A stretch of DNA of 64,000 nt, from NCBI RefSeq assembly GCF_963678975.1, contig NC_089274.1:6312001-6376000 (forward strand), read 5' to 3'. The translations under genes were made by a program, and so were the position numbers. Numbering within the stretch: the first letter of the stretch is position 1; each line of letters begins with the position of its first letter. Of the stretch, positions 1-64,000 are shown piece by piece. Source of the DNA: Dysidea avara. Its lineage: Eukaryota > Porifera > Demospongiae > Dictyoceratida > Dysideidae. Below the pieces are notes generated by a model, which saw nothing but the letters and a program-made list of their open reading frames with translations, did no database searches and was not told the origin of the DNA.

Positions 1-1544
1 AGAACAGTGATATATTCTCCCCGACATGTTACTTGCCTGTATTCACTGACACGAAAATTTTGCATGTGCGTGCATGGTCACCCTCTAAAATATTTATCTA
101 AGAATCGCTATACAGTGAATCAATCCATTTGGTCGATTTTTCAATATCTGATTATGGCATACCTATTTGCAAAGTTGTTACTTGGACCCAACCAACCCAA
201 TTTTGTATATAGTCTTAATTAGCAAAACAATAAAATCACAAGACACCTAAAATATGAATTGCATAATTGCTGCAAAATGATCTAATTGGAATATTCAGTG
301 GGTAATATCTTAAAAGGTAATGTTATCCATAATAATTATGCATAGATCCCTTAAAACCAGTGCCCTATAGCCATGATGTGTGCACGCCATCTATGGCTCA
401 TGCTATATATGTAAAATAGTAACTAGAAGGTATTCAACATGTCTGCAGACAGTGCAGTATGAATTTTTTTTTTTAAATTTAATCTACTGAAACAAATGGC
501 TTGTGACCAGAAATTGTAAAATGTCTAAGGCTATAATGTTATAAGTCTAGCTATTTTTTTGCCTACCGACCAACCCATTTTTGTTGCAAAAAAAAACTCC
601 CAGCAACAACTTTTCAAATAGGTATGGCTGTTTACTTATAAATTACATTGAATGTGTTGGTGACATGTCTACCTATAACAAAATGCATGCATGCTATGAT
701 TCTGAAGCAAAAAGATTGGCATGTACATACATCCATGCAGTTGTACAAAATAATTGGAGTACAAACAAATACTCAAGTAAAACACAAAGATGTCTTCTTC
801 TACTACACTATTAATTTTATTACTTGTTACACTGTAAAAAAAAATTAGTAGTGAATTTAATTTCTGCCACAACACTCACTATTTTTGTGTAGTAACCTTC
901 ACTACTCTTTTGCATAGTGACCCTCACTACAAAATTTGTAGAGGATGTCATTACACAAAATAGTGAGTATTGTGGCAGACATTAGTAGTGACCTTCACTA
1001 GTTTGTTTTTCTGTGTATACATCAAGTCTATTAGCTAATATAAGTGCTAGACAAGTAGTAGAATCTATACACTGTCAGTGGAGCACCACTTCAGATATTA
1101 ATAAAAATTTGATCTTGTTTAAACAAGACAATAACTACCATAGATAATACAATTCAATCCTGTTATATTACTGCAAGTAGCTAAAATAGATGCATTTCCA
1201 AGTTTCATAAGTTCAGTAAGATTATGGCCCATGGTAAATGTGTCATTCAAGACTTATACAGCCTTTTCTATACTTCTCTACCCTATCCATGGTTAAGCTC
1301 ATGCACATGGTCGACCTGGAGGCATGCAATATACCAATATGTGGAAGTTAGCTTTTTATTTGTAAATAAATTTGTGCATTCAGTGCAGATGGTCGCTTTT
1401 TACTATCTACCTGTAAACATAGTCGTATTAAGTTAAGTAATTGTGAATCTTCTGAGAATGGTTTTGTTTGCTCTAATTGATGTATCTATAATGATAACCA
1501 GAGAATACAGCTAAACATTGTTAAACACAACCATTACTATATAC
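1..1544. other. Left-edge intergenic DNA
   Basis: AT-rich sequence with no open frame I would defend. The only structured item is the short inverted-repeat element at 830-1015. It lies downstream of the 3' end of the minus-strand kinase copy that begins at 5721, so missing 3' exons of that gene could lie here, but I could not recognise any. Confidence 0.5.
830..1015. mobile_element. Short inverted-repeat element (MITE-like), TA flanks
   Basis: The ends are imperfect inverted repeats (CACTGTAAAAA... at the left, ...TTTTTCTGTG at the right). An inner pair of arms (TCTGCCACAACACTCACTAT and its complement near 955-979) folds back as well. The bases immediately outside both ends are TA, consistent with a Tc1/mariner-type duplication. 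It has no coding capacity. Boundaries were read by eye. Confidence 0.5.
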
Positions 1545-4500
1545 CTTAGTTGTTTTTTTCCCACAGTTCTTTTGAACAATGATGAGTTTGGGATAACAGC
1601 AGTGCTGCTTCCTATAAACAAGACATTGTCAACTAAACACACTTTATAGATAATACAAGACATATACCTCTCTTTGTCTCAAAGCTGCAGTCTTTCCAAT
1701 ACAAATATTCAAACACAGACATCCAAATGACCACATGTCAACTGCAAATGTGTACAGTGTTTCATAAGGTCCTGATAGGGTGATGTGCATGGATACCAGT
1801 AGTTAATACACATATCAACCAACTACAACACTATAAACACAACATCACCTCAGCAGCCCGATATCCTGGTGTTCCTAGTGGCAGGATGGAGGCAAACTTG
1901 ATCATCTGGTCAGTAGGCACTTTTATACCAAGTCCTGGTACAGTACCAGCAGAGTCAAAGTCTCCTAGTTTGACTTGGAATTTTGAGCTACAATTACAGT
2001 AGAGTGGGTTACACTTGCATCTCATCTTGATCATTATGTTGCTGGCTGCAGAGGTTAAATAATACAGTTCCATACAATATTCTCTCTGCACGTTCATACC
2101 TAACTACAGTGAACTATACGCATTTACAGTGCATGAATTTAATACACAAATATATGTGATTGTCTCAACACCTAGTTCACACAACTTCTAAATTTCTTTT
2201 TATTTTCACACCATTAATTTACTGAGTTCAAAGAATCAATTGTTGTGAGGGAGTACATTTTAGAATTATAGCACTAGACAGCAGGAAGATCAAGGAAATC
2301 AATCTGTACAGTGACTGTACTGAAAAATATGCTACACTCACAGCCATAACTTGCGTTTGCAATAGTCTACAGCCTTGGGATTTGGAATGAAATCTTCACC
2401 AAAATCAACGACAGTATGGTTTTAGCCCTGTAATCACTTGTGCATGTATAATATATATGATGACATGTCTACTGCATCATAAACAAACACACGTGACATG
2501 CATGTCATTGGGGCTACAGAAATTAAACAAGGGATTATCAAACTCTCCATGAGCAGGCAAATAATACTGTATGGAGTATAGGTTTAATTAATGCCGGCTT
2601 CCCTGAGTAACAGCTCGATTAAAGCTTGAATTTTTTTTGTTGTTGTAGCATGCACAATTTTACCAACATTTAAACATTTTGTTTTTCTCACACTTGTGTG
2701 AACTAGGGAGGTTATCGCTGAGACGGTCACATATTTACAAATTTACACATAAAAAATATTATATATATATGAATGAATGAGCTTTGGAAACAAGCCATCA
2801 CTATAGGTACATGACATTAACCTATAATAGCCAATAATTCACATACCCTTTAATGTAGAGTTGGGAAATATTTCAATAAATCACCAATATTGCCTAAGCA
2901 AGTGCTCGCAATACCATTATCGCATGTATTTTGCCTTCGCGATATTATTGTATAGGCAATATTTATTGCATTTCACAATAATTATTGCACTGATCATCTA
3001 TTTAATCCCTTATATGAGCTGAGCCACACAGTACAGCTATGCAACTACCATGCAACTCAAAAGAGAAAGCACGAAGATCATGTGCATGCAGAACTAGTGT
3101 GTAGACTCCACCAAAATTAAAATGGCAAGAAGTCCCTTAGGCCAACACTTCATTATCATATAGCTCGAAAATGTTTGAGGGATGAAAGTTTCATGAATCT
3201 GTGTAAAATAAGAATTTCACGTTATTTTTTTTAATTCACGAAAGTCTAGAAAACCTTTGCACATTGTTTTGCTAAAGTACTATTAAGCTATATGCAACCT
3301 TAAAGTTTCACATTTATATCTGCTATTACTCATGAAATTTGCAAGTTTCATCCCTAAACAATTCAGGTTATACAGTACTTGTTTTGCATCACCTTAAGAG
3401 CAACTAACTAGTGAGGACAAGTGGTTATTATTACTTCAAAAGTGACAAAACACTGTGCACCAGGTAACTATAGTTTCAAATGCCTACAATATAGAGGAGT
3501 TTGAACCTATGAAAATATCTCCCAGTTAAACAATGGTTTTGATTGCAGTATTACAATAACCAAGCGACATAATGGCTAACTGCTGTATTAGATTATCATG
3601 ACCTAACTCTTAATTACAATTACCCTATGTGGTAGGGCGAAGTGATATGCAGGCAGCTAACAGGAAATAAGGTTTCAATCAGCATTGGCATTAATTCCAT
3701 AGTAAACTTTGATATGAAAGCCAACAGTTTGTGAAATAGATTAGATGGCACAGCATTAAAAGCAAGCTTTGAAGTACGGCGACCAATAGCTATTTGTAAT
3801 AAAATTATAGATATAAATGATCACTTCATGTTATATTTCTACAATTGTGCTCCTAACGTACATTGCCACACACAACTTCATACAAACAACACAGTATTTA
3901 CCTACCCTTTACATCCCTATGGACATATCCATTTGAATGTAAATATGCAAGAGCTTTGAGTACTTCTTTTAACATAAACTTGACATTATTAAAGGCTTTC
4001 TTAAACTTTCCAAGATCTTTTGAACAGTTAACATATAGATGTTTCAAGCAGCCAATTTCCTTAGCTGATAATATTTGACGTAGATCATAGTCCATTTTTG
4101 GCATGAAATGGAAGCAGTGACGAATGACGTTCATGCCTATCTCCCATCAGAACTGCCAGTAAAGGTAGAATATTCTCATGCTTTAGAGCTGCATGCACAT
4201 TGACTTCATTAGGACGATAGACAGTCTGCAGACACAAAAGAAATGCTAAAACAATTAATGACATGTAGAATTTAAAAAGTACCTTTTTAACAGCATATTG
4301 TTTTCTTTCATGAAACATTATAAATACAAATCCATTTCCACCTTTTCCTATTTTATTATCAGTAGCTCGTCCACTCGGTGTGGGGTACTTTGTATTTCCA
4401 TTAAACCTTATATCACACTGAAATAAAAAAGAAGGGAAACATGAAGTACATAACCCTACACAAGTATACATACAGTGAGAGATAGCGCTCTTCAAATTTT

Positions 4501-5721
4501 TTTGTCTACCTACTTACTGTAAAAATGATGTAGCCAGGATTTCGACAGTTTTCTCGATGATGTAATCTTTCACCAATTCCATCAGGTACCAGCCCATCAA
4601 TTTCATCTTTATTCACTTGCTTATATCCATCTTTCTCCTCACTATGTGACAAAAACAAACCAGTGATATTTTACATAAATTTCTGTACACAATATACCAA
4701 CTAGGTATCATAACACTTTTACAAACCTTTCATTTTCATCACTTGATTTAAGTACTAGCTTCACTTTATTTGTTCCAGGTATTCGTTCTTTGACCATGTA
4801 TTTGTTACGGACAGGGAGGGATGCATATAACTTAGTATTAACTACTTTAACACTATCTCTCACTAAAACAATATAAGTTGTTTTATTATAATATTGCGGT
4901 TTGGAAGGTGCAGCAAAAGCTGCATCATGCTTTTCTCTTGTGTTGTCATGTTTATGTGGCACATCAACAACAACAGCATTGTCTCTAGTCCAATTATGGT
5001 CTTGATACTGAGGTGTTTTCATAGCAGTTGAAGTTTCAGTGACTGTACCAGCCTTGTGCTTAGATTTAAAGGCATTTGAAGAGCTGGGATGATGCTCAAA
5101 ATCATCCTGATTGTTCAAAGCTACTCTTGTGGTATTTAGTTGTACACTATCTTGTCTTTGTAGTGATTTAGGAGCTTCAGTTCTAGTACATCTATCAGGC
5201 TCACTGTCATGTTTGAAGAGTTCTGAATGCAAATCATTATCAAGTGGCTTAATCAGTTTAACATCACTACATTTATCAGATTCACAGTATTCATTACGGA
5301 AGTCACATTTCTGCAATTCAGGTAATTGTTCAGGTTTGTTGTGCTCTGTTGCTTGCTCACAATCTACAATACTATCAACATGATGGGTACTATCAGATCT
5401 TCTAACATGATAGTGATTGACATCTTGTTTAACTATGGATAGTTGGAAATTGCCACTAAGATGTTGATGATACTGTTTCTTGTTTTTAAAACTTGTTTGA
5501 TTGCTTTTCTGTGACACAGTCACTCTATCACTTCTTTCAGTATCTGACATAAAAACTGTTCCGACAGGTTCCTTACAGTAATTAGGCCTCTTGACTGGAC
5601 ATAGTGATGAATTAGATCTAGAGTGACATGTTCTAAGCACACTGTTATTGAACTGAGACATTCTTCCTTTAGTTAGATGAGCTTGGTGGCATATAACATA
5701 TAATCCTTTTGTAAGTATCAC
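1545..5721 (-). pseudogene. Protein-kinase gene copy 1, multi-exon, damaged
   Basis: Exons read on the minus strand: 5721-4727, 4641-4518, 4417-4283, 4225-3906, 2045-1849, 1796-1668, 1611-1545. The first exon encodes a long polar, low-complexity region ending in a conserved block (YIVLVRDSVKVVNTKLYASL) that is also seen in copy 2. Exon 3 has a glycine loop (GKGGNGFV) and the lysine motif YAVKK. Exon 4 has HRDVK. The 2045-1849 exon has DFDSAG and GTPGYRAAE, where APE is expected. The family is a eukaryotic Ser/Thr-type kinase, perhaps TKL-like; I cannot name an orthologue. Lesions: a one-base frame break in exon 4 near 4105-4125; TG instead of AG at the splice acceptor (1797-1798), where copies 2, 3 and 4 keep AG; and an extra A in the run near 1553-1559 that brings in an early stop. 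The fold motifs are mostly intact, so decay looks recent; a base-calling error could explain one lesion but not all. Confidence 0.7.
2046..3905. other. Large intron of kinase copy 1
   Basis: A 1.86-kb AT-rich spacer between the HRDVK exon and the DFDSAG exon. I see scattered short palindromes (around 2890-2990) but no coding frame or bounded element. Confidence 0.5.
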
Positions 5722-5924
5722 TTATTAAGTGCTGGAATTGGACATGAAACACTAATTAAAATTCATTACAAAAGAAAATAATAATAATAACAACACAATG
5801 ACAATAGAGCAGTTGCACAAATAATTACTTTAGATGCACTTAGAAAAACGTGTGGCAAGAATCCATTGCCACACTAGCCATTACGTACAGTATGTTACCA
5901 TTTACTCTCACTCTTACTGTGTTC

Positions 5925-6115
5925 CTAGGATTAGTAACACCACCCCTAGGGTTAGAAAACGCCTTTAGGATTAGGAACACCGCCCTTAGGATTAGGAACA
6001 CCGCGCTTGGGATTAGGAACAGCGTCATTGGGATTAGGAAAACACCCTTAGGATTAGGAAGAAGCGCTAGTAGGATTAGGACAACGTTTTAAAACATTAG
6101 GTTAGGGTTAGGTAG
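5925..6115. repeat. GGATTAGGAACACCG minisatellite with telomere-like end
   Basis: About seven imperfect copies of a roughly 21-base unit (core GGATTAGGAACACCGC) run from 5925 to about 6085. They are followed by TTAGGTTAGGGTTAGG near 6099-6115. The unit core resembles TTAGG/TTAGGG telomere sequence. It could be a degenerate interstitial telomere block or an unrelated minisatellite. The open frames across it on both strands are by-products of the repeat. Confidence 0.65.
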
Positions 6116-6189
6116 GGTATGGGTTAGATATACAGTGATATATATTGATTTACATTTGTGACATTTAAATATGGCAAAATAAAAAAAGC

Positions 6190-6300
6190 TGACAGCTAGC
6201 ACCAGTGGTACAGTGGTTAGGAACGTTGCTCTTCAGGCTGGAGGTCTATGGTTCGAGTGTCCATTGTGACAAGTTGTATTTTTTTTGTTGTCTGTACCTT
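6190..6300 (+). mobile_element. tRNA-derived SINE-like unit
   Basis: A box-A-like stretch (TGGTACAGTGGTTAGGA, near 6207) is followed about 35 bases later by a box-B-like GGTTCGAGTGTCC. This is the arrangement of an internal Pol III promoter. A T-rich tail follows from about 6275. The body does not fold into a complete tRNA with a normal acceptor stem, so a SINE head is more likely than a working tRNA gene. Confidence 0.55.
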
Positions 6301-6465
6301 TTGGTGTCACATTTTTTCTAAGTTATAATGGTAACATACTGTACCTAATGGCTTTTCATTGCCACAATGCATGAAAATTGCGTATTCGATTCTACTGCCA
6401 CAACACAAGTATGGATAGCTTAGATACTACAGTGTTACATTCACATATTATAAGGTATTAATATA

Positions 6466-6733
6466 CTAGAAGGACGAGAGCGTAGCTGGTCTGGTTTCTG
6501 AAATTACGATAAAATTCCGCTTTTTATTAGCACACTCACTAAGCCAGATGCCTATTCACGTTTACCAATGTGTTAAAAGAGTTTTTCTGACACAATTATG
6601 AAGAAAGAAAGCAGTTTAGCCTCGCCATTTCAACTTACGGGTGAACCTGTTTCGAAAATGCGTGAGCGAATAAACACTATTTTTGCTATCCTAGTAGCCA
6701 CAAAGCAGACCAGCTATGCTCTCACTACTCTAG
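6466..6733. mobile_element. MITE with TA duplication
   Basis: 268 bp. Left end CTAGAAGGACGAGAGCGTAG; right end is an imperfect complement (...CTATGCTCTCACTACTCTAG). Both sides are flanked by TA. No open frame. Consistent with a Tc1/mariner-type non-autonomous element. Confidence 0.6.
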
Positions 6734-7751
6734 TATGTTAGTACCTGATAACAGACGATTATCAACACCCACATAGTTTGGCTGTTAGTCACTCTACAAT
6801 AACAGGAAAATGAAACACGCAATTTTCCCAGCATCTGGCTGTACAAATGCCACACGTTTCAGTTGAACGCCGCACCTGTGACGTCACATGCAACTGCTCT
6901 ATGAGGATTACCAGCAGAGGCATCAATGGGAACTTGTGTCAGTGTGTTAGTACATAGATATTAGAGAGAAGGGATAGGCAACCGAGCGCGCGCCGTGTAT
7001 ATCTACCATTGATTGTGGTTGAAGCACTCCTCGGTATTGATTAAATCCATGCGGACAGGATGGCAGTTTGTGGTTTAGTCGTCTTACAGTTGATTTCAAC
7101 CACCTTGTGGTATTGTAGTTGATATACAAGACTTTTAATGCTTCTGGTTTCTGCTGTTTAATCGTCTTGGGTGGTTTTCATCGCCATTTACGATTTTGAT
7201 CATCAATGGGTACCTCCGTTTTTTGTCTACCTGTTACGAAGAACAGAAGTCTAGTTCCACTGGGGAAATAGTGCCGAAGTCTTCGCAATACTTTGAAGTT
7301 TTGCACAGTACCACTGAAAGATATTTCTCGTATAACAGCGCTTGTGTTGTAGTTGATAAATCATGGAGTAATATTTTATAAAGAACCGAGATGAGACTGC
7401 CAAAGGGCATTAATCAAGCGGAATAATAAAATGAAGTACACCATGCAAAACTATGTTACTTTAGGGTTACTGTGGCATTGTTTGCCAGTCGAAAGTGAAC
7501 TTACCATGAACACAACAGGTACACAAAAAAATCGTGTCAACTGAGATTAAAATGATTGATGGCGGCAAAAACTCACAAGACTTACAATAGGAGTTTGCCT
7601 AGTACTTGTAAAACATAAAGAGATTGTCATGAAATACTCCACGCCCGTAGAAAGTAGTCCAGAGCAGAAGACACCATTTTGGCCTCATGCATTCACCAAC
7701 GGCGGAGAGTTTCAGGGCGCGCGCTAGTTTCTAATCCCTGTACTCTAATAT
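6734..7751. other. Intergenic, no recognised feature
   Basis: Non-repetitive sequence of somewhat higher GC. The short open frames here carry no motif I recognise. It could contain upstream control sequence for TERT, but I see nothing specific. Confidence 0.4.
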
Positions 7752-8211
7752 CAAGAGTTCATAATATATATACTAAGGAGAGTATCCTACTCTCATATAC
7801 CCCTGTAGAAAGGCGTATCGTGAAGTTATGACGTAACACATCTGAGTTCGCCCGTTTTTCTTTGTATAATTAATGATGTCATTAGTTGAACACGGTATCG
7901 ATTGAATGCGTGCCTACCAACGTCGCTAGCAACCAAATAAACTCCAGCTCTAAGCGTTTCTCACCCAACTACAATCGTTCCTTCATGGATTAAGACCTCT
8001 TCGTAGGCGTTTCTTACTAGGCCATTCGCAAATACGGCTATCCTGAGCGTCACAAGTGTGAAACGGCACAAACTATTCTTGCACTTTTACGGCTTCCTGT
8101 ACGTCACAAACCATAACATCTTGTCGTTACGTCATAACTTCATGATACGCCTTTCTACAGGGGTATATGAGAGTAGGATACTCTCCTTAGTATATATATA
8201 ATGAACTCTTG
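7752..8211. mobile_element. CAAGAGTT-family inverted-repeat element, copy 1
   Basis: 460 bp with terminal inverted repeats of roughly 85 bp, beginning CAAGAGTTCATAATATATA and ending in the near-perfect complement. A 7-bp direct duplication, CTAATAT, flanks it (7745-7751 and 8212-8218). No coding capacity. It shares its terminal CAAGAGTT and 7-bp duplication with the elements at 9078-9375 and 58851-59325. The superfamily is unclear; 7-bp duplications are uncommon. Confidence 0.75.
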
Positions 8212-8519
8212 CTAATATCTATGGTTAGTATAGGGCAAACTGACATCTGCTATTCTAAGAATTCAACCTTATGATGGAATAATGGAAATGGACCACCCGC
8301 CCGCACGCAAATATGCCTATGGGAAACAGAACTTTAGGAGTGACCTAAATGCCGAATTAAAAAGCGTTGCTGCCGCAGCAAGTTTGGGTGCGCCAGGACC
8401 GAGCCCGGCCAGGACAATTTAAATGACTGGTGCAGTATCACAATAATAACACTTGCCATGCGACATCACTCACATAAAACTAGCTTCGTCTTGCTGCTGC
8501 ATAAAGGGAAATACCCCCC

Positions 8520-8649
8520 GACTTAGGCGTTAGTTAGCCCGCCAAAAAGTTCCACTACTTCCTTCACCAGTCGCCATTTACATGATGCCATCACGTGATC
8601 TCAACTTCGCCCTGATTACAAGTTTGGGGCTCTGATCTCTCGTCCGCGC
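8520..8649 (+). promoter_or_regulatory. Candidate TERT core promoter
   Basis: Within 130 bases upstream of the proposed TERT start are an E-box CACGTG (8592-8597) and a CCCGCCAAAA run (8538-8547), the complement of an E2F-type TTTTGGCGGG site. There is no TATA box, and the local GC is higher than its surroundings. Vertebrate TERT promoters are also GC-rich, TATA-less and E-box-containing; similarity in control is an inference. Confidence 0.4.
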
Positions 8650-11600
8650 ATGGATTGTCGTGGTGAGTTATTTTACCCTGCTCGATAGAGTGCATAAATA
8701 CAATAATAGATCTATTTTATTGATTTGCAGCTATTAATATTCTCAAGCAGCTGTACACGTATTGTGCATCGTTAAGGGAAACAGTTAAGTCGTTATCTTC
8801 AGGATATGAACTAGTAATCAATGGAGATGATATCAACTACACTCACTTTTGTCACACAGCGGTTGTTGCAGCTCAGACGATCCCAGGTGGTCAATTTGAT
8901 GTCGTCCAGACGCGAGCACAGCTAGAAATATTGCATAGCATTGTGGAGGTAGGCTATGAGTATGCATAGCTTATATTATTATAATTTATAGTAAAGCCAT
9001 ATAATATAATTACAATGAAGTCATGGGAATAATTTTCTATACCCATGGATTCCATTTCTGTTTTAATAAAGTGTGAACAAGAGTTAATAATAGTGGAGGG
9101 AGAGTGTCTAACACTGCATAGGCCTGTAAAAATGATCCTGAGAAATTCAAAGGGATTCCTTCAGATGTGTAAAATGTTCACACAGGCAGAACAAGGTAAT
9201 GTGATGATTGCACACTGAGAGAATAAAGAAATGTGATGATTGAAACAATCTTCACCTATGGAGAATACTACAAATTACAGAGTTTTACAGAAAGAATCCC
9301 TTTGAATTTCTCAGGATCATTTTTTACAGGCCTATGCAGTGTTAGACACTCTCCCTCCACTATTATTAACTCTTGGTGTGAACTACAGTGTCTCTGTGTC
9401 GGGAGTTTGTAAAAGACGGAATAAGGAATAGCGGAATAACGGAATAACTCACATCACAACGAACGGGCATTTAAATGGCTTATGCAATGTTAGGGTGATT
9501 GTACTGTTACAGCTGTGAACTACACTGCTTCGTCACTCATAGATGTCCTAGCGAAATGATTACTATACGCTCTTACTACTACTGTATGTAACTAAGCTAG
9601 AATATACAATAGTTACTACCAATGTCGCAAGCAAAAGGGGGTGTGACAGCCGTTTCGTTTCATCCCTCCACTGGAAGGATGAAGACTTAAAACGAAACTA
9701 ATAGCTAACTACTGTATATTCTAGCTGTGCTAGCGCGATGATACTTAGCTACATACAGTAGTATATAGTAAGAGCATATAGTAATCACTTCGCTAGGACG
9801 GCTATGAGTCACTCTGTGATGAAGCAGTGTAGTTCACAACTGTAATAGTACACGCAATCGCCCTAACATTGCAAGGATATCTACGAGGGATGAGTTCACA
9901 GCTGTAACAGTACAATCACCCTAACATTGCATAAGAAGCCATATTGATATAAAACACCCATTCGTTGTGACTCGAGTTATCTGCTATTCCATTATTCCTT
10001 AGTTCCGCCTTTTACAAACTCCCCTCTGTGTCCTATTTTGCTGAGTCAAGTTACCTTGATCAAAGTAATACTTCAACCAGTGACAGAGAAGTGTTGATTG
10101 GTGTTTATTTGTGTTGATAAGGTCAAGGCTTTATTTGACTTAGCTGGTGATTTTCCTGGATGTGTTTCCAGTTAGACAATTCTCTCCAATTTCATTATGA
10201 ATTCTTGCTATGACTGTTGTAAAGATCGTCAGCTGAAACTTTTTATCCATCATGTAGTTTACACTTGTACTGCTGTGCTGACATGGTGTAATTGCTCACT
10301 GACTTTTCACCCATCAATGGCTGGACTACTGCCTGAATAACGTCTTCCTCGTTTGTGGAATGCTCTTCCTGTAATCAATACCAATTTATCAATTGCAACC
10401 ATCAAGGCTAAACTAAAGAAATTTATGTGGAATCATTTTCTAACTCATTTTGACGATGACAATCACTGTACCTACCATTATCTATGTCCGTGCAGCAAAT
10501 GTCACAATCTCTCGCCACCATCAAACTTTCAAACACTATAGCTAAGTTATAATTAGTTAAAATAATTATAATGTATGTATAACTTGTGTTTTTAGGCTGC
10601 AAGCATCAGTTGCTTGCAGACCCTTGGCATACTTGCCATAAAGTAATAATAAATAAATAAATAATAAATAATATCACACTGTTGTAAAATAAGAACTCAC
10701 CCATATACACGTTGTTTTAGTTTACATAATACTAACCTCAACGAAGTTATTGCACGGTAGCATGTAAACTTTGGTAAAAGCCAGCCCAAACAAATAACGG
10801 GATGTTTACAAAGACGTCTTATACTCCATAGAAAGTTTATAGATATTGCAATCCATTTCACAGCTGGTTTCTTCATGATTTATTCCATTTTGGTGTTGTG
10901 CACGTGTATATTATGGCTACAGTCCTTAGTTAAATTTTAATTAATCCCAATTTCATGACAGTAGCTAGCTGTAGGTGTACACTATTTCCCTTACTTCAGC
11001 ACTACGATCCCTGCTCAAACCTGGAATTCTCTTTACACTTTTTGTTTAAGGTAATACAAGTACAAGGAATTTTAAGACTTCAGAGTAGGAGTTGTAGCCA
11101 TGAGATTAAATAGTATAGCTGCAGGTGTAGGCAACCTTCCTTGCTTCATTTTTTTCTATGGCCTCCTTAAAATAACCTTTGTTTACTCTTTTTATCATTG
11201 TGATTGCATGGTTATGCATCAAAGGATAAAATGGCACCTGAATTCTGCTTCATTTGCTGCTGATTATGCAATACTAAAAATGAAGGAAGCACCTCTGCTA
11301 TCACTACGGCAATCGCAGACGGTTTCCCTGAAAAAAATAGCAACCATTACATGCAGCCTGAGAATCAGCACCTATGCAGTAGTAGAGAAAGAAATGGAAG
11401 ACAAATGTAAGTTTATAATGCATCCATTATAGCTGCTGCTATAAGCAAAAGGCATGTCTTGGGCCTAAGCAACAGCAAGCAGTGAAAAACTCAAGCCCAT
11501 AGCATTGTATTATCTGTAGTCAAGTTATGCTTGAATAGAGGCATCGGTCAGTTAGTACAATTTTATAGTTCCATAGTGAAGTATTTGGGGTTGCTCTGAA

Positions 11601-14600
11601 GACACATTTGGGTTTGATTATGCCTAACCAATGCTGTCAAGCAGTCATGAAGGAAAAACAAAGCTGGTTTTTGAGTGATGTTTTTAGACAAATCCCTACT
11701 AATACTACTGTACTGTATAATGAGGTATGCTGTCAAGAAATATTATTTCAGGTTGACATGTGCTCTCCTTGCAGAACATGTGTAGGACCTCAACAGCAAA
11801 TGTTCTATCTCTTGGTTATCAACAGGTAAATGCATGATTTAGCCATGTTCCTGGTAGTCATGCTGTTCTATTTATGTAGTTACGACACAACAAGGGGTTA
11901 TTGGTGGCTGGTACTAAGAATATAGAAAGTTATTATCCTAATACTATTTCTACATATGTAAATGGACAACTATGGCAGAAACTTCTCACCAGGTTTGTTA
12001 ATCAGAAGTTGTATGATTGTAAGTGCTCAACCAAAGCACGCAATGTATATAATGAATATTAAATCAAAGAGTTAATGATTCTTGGTACATTGCTCTGTGT
12101 ATTTTATGTGCAGCATCTAACTTATGAAAACATCTTGTGACTTCACTATGTATTATTGTTCTCCTTTCTGTCATATGCATATGATACGTCCAAATTTTGC
12201 ATTTTAGGATTGGATAAGTCACCGTTGACACTAGGGATTTGTTATTACATGTATGAACTTTTGGCTTAAAAGTTTTTCTTTCATATGTACGGAACTGCAA
12301 AACATGTCAAGCTATCATATATACAATAGCAGTGCTAGTATTTGGAAACTTGACCTGCGTGTATAGGTACAAGTAAAGGTTTAAGTTCGATTAGGGATTA
12401 AAGAAATTCGCCTACAGTTGAAGATGTACCTAGTGGACATTTAATCCCTAAATCTTATCTTGTTTGTTTAACATTATTATGACTGGTGAACCTGTGCGTA
12501 CCGCATTAGAAGAAAGGCTTATTGTTTTCATGCCCCAGCAAAATGGCCATCATGCTTCGTTTTCAGTACCAAGCCCAAAAGTGCCTTTAGTACAATCTGA
12601 AATGTTTCCAGCAGGTTGCTTAAATTCATTCAGTGGATGACTGACTGACTGATGCCTTCAGACAAGCGTAACTCAATAACTGCTAAGGCCACACGCTTGA
12701 TGTTTTCACTGTTTGACGTCACTTTAGCCCGACAAGTGCTTTTTGACATACTGCAGTATGTACAATGCATGCTTTATGGACTTAACTGTGTCCTCCTTTG
12801 TGTCCCATTTATCTTTGCTGATAGCACAAGGTGTTTGCAGTGACGGCTTCCCTATACTGTACACTTGTGACAGGAATCATCTTAGTTTTCCGTTGTGACT
12901 GGATGTCCTTTTCATAGTGTTCTTCATTCGTAATGCTGTGTAATGGGCTGGAACATATATACCTATCCAATAATGCCAAGATGCCATGAAGGTATTGTGA
13001 GGCTGTTTTAGGGTTTTGTCCAGAAAACCCAAGCCTTCATGATCCTTATATACAGTACTATTGTACTGTATGATATGCATATATATATATAGTCTTCATA
13101 TACTTTTGGTTCTACATACATGTAGCACCTTACTATAATATAGCTAGTTTGTTTTCTCAGTCTGTTTGGGTATGCAGGAATGTTGTCTAGTTATGCTACT
13201 GAACTTTTAGTGACATGTGGGAAAATTTGCCATATGAAATGGCTTCTTTGACATCATTTTAGTTCCTCAAAGTTAATCAATGGTGAATCTCACAGGTTTT
13301 TTTTTCTATGAATGTAGTTAGTGATAATGATATTTATTACAAAAATAAGTACCATGGTATGTTATCCTATGCAACCCTAAAATATATGCATTGCTGTGTG
13401 GAAGTGTATGATCTATGATGCAATCTTTTTCATAGGATTATGCATATCAAGCTAGGAGTTGATGTAGCATCTTTTGTCACAAAGCATTTGTTTTTTTCTA
13501 CATAGTTGTCAGGATTTTCTACTCTGTAACCATATGAATTTCACACTCACTCAATGTTTACAACATTGCCTAATTAATGTAGTTCACCACCTGATATTCA
13601 CCAAATTTGGGTATTCACCAAATTTGAGTCCCTTGTAGATAGGTACTTCCCTCACTTCATTGTTGTAGCTACAATGTACATGCTGATTTTTTTTCAAAAT
13701 CAGTTTCTTAGTAATGCAACAGATGGGACTAACTTTTCGGTAAATTATTTTAAATATTAACCCAGTGAGGTCATATGTGTATGTGTGACCATCTCAGCAA
13801 AAACCTGCGTAGTTTGCACGAACTTTTCTAATAAAACATATTGAAAAATAAATAGTGAAATAACACATACTATAAAGAAAAAAAAAGTTATGAATTTGAA
13901 ATCTTGTAGTTACTTTGTGAAGCAGGTCTAAACGTTTATACTGTCTTGTTTGGAGAGTTTGTTTTGTTGTTCCTGCAGCCTATAAAAGCCATAAGTGTTA
14001 CATGTGTGTGTTTATGATGTGATAGACGTGAGTACAATGTTGGTTGTCATTTATTCATCTGAAATGCTTAATGTACTTGTATGTTCCAAGTGAATTTAGG
14101 ACTGAACTATACCTTGGCAGATTTGCCAATTCATGGCAAACACTTGAGACCAAGTCCCAATTCTGTAGACCAATGTGCACATCAGTTGTGGATGTGAGTT
14201 TAAATGCCTGTAGGTTATTTTCAGTTGTGTAAATTGAGTTCATTGCTCCTTCTACTATCTAACAGTATAATTCTCTAAAACTAATAACCACAATGGGCTG
14301 AATATTTATTAACCTATTCCATTTATGCTGTAGATATTACCGAGGCAATAAAAGAAATTTGGAAATATTGTTAACTGTATGGGATTTTACTGGGAGGTCA
14401 CACATGTGTTGTGTACTAGTGGCTTTGCAAAACTGATGTATTTAAAACGCCTTAAACAGTCCCTGGGTTATTTTGCAAGCATTCAAGATGCTATAACTTG
14501 TTTGCATCATTGACTGACCTATAAGTCTTATTAGGCTTATAGGTTTGGTTATAGGTTTTTATGTATTCAAGTCCATGTTTGAGGCTGACATATGGATAGT

Positions 14601-17600
14601 AATTATTCCAGCTGTACTATATGTGGGAACACTGCCATGCTACAGAAAGGGGAAAGTTTTGTGGTAAGATGAATTGTTTTGATATACAGACCACTGCAGA
14701 TGCTGCAATTGTTGTTTCCTGAGCTGTCTAAGCTTTTCCATTGGTTCTTTTTGTAGGATATCATATGTAGTAGGCATGTGCACACACCCACACACAGTAC
14801 ATAGTACATACACATATGCACATGCACAAACACACATGCAACACAAAGATCTTGTGCAGCATTGCATTTTTCTACAGGATTGGTGATGATATGATGATTT
14901 ACTTGTTGCAAAACTGTTCACTCTTTGTCAAACTTGATCATGGCTGTTTTCTGCAAGTTACAGGTAAACATTAATACATATTTCAGATGTCAACTAGCTG
15001 TATATCTTACAGGACCACCTATTGGAAATCTGTTTCCAACTGCCAGCGTGCTTTTTCAACGTGTAAAGTCTAGACAATCCCAATCTAAACAAAAAAAGCG
15101 AACTATTGATGATAAAGCTTTCAATTCAGTTCCCAGTGCTAAAAGACACAAACATCAACTGGAACATATTGAACCAACCAGTTGTCATATTGACAGAGTT
15201 ACTACATCACATGCTATCCAACCCAATCCACTGGAGATGTCAGAGCTGTATCTTACTGCTTGTGAGTCACCTGATGAGATTGTGGGACATCCCACAACCA
15301 GTCAGTCCCATGGCAAATCACCTCAGAGAGGGAAAAAAAGAAAACATCAGGATGCCATGCAACTGATGTCTAAAAAAAGACTAAGATTAAGCTATAATGA
15401 AGTCATTGAAGTACCTAGGACAAGGAAAAAGACCATAAGGAGAAATGGTTATTTTATATTATTATCATATCATTACTATTTAATGGCATTTATAGGATAC
15501 AAAAGTGATAGGAGGATGCCAAAGAAGTAAGGGTTATCCCTGTTGACTTTTATACACATGACTTCTGTTTAGGGATGTTTTTATTCGTAGAAGTCAACTG
15601 TTCTATACCCAACAATTAAGAGACTGTTTTCCTAGCCCAGGTAAGGAATTAATTGGCATTCCATCACTGCATCATTGTGTTTGATTTGGAATGGATCAAT
15701 CTAGTGGGACTAAAGTATATGGTGTCATATAGTTTACCGATATAGGGGACCCCAGAAAAGGTAGAATACTGAATACCTGTGATCAGTATGCCAAACTTGC
15801 TCCTTGGAGTGGTACAAATTTCTTTTAATATTATATGCATGTAATACATGTAGTATTAATTTTCAAAAGTCAATGATCTGTGCTCATCATTTGTAATGCC
15901 ACACGAAGTTTTAGTGGTGTGTGACTGAGGCAATCGTGTATTTTATATTTGACTTGATGTTCCTTGATGTGTCTGTGTTGCACGTTACTTTTGTATGGTG
16001 GTCTATTAACAATGTAGGCATTTTTTTGTGATGGCCCATTAAACTATATTAGGTAGACAATTTTCCCCAACAGAATGTTTATATTGATAAGTTTGGGTGC
16101 AACTGTACTGTCCCTAATTGCAAGATAACCCTGTAAGTAGCCATCCACTCTAGAAGCCTGTTCATATGTTACATGCTGTAATCATACAGGACATTGTCTC
16201 CTAGATCACATCCTTAGCAATATCAGTTCTAGTAGGAGAGGTGCCAAGAAGTTGATTATTGATGTGTTCACAGTTAGTAGACTAAATGGTGACTGGAATA
16301 ACTACCAGCAACAACAGCAAAACAAGGTGTCTACAGGTGTGAACAAGGTTAGTAACATAAACCTTGTGGTTTATGATGTGATATAGGGTATTTCTAAGGG
16401 TATTACCCTTGGAAATACCCTATGATGTAACTTGTATGTCATCATCATCATCTTGTATAAATAGGACTGTATTGTGAGGATTGCTCACAGACTGATACAA
16501 CTCATTCCCACATTTCAGTCACTGATAGCCAGTCATGAGTGAGTGATGTCTTATTCCACAATGATGTGTCTGCAGTACAAGTTTCAGTCTGTACAAATCA
16601 CTTCTGTAGTCTGTAGTTATGCCAATAGCTCCTATACTCTCTTAGTTTTATGTGTTTAAAAGGCTTTACTTGTTGTAGTAACTTCTGTTAAAAATTTTTC
16701 ATTTTAGTATTTCTATTTCCAAGCAAAACTAAGAAAATGTTTAGCTTAACCATGTACATTAAGGGAACATTTTTGTTGTTATGGAATAAATGTCAAGGTC
16801 ACACTGTGCATAAACTTGTGTATGAATGTGTTTCACTGTTTAGTTGAGTTTCAATATGACATCAAGTTAGCAAGCCATATGCCTATAGTGATCAGACTAA
16901 ATTTCAGTCTATTTTTTTTTTCATTTTACAGTGGCCACACATCTGACAACTTCCCTGACATGTGTACATAATATTGTGCTAACTGATACATCTACAAATC
17001 CTGGTGTAGCAGCTCATGAAATTACAGACCAACTTGATACTACATGTATTAGACCTTCTATGTTTATTTTCTGGCATTGCCTACGTACAGCCTGTGACAT
17101 GTTTACATGGGTTTGGTGGTCTAGGGTCTTCAGGATGGCTCTGAAATTCGTACAAAAGTCTTTGTAATGTCGAGCAATATCTTTTACCTATGAGCAGCTT
17201 CAGAGGAACTGGTTTTGCTTTCATGCCCTTCCAATGTGGCTATACTGACTATCCTATCTTCATCCTCTATGTATTCCTACAATAATGCTCATTGTATAGC
17301 AACACCATTCTATGAAAGTACAAAATGACTGGAAAATTTACAAGGAGTGTCAGTTTTGTACATTGTATTCTTTATTGTACAGAATTTACGTAAAATACTG
17401 CATCATTGTAACTTTCCTTGTATAGATAGACCAGATGGGTGTAGCTCTAAACTACAATGACTGTTGTTATGGTATCATTATACAGGACTACCAACTACAA
17501 AGTAAAACTGAAGAAGCATTGTCCTTTGCCTCGAGTAAGTCTGTCTTCATCTCTCATTGTCGTGATAATTACACATATCATTGTCTTGATATACAAAATT

Positions 17601-20600
17601 ACCAGCTACACTGTACAACTTATTAATGTTATGTCATACAACTAAACTACTCCATGTTGACTGTTGCCTTTTTATAAGCCACATCTGTACACTGACCACA
17701 AAGTATACTGTCATCTACATGGCTTGTGGTCAGGTTAACATTTGTTGTATCATTCTAATGTTTTGATAGCATGACTGAGTTGTGTGGCAGAGTTGTGTGG
17801 CAGACAGGAAGTTTTTACTATATATGTGTATTGTGTGTGGGTGATTTATGTGTGATGAACAATCACCATTAGCTACATGCATAGTACACATTTTTGAAAA
17901 TATTATGGATGGAAGACTTGCATGGCTTGTGTTTATCTCATGCCATTCTAATGTAATTCCTTAGCTATACTATAATACCTTATATGGTTACTCACTATAC
18001 AGGGCTTCTATGAGAAATCCCCTAGTGGAGAACTGACTGGTTACATCACATTTGACACACTAGTAGGATGTTATACCAGTCACAGTCAGGTAAGTTACTA
18101 GACTAGTTACTGTAGTTACCACATGTGCTACTGTTAGGTTGGTGACTTTGTAATATCAGTAGTTGATCAGGTGATACCTGATGTGTTGTGGGGTAGCAAG
18201 TCAAACAGGAACACCTTCTATCATCGTATCTTTAACATGATCACTTGTTAGTCATAATATTATGATTTCTTAATGTGATAAGACATCAGAAGATTTATTA
18301 AGTTAGGAAGATATGAACGATTTTCCTTGAAGCAGATTTTACATAAGATGAAGGTAAGTCAAGAGAAGAGATTAATGATTTGTGATTTGTACACTGTAGA
18401 TGCACAATTTAATCTTGCATTGTAGCAAACTTCACTTGTGACTGAGGTTAATATTTGAAACTTAGTCATCTTGAGACTGTATAAACATTACATGACAGTG
18501 ATGGCACACAATTTCAAACTAATGTTGGTTAACCAAAGTCAGGATTTGGGAAGGTTATTTTAAGACTAAATTTTTAAGTAGCAAAATGATGATGTGTATG
18601 CATGTCAATTTAATATTTAACATTGTGAGCTGATTACAGAACTGATCTATGACTTGAAATATACTGTTACTATGTCAAACAATAAATAGAGCATTTTGCA
18701 AAATATCCCCTCCTCTGTGTTTATTATAACATGATTTTGTGTTTGTGTCAACTGTACAGCCTTCTCAGTGTGGCTGGTTGAAGGTCAAGACTAGTGGATG
18801 GAGACAAGTTACTGATAGTAATAAACAAAAACAACTCTTCAGTGAATGGTTGTTATGGCTGATGGATGAGTTAGTGGTGAAGCTGCTAAAGGTAACAATA
18901 TAGCGTTCTAATTATTGTATTATTGAAAAGTTGATTATGGGATTCTTGGACCACAAGGATACCATAATACAGTTTCCCTAATACCCAGAGTTGGGGTTGC
19001 TACTCTGCAATTCGTTACATATTACTAGTTACTTCTATGCAATGTAACGTGTATTACTCTAAAAAAAAAACAAGTAAAGAGTTACATATTTACTCTAAGG
19101 GCAGTAACTAATAATATTATTACATATTGCATTTGTTCGTTACAAGCTTTAAACTAAGCCCAACCTTCTAAATACATGCTCCCAGCCTACAACTACAAGT
19201 GAGACAAGTGTTTCTCTGGTGTAGTTCAGCCTCAAAAACATATTTTGTTGTAATATCTTGGTCTCAAGGGGGTCTTCAGTGCTGTCAGGGCCCAAAATGC
19301 AGCCAATCACGTATTGAATACAATGCATATTAAAAAGAAGTACCGCCTTACGATTTCCAGATGTAATATTTGTTATATTACTCTTTACTTTGTCGTGTAA
19401 TGCGTTCGTTACAACATCAGTAATATGATTATGTAACGCATTACAAATGTAACTCATTACCCCCCAACTCTGCTAATCCCATTTAGAAGTTCACACATGT
19501 CTTAAATATTACACAATATACAACTTGCAGTGTATTAAGTAGTGCACAATAGTGCTTTACCTACTGGACACTTGCTAGTTTTGGTGTACACAATATCTTG
19601 GCAGAGTATTATGTTGTGTTGGTCTCTTTATATGACTTAATCTATAGTACATAGTGTCTTACTCTACAGTACAACAATAGCCTGGTGCATATTATATGTA
19701 TGCATAGACTTCACACATACTTGTAATGTTATTTCATTGTAGGGAGGTATACTAATAACCATTTCAGTGGTTGGCTTCCTTTTTGGAATTGTATAGTTAA
19801 GATTTTGCCTAATCAAGGTTGATAAAATTATTTCTCATCCTTCTTGTGTGTGTTCTATTAGAGTATTTTCACTGGATTGACAGGTCTTTGTTTTTGTAGG
19901 GATATTTCTATATTACTGAGAGCTCCAATCATCGCAACAAAGTGTTTTATTACAGAAAGCCAGTTTGGAAGAGGATACAACAACTTGCTCTAAAAGGTTG
20001 ATAACTCTGTTATCTTCAATTATTCACTAACTTGGTATTTCTCTCAGATGTTACAAAAACTATGTTAACAAGGATTAGTCAGGTAAGATCTTGTACTGCA
20101 GTAAAGACTGTTAACCTGAAAAAGAGGACATCTTTTTGAGTCAAACGTTTAGTTTAAGGTCTCCAAGTTGCTATAGGCCTATCAAGCACCTTAATATCAT
20201 GATAACTAACGTACAGCCTCATTACTAGTGAAATACGTTTAGGACTTATTTGACTTGTCCTGATGGTCCTGGCTGCTAAGGGAAATCCTGTTGAACAATC
20301 CCAACTACAATGTAGTTTTTTGAGACAAACGCATTGGAATACATTGGTCATAACAAAATGCATAGTGTGAAAATATTTTTACGCACACCTAATTGCTTCG
20401 GTAAATGACCCCATTATCTGCCTGTTCATGGAAAGTACAAAAAGCTTTGTTTTACTTCACTGTCATATTGAGGTGTGTGTTTGTTCATGTTGTGGTAAAA
20501 TGTAACTTTATCTATAAACTTGAATAGCCTTGTAGCCCTTGTTGCTGAGCTTGCTCTCAAGCATGGGTGAAATGTACGTATACCAAAACAATACCTTGAT

Positions 20601-23600
20601 TAATTCCCCAGTTCACAGCAAGCACAATGAGACAAGTTGTGCTTGTGAGATAATGTACAAAATCAATTGTTTCGTATTTCCTGCTTTTGTTGCTGTTACT
20701 CAAGTACTCAACAGAAAATTAAAGGCTATGATTTTATTTTAACAGGCCTTTCCTCTAGACAACTAAGAAAGAAAAATGCAAAGTAGTTAGGTTTTGGTGA
20801 CTAAGGATCACATTTGGTCTGTTTACTAGGATGAAGTGAAGGAGTTGGTTGAGCTGAAGCAAACAGTGGGTGTAGCTAAACTACGATTACTACCTAGAGT
20901 GGGTGGAGTTAGGCTTATTGCAAACATGGGGTCACGTTTGAACTTGCCATTTGTACAGGTAAACATCAAGTATAGCTGACTGTGTTACTATTACTTGTGA
21001 TGTGATAGATGACTACAACTGGTAAACAGGAACACTCCATCAACTCTAAACTACAAAATGTGTTCCATGTACTCAACTATGAAAAGGTAACATATAGTGT
21101 CACTGGTCAAAAGTGTTTAGGCCTAGATCAAAACACCTTCTTCTCTAATAGTAGTCCTTTTAAAGATGCTCACCCCAGATGTGTTTTGAAGCAACTCTAC
21201 TATTGTTTGAAATTGCAAATAGTGGTCTTTCATGTATGCAGCAACGTGTTGAATACTATAAATTCTATAGTTTAATTCACCCAGTTATATTTGAATGAGG
21301 ACACCTTGGCACCAACAAAAAGTATCCTGGTTTACAAGGTGTCCTGATTTTACAAGTCAGGTTATATGCTAAGAGATTCTTTGGGACCAATATCAAATGT
21401 CCAGATTATACAGGTGTTCTTATTGTCAAGTGCCCTGATTAACAAGCCCCACCACAACCCCCCCATGCACACACATAGCCTATAAATTGTAAAACACTCT
21501 AATAGAACAGTCATTTTTTGGCAAGTAGTTAAACAATCAAGCATATTATCTAATACAAACATTAATTTGTTGTTTTCTTTCATTACATCAGATGAACCAC
21601 CCAGAGGAACTAGGTCATTCAGCATTTAGTCCTAATGATATTTATAACACTTTGCTACCGTTTGCTCAAAGACTTCAAGAGGAAAACAGAACAGGGTGAG
21701 TTGTGATGTTGTATTGTATTTATTTTGCTTGACCTGAAAACCGGATTAATAGATACCAGACCTTCAGTGATATTAAGAGTAAATTACTATTAAATAATAC
21801 ACCCCCTTAAATTAATTGTATGTTCAGCCCTTGCTTAAATTTGTCTCAGACAGTTATGCAGTAATACAGGTTTAGTGTATGCTTTATTAGGGAGTTTATT
21901 GTACTATTAAAGAAAGTCTTATTGTTGATTTTACTTTGCTGATTGTGATTTAGTTACATGCATGTATCTAAAACAGTTTGTAAAATGTTCTAATACTTTC
22001 ACCCTTTACAGACCACTGTTCTTCATCAGTGTGGACATCTCATGTTGTTATGACTCCATCATCCAGTCTAAGATCTGTGACATCATAAAGAAGATCATTA
22101 AAGAGGTGTGTAGTTTTGTAATAGTAAGGGGATTCTTTTTAGAAAAAAAGTAGACCTTTTGTAGCATGGCATGGATTTGTGAAACATACATATTAATACT
22201 GGGGAGGCCTGAGGGTATACCCCCTATCCCTTCTGATAAGTGGGTACCAAAAGATTTTACTTAGTAGCATTTCATCAGTTCTTCCAAGATTACTGTATTC
22301 AAATAACTGACTGTTATATTAGAGTATTTGATTGTTCTATTGTTGTATCTAATTGCAGATGGTGTGCATGTGATTTTAAGAGGATGGTTTATCGAAACTT
22401 ACCACCCCCTGCTTACAGACCTGTAGGGGTGAAGAGTAAAGCTGTTTTAATATACCGATTCACTACCATAGGTGTACTCCATAACTATTAAGAATGTGCA
22501 CTCTAGTACTTTGTCCTTAGAGTTGTATTATTGAATGCCAACACATGGACTTGTATAAATCCTTTTATCCAAACTGTGGAAGTGACTGTTCTATTAGAAT
22601 ATTTTAACTGAGCTCTATATAAATGTATGGGCTTTGTTCATCCAAACGTTTCCATTATCTGAACACACCTAGTTTGGATAATGGAGGAACCACTGTACTT
22701 TGATCGGCCATATATATCTCCATCGTGCTTCATCCCACAACATTAAACTAAATGCCATTAGACTCAGCACATGATGGCAATTTAAATATTATATAAAAAG
22801 ATTACATGACTACAACATGGATCCACCAGAAATAAAGCAGAAGTTCAGTGAAGGTAATGTCAACGATTTATCGCTTCATATCGCAAATACTGTTTCATGT
22901 TGGACAAAAACTGTTTAAATAAATATTGTAGTGTATGAAATTACCATTAAGTATGTCAAACAATAATCATCTTCATTTCATAGAAGACCAGTGTTTCCCT
23001 CATAAAACAAAGTTATGCATTCCTCCATATTTGAAAATTAACTTGGTCCACAAATGACTAATTGATTGATGGACACTAAAGTTACCATACTGTAAAATTA
23101 CAATAAGAATACCAGGTACAAACCTTGTAAAATTTGCACTGCACCTTCCCAGATATGTGTGCATTCTGTGAACATACATACTGTAAGTATGAGTAGCTGC
23201 TACCTTGTAGTCCTATTATGTCTAACTTTGAACTGAGTATTGTATTTACTTCACATACAATATTTAGTGTAGGTCTAGTGTATTTCATTACAGGATGAGT
23301 ACACCATTAGGAGATATGTGACTGTGATGGTATCTAGGAACAGGATCAGAAGACACTACAAGAGAACTGCTACTATACCAGGTAACTATAGTAGTTATAC
23401 AGTGGAGCAACATTGAAAGGACAATCACACAATGAAAATCAGGACATGTACACTTGCGACGGTTCTATCTGAATTTGTGTGTGTATCTGCTGTCTGTATG
23501 AGTGTGTGTATGCATGCACACATGCGTGTGGCGTGGTGTGTGCGTGTGTGTGCGTGTGTGTGTGCGTACATGCATGCGTACATGTATATTGTGTTGAGAG

Positions 23601-26600
23601 CCATAAAATCAAGATGCCTTTTGTATAAGGATGTTTAGGATGGAGTCAAGCTGTGCTAGATAGGTTCTATAGTATTAGTAATGGTATGTATTGCAAAGAA
23701 TTTTGGGCTCATGCAGTTATATCGAAAATTAAACCTTAGATTGAGTAACTCATCTCTGTACATGTACGTACCTGTTATGAACCCTTGTACTATTTACTAT
23801 TGCCATTTATCAGTTTCATATGCAACTGTTTTAGGTGACACTGTCAGCTTCCCTGAGTTTGCAAATGATTCAATATCAAATTGTTCCCTCAGAAATGCTA
23901 TCATATCAGACCAGGTGTGTGTACACATGACATGTAGTGTTGTCATGGGGAAGGTGTTTGTAGGTGGTGTATCCTTTTGAGGAAAAGGAAGCTATTCTGG
24001 CTACACTGAAGAAGCACATACTTCAGAATATTGTCAAGGTAATATTTTATTCATGATGTTAAGACAAAATAAAATAAGAACAAATTGTTTGTCCCTGTGT
24101 TTTTACATTATTTGATAATTTTTCATTTCTGCATTTGGTGCTTTTATTATGGAAATTGTTTTATGTTATTCAGTTTGGAGGGAACTATTATCGACAAGTT
24201 CAAGGCATAAGTCAAGGATCCATTCTTTCAGCTTTACTCTGCAAGTAAGAGAAACTTGGCATGCCTTCAATCAACATGTACAATACTGATTGCTCTATTA
24301 GAGTATTTTTAAATTACTGACAGCAGTTATTAGGTATACCTGATTGTTAAGCAATAATGCTTGTTCAGCACACACAATAAACTTGCACTAGATGAAATGG
24401 CTGCTGTAACCTTGTGCAACAGATGATTGCTTGAGCAAACTAGAAGTGTCACACCACACTCAGTACCTCATCAGGCATACTTATAGCAAATACTACTGCC
24501 TGTATTAACAGTTGCACCTGACTCTGCATGATTGTTGTTTAAACTATTTTACTGAATACTAGTACAGTACCACCCAGAGGTAATGTTGCACTCACGAGCA
24601 GTTGACACTCGTGTAGCCAATCTTTGACCCGCGATTTCTTTGGCATGTGTGTGCTAACTAACTTACCACATGTAGCCAAGAAATGCAAGCTCCCTTGGAT
24701 GGCTGCTCCAGTAACCGCATGCCTTCACATGTAATGCATTTCAGTCATGTGTCGAGTCGTGGCCTGGATTTGAACGCTCGCGAGGGATTGTAACGTTACC
24801 TTTGGGTGGTACTGTATAAAAATTGCTTGAGAAACATGGTGGGCATGAATAATGCTCTCCTAGTATCCTTGTCATCATTGATAAGCGCATACATTTAACA
24901 AATGTAGCAGTAAATTTTACAAACATTTCCAGTAAAATGATAAGCACATGTGCCAGTTGATTGACACTGCAACCATTTCTTGATTTATCAACTTTTTTAC
25001 CCTGAATTTTTGGGGGCCGCACTCTTTTTATCACAGCTTGGCTGTTTTGGTATAGATATCACTTCATTTTGTATGTGTAATGCTTCAAAGCAAAGCCAGC
25101 CACAAGCTGTTTTTTTATTTTTTATTATGTAACTAGTATATTATCAATTTACAAATGATGTAGGAATCTAAGTATTAAAAACTAGAAAGACAAAATTATA
25201 CTATAACTGGAAAAATCCCTACATAATTATTTGTTTAATATCAAGGTAGGGATTTTCCCACAGAACTATGTTGATCATTCATATAATCTTGTTTCACTAG
25301 TTTTTATTGCTAGATCCCTACTTCATTTGTACAATACATACTTATTTTTTGTTGTAGCTTACAGCTATGATATACGCATGTGACTGTTGTATTAGAATAT
25401 TTTGGCTGTTGTATTATGGTGATTTCAAGTGGACTTTCAGCTAACTGGACTATGTGTGGTATTTAAGGGGCGTGGTCACAGCTTTTTTTCATCGTGCTAC
25501 CGATAAGAGGCTTGTATTTAATACAGCTAGATCGTTAAAGAGCGTGTTCCTTGATCACCTAAGTGTCGTGTGTTGGCTTCTTGGACCACATGAAACACTA
25601 CCATATGTGACCGGATCTGTGAAAATTCGACACAATCGTGCATTTTCAATTTCCTGTATATTAAATATTTATAATCTACTTAGCCAAGTGTACCCTCTGG
25701 CAAAGTTTCAGCCTCATACGCCAATAACTTTAGGAGTTACAGCCCTACAAAGTAGCAACAACAGAAAAATCAATTTGTACAGCAAGTATAGGGAAAATAA
25801 ATTACAGGCGCCTACAAAAAGGATTGTAACTTACCAACGAATTGAGGTACGGAGTTACAATTTTCACCTGCATATGATCACTTCGACGTGACGTAAACAA
25901 ATGCTCATAACTTCCGTATCCTTGGGTCTACTGCAACGAAACAAAGATTTTCCAACTCCAGGCGAATAAGATATTTACACCTTTATATGGAATAGTCTAA
26001 CATCAAGAGTACATAATAAATAAGTTTTATCATTGCAACACTTGAAATTAATAATAATTATTTGAACAGTGTTCTGGAAAACATTGTAAACCAGCCATCT
26101 TTGAATGGTTTTTAAACATTTATTGTATCATTATTTATTGTAGATTACAATTTAGCAATCACTGTATACCTGTGAGTCATACTCTCTACACAATAACAAA
26201 TAAATACAATAAAAACACTCATGAATGTTACATTATACACTATACAGTTATTATTATGCTGCAATGGAGAGAGAATACTTACCAACACTGGACCCATCAG
26301 AAAGTGTATGTTACCACACACTAGATCATAATATAGATGGTATTACTATAGGTGATGATAAGACTGGCTGATGATTTCCTGCTGATAACAAAATCTAGTT
26401 CAGTGGCTAAAAAATTCTATCATAAAATGGTCAAAGGTATGTGTGCTGTTTAAACTGCATAGTATACGAAATCATTATATTGCTAATGTTAAAAGGCATA
26501 CCAGACTATAATTGTTTCATCAATGTCAACAAAACTGTAAAGAACTTTGAACTGTTGGAAAACGGAAAGGTAGAACTAGTTAAGAATGGTTAGTTGTCTT

Positions 26601-28317
26601 GTTGTGCTATTCCTTTTAAACTTCCCTTTCTCTACCATTTCTACAGGTCCCCAGTGGATACCATGGTGTGGTTACCTGATCAATACTACCACAGTGGAAG
26701 TACGTGTGGACTACTCCAGAATGTTATTTGCTGGTAAAGTATTTTATCTATTTTCTCACTTATGTGTTATATTGACATATAGAACTCAGAGATGCTGTCA
26801 CAGTACACTTGTACAGTAAACCATTACATCACATGCAACAAGTCCTTATGAGGTAAGTTGTAACTATTATACAACACTGTATATTAGGGATCATGGAGGT
26901 TTATACCTTCTCTCAATAAAATTTGACAAGAAACCAGCCTCACAAATATCTTCATGGCACCTTGGCAGTATTGATCAGGTATAACCAAGCCCAAAAGTGC
27001 CTTAAGTATGACTGGAAATGCTTCCAATAGGTTGCTACAATATTTTTGTTTTAATTATTCAGTATAATTTTCTGCTGACTGCCTGATGCCTTCAGACAAG
27101 TGTAGCTCAATAACTACTGGCTTGATTTTTTGACTGTTCGATGCCGCTTCAGCCCAACAGGTATCTTTTGGCATACCACAATATGTACAATGCATGCTTC
27201 GTGGACTTACCTGTGTCCCCATTTATCTTTGCTGACAGTGCAAGGTGTCGATTCATGGTAACACCGCGTAATGGCTTCTCTACATTTGTAATGAAAATTG
27301 TCCAAAAATTCTGTTGTGAATGGATTTGATTGCAGAGATCCTTCTCGTATTGTTTTTCACTGTGTAATGGGCTGAACATAACTCAAAATGAAGCATAATG
27401 ACCACTTCACTATTTCAGTAATTGACAGTTGGGTGTACGTTCAGACAAAAACAATAAGCCCTGGCACCATTTTCTTCTAATGCGGTATGTGCAGGTTCAC
27501 CAATGATGTTGTTTATAAGATAAACAAATAAGTACAAGAAAAATTAGGAATTTTAAGTTCAATTAGGGATCAAAGAGTAGGGAAACAAGGGTCACCTACA
27601 TCTGAAGATGTACTAGTGGATATTTAATACCTTCTTCAGTCTATACACGCATGAGGGATTAAATCTTCAGTATATTCCTTACACTTGTTTTAATAGCAAT
27701 GCTGTGCTTGTTATTTGTAGCACGATACACATCAAGTGTCATCCTCTACTGCTCAGTAGTAAAGTAAACAACATGTTACATAATTCATCACATTACCTGA
27801 CCATATTAGGTCAACTCAGAGGATACAATCATTATTAACATTTATCAATTGTTCCTACTGAGTGCTATGAAGTTCCATATTTACATGAAGGAGATGCACA
27901 TTAAGAGGATGACTCAATCACTAGTGGAATTTCAGTTCAGTAAGTTACTAGTATACACACAGCTGCACGTGTCACATTATCACTTCATCAGATACTATTA
28001 TCAAGTTGGTTCAATATTGTTATAAGCTGATCAGAAATATCTACCATGAGGTTAGTGATTGTAGTTGAGTTTGTGTTGATATAATATCAGTTTATTACAG
28101 GTACCAGGATGTGTTGTTGAGTATCGAGGTTGTCAGTGGTAAGATTACTAGCTACATTTGTCCATTCACATTTAGGTCACAGAGTGTGTATGATATATCA
28201 CTAGTGTTAGTTGCCATGAATGATAATACTGTTTACGTTAGAAGCTTATCCATTCACCAGCACAAATTGTTATCAAGTACATGTGCTTGCTGTGTGTTTG
28301 AAGTACATACTATCTAA
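8650..28317 (+). CDS. TERT: Telomerase reverse transcriptase (full-length, 35 exons)
   Basis: Catalytic protein of telomerase, which copies an RNA template onto chromosome ends. Exons: 8650-8662, 8731-8948, 11775-11825, 11880-11992, 14878-14963, 15013-15447, 15496-15526, 15573-15640, 16190-16347, 16465-16538, 17486-17534, 18003-18089, 18138-18225, 18283-18353, 18760-18891, 19900-19996, 20048-20082, 20830-20958, 21009-21086, 21592-21695, 22012-22105, 23294-23381, 23835-23914, 23964-24038, 24174-24244, 26248-26305, 26352-26436, 26496-26588, 26647-26733, 26783-26852, 27721-27763, 27810-27939, 27992-28050, 28101-28138, 28176-28317. All phases agree, giving 1,109 residues. TEN region: SYYPNT (111-116), VTGPPI (159-164). 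A Lys/Ser-rich linker (about 165-315) has NLS-like runs. TRBD: RRSQLFY (321-327), KKHCPLP (425-431), YFYITE (560-565). RT: KLRLLPR/GVRLIAN (motifs 1 and 2), VDISCCYD (A, Asp714), QGISQGSILS (B'), LADDFLL (C, Asp868/Asp869; Ala where Val is usual), NVNKTVKNF (D, Lys902), PWCGYL (E). The CTE is divergent. The ATG and tiny first exon are the least certain parts. Confidence 0.95.
9078..9375. mobile_element. CAAGAGTT-family inverted-repeat element, copy 2
   Basis: 298 bp in the TERT intron between exons 2 and 3. Arms of about 95 bp start CAAGAGTTAATAATAGTGGA and end in the complement. The 7-bp duplication GTGTGAA lies at 9071-9077 and 9376-9382. No coding capacity. Confidence 0.8.
9401..10023. mobile_element. 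Mutator-like palindromic element, 9-bp duplication
   Basis: 623 bp, ends GGGAGTTTGTAAAAG and its complement, flanked by the 9-bp duplication CTCTGTGTC (9392-9400 and 10024-10032). The arms pair almost to the centre near 9700, so nearly the whole element is a fold-back. Long terminal repeats with a 9-bp duplication are typical of MULE/Mutator non-autonomous elements. It lies 25 bases to the right of the preceding element in the same TERT intron. Confidence 0.75.
10330..10670 (+). mobile_element. 5'-truncated LINE 3' end
   Basis: An open stretch (RLPRLWNALPV... then LKKFMWNHF) matches the C-terminal tail common to CR1/L2/Jockey-type LINE reverse transcriptases. A non-coding 3' end follows with a small hairpin (CTGCAAGCATCAGTTGCTTGCAG) and a TAAATAAATAA tail near 10650-10668. 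It lies in the TERT intron between exons 2 and 3 and is inactive because it lacks the RT core. Confidence 0.7.
12361..13080. repeat. Dispersed complex repeat, copy 1
   Basis: Intron sequence of TERT that recurs at 26960-27640 and in part at 39190-39420. Shared blocks include GTACCGCATTAGAAGAAAG..., CCAAGCCCAAAAGTGCC and TGATGCCTTCAGACAAG. Some blocks are in reversed order between copies, suggesting an element with internal inverted segments. Open frames in it have no recognised domain. Ends not resolved. Confidence 0.55.
14784..14845. repeat. CA/ACAC microsatellite
   Basis: Imperfect (CA)n tract with TACA interruptions immediately upstream of TERT exon 5. It explains the cysteine- and valine-rich open frames on the minus strand. 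Confidence 0.8.
16383..16424. repeat. Perfect short hairpin in a TERT intron
   Basis: ATAGGGTATTTC...GAAATACCCTAT arms with an inner GGGTA/TACCC pair; about 19 paired bases with almost no loop. It sits between the exons ending at 16347 and beginning at 16465. Confidence 0.6.
18986..19472. mobile_element. hAT-like element, CAGAGTTGGGG family, copy 1
   Basis: 487 bp, ends CAGAGTTGGGG and CCCCAACTCTG, flanked by CTAATACC and CTAATCCC (7 of 8 identical), the 8-bp duplication of hAT elements. The interior is rich in GTTACATATTAC-type words. It lies in the TERT intron between 18891 and 19900. A second, much interrupted copy is at 50034-53505. Confidence 0.75.
23497..23575. repeat. GT-rich microsatellite
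   Basis: Imperfect (GT)n/(GC)n tract in the TERT intron after the exon ending at 23381. The open frame across it is repeat-derived. Confidence 0.8.
24565..24814. mobile_element. Inverted-repeat element with TA duplication
   Basis: 250 bp, ends CAGTACCACCC and GGGTGGTACTG, flanked by TA on each side. The arms continue imperfectly (AGAGGTAA / TTACCTTT). It lies in the 2-kb TERT intron after the motif B' exon. No coding capacity. Confidence 0.65.
25440..26010. other. Unidentified insert-like block in a TERT intron
   Basis: A block of higher GC than its intron. It contains TATGTGACCGGAT (about 25605), the same word as the inner end of the 659-bp repeats near 56550 and 60440. An open frame of 145 codons (25454-25891) has no motif I recognise. 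It may be a diverged relative of those repeats; the boundaries are unclear. Confidence 0.35.
26960..27640. repeat. Dispersed complex repeat, copy 2
   Basis: Second copy of the 12361-13080 repeat, in the TERT intron between 26852 and 27721. The first half is parallel to copy 1, while 27361-27530 matches it in the opposite orientation. No recognised coding domain. Confidence 0.55.
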
Positions 28318-31300
28318 CTTTTGGGAAACTTTTTGACCATTGTATAGGTAATGATTAACCACACATGTCTCACTATACAGTGGCACCTTAGTCTGGTGCA
28401 CCCGCCCCTTTGCATTAAGCAAGGGTTTGGTGAAATACAGATACTAAATCATTTTTAACACTGAAATTCAGTGGTAGCCAATTAATGCATGCCGATGACG
28501 TTAATACACACATCATCTTGGCAATGCAATGCTTACTTTTATACAAATTGTCTGACTTATGTACACTGTCTAATTGAATTCTTTTGAAATGATATAGGAT
28601 CTGTTCTGTATTTCAACAGACCCCTACTTTTTGCAGCGGTGCCAGACTATGGTAGCACTTTTGCATTGACTACATAGTTATTTAGTGGAGTGAATCATTC
28701 TATACAATGTTTTCATAGCACTAGGACACATCTGTGTTGTGTTTGCATGGAACCTAACAGACCAGCTAATCAGTCTTGGCATGTAATAGGTTACTCATGT
28801 TGAAATTTATACCAATGAAACAGAGGAAACCGATCACAGTAGTTCTAGTCTCAGGGAAGATTCTAAGGCTTTCTGAAAATGGTTTCCTATTAAATCTCGG
28901 TTGTACTGTAAAGGTTAAAGACTGAATTTAACAAAGAATAGCACAAATTTTAGTTATAGGTAGAAATGGGCTACAAACTTTCATCCAGAAAATGTAGTGG
29001 CCACTATAATTGGCCAGAATATAGAAGAATTTCAAGTTTGACAAACATTTGAATAAGCTTTATCTATCAGTTGTAAAGCACTGATTTAATATGCATTTCT
29101 CACAAGACCATTCCTCCAGAAATTTTACATATAATACAATGGATGCCTTGATATTTATCCTCCAATACTGTTGTGTAAAATCCCTAAATGGTCTCTTTTA
29201 AATATATATATAAATTGCACCAAGGTAGCTAGTCAAATATCTAAATAACTGTTACATGTCATTGTTAGGTTATGCTTTACTGCATATGTCAAAATTTTGA
29301 GAAGAAAGCAGTCCACTCATTTGCCACTATTATACATGATTACTAAAGCATTAAGAAGAACTTCTTATTTATTGGTGTGTGAGCAACTATAATTATTGAT
29401 AACACTGTTATTAAATTGTTTCCGTATAGTCTCCATCAGAAGAGTTGAGGTTTACGGAAGTTGTTAAAAGCCATAATTTTGATTTTGTTGTTTATTAATT
29501 CTTCTGTATGTCTGTACAATACAAGTAAAGAAATGGTTTGGAACTGTAGTATGTGACACTTGTTCATCTAGTTAATTAGATCGCAGCATCAAATTGGGTG
29601 AATAATTGTGACATAATGCATCATTAATAATACCTTTTCAATCATAGTCTATAGGCCTAACACTGTATAGTGTATACACAATGGCGGATCCAGGATGGGG
29701 CATTTGGGGCAAATGCCCCCCCCCCCTTCAAGAAATTGCATACAAGATCAAGATACTCTAATAGAGCAGTAGATTACTCTAATAAAGCAGCCACAATGTT
29801 CATGAGGCAGTGTAGCTTACCTATGAAGCTATAAATAGGATTTTATTTTATATAACAGACGTGATATATTTGGTAAAGGATAACTAGCTATTATTGTTGT
29901 GACCTTTTTCTTTTTTTTTTTTTGGTCTTCAACTGTTTTTCAGCAAGGTGCACCCCTCTCTTTCCAAACTCTGGATCCGCCCCTGATACGTATCTGAACT
30001 AGTGTAATGTGTATAGGCTCATGTGCTTCAGCGAGCTACTCTTGCCTACAAATTACACCATGCACAATCAACTATGTTTTGGCTATGCTTTTCCTCTATC
30101 ACCTACAAGATGGCATTGAGCAACGGCTATTGGTAAACACTGAGAATTGTCCGTGTACATGGTCCAAAATGTAATATAATTCCCAGCCATTCTACATGAC
30201 ACTCCTACCGTGCACATCTAGAGCTGATCATGAATAAGAGTTACCATACCAAAATCAGTAAGACTTAATTATATATCAGCAAAACCTGTGCCCTTGTGGT
30301 ATAAGTGATATATATCACTCTAGGCACAGTACACTCACCTGACAGGTAAAAAAACTACAGAACACTCACCCTGTTCCATTTATACATCAGTATTTGATAT
30401 TTGATAGTGGTTTTAATAGCCGTTAGAATATTATTCATAAATCATTGTTTATACACAGTGCCAGAAAAATTGCTATTTGTGGGATCCAGTTTTTTAGTTT
30501 TTGCATTTTGTACTACATTAAGTCTATAATGCCCTCAGTCTGCAGTATGAGTTCCCTGTGATTGGTGTTGTGGTTACAGTTTATTTGGCTAGCTAGGGAT
30601 GCTGGTAACAAAAATTTTGTATAATGCTCTGTGGTTAGGACTCTAGTTTTCTTATTATTGGATACAGCAGTAAAATGATAAGTCATATATAAGCTAACTA
30701 GCTGTATATAAACAAACACACGAGTAATGTTAGACAACATTAATTCCCATTGCACATCACACAAATTAATTATAGCTCAAAAAGTATGAAGATAAAAATT
30801 TTACAACTAGTCATAACTATCAAAATAGATACCACATGTACTATAGAATGTTTCATCTATGCATTCCATCAAACTACATTGAATGTCAATTATATAGGTA
30901 GTGACCTCACTTCCTGCCGTTGTTCTTTGCCTATCCATAGCTCCTGGTGCATGGTCCTCTTTCCTGGCCTGGTCTAATTAAGCAAAAATGCTTAATGTAA
31001 TTTGTGTCTGGCTTATAGGAGGGGAGAATATATCTCCTATGGAGGGGGGTTGGGGTGGGATGAATAATTCAAGTGGACAAAGTGTGTAAGTGAATGTACA
31101 CATACACATACCTTGTAAAGCATCAACAAGGCACAACAAAGACAGAATGCCCGCACACACTTTGTCCCTTTGCTGTAATTTGAATCAAGTCATTATCCAC
31201 CCACTTTGCCTTAATAAAAAAAGGCTGGTAAATAGGTTACTCAGCATCTCTTGGTGGACAGGATTGAAGGTGCTACTCTTTATACAAACAGTGAGGAATG

Positions 31301-32297
31301 TCAAGGAGTGTGTGCGTGCGTGCATGCATGCATAAGATATAATTAATTATATTATTGCTTATCATCATAATAGGAGTACAAGTACATGTGGCATTGTATT
31401 TGAAACATCTTGTTATATAACCCTGGTATAGAGATTCTTGTGCTCTAAAGTATTAGGCAACTCACACTTCCTAATGTTTTATCATCAGCTCAGTTATATT
31501 TCCCCTAAACCATTAAAGTTCCAATGTGATTGCATCATCATCAGCTGATACTCAAGTATTATGCTTATATGAATACATCCCTGGATTAACATAATATATC
31601 AATAAGCTTCTCAATAATAATTGGAATATTTAAGAGACACTACTATCTTAGAGTGCAAGTGTAAACTGTAATTATAAGCATTTTGTGTTTAATTAAAAGC
31701 GCACTTTTGTTTCGCATGTGTAAACAAGACAAGACACAAGCTTTAAGCCTGTTAAGACACTATGTTACTTGGAATTCATGGTCTGGTTAATTGCTGCAAT
31801 TAGTTTGACGGCTGATCTTCAGTTTTACAGGTGACAGGTAGGCTTCGTGGCGGCCACGTTGTATTTAATCAGCTGGCAAGAAACTGGCTACTACAAATAC
31901 AGTCTGTGTTACTTTGTTTGCTTAAACTGTAGCTAACCGACAACTTCGCTGTCACAGGCGCTCAAACTGGCAGACTGGCGCTTTGTAAATTATCTCAGGG
32001 TAGTAATGGTGGCTCGAGCACACGTTTAGAGGTTTGTTTAAGGCTGTTGTTACGTGTTATATTCTTTGTAGCAGTGATTTAGTGAGTTTCTATGGCAAAA
32101 AAACGTTTTCATGGGAGTTCCTTCCAGTCCGTTTGTGAGTCCGTTTTCCCAGTCCGTTCCGTGTTTTAGTCATGTCCACATTCATATCACTTCATAGACA
32201 TTTGTGATTACAAGTATAACAACAATTACAATAGAGTCAGGTGAACACTGTCAACAATTATTTTTCCAACAATTATTACAAAATGACCAAAATTTAT
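28318..32297. other. Intergenic spacer after TERT
   Basis: About 4 kb without a gene I can support. It holds the CAGGG/GGCGGATCC-type element (29679-29985), a short TGATATATATCA palindrome near 30307, and a GTGCGTGCATGCATGCAT run near 31310-31333. The rest is AT-rich. Confidence 0.5.
29679..29985 (+). mobile_element. hAT-like element with CTCTAATAGAG core, copy A
   Basis: About 307 bp. The left end carries GGCGGATCCAG and the right end CTGGATCCGCCCCTG, a near-complementary pair. The interior has ACTCTAATAGAGCAG, a GTGTAGC-type segment and a poly-T run followed by GGTCTTC. It shares this core with the elements at 45013, 49212 and 58256. No clear duplication could be read at this copy. Confidence 0.6.
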
Positions 32298-32614
32298 TTA
32301 AACAATGCTTATTAGATAACCCTTCTGTTCAATTAGTTGCAACAACACTTGGTGTCCTGTGTGTTCTGGTTCTTCTTTCACAGCCCTCAAAAGCTTGCAC
32401 AGAACTTCAGCACTTTTTCCATCCAATGCATCTAACAGGTAAGTCATCTTTTCATTTGGGGATTTTAGAGGATTGTTTACAATAAATCTGTCAGTTTTAG
32501 TCAAGATTCTGTATCTGTTTAAAAAAGGTACTAGGCAATCCAAATTTAGGTATTTATTGAATTCTGGGTGGAGCTTCAATAAAATATCCATTATTACACT
32601 GCCATCGTCGTTGT
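32298..32614 (-). CDS. CARD-like terminal exon
   Basis: An open reading frame on the minus strand encodes about 105 residues with the hydrophobic spacing of a CARD (caspase-recruitment, death-fold adaptor) domain. Key pieces are LDCLVPFLNRYRILTKTD, then NEKMTYLLDALDGKSAEV, then LLQLIEQKGY. CARDs join signalling proteins by homotypic contact in cell-death and innate-immune complexes. A splice acceptor (TTTTTTATAG) lies just before 32614. The stop codon is followed at once by AATAAA, so this looks like the last exon of a gene. An unspliced start at 32666 is also possible. It lies about 1.4 kb downstream of kinase copy 2 on the same strand. A kinase-plus-C-terminal-CARD gene (RIPK2-like layout) is conceivable, but I could not connect the exons. 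Confidence 0.55.
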
Positions 32615-34030
32615 CTATAAAAAATGAATTGTGCATCAAAAAGTTGACTGTCAGCATTATCTGCATGTACTATTGTATTTATAGTTTATAAACCGTTATT
32701 AGCCACACGATTGTGTTTCTCAGTAAATCCAAATTCTCCATGCTGTAGTCATGTGTGTAAGCCCCAATGTTAGATCCCTCCCTAGAGAATACATGGAAGA
32801 TAGCAGCAGGCTAATTTTGTCGATCGCCACATAGAAAAGTGTTCCGCTTTATCAATAGGGTGGTTTTCAGTCAGTGCAAGATACAACTGAATGCCTGTGT
32901 TAGTTTCCTGGCAATGCTACACTATTGATAATGACCTATACATCACTTGTGTTGCTGTTTTACCAAAGGTGCCCAGTAGATAAGCCTGGAGAACTGCCCT
33001 ATTGTTTATCTAATAATTACTACAGCCATGACTATTACAAACCTATATATCAATGTACAGCATTTTTCAAGCTCTACAAGATAGGTCACAGTTTTTAAAA
33101 TTGATTTGACATCCTGGTCATCCTTATCTGTAGCTGTAACTCTATTGTTTTTCAAGGTACATACAGTGGAACCCCTCTTAAAAGACACCCCTGAATTCTA
33201 CCCCTGACATCCCAAATTGACAGTATTAGTAGCTTGTAAACCATTCAACTGAGGACACCTAATTGCAAAGGACAAAAATAAATTCCCCAATGGTGTCTGT
33301 CTTAGAGGCGCTCCACTGTACTGCTACAATGATCAGCCTATGTACATACCAATTTTCAAGTTATTCTCATACTCAGTTTACCCTGAAGCCATGACAAAAG
33401 TTTGATCTTTTATTATTCAAATAAACGTTCGTATAAACTCTCCGGATATTTATCAGATTCATAGCAAACTTTGGATGCGAATTCACCTTTACATGTTCTT
33501 TATTTGTGCTAAAGTTTTCAATACAATCTAGTTGCACGTTTGCATTTTATAACAAGTTTTGCAAAGTGTGTGAAAAGAAATGTAAGCCCTCGTAGACACC
33601 CTATGGCTTTAGTGGGCCCCTTTATTCACGCTACCCCATTGCAAAATTTATTTTAATGAATCATAAGCCAATAAATTGGCTAAATTCCAAATCAAATTCT
33701 AATTTAATTTGGGATTCATTGAATTGAAATTAACAAAGAATTTGACTGAACATAATCTTGTATTAAGATAAATAGAAATTTGAACACCCACGTCTCACAA
33801 ATGGCTGATGCAAATTTAATCTAATTTTTTTTTGTGCAGCCACAGTTATAATTATAATGCAAAAGATAATGGTGTGTTTTAAAGAAGGGGTCGTGGAGCT
33901 ATGCACGTGTGAAAATGCTTTTTTCTTCCTGTAAATCTCTCTCAAGTGGCAGTACATATTGAGACACATGCAAATGTGACGTGCGGTCTAGAAAGCCAGC
34001 ACGCCACACTATGGGTATATTGTGACTTAC
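32615..34030. other. Spacer between CARD-like exon and kinase copy 2
   Basis: No gene supported. A minus-strand open stretch at about 33055-33165 is bounded by plausible AG and GT sites (peptide VTATDKDDQDVKSILKTV), but its phase does not join the CARD-like exon. The unspliced continuation of kinase copy 2 reaches a stop near 33899. Confidence 0.35.
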
Positions 34031-36290
34031 TTTGGTTGTCTTCTCCCAGAGTTCTTTACCACATGGATGGTTTGTTGACAACAATAGTGAAGCTTCTTCC
34101 CTTTGCTTCAAAGCAGCAGTCTTCCCAATACAAATATTCAAACACAGACATCCAAATGACCACATGTCAACTGCAAATGTGTACAGTGTTTCATAAGGTC
34201 CTGATAGGGTGATGTGCATGGATACCTGTAGTTAATACACATGTCAACCAACTACAACACTATAAACACAACATCACCTCAGGAGCCCGATATCCTGGTG
34301 TTCCTAGTGGCAGGATGGAGGCAAACTTGATCATCTGGTCAGTAGGCTCTTTTATACCAAGTCCTGGTACGGTACCAGCAGAGTCAAAGTCTCCAAGTTT
34401 GACTTGGAACTTTAAACTACATTTACAGTAGAGTGGCTTGCACCGACACCGACACTGCATCTTGATCATAATGTTGCTGGCTATGTAATCCAAAAATAAA
34501 AATCACTACCATGATTATCATATCTCATAAAATGCTCACCTTTCACATCTCTATGTCCATTAGTATGGAGATATGCAAGAGCTTCCAGTGTTCCAGCAAG
34601 AATAAATTTAATGTTATTAAAACCTGTCTTCCATTTTTTAATATCTTTTGCACAGTGATTATAGAAGTGTTTCAACTTCTCTGGATAATAAAATTTGTCT
34701 TATAAGTCATAATCCATTTTCAGCATGAAATGAAAGTAGTAGAACCTTCCAGAGTGACGTTCATGTCTCTCTCCCATAAGAACAGCCAAAAGTGGCAGAA
34801 TATTCTTATGATTCAATACTGAGTGGACATTGGCTTCAGTAGAGCGATAAACAGTCTATAACATAAACTAAGACAAATATATTTGTTACCTTTACAAACA
34901 TATAGATATACATTTATATCAGCTCAACATAATCTATACATGCATGTATACCAACCTTTTTGACTGCATATTGCTTTCGCTCATGATAAATAGTGAAAAC
35001 AAATCCATTGCCACCTTTACCAATTTTAGAATCAGTAGCTCTTCCAGTAGGTAATGGATATTTGATGTTACCTTGAAACCATTTGTCACACTATTCAAAA
35101 CCAATGACTATCAACAAGCTCCTCATATAAACCATCCAACTTACAGTGTATATTATAAAGCCAGTACTTCACTCTAAAGTGCAATCTCTCACCAAGTTCA
35201 TCCTTTTCTGCTTCTTCAACTCTTCTTACCCTGTCATTTCTTTCGTCTTCTACACTATAACTTAAAGAAACTTTATATAAGCAGACCACATTATGATGTC
35301 ACAACCACAAGTGCATAATAAATGATAGGGGTTTCCCAGGGACTATCCCATTACTTCAACAAGTCTTATGACTTTCCTGAATGTCTCCTTACACAGACTA
35401 ATAATATTGTTATGATAAGGATACACATGCTAAGCTGTACCTTTGATCTGCAGAATACTTCAAGGCAAATTTCACCCTAGTCACTCCAGAAGAATCCTTT
35501 TACCTCTTTCATCATGAATGTGCTGTGGGTCGGCAGTGATGCAAACACACTTGTGCTATACACCTTCACACTGCTCTCCACTAATACAGCATAAGTCGGG
35601 TATACAGGCTTTGCCTTTACCCGTATTTAATAATTTAATCATAATCAAGTAGGTTTGGTGTATCCTAATTTTACTGCTGGTGTCATAATTTCATCATCAT
35701 TTTTGCTGTTAGTTGGCATTTTATTTTTTCCTAGGCCAGTCATCCATCTTGTAATAGCCATTATGGCCATACAGGTCTTTATGGTGAGCTTGTGCAGCAT
35801 TGTACACAACTTATAAGCTTCAAATTGATCCAAAAATTTGCAAAAATTTGCTGTCATTCCTGGTACTCTGACTGTTGAATGTACTCCCCGTGACATAGCC
35901 TGACGTTCCAACTATAGTACCAGCATTGCCCTCAACTGTTTGTTGTTTGGCAGTTCCAATCTTCTTATCAGGCTCACTTTCTATTTCTAAGAAGTCTGGT
36001 CGTTTCACAGTGACATTTCCAGCCCCAACTATCTTAGACCTTAAGTGCTCTGACTGTAGTCCCTACTTCCAGTTCCAAAGCCAGATGAACCTATTGTGGA
36101 ACTTTCTGTGGCATACCTTGATTCTCTTGTGCTGCTCCTTCCATCGTCTATGTATTAACAAATGACACTTTATCTCCTCTATGCACTTCTTTGAGTGGAG
36201 CATGACTTGTACATATTGGCTATTTGGTGCAGACTTTGGATAAGCGAGATGCCGGAATGAGAAATAAAAGTACACATCATTCTTGTATGT
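34031..36290 (-). pseudogene. Protein-kinase gene copy 2, damaged
   Basis: Same exon plan as copy 1. The low-complexity first exon runs from about 36275 to 35443. A linker exon lies at about 35265-35150. Glycine-loop exon 35090-34956 has GKGGNGFV and YAVKK. Exon 34855-34540 has HRDVK, exon 34480-34278 has DFDSAG and GTPGYRAPE, and exon 34225-34031 has FAVDMWSFGCLCLN and KELWEKTTK. Lesions: an in-frame TAA after YDL near 34709, loss of two residues before HRDVK, and a frame break in the conserved block near 35500. A LINE-like tail fragment (about 35597-35645) interrupts the first exon. The APE motif and the AG acceptor lost in copy 1 are intact here. The gene is divergent to the TRAF-like gene at 36911. 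Confidence 0.7.
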
Positions 36291-36910
36291 TTTCCAGATC
36301 TCGATAACAGTTTACATACGAGAAAGCTAATTGGGTCGAAACTACCACAATGAAGGTCATCTAGTTGTTTTGAAAATTCTTTTGCTTAGCATCTATCGCA
36401 ATACGCCTCACAATCATCGGATCTTCACCTCGAACGAATCATAGCACTGTACGTCTAGTCATTTCGCTTTTCTACTGTCAATCTGGAGGAGAACACGACA
36501 TTGAGGCCCTGGAAACAGTGAAACCATAGATAATAGACACCCTATGGTGAAACTAAGTCTCTCGAGTCCCCCGCTTGAGTCTTGACAAATTCAGTATCCG
36601 GTGTTAAATGCGCAACATTATCCGGAAAAAAATAGCCTGTGTTGAAGTCTTTTCTTCTCGAAGTTTCTAGACAATTCTGATAATGAAGGTGGATGGTCTG
36701 CCGGATGTCGTGATCCAAGCATGGCCAACACGTGGCTGGACTGATAAAAGTTATAAAGGTTGGATCTTAGGGTAGTACGCCCAATAAAAGAATTCAGTAA
36801 AGTTTTCGTTGTGAAATGCGAACAAGTGTGTTTAAAGAAAATGGTAGTAAAGAGTTCCAGATAGTTTACCTTCTATATTGGCATTGTTATTGGCATCGCC
36901 ACAAGTGAAT

Positions 36911-38416
36911 ATGCCGGGACGAAATGTCTTTCTGATTACCGCGTCAGACCGCGAACGTTATGAGTGCCCGTTCTGTGCTCTAGCATTGGATGATCCTTTA
37001 CAGTTAGAATGTGGGCATAGGATTTGCAGTAGCTGCGCCAAAGAAATACTCTTCACTGATCAGCCGTAAGTCGAGCAGTATCTATAATTGTAGTTGAAGT
37101 GAAGCGTAATTGGTGTGCGCGGTTTTTACCATGTAGAGATCCCATGAAGTGTTTAAAATGTGGATTAGCAGTGCGTTACGAACAGGTATCATAGGCAGGT
37201 ACCTAATTTAATTTATGTGCTATCTAAATATTCCATCTTTCACCAGTGTTTCAGAGACAAGGCATGCACTAAGGACCTCAATTCTGTTCGAGTGAAGTGT
37301 AGATGGCATGGTTGTAAATGGACAAGCCTTTACTGTAATAGCTTGGTATGTAAGACTTCCACATTGTTGTATATCTACTACTGTGTGTTTGCTTCTATAG
37401 AATCATGAAAGGATTTGTCAGTGGATACTAAAGTCGTGTGAACGTTGTGGCAAGAAGATATCTCGACGAGAGGTTCACACTATACATCCAGGTTGTATGA
37501 TTATGTAAACTATTTGTAGATGCCGTTACATCTCGATCCAGATAACTATGATAATGGCTGCTATCGTTTGCAACATTCTTGTTTATTCAAACAGTTTGGA
37601 TGCAAGTTTAAGGGAACGTTCTACCAAATGAACCAACATGAAAGCAGTTGTCGGAATTATCACTCATACCTTATCAAAGTGGTAAGATAGCTAAGTGTAC
37701 TAATAAGTTTACTTATTGTGTGTTGTGTACAGAAACCTAGAAATGAAGATATAATTATTCAAAAGAGTTTGTCTCAAAAGGTTGATAGCTGTAAGTATGA
37801 ATTGCTAAGATGTCTTCATAGTATTGAGAAATCAATGACTGATATAAGTTTTAATCCTGAAGAGTTTTGCATTATAAACAAATTCATGGAAGTACAAAAG
37901 GCACAGTGTGAACTAAACAGAATGATGCGTGGTAAAAGTCAAGTTGCTTGCATTTACAACCAGTTGCTACCAAGTTCATCACTAATATATGAATTCAAAG
38001 TAAATAATATTTCTCAATGGATCAGTGATGCTAAACCTTATGTCACTGAAGAAATCTGTACTGGTCCTAGAGGGTACATCATTATGTATTTAATATACCT
38101 CAATGGAGAGCCAACTAAGGACACCTGGGGTCAGTACATATCGATTTACTTGCTGGTAAAACAAGGTGGAAATTTTGATGAAGATCTTGAATGGCCATTT
38201 GATCTCCCAGTGACCTTGACCCTTTTGTTATGTGATCAGACACACAGCCATTATCAGATGACCCATCGTCGTGGTCCACCACTAACTCCAGTAACAGCAC
38301 CTCCATCATATCATGTTGTGTCTGGTAGTACTCACTTTGCTCCTACAAGTGTTCTCTCCAAGTCACTATGTGTGGACAACAACTGTTTATGTTTGTTGTG
38401 TACTCTGTGTAACTGA
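36911..38416 (+). CDS. TRAF-like adaptor: RING, TRAF zinc fingers, divergent MATH
   Basis: Signalling adaptor and probable E3 ubiquitin ligase that couples receptors to downstream kinases. Exons: 36911-37065, 37137-37185, 37247-37345, 37401-37491, 37520-37681, 37733-38416. The RING is complete across exons 1-2 (CPFC, ECGHRICSSC, CLKC). TRAF-type fingers follow (CRWHGCKW, CERCGKK, CLFKQFGCKF), then a short helical stretch and a C-terminal MATH/TRAF-C domain (IYEFKVNNIS, MYLIYLNGE, EWPFDLPVTLTLL). The start ATG gives MPGRNVF. Phases agree everywhere except between exons 4 and 5, where the only GT...AG gap is 28 bases and the frame is off by one. This could be a sequence error, a recent lesion, or an unrecognised junction. 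The MATH domain departs from the usual TRAF-C pattern more than the 56.7-kb gene. It is divergently arranged with kinase copy 2, starts about 620 bases apart. Confidence 0.75.
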
Positions 38417-39944
38417 GCCATACATCTATATGTAATATGTGAAACAGTTTTTCATAGTATAATAATTGAAGTGTTTTTTGGTTGAAACAGCAAAACAGTT
38501 TTTCTTCAAAATATGTGTTTGTTGTAAGTATACAGTAATTGAAGGATTAATTAAATTAATGGTCAAGTTACATGCAGACTAGTTGTGAGGTCATGACTAT
38601 AATATTGTATTGTCTTTACATACTGACAATGGACAGGCACTAAGTATCTGTTGTTGTGGTAACAAAAGTAATGCAAAACTAACAACAGAGTTACATGTCT
38701 TGAGTTGAACTGAACTGTTGAACTTTTAGTGGTTAGCTACCATCACATGATATTGTGTGGCTGCATGGATTACATAGCAGATGCTGACTAATTTCTTAAT
38801 TAACCATAAGTGGTCTGTTTATACTATTTACTATGTCAACATTTCACTTCAAAGTCATCCCATTACAAACTATAGCAACAAATTCTTGTTGCTCATTGCA
38901 TAACATGAAGTACGAAGACTAAAATTTTATAGTACCAGTATAAAGGATACAAGCTATTGCTATTGGCTACTACATAATTAACTATCAAAATGCACATGAC
39001 TAAGGATAATCCAATGTTCATCCCCACCCAAACCCTCATGGGAGACATATTCTTCCCTCCTATCCTAGAGGACCACCAGGATAGGTGTGGAACAATGGCA
39101 GGGAGCAGGGTCAACACCTTGACTGAGTTAAGGATCAAATGTCCACTGGTATGTCTTCAGGTGTGAGGTGACCTCTCTTGTCTCACTACTATGATCACTA
39201 AAATTCTACTTGTTTGTCTGCCTTTTATGACTGGTAAACCCACAATAGACTAGCATCAGGCTTATTGATTTCATCTGAATGTGCACCCCCAAGTACCAAT
39301 TACTGAAATAGTGAAGTGGACATTATCCTTCATTTTCAGCCATTACAAAGTGTTGCAAATGATGAACACCACGAGAAGGTCCTCTGCAATCAATCCAGTC
39401 AGTTATTACCAAAGTAAGTCTATACCTGCTACAAGTGTGATATCATTGTTAAAACACAAGAAAAGAGTACCACAATGTAAATGTTGAGTGAATATTTTAA
39501 CTGAACGGTTATGAGTACGTAGGCTTCAGTCAAATAAATGCTCAAATTTTTGCCCAAAATGCTTTCAGGAATTTCCAAAAATTTCACCTGTGATGCTCTT
39601 CAGTATTCCCATTATGTTTGCATTTACATTCCTAGGTTAGTAACATTATCTTCGAATATATATAATCAATGAATGTTCTATTAGAATATTTCACTACAAA
39701 GTGACTGTTTTATTAGAGAGTATTGATCAAAGGAACCATGTGTATAATGCATTTGAGTACTTTGCTGTTTCTACTGACTGCTCTATTTGGAAGTATTAAT
39801 CTATTTTCATGGAATTAAGGAAATATCCTGGCATAGCACTCCAGCCAATTATGCTTTTAATTATGCTGGCATATTTTACACATAGTTATGAGAAAAAATA
39901 AATGATAACTGGCCAGTTAATCAGTTTATCTAGTAAGGTTTCAC
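38417..39944. other. Intergenic; partial dispersed repeat
   Basis: About 39190-39420 matches parts of the repeat seen at 12361 and 26960 (GACTGGTAAACC..., AATTACTGAAATAGTGAAGTGG). Three CTATTAGA-type motifs lie at about 39675-39790. No gene seen. Confidence 0.5.
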
Positions 39945-40303
39945 AGCTCTACCTCTCTCTGTCTCAAAGCTGCAGTCTTCCCAATACAAATATTCAAACA
40001 CAGACATCCAAATGACCACATGTCAACTGCAAATGTGTACAGTGTTTCATAAGGTCCTGATAGGGTGATGTGATGGATACCTGTAGTTAATACACATATC
40101 CAACACTATAAAACAACATCACCTCAGGAACCCGATATCCTGGGTATTCTTAGTGGTAAACTTGGTCATCTGGTCAGTATGGGCTCAGTACCAGCAGAGT
40201 CAAAATCTCAAAGTTTAACTTGGAACTTTGAACTATACAGCTACAATACAGTGGATTACATTTGCATCTCATCTTGATCATTATGTTGCTGGCTGTGTAT
40301 ACA
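39945..40303 (-). pseudogene. Protein-kinase fragment, copy 3
   Basis: Matches the last two shared kinase exons and the intron between them. The activation segment exon (about 40303-40127) and the next exon (about 40078-39950) keep their GT/AG boundaries. The activation segment has lost bases at two places (around GGTATTCTTAGTGG and GTATGGGCTCAG), destroying the frame. Because the intron is retained, it arose by DNA-level duplication and not by retroposition. Confidence 0.75.
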
Positions 40304-43034
40304 AGTCGTTTCCTGTTTACAGCTTTAAATGTTTACAGCTTTATGTACATGTATGTATAGTATACATAGCGTATGATATGACTGCTCGGCTATGTGTATA
40401 GTATGCTACTGCATGTATGAGGATATAGGGAGCACCAATAACATACATTGTGAATTTATTTACAATTAAAATGTATCAGGACCACATACAACTTATGACA
40501 CTTATATGACTTATAGCTGCAAGATAATGAAGAGTTGTATAGAGCAACTAGTAACTACTGCATTATGTATACAGTGGAACTTAACAAACTCCCTGACATT
40601 AAGGATGCAATAATTATTTTAATATTAGTGACCCAATCATCCTTTTTCACACATTGGTAAATTTTCTCTTTTTTATAGCTAAGTGAGGCACTGGGTATTT
40701 ATCTATCTTGTGTTAAAATTTTAGCCTGATATCTTGAAGCATTCCAGAAATGGTGCCAATACATTACAAACTAATGTATTGCATTAAGTTCTGTTAGTGA
40801 TAAAGAGACTTCTGATAGTTAAATCAAGTGTCCTTTCATTCATGTTTAGTTTTAGCCATTCCATCACCTGAGCAAATTACCCAATTTGTAAGTCAATAGG
40901 TACCCCATGCTTGTTATTACATGTTCTGATATAATCATCCATATCTTCTAGTAAAAAGAAGCTTTGGGTGTGAAACGTCATAGCTAGAAGATGTAATAGT
41001 TAATAGCTTTATCCAAGTGTGCAAACAATAGATTTAAAAGAGACCTTTGCATGTGTACATGTGGAAAAATGATGGTTTTCCAAAATATGATCACTAATAA
41101 AGACAAAGATTTGGTTCCAACAGGTCTGACTCATACACTTTTATCTCCACACATTAATTCGTTATAGTGCAGAATTTCTATGCTACAGACTGATATGGGG
41201 TCTGTGACCCTTACTTTAGCGAAGAGGTGGATATTGCCAGACTAATATAAGCCATGAATCAAGTAGCAAGGGATTACACTAGTATATCTACACACTTCCC
41301 TGATCTTCATGATGTCACATCTGAGACTGGATGATATATAGAACAACATGAAATGTGCACACTGATGAATTATATAACAGCGATCTATAATAATATACAA
41401 TACAAATATAGGCAGCAGCATTGTTTAGATGCCACTAATCAGTGAAGTAAAATGTAGTAAGAATTCTTAGAATAGCTATATCACCGGGCACATAATTTTA
41501 TATATAATTATAATAAATAAACTTTCTAATAAAACATACATACCTTTGGCTTAAATGAATTCACCTATCTCTGAATACACACTTTTATCTAACTTTAGGA
41601 ACAAAGGTGTTTGGATAATTACATGCAATACAGCCTACATGGAGGAGAAGTATTTCAAGCTTAATGCCTAATTTTTATTTATAATGGATCATGTACAATC
41701 TTTCTCTGTAAAGTTATTCAAATACAGGGAGTCTGAAACATGTAACTAAAATGTGAAGAATGCAGAAAAGAGTCCCAGACTGATCCTCAGCAACATGCAG
41801 TCTAGGCATGTGCCAAAGGAGCCACAACAGCTGGGATCTTTGTCCTCCACATATATGTGTTTCGTTTCTTTTCTCTCATGACATGCACAGTACCAAGAAG
41901 GAGTACAGTTAGACCCTTGGTTATCCATTTTTGTGTCCAAACTGATTATGTAATTATTTCGAAGCTACATAGGACTATTAGATTTTGTGGTGTGTGTTGT
42001 GTGGCATAGGCTCTATTTGATTAAGTGTGTGTTCTATTAGAGCACTTAAATGAAGCACATGAAAACGAGCTCCACAATTCACCCTTATCATTGCCTGAGT
42101 ATACATTGGTGTTCGATAACAGGGTTGTACTGTACAAAATAGTATTTGATATTCAGTAAACTGATGAATAGAATGGTTAACAAGTGCTATTAATAATGGG
42201 CAGTATAATACTTTATTCTATAGTTCATTATAGCTGTAGACAAAAGCCAAAAGGACAAAAGACATACTGTAACAGTTGGATGTTGTTTAAAGGACACACT
42301 TGTAGCCAGCTATAAATATAACAGTTGCTGCTCCTTGTGATTTAGCTCATGATGCATTTTGTGATCACTGTATTTGCATGTCACTAGCAAACACCAGTGT
42401 GATAGTAAAATTATGACGCTATGTGAAGTACATGTGTATGTGGAAATGATTGTAATATCATATTGCCACATTGTGTATAACCATTTTGGTGATCAGTTAT
42501 ATGTATTTGTCATTGGTCATGTTGTGACTTGTGATCATTTCTAATAAATTTATTTTATAATGTGCTTGTGCAGGTCAATTCATGCATAAAAGTTTGGATA
42601 TTTTTGTGTGTAGGTTATCAAGATTAGAACTAATAAGTTACTGGTGTAATTTTATTCGACCATATTTCTGACAGTTCTGTGCTGTTTGTAGAAATACCAA
42701 TTTATCAGCCACATATACAAAAGTGATGTACAAATTAAGTGTTACACATTACAACCATATGCCTAATGGGAGATTAAATAATAACAACCCCATTTGCGTA
42801 ACTGTGGGAGAAATTGTAGCATGTTCCGTCATGATTTAATTGCACAGTTGTTGTTACATACATAAGTCATCTTTCAAAAAATATTGCATTGCAAATCTTT
42901 CATACAATGTACTTGCATAAAGCATGTTATTCTAGAACCTCATCTACAAGTGTATTGTAAAGTCTGCATCTCAATTGATTGTTCGGAATTGTCTTTGACA
43001 ACATGCTTGACATTTCTTCCATTGTGCCACACAG
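40304..43034. other. Intergenic, no recognised feature
   Basis: AT-rich with a CTATTAGAGCAC motif near 42032. Upstream exons of the open stretch at 43035 may be hidden here, but I could not pick them out. Confidence 0.4.
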
Positions 43035-43268
43035 TGTGAATTAAACCAAAGGGTACCATACACTCAATTCTCAATAATCATCAAGAAACAGAAGGAAGTG
43101 ATAAGACAGTTGATTGAGAGGAAGCAAGCTGAGATCAGAAAAGTACATACTGGGTTAACTTTCAGCCAAGGAGTCCATAGGATTGACATACAAGAGATTC
43201 CTGGGATACATGAGTTTGTGAGATTGTGTACTGTTTGTGACATCGGCTGTAATTATAATGTTGGGTAA
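43035..43268 (+). CDS. Unassigned 77-codon exon-like open frame
   Basis: An AG acceptor (CCACACAG) is followed by 77 sense codons and a TAA. The peptide begins CELNQRVPYTQFSIIIKKQK and includes ERKQAEIRKVH and CTVCDIGC. It has no ATG near its start. The mix of charged helical residues followed by a small cysteine cluster looks protein-coding, not random AT-rich sequence. I recognise no domain. It could be the last exon of an unfound + strand gene or a pseudogene piece. Confidence 0.4.
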   Translation, partial: CELNQRVPYTQFSIIIKKQKEVIRQLIERKQAEIRKVHTGLTFSQGVHRIDIQEIPGIHEFVRLCTVCDIGCNYNVG

Positions 43269-43967
43269 CAAATGATTTTACATACAACAAACACTTTTGT
43301 TTCAGGTTTGATTGGAAGTAAACAGCCATAAACTATTAGTTGTTCCACTTGCATTTTATTGTAAAGAAAAAGGAAACTAGAGTACTGTTATGGAGATATA
43401 CATACATTGTAGCACAATAGTTTGAATAATAATGAAGTGATCTGTGTATACTGTATCATATGGAAGTCTGTTGCTTCCCTAGTTTTAAAACTTTATCTTT
43501 CTGAATGACCATTCCTGTATATATGTATGAAAACTTGACCACACAAATATATATATAGTTACCATGGATATCGGTAGTGTTGTGTAAACTGACAATCATT
43601 ACTGTGGTTCCTATCAGTCTATGTCAAAATAGCAGTGTGGAGCCATGAGATTAAGAAGCCTAAAATCAAATGAATTGTCTTTCCAATAAGGATGCTCTCA
43701 AGGAATCATTTCTGTGCTAGCCTTAGTTATTAGGTACAAATCTCATTTCATTTGCCTTAATGTGTCAAATAATTAGGCATACAGGAGAGAAGTAAGCTTT
43801 GCTCAGAGCTGTTAGACTGAACACTAATATGGAGTTCCAACAAAATGCAAACAACAAAGTAGGTTATTTATTGCTATACTCAAGAGTAACAAAGCAGGAC
43901 ATGTAGATTAAGTACACACAATGGCAACGCTAATTGATTATATCACTGTGTAGGGCAAGGCTACCAC
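43269..43967. other. Spacer, nothing recognised
   Basis: AT-rich sequence up to the hAT-like element; ATATATATA near 43547. No coding signal. Confidence 0.4.
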
Positions 43968-44947
43968 CAGTGTTGGGAGTAACGCGCTACTTATGTAACG
44001 CGTTACGTAATATTATTACTTTTGTGGTAACAAAGTAATATAACGAAATACGCTATGAAAACAGGTAATATAACGCAAGATACTTTACTTACAAACGTAA
44101 CGCGTTACCTAAGTAATATAATTACTGTAACGAGTCTAATATGACGTAATATTATTATTAAAAGTAACGAAGTTACTAATCTCGTTAGTAATCCTCTGAG
44201 TAACGCCTAACCACAACGAAGTAACGAGGCCTACTGAATGAAGCTTATTCACTAGCTTCTTACTTATAACCAAGGTTTGCACATTGTCCAACAACGCAAT
44301 CATGTCACGTGATAAGGTGGTAGTTTCACACGTGACAGCTTAAGGCTGTGGGCACAAAGTAATATAATATGTAATATTATTACAGTTACTTTATTTTATG
44401 GGTAATATGTAACTGTAAGGCCCCTATTTGGTGATTATTAGTTTCTCATCCAGCCTTTCTAATTATTATGATGCGGGCGGGAGGGTATTACCATTATGCC
44501 ATTATTTTATAATATTAACACACTGATGTACAGACCTTGTCCAAATTGTCTTTCTTTCTTACTACAAACATTTCCTTCACCAGCTGATTCTACTTTTCGT
44601 GATCGCCAACTGTTTTTCGACAGTCTGAAAGCCTGCTTTGATGAAGTCGATAGAACACGATCGCAACTGGTACTGCAGCAATTTGCTAAGGAAAACAACA
44701 GTTCTCCTGGCGAGATATAGCGCGAATTGTAGCGTTCATCAACAAAAAATTATATCAGTTTGATATCACGTGTTCTTTTGAGCATGCACAGAGTAAATAA
44801 TGGCTTACCATGCGGTAGCTTAAGAAGGATGCGGGCGGTGGATGAGAAACTAATAATCACCAAATAGGGGCCTAACTAAATAGTTCTGTTGCAAGTAATA
44901 TGTAATATGTAACTAGTTACTTTTAAAAAGTAACTTGCCCAACACTG
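43968..44947. mobile_element. hAT-like element, CAGTGTTGGG family, copy 1 (interrupted)
   Basis: Ends CAGTGTTGGG and CCCAACACTG, flanked by a perfect 8-bp duplication GCTACCAC (43960-43967 and 44948-44955). The interior is dominated by TAACGCGTTAC-type words that fold back on each other. A second element (44419-44872) is inserted in it; without that insert it is about 523 bp, matching the copies at 48230 and 54394. No transposase. Confidence 0.85.
44419..44872. mobile_element. PIF/Harbinger-like MITE nested in the hAT-like element
   Basis: 454 bp with perfect 33-bp inverted ends beginning GGCCCCTATTTGGTGATTAT, flanked by TAA on both sides (44416-44418 and 44873-44875). The empty site is visible in the sister copy at 48230 as CTGTAACTAAATAG. 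It contains a coding-like 74-codon stretch (44496-44720; DRQLFFDSLKACFDEVDRTR), which may be captured host or transposon sequence. Confidence 0.85.
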
Positions 44948-45012
44948 GCTACCACCTACACACTAGCTAGTACACAGCAAAATTACTTTTGTTATGCATG
45001 GGTACATGTTGT

Positions 45013-45269
45013 CAGGGACAGATCCAGATTGCTACATTCTCTGGTTTGGTAAGGTGAGACCAAAAAAAGGTCACAACCAACTGACAATAGCTGCCCACCT
45101 CACCAACTATGCATTTATACCTGATAAAGTACTTAAAAATCCTTACATAGCTTGCTACACACTGCTCTAATACTGTGACTGCTTTATTAGAGTGACTGCT
45201 CTATTAGAGTATCTTGATCTTGGTATACTAAAAAGCTTTAGAGGAGGGGACCCCCTGTATCCGCCCCTG
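45013..45269 (-). mobile_element. hAT-like element with CTCTAATAGAG core, copy B
   Basis: 257 bp, ends CAGGGACAGATCCAG and GTATCCGCCCCTG, flanked by a perfect 8-bp duplication CATGTTGT (45005-45012 and 45270-45277). The interior in reverse carries the poly-T/GGTC segment and two CTNTATTAGAG motifs (about 45183-45207). Confidence 0.8.
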
Positions 45270-45644
45270 CATGTTGTGATGCATGTATAATTTCATATAA
45301 GCTGTGAACAGAGGGTGGTGAGTAGGTTTTAGTTCTTAGTGCTGTATACAACTGCCTTCAACTCTGTATGGTTTTCGTATTGACTCTTTGGTTATGTTTC
45401 ATTAACAAAATGCACCAACCGCCTTGTTATGAATTTGTTTTGCCAAGTACAGTAACGTAAATTGTACCATCCAACCGTTTTTGTAGTTTGTGTGGTCAAA
45501 ATTTTACCCCATATGATTCAAAATCATCTGAAATATAGAAGTTATGCAGTGACTTTGCCTGTAATGTACCATTGAGTCGTACACATTGGTATCTATCACA
45601 GAGGCATGATTTTAACTACCAACACAGGTTGTCAGTAATGCCAA

Positions 45645-46560
45645 TTTGCCATAATTTTGAGTAGTTCGTTGTCAGGAAGCTTTTGAAAAGTCTAAATAGA
45701 TTACATCTGATTGGGTTTGGTGCTCATAAATATCTTTGACAATAAGTTGTTGCAAGGTTGAGCGCCCTTTCATGAATCCAAATTGTGAGGGTAGAGATAC
45801 AATTAGAAATAGAATTCGTAACTTTTTCATAAATAATACGTTTAGTACCTTGGACACAATGCATATATATATATATATATATGGGTCTATAATTAGTAAC
45901 ACAAGTTTTGTTGCCAGCTTTGAAAATATAGGGGTGATGCAATGTAGCTATCTGCCATTCAGAAGGAAGACAACAGTAAATGGCATATGAAAATAAATAA
46001 TGCAAAAGTTTGGTTAAAACAATAGCACAGTTTTTTAAGACAACCGGAGGGTTAATTCTATCAATACCAGTGGTCTTGTAGATAAGTCAAGAGATAGTAA
46101 AGAAGTATAAACTTCTTCAGTGGTATTGATGTGTCAATGGTAGAAGCCATGTCTTCAAATTGAGGTATAGGGAGTAGGTACTCTGAGAGAACACAGAGTA
46201 AAAGTACCTGTTGAACAAAGTAGCCGCTTTATCAATATCTTGGGTGGTAGAACTATCATTAAAGAAGACTGCCAGCAGGGATAGAAGCAGATTTAGTGAT
46301 GTTTCTTACATGCTGATGTATTTTTGATATTTCTGAATCATTTCTGAAGGTGAAATTTGGATTAGATTTGCTTCAAAGTTGGCCTTGGCTTATTGGATGC
46401 TGTTTTGGAGGTTATCTTCTGCTGTTTGTATACGATTTAATTGTGATCAGTAGGATGGGATTTGTTTTTCTTTCGTAGAGCCCTAAGACACTTAATCTCA
46501 TGGCGTATAAGTGTACCATTTAGGAAACTGAGAAGAGCTGGTTCTAATTCTACGAATAAA
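45645..46560 (-). mobile_element. Decayed LINE reverse-transcriptase fragment
   Basis: Minus-strand frames give LINE RT signatures broken between frames: PSEWQIATL, KAGNKTCVTNYRPI, QFGFMKGRSTLQQLI and VIYLDFSKAS. A (TA)n run near 45866-45882 has expanded inside the RT region. No intact frame. Probably CR1/Jockey type. Confidence 0.7.
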
Positions 46561-47189
46561 CAGCCCTAGTGATCATGATATTGCTCTTAATAAATAGCCA
46601 GATATGTATAGAGTCTATGTCAGATAGCTGTTTACAGGCCGTATAGTCAATATGAGATGGGTAATTGATGAAGCCATATACAATACTGTATGCTCTTGGC
46701 TGCGATTTAACAGCTGGAGGTGAGTTTGCAACAAAATGATAATAGTATGCATATTTTTCATTAGTTATATTTTGGCCTAACAAAATTTAATATTTCAGTC
46801 AAAAGAAGTAGCTAGCCTACTATGGCTCCTCCACAAAGGGATGGAAAGAGGGAGAGGCAATTGCCACAAATGCCCAATCCTGGATCCACCATTGTTACAT
46901 GAATAGCTAATATATTCATGAGAAAAAGAAACTAAAAGTATGACAAGGGCAATGCTACATAGTATATTGTATAGTCAGCAGTCTCAGCACATTCAGGCAA
47001 ATTGATATGCAAAAGTGTTAGGAGACCTATGTTGTAGTTTAATTGAATGTTTTAGTTGCATCAGACTTGTATACTTAACTATATTGAGTTAGTGAGTAAT
47101 AGGATAATCCCTGGGAAACCCCTATCATTTAACACATGCATATTGGTCATGACATCATAGTGTGGGATGTGTATATAAGTCAGAGTAAC
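46561..47189. other. Spacer before kinase copy 4
   Basis: The right part (about 47095-47165) matches intron sequence of kinase copy 2 (about 35280-35345, opposite strand), so the duplicated segment begins here. A CCTGGATCCACC end near 46880 suggests a remnant of the CAGGG-type elements. Confidence 0.5.
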
Positions 47190-48229
47190 ATCCAATACTA
47201 AGTAGAAGAGCTACTGATTGTAATGTTGGAAATGTACGTATTTGTATTTACAATGTATCATGAAAGAAGACATTATGCAGTTAAGAAGGTGATCATTGAG
47301 TTGTAAAGAGCATTAAAATGAGATACAGCTGACAATTAATTTTAGATTTTTATGATATATACCGACAGAGAGTTTACCAATCCAACAAAGTCAATATCCA
47401 TTCATAATTGTATCATGAAAGCATTATTCCACTTATGGTAGTTTACTATGTAGGTAGAAGAGAGACATGAATGGCACACATGTGCATCTAAATTTTATTG
47501 CCTTTCATTTCATGCCTACAATGGATTGTGATTTAATGCAGAGATGGAAACATTTTGAAACATTTTTATAGCAATTGTGTGAAAGATCCCAGGAGTGGGG
47601 GGGGGGGGTTGGATTCAACAACACAAAATTGGGCATGTACACAGATATCAAAGGTGAGTATAGGCAAACTGCATGCATATGCTTTAATCTACTACACAGA
47701 GTTTCATTTTGTTTTATATTTGTAGCCAGCAATATAATGATCATGATGCCAGCCACTGAGTTGTAGATGTAGCTCCAAGTTTCAAGTCAAACTTGGAGAC
47801 TTTGACTCTGCTGGTACTGTACTAGGACTTGGTATAAAAGAGCCTACTGATCAGATGATCAAGTTTGCCTCCATCCTGCCACTAGGAACACCAGGATATT
47901 GGGCTCCTGAGGTGATGTGTTTATAGTGTTGTAGTTGGTTGACATGTGTATTAACTACAGGTATCCATGCACATCACCCTATCAGGACCTTATGAAACAC
48001 TGTACACATTTGCAGTTGACATGTGGTCATTTGGATGTCTGTGTTTGAATATTTGTATTGGGAAAACTAAGCAAAGATAAGAAGCTTCATTACTGTTGTC
48101 AACCCTGTCCTATGTGGTTAGGAACTTTGGAAGAAGACAACCAAGGTATGAATTTTTTGTGAGTCATAATGTAGTCATTGGTATACCAACTCTTACTAAG
48201 ATTTTTTGCCCATTTTGCTTGCGCACCTA

Positions 48230-48744
48230 CAGTGTTGGGAGTAACGCATTACATAATATTATTACTTTTGTGGTAACCAAGTAATACAACGAAATACGCT
48301 ACAAAAACAGGTAATATAACTCAAGTTACTTTACTTACAAAGTTTACGTAACGTGTTACCTAAGTAATATAGTTACTGTAACGAATCTAATATTACATAA
48401 TATTATTACTACAAGTAACAAAGTTACTAATCTCATTAGTAATCCACTGAGTAATGCCTAGCCACAACGAAGTAATGAAGCCTACTGAATGAAGCTTATT
48501 CACCAGCTTCTTACTTATAACCAAGATTTGCACATTGTTCAACAACGCAATCATGTCACGTGATAAAGTAGTAGTTTCACACATGATAGCTTAAGGCTGT
48601 GGACACAAAGTACGTAATATAATATGTAATATTATTATAGTTCTTTATTTTATGGGTAATATGTAACTGTAACTAAATAGTTCAGTTGCAAGTGATATGT
48701 AATGTGTAACTAGTTACTTTTAAAAAGTAACTTGCCCAACACTG
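48230..48744. mobile_element. hAT-like element, CAGTGTTGGG family, copy 2
   Basis: 515 bp, ends CAGTGTTGGG and CCCAACACTG, flanked by CGCACCTA and TGCACCTA (7 of 8 identical). It sits in the intron after the first reiterated kinase exon. Uninterrupted sister of 43968-44947. Confidence 0.85.
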
Positions 48745-49017
48745 TGCACCTATAATTCCTTACATATATGTGCAAGTTTGATGTTCATGTTTTGTTCACA
48801 GAAAAAAAAAGAGGAGAAAAAAGAAAAAAGAAAAAGACAGGAAGAAGAACCTCATCATTAAGGAGAAGAAGCTTCATTACTGTTGTCAACCCTGTCCTAT
48901 GTGGTTAAGAACTTTGGAAGAAGACAACCAAGGTATGAATTTTCTGTGAGTCATAATGTAGGCATTAGTACCAACTCTCACTAAGATTTTTTGCTCATTT
49001 TGCTTGCGCATCTATAA

Positions 49018-49828
49018 CAAGGGAGGATATGGGGGGGGGGGCTATTGACCTCCCTCCAAAAAATTTTAGTATACCAAGATTGAGATATTTTAATAGAGCA
49101 GTCACTCTAACAAGAGAGGCTGCCCAGGTCCAGTCATGGATTTTTTCTTCTTTCTCCTACTTTTCAAACATACTTAGTGCAGTTAATATAAACATCTTAG
49201 GCCTTTATAAGCAGGGCCGCCCACAGGGGGGGAAACTGGGGAATTTTGCCCCGGGCCCCAGCCTGAAAGGGGCCCCAGGAAGGGCCCCTGAATATCTGTT
49301 TAAAAGATCGATATACTCTAATAGAGCAGTCAGATCTAAATACTCTAATAGAGCAGTCACAGTATTCTTCATAGGAGCAGTGTAGCAAGCTTATAGATAA
49401 GGAGATATGGTTGGTGATGGGTAGTTATTGTCATTGCCAGCAGGTTGTGACCTTTTTTTTTTTTTTTTTTTTGGTCTTCACCTTACAACTTGGGTCAAGG
49501 GCCCACTTTAACTCTTTGCCCTGGGCCCCTTAATTTCTCTGGGCGGCCCTGTTTATAAGGCCTTCTAGTATACAGGCTCTGCCTTTACCAACTACTTTAT
49601 AATCATAATAATCATAATCATAATAAAGCAGTCACAGTATTAGAGTGTGTAGTGAGCTATTTAAGGATTTTTATGTACTTTATCAGTGATAAATGTATAG
49701 TTGGTGAGGTGGGCAACTATGGTCAGCTGACTATGACCTTTTTATTTTTTTTTGGTCTCCCCTTATGGACAATATAGTGTCCCAGTTATTTTTACCCTCC
49801 TTTCCATAACTCTGGATCCACCCCTGCT
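49018..49828. mobile_element. CAGGG-type hAT-like element (outer), with nested insertion
   Basis: Left end CAAGGGAGGATATGGG, right end GGATCCACCCCTG, with CTATAA on both sides. It lies in the intron after the second reiterated exon. Inside is a separate complete element (49212-49551) and a LINE-like tail (about 49562-49625). The outer part has its own CTCTAATAGAG-like and poly-T/GGTCTCC core. Confidence 0.6.
49212..49551 (+). mobile_element. hAT-like element with CTCTAATAGAG core, copy E (nested)
   Basis: 340 bp, ends CAGGGCCGCCCACAGG and CTGGGCGGCCCTG, flanked by a perfect 8-bp duplication TTTATAAG (49204-49211 and 49552-49559). The interior has two ACTCTAATAGAGCAGTCA motifs and a poly-T run before GGTCTTCACC. 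Confidence 0.85.
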
Positions 49829-50804
49829 ATAATTCCTTACATGTGCGTGTAAGTTTGATGTTTATGTTTTGTTCACAGAAAAAAAGAGAGAAAAGCTTCA
49901 TTAAGAAGAAGAAGAAGAAGCTTTTTAAGAAGCTTCATTACAGTTGTCAACCCTGTCCTATGTGGTTAGGAACTTTGGAAGAAGACAACCAAGGTATGAA
50001 TTTTCTGTGAGTCATAATGCAGGCATTGGTGCCCAGAGTTGGGGTCGCTACTCTAAAAATGTAACTCATTACATATTACTAGTTACTTCTATACACTGTA
50101 GAGTTACAATTACATATTACTCCCAGAAAATTAGTCACTAGTTACATATTACACATTACTTTTAGGGCTGTAACTATAGTAATATTATTACTAATACCAT
50201 GCCTGTTTCACTGCCCATACAAAAATCTCAAAAGTATATAGCAGTGAAATTTATCCCGTATTTCACTGGTAGTAGTGAAAAAGTTGTAATTGCAATTTCA
50301 TTGGCTAGAATTTATGTTAACAATGTAGCGCCAATTAGTGTTGATGCGTGTTTAGTACCATATATAATATAGTACAATAAGGATTCGCAACAGTGACGTC
50401 ATTTCCGTAGGAACTAATAGTTTTATGTACGGACAATTCTCGTTACGGGTTTGATTGGTCTTGGTTACAGGCTCAGAATCAGCCTCGCTTCACAAAATAT
50501 AACCTTCATACAATCCTTCAGTCACTGGGGACTTAGTTGATGCTTAAAATATTCTCAGTAATAGCGCCACAAAAATTATTGGTGCCACACCTGAGCAACC
50601 ATAGCGAAGAAGCTCCGAGACAAACTGGCTGCAAACTGCCGTGATTTGATAACACTCACTTAATCTAATAGTGAATAGGAAACTGTCATGGTAAATTCAA
50701 GAAGAAATAAAGTATAGTTGGTGAGATATCGCCCCTCAAGGTTCCTACCCGTAACGAGGATTGTCCGTAATGACGTCACTGTTGCGAATCCCTGTACTAT
50801 ATTA

Positions 50805-52531
50805 GGCCACACCAAGTCAAACCTTAGTTTCTGGTCACCCGCCCGCATGGAAAACTGGAACCCCAGTTTATGAGGACTATTATTAATATTACAAGCGCTT
50901 AAGTGTACGTGACCAAGGACAGTGATTTTTAAATACTGCAAAAGATCGAGATACTCTAATAGAGCAGTCAGGGATTCTAATAAAGCAGTCACACTACCCT
51001 TAACTCTAATACTAGAATAGACAGATACTACTATAACGTTTTTGACTTGTCCTTGATTAGCTATATAGCTAGCTATTAGTAATGCTTCTGTTGCCAGTAA
51101 GTAATTTCAGTACAGTATGTATGTAGCATTGATCACTAGCCTAATGATCAGATTATTATTATTATCAATTTACCAAAAAGGAAGGCATACACAAAAGGCA
51201 AAGCCTGTACAAGGTGTCCGCCTACAAAAAACAAACATACATATACATATACCTACAGTACACTACAAACTAAACAGTACACAACAAAACACAAAACAGT
51301 GATTAAGAAGTTACTTGACACATAAGTAATTATAAAGGTGATGCCGGAAAGACTTTCGATTACTGTCTTCAAGGATATATAATGGCACAGCGTTCCAGAA
51401 GAAAGTTGTGTTGACAAAAAAAGAATATCTCCTAGAATTAATGGTGGACTGTGGAGGGACTAGTGAAAGATGGTGACTTCTGGTAGATGCTATGGAATTA
51501 AATGAACAGTGACTATTAAATGTAATAGATGTTTGCTGGTGATATATGTCATTGAGGAAACTGACCGAAAGGAAACTTCGTCTTGACTGGAGAGAAGGAA
51601 GGTGAAGTTGGGAGCAACAATCATTCGAAGAAATGGTCCAAGAGCTGGTAGATGGACTCCAGCGACTCCCACAGATCCATCGAGCTGCCTGCTTTTGTAG
51701 GGACTCTAGTAGTTGGATATCTCCCAAATTAGATATACCATAGCTTTAAACTTTCCTAACAATTCAGATGTAGTTCTCTAATGATTAGTCTAGTAACTCT
51801 TCTAGTGGATCTAAACTTGAACTTCCTTATCACTGATCACTAATATACTGACTAGAAATCCGGTAACGTTTGGTGAGCTCAAACTTCAACTTTTCCATGG
51901 TTACATAATTGCAAGTATGGTCCTAAATTAGCAAGTCCATGACATCCCTTAGTTAAAACATTAACTTAGCTTTCCCACATGATCACTGAAAAACACTAGC
52001 CTGGAGCACTCAACAACTCAACTCAAAACTTTGACAGCTACTTTACTCAAGGTTTACTGTATAGAAGGCTGGAAACGCATGCATATATAGTTGGCTAAGA
52101 CTTCACTTTTGAAAGAGTTTCTGATGATGTGTTAATATAGCTTTGGATTATTATTAGCTAGCTAATAAATAATAATTTCCTGACATAGCTAATGAAACAT
52201 TTCATTTGTAAAGCAAAAGTAGCTACATGAGCAGACCTTTCCTTAGTGTTAGCTACACATTGTTGTGCTCAGCAGTGTAGCTAGCCATCAACAATTTTTC
52301 TGGTGCATTTTGCAGAAGCATAATTAACTACTTATGCTATAAGAATGTTGGTTAAGCTTGGTTGTAAACTCAATATGAAATGGGTAAATTGAGCAAAATT
52401 AATAACATTACAGTATTACTGGTGTATATATGTAAGAGTCTATGATGGTCCTGAAGTCCTGATCATCCGCCCGCCCGCATCCTTTTGTTGGCTAGGAGTG
52501 ACCAGAAACTAAGGTATGACTTGGAGTGGCC
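50805..52531. mobile_element. PIF/Harbinger-like element nested in the hAT-like element
   Basis: Ends GGCCACACCAAGTCAAACCT and the complement of GGCCACTCCAAGTCATACCT; the arms extend to about 35 bases including TTAGTTTCTGGTCAC. TTA is duplicated on each side (50802-50804 and 52532-52534). No transposase remains; a LINE fragment lies inside. Confidence 0.75.
51155..51727 (-). mobile_element. LINE 3'-end fragment with C-terminal RT peptide
   Basis: A 138-codon minus-strand frame carries the C-terminal LINE pattern (LESLQKQAARWICG, NTTFFWNAVPLYIL, FRHHLYNYL). Its 3' end near 51155 has a TTACCAAA...AATAATAATAAT tail. It is 5'-truncated. Similar short tails occur at about 35597-35645 and 49562-49625. 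Confidence 0.75.
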
Positions 52532-52639
52532 TTATCTATGTTAGTACATAGTGACAAATTGTGTTCATAGCAATGCTAACGCACAGCATGGGTATATGAG
52601 TATGGTATTAACTGGGAATAGTATGGGTAGCAGTGAAAT

Positions 52640-52707
52640 TTGGGATAAATACCACTCTTGTTGTATTGGAAATGGTAAATTTCCAATACAACACTCGTGG
52701 TATTATC
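52640..52707. repeat. Long hairpin in the nested region
   Basis: Arms of about 32 bases (GGGATAAATACCACTCTTGT... and the matching complement) with a GGTA-sized loop near 52674. TATTATTATTATT follows. Confidence 0.65.
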
Positions 52708-52726
52708 CCAATTATTATTATTATTA

Positions 52727-53094
52727 TTATTAACACTTTACAGTGACCAGCACTGAAGGTCTACAACAACATGTGCTGCAGCCTTAGGATTACCTAACCT
52801 AGTTTCAAGGACTTAGACTTAATGACTTATATAGTAGCTGAAAAGGTGTAACAGAAAAGGGGCCAAAGTAAGGAAAAAAATCCCTCCAACCCCAGGAATC
52901 GAACTGCAGGTCACCCAATGTCTAGTCGGGGGCCACACTCAGTCTTCCTCCAGGAGGGATGGATTTTCTTCCTTAATCCTAAGGTATTTATTATTAACAC
53001 TTTACAGTGACCAGCACTGAAGGTCTACAACAACATGTGCTGCAGCCTTAGGATTACCTAACCTAGTTTCAAGGACTTAGACTTAATGACTAAT
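52727..53094. repeat. 105-bp direct repeats flanking a SINE-like unit
   Basis: ATTATTAACACTTTACAGTG...CTTAGACTTAATGACT occurs at 52727-52831 and again, nearly identical, at 52989-53094. Between them, the minus strand has a box-B-like GCAGTTCGATTCCTGG (near 52905), as in tRNA-derived SINEs. The long repeat is too large for an ordinary target duplication, so a local tandem duplication is likely. Confidence 0.6.
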
Positions 53095-54393
53095 TTCACT
53101 GCTACCCATAGTACATATTACATTTATTCATTAAGAGCTATAAATTAAGCCCAACCTTCTAAATACATGCTCCCAGCCTACAACTACAAGTGACATGAGT
53201 GAGTACAGCCTCAAAAACATACTTTGTTGTAGTATCTTGGTCTCAAGGGCACTCCCCATACACTATCCCTCTTTGTTCTTACCTGTACAGCCATATTCAG
53301 TGCTGTTAGGACCCAAAATGCAGCCAATCACGTGCTGAATGCAACGCACATTAAAAAGAGGTAACTCATTACAATTTCCAGATGTAATATCCACTACTTA
53401 TTATACTTGTCACTTTTTCATGTAATGCGTTATATTACTTCGTTATAACATAAGTAATATTATTATGTAACGTGTTACAAATATAACTCGTTACCCCCAA
53501 CTCTGTTGGTACCAACTCTAACTAAGATTTTTTTGCTCATTTTGCTTGTGCACTTATAATACCTATTATGTGCAAGTTTGATGTTCATGTTTTGTTCACA
53601 AAAAAAAAAAGTAGACAAAAAAAAGAAAGAAAAAAGAAGAAGCTTCATCATTAAGGAGAAGAAGCTTATTACTGCCTGTCCTATGTGGTTAAGAACTTTG
53701 GAAGAACACAGCCAAGGTATGAATTTTCTGTGAGTCATAATGGTAACAACTCTTACTAAGATTTTTTTGCTCATTTTGTTTGTCCACCTATAATTCCTTA
53801 CATATATTTACAAGTTTTATGTTCATGTTTTGCTCACAGATTAAAGAGCTAGAGAACACAAGGCCATTCTCAAATGGAAAAGGATTCATCAACATGTTGC
53901 AAGTCATGCAATGAAAATGCTCGGTCAATTGCACCAAATGCTTGAGCAAATGCTATCAAGACATTTACAATGATCAACTCTATTTTACAAGCTTCCTATC
54001 CTAAAGGACAGAATGATGGAGGATAGAGCCATGAAGTAGAATGTATTTGAATGAACAGGATTTTGTCAACATCTTATATGCTGCACATGACAATCTATGA
54101 TTCATGTACTGTTTGCTATGCTAGTAGGCTAGGTGATGTAATGCTGTTGTGTGTATGTGTGTAAGTTTTCAGTTGCTATCAATTAATGGCTTCTTCCAGT
54201 TTGTTTCGTTGAGAGATTGTCAATTTCACGACAGGAAATAAAATCAGTGATGTAAAAGATAGTAACAAAGAGGAGTTCTTGCATAATTATGACAATGTCA
54301 CAGTGATGCAACTAGACCAACACTACTACCAGGTCCCAGTACAATCTATAGAATTGCTATGGACAGGCATTAGTAGAAATAGATTCTATTAGG

Positions 54394-54893
54394 CAGTGTT
54401 GGGCAAGTTACTTTGTAAAAGTAACTAGTTACATATTACTTGCAACAGAACTATTTAGTTACAGTTACATATTACCCATAAAATAAAGTAACTGTAATAA
54501 TATTACATATTATATTACTTTGTGTCCACAGCCTTAAACTGTTACGTGTGAAACTACCACCTTATCACGTGACATGATTGCGTTGTTGGACAATGTGCAA
54601 ATCTTGGTTATAAGTAAGAAGCTAGTGAATAAGCTTCATTCAGTAGGCCTCGTTACTTTGTTGTGGTTAGGCGTTACTCAGAGGATTACTAACGAGATTA
54701 GTAACTTCGTTACTTTTAGTAATAATATTACGTCATATTAGACTCGTTACAGTAATTATATTACTTAGGTAACGCGTTACGTTTGTAAGTAAAGTATCTT
54801 GCGTTATATTACCTGTTTTCATAGTGTATTTCGTTATATTACTTTGTTACCACAAAAGTAATAATATTACGTAACGCGTTACTCCCAACACTG
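54394..54893. mobile_element. hAT-like element, CAGTGTTGGG family, copy 3
   Basis: 500 bp in the opposite orientation to copies 1 and 2, ends CAGTGTTGGGCAAG and CTCCCAACACTG. The flanks CTATTAGG and CTATATAGG look like an 8-bp duplication with one change. It keeps the GTAACGCGTTAC interior. Confidence 0.8.
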
Positions 54894-55903
54894 CTATATA
54901 GGTGACATTTCTAAGTTACCAGTAGCTGTGCAAGGATTCACTGTACAATAAATGAAATGAATAATAAGAGTTAGTAGTAGCTATACAATGCTCTACTTTT
55001 ATCAAAATTATATAGTTTCTTATAAGATGCAGGAGCTACAATTTAGTGTTTATAATTGTTAGTGTTGGATAAGATGTGTCATAACTAAATATAATTTGTA
55101 TCTAAAACACAAAACATATATCATATAGTTAGCTAACTATAATAGCAAATAAACATAACTACCTGTAATGCTGAATAAAGTCAACTGTATCATGATCAGC
55201 ATCAGTTCAGCAAGCAATGACTGCTCAATACTGTCATCTATAATACTGTTGAAACACATGATTGTTCACTGTTTACCAGGGCATAGCAAAAAACAATTAA
55301 GGCATGATCATGAGTGGGCCTAAGAGGGATGTCTGACTTTGCACAGAGTGTGAAGCACATGCACTGAGGTATTCTAATTCACTGCAACAGAATCCAGGTC
55401 CATGCAGGTCCGGGTTTGAACGCTATCTCTAGTATTTTCATGTGGTAAAATGGTGAAAAGGTTTTCAAAGACCATCTCTAGAACTTTTTGCAAACTTGTA
55501 TCTATGCATAGTACAATGCAAATGAATGTATGGAGTATTATATTTATTGAGGCAGATATAAAGGGACACAGAGCATCCTTCCACAGCTTTAACTGGGCAA
55601 TGAGAAGTATATACATATATATATATACACACATGTATTGAGAAGACTGCAACTTTAAATCAGACAACTGCTCATGTACTTTACTTTGAGACTCATTTTT
55701 CAGTCTTTCACGCAGGATGATTAATTAAAATGTCAAAAGAACTGCCATGAGCCTTACTTGTAATTACTAGTAGCTATCAAAATGATCAAAAACATGCATA
55801 TTTAGGCATGAATACACAAAAATGTGGCTGTATGTATAGCAAAAGTATAAAAGTTCATGGAAGGTATGCATTATAGCATATAATCAAAGCGACAAACCAT
55901 ATT
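54894..55903. other. Spacer between kinase remnant and left 659-bp repeat
   Basis: AT-rich with a (TA)n run near 55613-55627. Short open frames have no motif. Nothing else recognised. Confidence 0.4.
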
Positions 55904-56562
55904 TGTGACTGAATTTGACAAAACCCGGCTTCGACGCACAAAACTTCGTTAGGAGATATGGCGATTTTAAGTAATCATTGTGTAATAACTTCCCAGTGCC
56001 TACAGCTGTGCAAGCAAAATTTGCACCAAGTATGCATCTATTTACTAGCTATCACTGAGTGGGTGTATACATTTCTGATACCCAAAATTAGCTCTGTTTT
56101 GGGCAGCTTTTCTCGAGTGGGTAATAATATCACAGGTGATAGTAATAGGGTGGGAGGGTGGGGGTGGATAGTAATAGGGTGGGAGGGTGGGGGTGGATGG
56201 TGGTCTTAATATACGGGTATAAAATGGAGTAAGAAGACGATTGGAATCCAGAGGCCAAGTTTGGGCTCCCCATGGCCCTCAAATCACTCCAAATTGACCG
56301 AGAACACTATTGGTGAGCTCTCTGTGAAGTCCCAGCTCACTACACACCATTATCACAAAGCCATGGCCATCCAATGGCGCCAATCTCCCACTCGTGGCTT
56401 TGACAGGGTCGGAAGAAAGCTGCCACAGAAACCAGACTTGCCAGTCCTGAAGGAAGTACAGTGTGGAATGTGATAGTGTATTAGGCCAGCAATCCATTTC
56501 TGGTAAAAACGTAAGTTTGATTTTGTGTGTGTGGAAGCCTTGTTATGTGAAATCCGGTCACA
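55904..56562 (+). repeat. 659-bp repeat, left copy
   Basis: Begins TGTGACTGAATTTGAC and ends ATCCGGTCACA, so its own ends are short inverted TGTGAC/GTCACA. It contains a G-rich tandem pair (GGGTGGGAGGGTGGGGGTGG near 56150-56200). A coding-like stretch lies at 56261-56473 (KAMAIQWRQSPTRGFDRVGR), which I cannot assign. Every stretch I compared is identical to the inverted copy at 60439-61097. Confidence 0.85.
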
Positions 56563-56741
56563 TTTATATAAAATTTGGTTTTTAAAAAAAATTAATGTAT
56601 ATGTAAGTTTACAAATGGAAATTAGATACACACATTTATTAATACATCTTGGTCACAATAACTCTCTAAATGTTATAGTATTATACGTATGAATACTTTG
56701 TGTAATGCAATGCATGAGAGTGTCATGGTGCTGTGCAATAT

Positions 56742-59633
56742 TTATGATTGCTTAATGACACATTTGAAGAATGCCACATCATCAACAACAAATTCAGGAT
56801 TATCCAGTATTGATAGTGGAGCAAATTTAGGACAACCAGATGCAACATTCATGTCTGATTTTGGATGATGAAAGCTGGTACTGGTTGGGTTGGGTCTGAA
56901 TGACTGTACAATATTGTTGTTGCCTTTCTGGTTCACTAATGTCATTGTCACCATATGCTGAAATGGCCATTCTAGTAAAGCATCATATTCTTCCTTCATG
57001 ATGGTAAGGAAGTAAGATATGTAACGCCCCTTGCCACTACCATCACCATTTAAATACACATGTAGACACAGTCTGTACCCAAACCTGTTGGTGTAAAATG
57101 GTGCTGAATATAAACTGACAGTCTTTCCTAGTAGAGCATCCCTCCTACGTCTGGTGATATCTGGTATCTTCCATATGTAGTGACCATCATATGAAGTAGT
57201 TTGAGGTGTTTGCACTTCTTCATAAGTACAGAACATATGGTTAAATGCATTAGTAGCTTGTGTGGACGAAATATCTTCAACACTAATACAGTCACTTTGC
57301 AAATGGTTGGTTTGCAGTTGCTTGGAGTCATCCACACAGCTTCTTAAGTTTGCAGACAAACACTCTTGAGATAAGTTATTAAAGTAAGTACCGACAAGTG
57401 ACATGTGGTTGTGCATCCTTTCAACTTTGTGCTTTTCTAATTCTCTGCTACTTCCCTGGTATAGGCAGCCTAAAAAGCTAAAGGGACATTGTTTTTTTGC
57501 TGATCTCAGATTATTTATTGTACAATCAAGTGTACTGATGGCCTAAGAATGTCACACATTAGATCATATTATATATCTTATTATATTCATGAAGTTTTAA
57601 ATTACCTCTTCGGTTTGATCAGTGCAAGAAATTGGTACATTTAATTCGTGAACCTACACAATATTATAATGTCACGAACAATGCACAATACTATAGTATG
57701 TTCATGTTGAGCTGAATCCTCAAAAACATTTAATAACTCATGGATGCAATTACACACAATCTTGAAATTTGGCTCATTTGTAGTACTGCTTGACCCGCTA
57801 AAACTATTTCAAAATCTTTTTGTTCAAAAGTTTGACATAATGTTTACGGCCAATCGAAATTTTCACAATACATTTCCTATGGGGAAGCCATATAAGTACA
57901 ATGTCCATTACAGTCCCTTCCCAAACTTGTAATGGAGCCAAACCGTACGTGTCTGTTGTTGATACCTTTGCTGTTACCAATAATCATCTGGTTGGCTTAA
58001 ATATTAACTCTGTTGAGAAAAATCCACTTTTAATTTTTAGCTGTTTTTCAGGATTCAGCTCAACGTGAACATATAGTTAACTTTATTACCTCTCGCTGGT
58101 TACAACAGGTTCCTTGTATCACTAATGGTGTCCTAGTTTTTGAATTCTGCAGTGATGCTGGTTCTGGTAAATGATCATCAAGGCTCGATCTTGTGATCTC
58201 ACCTCGGATCTCACCTGCACCCGCATGTCCTTCATTGGAACATGATACCTCAAGTCATAGGCGGCGGAAAGGGGGGGGGGGGGGGGGGGGGGGCTAGGGG
58301 GCTAAAGCCCCCCCTCAGAATGATATCACACCGAAATTATCTTTCTTGGAGTGGGGCTGAAAACCGTGATAAAGATCGAGATACTCTAATAGAGCAGTCA
58401 CTCTAATAAAGTAGTCAGTGTGTAGCGAGCTATGAAAGGATTTTTATGTAGTTTATCAGCTAGAAATGGTAGCTGGTCAGGTGGAAAGCTCTTGTCAGTT
58501 GGTTGCGACCTTTTTTTTTTTTTTTTTTTTTTTTTGGTCTTACCTTACCAAACTATAGAAATAAGTCTGGGTCAGCCCAGCCCCCCTTCATATCAACTAC
58601 TTCCTCCGCCGCTGCCTCAAGTAGCTGACACCCATCTCTGAAATGTTCCTATAATAGATTTAGTACACTTTGATAATAATAATAATTATGATGTGTATGA
58701 ATATTAGTCCATAGCTATATAGAGAGCTACCTGATAGCATCGAAATTCTCCAGACCAGCGGCAATGAGGGCAATTGACAACGCTGCATTCGATTTCTTTG
58801 GCTATCGCTTTGTCATGAAAGTACTGTATATGAAGAACACTATGTGTCATCAAGAGTTTGTAATGGTGTAGGGAGAGTGTCGAACTACGCTATACCCCAG
58901 TGAAAAATGGCACTAATTATAAGTACAGTGGGCGCGCGCATATACGTTGAGAGCCGGACTGAAGGTACAGAGTGAAAGAACAGCGTACTCGAGAAAAGTA
59001 TGGCACAACGCACTAAGGAACCGCAGAAAGACACAGCCAAACCTGGAAAGCCATAGATATCAACTTCGCGTGACGTCTTAATTCGAGATTTCATTCATGA
59101 TCGCCATTCGAGTCCATGCCTCGACAGTTATGATAGGGTTTTCAGCCAGAGGGCGGACCACCCGACCCGGCAAACTAAGAAGGTATTAAATCTGGACAAT
59201 CAACATACAGCGGTAGGATTTACGAGAGGACACAAAGGTACTGATGCGGGGCTCTTTTTCATTAGGTAGTTCTCGAGTCAGTATAGCGAAGTTCGACACT
59301 CTTCCTAACACATTATAAACTCTTGATGTCATGCACTATTGAACTACATAGCTAAATTCCAGAGCCTCACCCCTGTGAATTCGATGTTTCTCTGACATTT
59401 ATCACAGAAGAGAGTTTGAGAGCTATAAAACAAGATCAACAGCAGTTAATTATTCAGTATATTGAAATAGTTAGCTATATAGCTATGCGAAAATTAAACC
59501 TTTGCTGTTTTAGTTTCACGGCACATGGTGTACACAGGTGATGACCGCATGGAAACTGCAAGGGACCGATTGACAAATAGCCACATTGAATACACCGCAA
59601 CCGTTCGTCCAGTATCTTTAGTTGTACTTGCAT
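56742..59633 (-). CDS. TRAF-family adaptor: RING, zinc fingers, MATH
   Basis: Receptor-proximal signalling adaptor and probable E3 ligase (TNF-receptor/Toll-type pathways in other animals). Exons on the minus strand: 59633-59500, 59422-59371, 58823-58731, 57653-57606, 57542-56742; all phases join, giving about 375 residues. The RING is split between exons 1 and 2 (LRCIQCG, PCGHHLCTPC, CDKC). Finger-type pieces follow (CSVVNCPHCRW; KKQCPFSFLGC then HKVERMHNH). The C-terminal MATH/TRAF-C is canonical: GYRLCLHVYLNGDGSGKG, LEWPFQHMVTMTL, SFHHPKSDMNVASGCPKF. The start chosen is MQVQLKILDERL; an in-frame ATG also lies at 59690. The protein is shorter than most TRAFs because one central finger exon was not found; the intron where it might lie (57654-58730) contains inserted DNA. 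Other introns hold a MITE (58851-59325). Confidence 0.85.
57901..58170 (+). other. Coding-like stretch of unknown origin in a TRAF intron
   Basis: A 55-codon ATG frame (57901-58068; GAKPYVSVVDTFAVTNNHLV) runs into a second open frame (58042-58170; REHIVNFITSRWLQQVPCI) after a TTTTTCAG acceptor-like site. Both are antisense to the surrounding TRAF gene. No domain recognised. Perhaps a captured or transposon-derived fragment. Confidence 0.3.
58256..58614 (+). mobile_element. hAT-like element with CTCTAATAGAG core, copy F
   Basis: 359 bp, ends CATAGGCGGCGG and CCGCCGCTG, flanked by a perfect 8-bp duplication CCTCAAGT (58248-58255 and 58615-58622). A long poly-G run (58271-58293) lies near the left end; ACTCTAATAGAGCAGTCACT and a poly-T run before GGTCTTACC follow. 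It sits in a TRAF intron. Confidence 0.85.
58851..59325. mobile_element. CAAGAGTT-family inverted-repeat element, copy 3
   Basis: 475 bp, ends CAAGAGTTTGTAATGGTGTA and an imperfect complement; arms run about 48 bases to CGCTATAC/GTATAGCG. Flanked by GTGTCAT and ATGTCAT (6 of 7 identical). It lies in the TRAF intron between the two RING exons. Confidence 0.75.
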
Positions 59634-59690
59634 ATCAGTGCAATGTATCTCGAAGTGTAGACCAATTGCAAGTTTTAACGATATATACAC

Positions 59691-60438
59691 GAAAAGCCCG
59701 CAAACATCTCAGCTACATAATTATATGGATATTCTATACAGTCGATTGCAGAATTGTTGAAATTTCTCTTCCCGTGCCGTAAACATTCCGTGGGCTGGAA
59801 AACTATTTGTAGTGATGCCGGATCAGCCGGATTGAGGAAAGAGATTAGTGTGGTTCAATTGCTGTTGAATCCGTGGCAAGGACAATAAAATTTCCTCACA
59901 AGGAACCTTACGGAAACACTCACGGTACGCAAGGCCGGAGGAGACGGTCCGGTTGGTCAGGCCTGAGCCGGACCAATAATCTGGACTGAGTTAAACCAAC
60001 CGTGCTAGCTGACCAGCTCGAACTACATTACTCTCATGCAATCTTTAGACGATCACATCTGCATGTAGCTACGTACACTTTACAGATGTTATTGAAAATG
60101 CATGATACGAGTAGTTACCTAGTTTCTCAGCACAGAACTACACGTATAGTACCTCCAATTACCTTACAGTACAACATAGCATTCGTATGGTTTTGTACAG
60201 AAATGATTGTGGGTTCTACGTACAGTATCACGTGTGCTGACAGTTGGTGGCATTAATCACGAGTAAGGCAGGTGCCTTCTTTGATTCTAAACCAGCACAC
60301 TTATATCACAATTCAATCTTCATAATCATTAGCATTCCTTGGCTTTTCTCTCTTGGCTTCTTTTACTGGGCGAAGGGCTGGCAGTGACAAACCAGATGAC
60401 TCATTCCGTGGCAAGAAGCTGTACACCCATACATTATA
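59691..60438. other. Upstream region of the TRAF gene
   Basis: Contains a GC-richer block near 59820-59990 (GGCCGGAGGAGACGGTCCGG) that may belong to the promoter of the minus-strand TRAF gene. A fragment near 59740-59785 shares GAATTCTGCAATCGACTGTA-like sequence with 61918-61940. No gene seen. Confidence 0.4.
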
Positions 60439-61097
60439 TGTGACCGGATTTCACATAACAAGGCTTCCACACACACAAAATCAAACTTACGTTTTTACCA
60501 GAAATGGATTGCTGGCCTAATACACTATCACATTCCACACTGTACTTCCTTCAGGACTGGCAAGTCTGGTTTCTGTGGCAGCTTTCTTCCGACCCTGTCA
60601 AAGCCACGAGTGGGAGATTGGCGCCATTGGATGGCCATGGCTTTGTGATAATGGTGTGTAGTGAGCTGGGACTTCACAGAGAGCTCACCAATAGTGTTCT
60701 CGGTCAATTTGGAGTGATTTGAGGGCCATGGGGAGCCCAAACTTGGCCTCTGGATTCCAATCGTCTTCTTACTCCATTTTATACCCGTATATTAAGACCA
60801 CCATCCACCCCCACCCTCCCACCCTATTACTATCCACCCCCACCCTCCCACCCTATTACTATCACCTGTGATATTATTACCCACTCGAGAAAAGCTGCCC
60901 AAAACAGAGCTAATTTTGGGTATCAGAAATGTATACACCCACTCAGTGATAGCTAGTAAATAGATGCATACTTGGTGCAAATTTTGCTTGCACAGCTGTA
61001 GGCACTGGGAAGTTATTACACAATGATTACTTAAAATCGCCATATCTCCTAACGAAGTTTTGTGCGTCGAAGCCGGGTTTTGTCAAATTCAGTCACA
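60439..61097 (-). repeat. 659-bp repeat, right copy (inverted)
   Basis: Same length and, wherever I compared, same sequence as 55904-56562 in reverse orientation. The outer flanks differ from those of the left copy (TA on each side here), so the identity stops exactly at TGTGAC/GTCACA. This favours two separate element copies over one big palindrome. Confidence 0.85.
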
Positions 61098-61489
61098 TAT
61101 GGTGGCCAACTGGATGAGATGTTGAGTAGATCACTCCTCTTCAACTACCCACTCGTCCTGTCGAGATACTGAGCAAACTCTCAGTTTCACCCACATCGCG
61201 CCATTTTCGAATACTGATTGGTCTCGTGACTGTTCGCCAGTATAGCTATTTACAAGATGATCCGTTTACTTCATACAAACCAGTATAGTAGTATACAGTA
61301 TTTTTGTAGCTGTGTAGCTTTTTATTGTAGTTGTGTGAATTCACTGTATAGTAATTATATCCTAGCTAAAGGGGGCCATACTGCATGGGTTCCCTGTGAA
61401 ATTTGGGGGGAAAGTTGCAAGTTGCTAGCTAGTTTTTACTTTAAAATTTAGCATCAATTTTAAATTTTAAGGCCTTTTCAAGCCTTTAA

Positions 61490-61770
61490 ATTGCAAAAAT
61501 TCTGCAGCTCCTGGGGGTTGCACCCCCAGACCCCCCTTGAACTTCTAATTGCTAGCTATAACTAAATGAACCATACAGCAAGTTTCATGCTGTGTCCCCT
61601 GTATGTCAGGTCTACAATTATACATAGTATAGAAAGTCTGAAGAACAACAGATAGGCTTGAGCATATTTATATAATTAGCTAGCTAGCAGTGAAATATCA
61701 CTAAATTGCATATCTGAATCAAAAATTTCCTGTAGGGGCATGCCCCCAGACCCCCCTAGAATGCTCGTGC
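61490..61770. repeat. Paired CCCCCAGACCCCCC hairpin units
   Basis: Two units of the form GGGG...GCACCCCCAGACCCCCCTTGA (near 61512-61542) and GGGGCATGCCCCCAGACCCCCC (near 61735-61758), each a small G/C hairpin, about 215 bases apart. The sequence between is AT-rich. Likely a dispersed repeat; ends not resolved. Confidence 0.5.
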
Positions 61771-62152
61771 TTCACACTTCGCAGAGTGTGCTTCGACCAT
61801 TGTGCAACAGCTCCTCTCTCATTGGCATGTATATAGTAGCAATTTCAACATTACTAGTCAACGGCCTGACCAACTCAGTTTTCCCTCCTCCGGCCCTGGG
61901 TACGGCATACTTTTTTCAAGAATTCTGCAATCGACTGTACCATATGCGTATTTTTTACCGTACGCGTATACGCATATTGTACAGGAAATTGCATTGTCTT
62001 TGCAACTACTGTACCGGCCATGCATGCGCGGTTTGAGCATGCGCGTGTTTTGAATAATAAAATGCGTGCAATACTGCGGTTTTCCAAGTTCTTGCAATGC
62101 AAAGCGTCATGTGCTATACAAGCATGTATGTGAGTTGGTTTTTCAGTGACAA

Positions 62153-64000
62153 CTTTTTTTTTTTTTTTTTTTAAATGATATTTAATCAGGGAAAATAGCG
62201 TCAGCCAAAGAAGGCTGTTTTTCAGCTATGCCCTGAGAGCACAACAAAAAATACAATACAATATAACTTAAGTACATACATACACAACAAAACAGAATTA
62301 CATTGTACAAAATAATGTTTTAAAACCATTCACAGTTTTAGCACTGTATAGTGCTTTAGGTAATCTGTTCCATATGGCCGTACCCCTGTATGCCAAAGAC
62401 TGTTTTCCATAATTAGTTCTAACACTTGGAACAAGTAATCGGCGTAAATTTCTACCAGAGCGACCAGTAACATCCACAGCATATGAAAAAATCCCATGTA
62501 AATAAGGAGGGGAAATCTTGTTGAGAATTTTAAAAACCTGTACAGCTGTGTGAAAAGTACGCCTTTCAGTTAAAGATGATCGGAAGTTTAAGTTATCAGA
62601 GGAATGGAAAGATGATGTAACCTTAGAATGGAGTCTTTCCAAACGACGAGTACTACTAGAATTTGATGGTAGCCACACAGTATCACAATAATCCAACACC
62701 GGTAAAATATAAGCTTGATATAGCAACTGCAGAACTCTAGAGGAAGCCGGCCTAACCCGATTCATAGCAAAAAGTTTCCTTCTAACTCTACCAAGAACAT
62801 AATCCACATGAACCTGCCAAGTGAGATGCCGATCAAAATATACACCCAAATACTTAGTAGAACAAACTTGCTTCAAGATAGCACCATCCAACATTATTGT
62901 GAGATTCAGCCCTCCAGTTCTCTGGCGGGAACCAATGAGCATACATAATGATTTAATCACGTTCAATTTGAATCTATTAACAACCAGCCAAGTGGAAACA
63001 TTCTCTACATCTGCTTGAAGGGTTTTTTCTACAACAGAAAGGTCACCATGGCTAAAGTGAAGCTCTGTATCATCTGCATACATATTAATGTCAGACAAAG
63101 AAATAACACTTGGCAAGTCATTGACATAAATAGAAAAAAGTAAGGGCCCTAGGATTGAACCCTGGGGAACTCCAACTTTAATAGGCCCACTAGATGACAA
63201 ACAACCTTGAAATGCAACTCGCTGTGTTCTATTATTCAGATAACTCCTTAACCATGAGTGAGCACTATCACCAAAGCCATAACAACCCAACTTCTGCAAC
63301 AGAATAGAATGGTCTACACAATCAAAAGCCTTAGCTAGGTCCAAAAATACAGCGCCCACATATTCCCCATGATCGATAGCACCAGAAAAAGAATTGGAAA
63401 CATGCAGAATAACATCCTGAGTTGAATGTCCACAACGAAAGCCAGACTGTCTTTGTGAGAACAGATCATACTTGTTGAAATGATCAATCATCTGATTAGA
63501 TACAATTCTTTCCAATACCTTGGAGAAGATTGGTAAAACTGAAATGGGACGAAAGTTAGACAACGATGAACTATTGCGTGATTTTGGAATTGGCGTTACA
63601 ACAGCAGATTTCCAACAATCCGGAAAGACAGCTGAAGAAATACTCTTATTAATTAACTTAGTCAAAAGCACAGCCATGCACAAAGGTGAGGCCTTAACAA
63701 ACTTTGCTGGAATTCCATCAACCCCCACCGCCTTATGACTATCCAGATGAGAAATACACTCAACAACCTCCTGAACATCCACTTCAGATAATTTAAGTGG
63801 TGACACATCAGTGTTTATGGTAATATATGAGGTAGGGGATGTATGGGAAGATGGTAATGCACTAACAGTTTTCTGGGCAACAGAAAGAAAATGTTCATTG
63901 ATATCTTCACTAGTAAAATCTGAATTAGTCTGGTATTGACTTCTCTGATGAGAAGACAAATGGCTAAAATGCTTCCAAAACTTGGAAGAGTCATGCTTTA
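62153..64000 (-). mobile_element. LINE retrotransposon with long open RT frame, cut by window edge
   Basis: The minus-strand frame is open from the window edge (64000) to 62298, over 560 codons. It has the non-LTR reverse-transcriptase blocks in order: AVVTPIPKS and FRPISVLPIFSKVLERI, QSGFRCGHSTQD, GAVFLDLAKAFDCVDH, VGVPQGSILGPLLF, MYADDTELHF, then the C-terminal AIWNRLPKALY. A 3' UTR of about 125 bases and an A-run (T-run at 62153-62172 on this strand) follow. The pattern fits the Jockey/CR1/L2 group. The endonuclease part would lie beyond 64000. The intact frame suggests a young copy. Confidence 0.9.

Follow-up and report, generated by a model that had tools for sequence, protein, structure and literature searches.

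The window analyzed here, 64 kb of the Dysidea avara genome, contains a complete telomerase reverse transcriptase (TERT) gene model in 35 exons at 8650–28317 on the forward strand. Judged from sequence, the gene is very probably a working TERT standing in tandem with an old upstream partner whose 5′ half at least was long under selection, whose 3′ half was most likely converted, and which, truncated by a deletion, is now most likely dying. As expected from the family, the window product would bind telomerase RNA through its TRBD, and its D714/D868/D869 active site would copy the template onto chromosome ends.

Exon borders were located independently from the raw sequence. They join into a single open frame of 3,330 coding bases including the stop, with GT–AG borders at 34/34 introns and phases agreeing throughout; the frame, free of internal stops, encodes 1,109 residues when 28176–28317 is taken as the last exon. 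Independent exon chaining thereby reproduced the exon number, protein length and phase agreement of the initial annotation. Exons 1–25 are further supported by an upstream paralog, which repeats them with corresponding introns. Exons 1–34 were all found by exon chaining, and additional support is named on each line:

8650–8662 (+): exon 1, ATG; identical-length 13-nt exon in the upstream paralog
8731–8948 (+): exon 2, TEN domain; Pfam, paralog
11775–11825 (+): exon 3, TEN; PDB alignment, paralog
11880–11992 (+): exon 4, TEN; PDB alignment, paralog
14878–14963 (+): exon 5, TEN; PDB alignment, paralog
15013–15447 (+): exon 6, end of TEN and linker; paralog
15496–15526 (+): exon 7, linker, weakly conserved; paralog
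15573–15640 (+): exon 8, probably ahead of the TRBD match; paralog
16190–16347 (+): exon 9; paralog
16465–16538 (+): exon 10; PDB alignment, paralog
17486–17534 (+): exon 11 (YKVKLKKHCPL); PDB alignment, paralog version 4 nt longer
18003–18089 (+): exon 12; paralog
18138–18225 (+): exon 13, TRBD; Pfam, paralog
18283–18353 (+): exon 14, TRBD; Pfam, paralog
18760–18891 (+): exon 15, TRBD; Pfam, paralog
19900–19996 (+): exon 16, T motif (FYITES...FYYRKPVWKRIQ); PDB alignment, TRBD genome search
20048–20082 (+): exon 17; paralog
20830–20958 (+): exon 18, RT motifs 1 and 2; PDB alignment
21009–21086 (+): exon 19; PDB alignment
21592–21695 (+): exon 20; PDB alignment
22012–22105 (+): exon 21, motif A with Asp714
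23294–23381 (+): exon 22; paralog
23835–23914 (+): exon 23, 3′ end equal to human TERT intron 7 in codon and phase; intron comparison
23964–24038 (+): exon 24; paralog
24174–24244 (+): exon 25, motif B′ (QGISQGSILSALLC), final exon retained by the paralog; paralog
26248–26305 (+): exon 26; PDB alignment
26352–26436 (+): exon 27, motif C with Asp868 and Asp869; PDB alignment
26496–26588 (+): exon 28, motif D with Lys902; PDB alignment
26647–26733 (+): exon 29, motif E (WIPWCGYL); PDB alignment
26783–26852 (+): exon 30, CTE; Pfam
27721–27763 (+): exon 31, CTE, 3′ end equal to human TERT intron 12 in codon and phase; intron comparison
27810–27939 (+): exon 32, CTE; Pfam, CTE family genome search
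27992–28050 (+): exon 33, CTE
28101–28138 (+): exon 34, outside the human alignment
28176–28317 (+): exon 35 with stop (alternative start 28245); 1,109 aa, against 1,086 aa with the alternative

For exon 13, a second donor in the same phase lies 21 nt downstream; it was rejected because the chosen donor aligns there gap-free with human TERT. The start of the last exon is uncertain. The acceptor before 28176 needs a 37-nt intron, whereas that before 28245 needs a 106-nt intron and gives 1,086 residues (exon 28245–28317); the remaining introns measure 46 to 2,885 nt, many of them about 50 nt. TERT_C scores 57.5 bits in the 1,109-residue form against 56.0 bits in the 1,086-residue form, with the match ending before the forms differ. 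For the C-terminal 63–64 residues the model follows splice sites and the open frame, since neither the human alignment (to residue 1045) nor the TERT_C match (to 1046) reaches them. Within intron 2, inverted repeats at 9080–9990 look by eye like small DNA transposons. Rfam gave zero matches at the gathering score within the 64-kb window.

The predicted protein carries four Pfam domains, all above the Pfam cut-offs: TEN_TERT (PF11474, residues 32–166, E=1.5e-9), Telomerase_RBD (PF12009, residues 461–591, E=3.3e-39), RVT_1 (E=3e-11) and TERT_C (PF21399, residues 966–1046, profile 2–82 of 130, E=1.3e-15, with the last 63 residues unmatched). In a PDB search, all 19 distinct sequences listed at E ≤0.01 were named telomerase reverse transcriptase, and human TERT was the best match (E=5.1e-120 over residues 3–167 and 395–1045; 257/812 aligned residues identical). 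The initial annotation had proposed that an alignment outside TERT would overturn it; the alignment, once run, places the protein inside TERT. Human residues 7–178 align to the TEN region, and the T motif FYITES...FYYRKPVW pairs with human FYVTET...FYRKSVW. RT motifs 1, 2, A, B′, C, D and E follow in order along the alignment, with names assigned by alignment position; the full set of RT motifs reported earlier is thereby borne out, together with TEN, TRBD, RT and CTE. All three catalytic aspartates are present, and D714, D868, D869 and K902 stand as D, D, D and K in their expected contexts and motif order, as previously described. An RNA-binding domain with the T motif distinguishes TERT from other reverse transcriptases, according to the available text of Lai et al. 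(2017; PMC5405514). That the gene encodes some other reverse transcriptase is vanishingly improbable: what favors it is the RVT_1 match, one that many reverse transcriptases would give, whereas TEN, Telomerase_RBD and TERT_C are matched as well and the human TERT alignment (E=5e-120) covers TEN and TRBD–RT–CTE, a domain set that already refutes it. Arrays of TTAGGG or CCCTAA were found at four of the five contig ends read (both ends of C3, the contig that carries the gene, and the starts of C1 and C4); the C2 start was the one read end where such an array was absent. TERT matches, motif E and these arrays together point to the telomerase gene of an animal-like genome with ordinary telomeres.

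Comparison with human TERT (PDB 7qxa and others), which has all domains in common with the window protein, concerned residue numbering and intron positions. Residues 868, 869 and 902 pair with same-numbered human residues, as the initial annotation had it, and Asp714 pairs with human residue 712; on the alignment, the identical numbering is a coincidence of insertions and deletions. The earlier estimate of about twice the human exon number also agrees with 34 introns here against 15 in human. Human introns were placed using the PDB alignment and the human coding exon sizes. These sizes are consistent with the exon 2 facts in the accessible part of PMC3480478, namely that human exon 2 measures 1.3 kb and that a transcript without it retains the first 73 residues. 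The alignment ends before introns 14 and 15, so 13 of the 15 were placeable: 12 fall within aligned codons, and intron 2 adjoins a gap. Two of the 13, human introns 7 and 12, are identical in codon and phase to introns 23 and 31 here, leaving 11 without an exact partner. Four fall within 2 nt (the two exact ones and two in another phase) and eight within 14 nt, against chance expectations of 0.15 exact, 0.73 within 2 nt and 3.7 within 14 nt (P = 0.0095, 0.0047 and 0.013, respectively, by a simple binomial that ignores alignment error). A few of the intron positions are therefore probably ancestral, although most of the 34 have no exact human partner. The suggestion that this gene would help to trace ancestral introns holds modestly, in that matches exceed chance, but these are few, with 2/13 exact.

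The gene is not a single one. Searched with the TERT RNA-binding family, the whole genome (550.8 Mb, 108 contigs) yielded 12 scored candidates, of which two matched: the window TERT and a second locus on its contig, in the same orientation and about 52 kb upstream. Extended by exon-by-exon tblastn over the 50 kb upstream and completed to 25 exons by reading the DNA, this second copy (C3:6268667–6288314) corresponds one-to-one to window exons 1–25, with 24 corresponding introns. Frame is kept in 24/25 exons, length changes in exons 6, 7, 9, 15 and 19 being multiples of three (for exon 7, the phase-keeping donor was chosen from several). In exon 11, an extra 4 nt shifts intron 11 by as much and breaks the frame over exons 1–25, and the exon 10 donor is GC, not GT. 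With tblastn (E up to 10), exons 26–35 turned up neither in the 50 kb upstream nor elsewhere in the window outside TERT, and the TERT C-terminal family gave one match among 11 scored candidates genome-wide, in the window TERT. In DNA alignment, window 23541–25814 matches up to C3:6289898 and window 28904–29669 picks up at C3:6289903, a junction that was also read directly. A deletion of about 3.1 kb thus accounts for the lack of exons 26–35, with motifs C, D, E and CTE, upstream. As a working TERT the upstream copy fails on the motif C aspartates, the CTE and an unbroken frame. The initial annotation stands as to the complete TERT; the truncated tandem paralog lay beyond the window. The segments that define the relation between the copies are:

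17998–25814 (+): young half of the pair, exons 12–25, introns 13–24 at least partly aligned with upstream; DNA alignment, NG86, intron matches
25815–28903 (+): segment with exons 26–35, absent upstream (flanks 4 nt apart, C3:6289898 / 6289903); DNA alignment, junction read
28904–29669 (+): 3′ flank common to the upstream copy, 84.8%; DNA alignment

Divergence between the copies indicates two ages. Exons 2–11 differ at dN 0.29 and dS 1.30, against dN 0.026 and dS 0.13 in exons 12–25 (NG86, leaving out intron-split codons, unaligned codons and the end of exon 11). Introns follow the same step: taken singly, introns 1–12 show no match between copies, whereas introns 13–24 all match at least in part. 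The 3′ flank is also young (84.8% alike), and the 5′ flank (5600–8650) has no match to its upstream counterpart. Exceptions are one alignment that spans the 49-nt intron 5 and another that reaches about 45 nt into intron 10 by exon 11. Exon 12 is young yet intron 12 could not be aligned, which makes the conversion border ragged. For this mosaic of old exons 2–11 and young exons 12–25, gene conversion in the 3′ half offers the best account.

Kinase-like sequence is repeated beside both copies (window 3834–5602 with C3:6263955–6265738, and window 34028–34861 with C3:6295171–6296003), so the duplicated unit may exceed TERT. Weak, below-cut-off protein kinase matches flank the gene at window 4088–4513 and 33902–34231 (−), and a weak CARD match lies at 32301–32669 (−); possibly these belong to an immune-type gene cluster, partly duplicated along with TERT.

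In place of conversion, the 3′ half of TERT with its flank might have been recently duplicated beside an older, separate 5′ half. The sharp divergence step would fit such a history, as would the young 3′ flank and the kinase-like sequence repeated on both sides, but exon order, strand and corresponding introns continue across the step in both copies, and conversion of an old tandem pair needs fewer breaks. We consider recent duplication rather unlikely. On the preferred account, an old tandem duplication gave rise to the upstream partner, and selection then acted for a long time on at least the 5′ half of this copy. The 3′ halves were recently made alike, most likely by gene conversion, after which the 3.1-kb deletion stripped the upstream copy of motifs C, D and E and of the CTE. 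With its frame also lost at exon 11, that copy is most likely dying.

Whether the upstream copy is dead or alive was addressed by neutral simulations. Its 5′ half has zero stops in 409 compared codons and an identity of 0.579, while neutral runs (200 at each of three divergences) gave at least 4 stops and an identity of at most 0.504; lying outside all neutral runs on both measures, the 5′ half appears to have been long under selection. The evidence on the 3′ half after conversion points both ways. Over 402 codons of exons 12–25, the copies show 28 synonymous codon differences and 23 that change an amino acid. These counts are compatible with a neutrally evolving upstream copy opposite a fully conserved partner, for which simulation predicts a mean of 29 amino-acid differences (26% of 300 simulations were as low), and also with milder selection on the upstream copy. 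Zero stops were found where about 3 are expected (P=0.046 in 500 neutral runs, with a transition bias somewhat below that observed). A dN/dS near 0.2 in exons 12–25 was considered as a sign of constraint on the upstream copy and dropped, as it found no support once the observed transition bias was used in simulation. Since the upstream copy has lost both its frame at exon 11 and its catalytic end, it is best read as having died recently and is now most likely a decaying relic.

It is unlikely, in our estimate, that the upstream copy is instead a live truncated TERT, with TEN, TRBD, fingers and motifs A and B′, whose non-catalytic binding to telomerase RNA or DNA restrains or assists the full enzyme, exon 11 being skipped or respliced. 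Such a protein would be in keeping with the 24/25 exons that fit the frame, the five other length changes in multiples of three (given the chosen exon 7 donor) and the lack of stops across 14 young exons (P=0.046 under neutrality); use of a donor 4 nt downstream would moreover make exon 10 continue into exon 12 in frame. However, reading through exon 11 leads to a stop within exon 12, exon 10 ends at a GC donor, the amino-acid differences of the young half are consistent with neutrality, and after exon 25 a 3′ end is not visible. The fuller scenario is distinctly improbable: two TERT genes long kept side by side, their N-terminal halves diverging under selection and their catalytic halves homogenized by conversion, with the truncated copy still made as a non-catalytic telomerase regulator. 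Truncated TERT splice forms exist in other animals, and, if this scenario were true, the truncated copy would be their gene-encoded counterpart.

Returning to the preferred reading of a working gene beside a dying partner, most eukaryotes have a single TERT gene, as stated in the available part of a review (PMC7658794), so a long-lived pair would be unusual, if real in related species. A TERT duplicate in an animal was not among the literature matches listed (open-access papers, titles and abstract starts), which is weak evidence of novelty. The tobacco TERT paralogs (PMC7916837, as far as its accessible text goes) likewise represent more than one TERT gene per genome, but in an allotetraploid plant, whereas here the pair is local and tandem, with one member truncated. 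The nearest published parallel is the TERT of Amphimedon queenslandica, also from an early-branching animal, intron-rich and with a CTE in the available text of Lai et al. (2017; PMC5405514). It has 29 introns against 34 here, 14 of them counted as shared with human by the authors' equivalent-position criterion, and this sponge gene, published in 2017, weakens the novelty of intron richness implied by the initial annotation. Amphimedon TERT, it is said there, 'entirely lacks the E motif', whereas a plain WIPWCGYL stands in exon 29 of the window gene; the available account does not mention a second copy, in contrast to the upstream partner found here. A complete TERT model from an early-branching animal may help to mend incomplete ones, motif E being reportedly missing in Amphimedon. 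The TERTs of Amphimedon and Oscarella were cloned and expressed with zero in vitro activity, according to the accessible portion of PMC8480181, and the window model could serve telomerase reconstitution tests.

Elsewhere in the window, a repeat of about 660 bases occurs in opposite directions at 55900–56563 and 60436–61100; it is also found once in upstream TERT intron 19 (C3:6284164–6284775), to which both window copies are 82–83% alike. Two TRAF/MATH open frames lie near TERT, at 37691–38413 (+, E=3.3e-13) and 56745–57542 (−, E=4.8e-41), and a 566-residue open stretch at 62301–63998 (−) resembles by eye a non-LTR retrotransposon reverse transcriptase.
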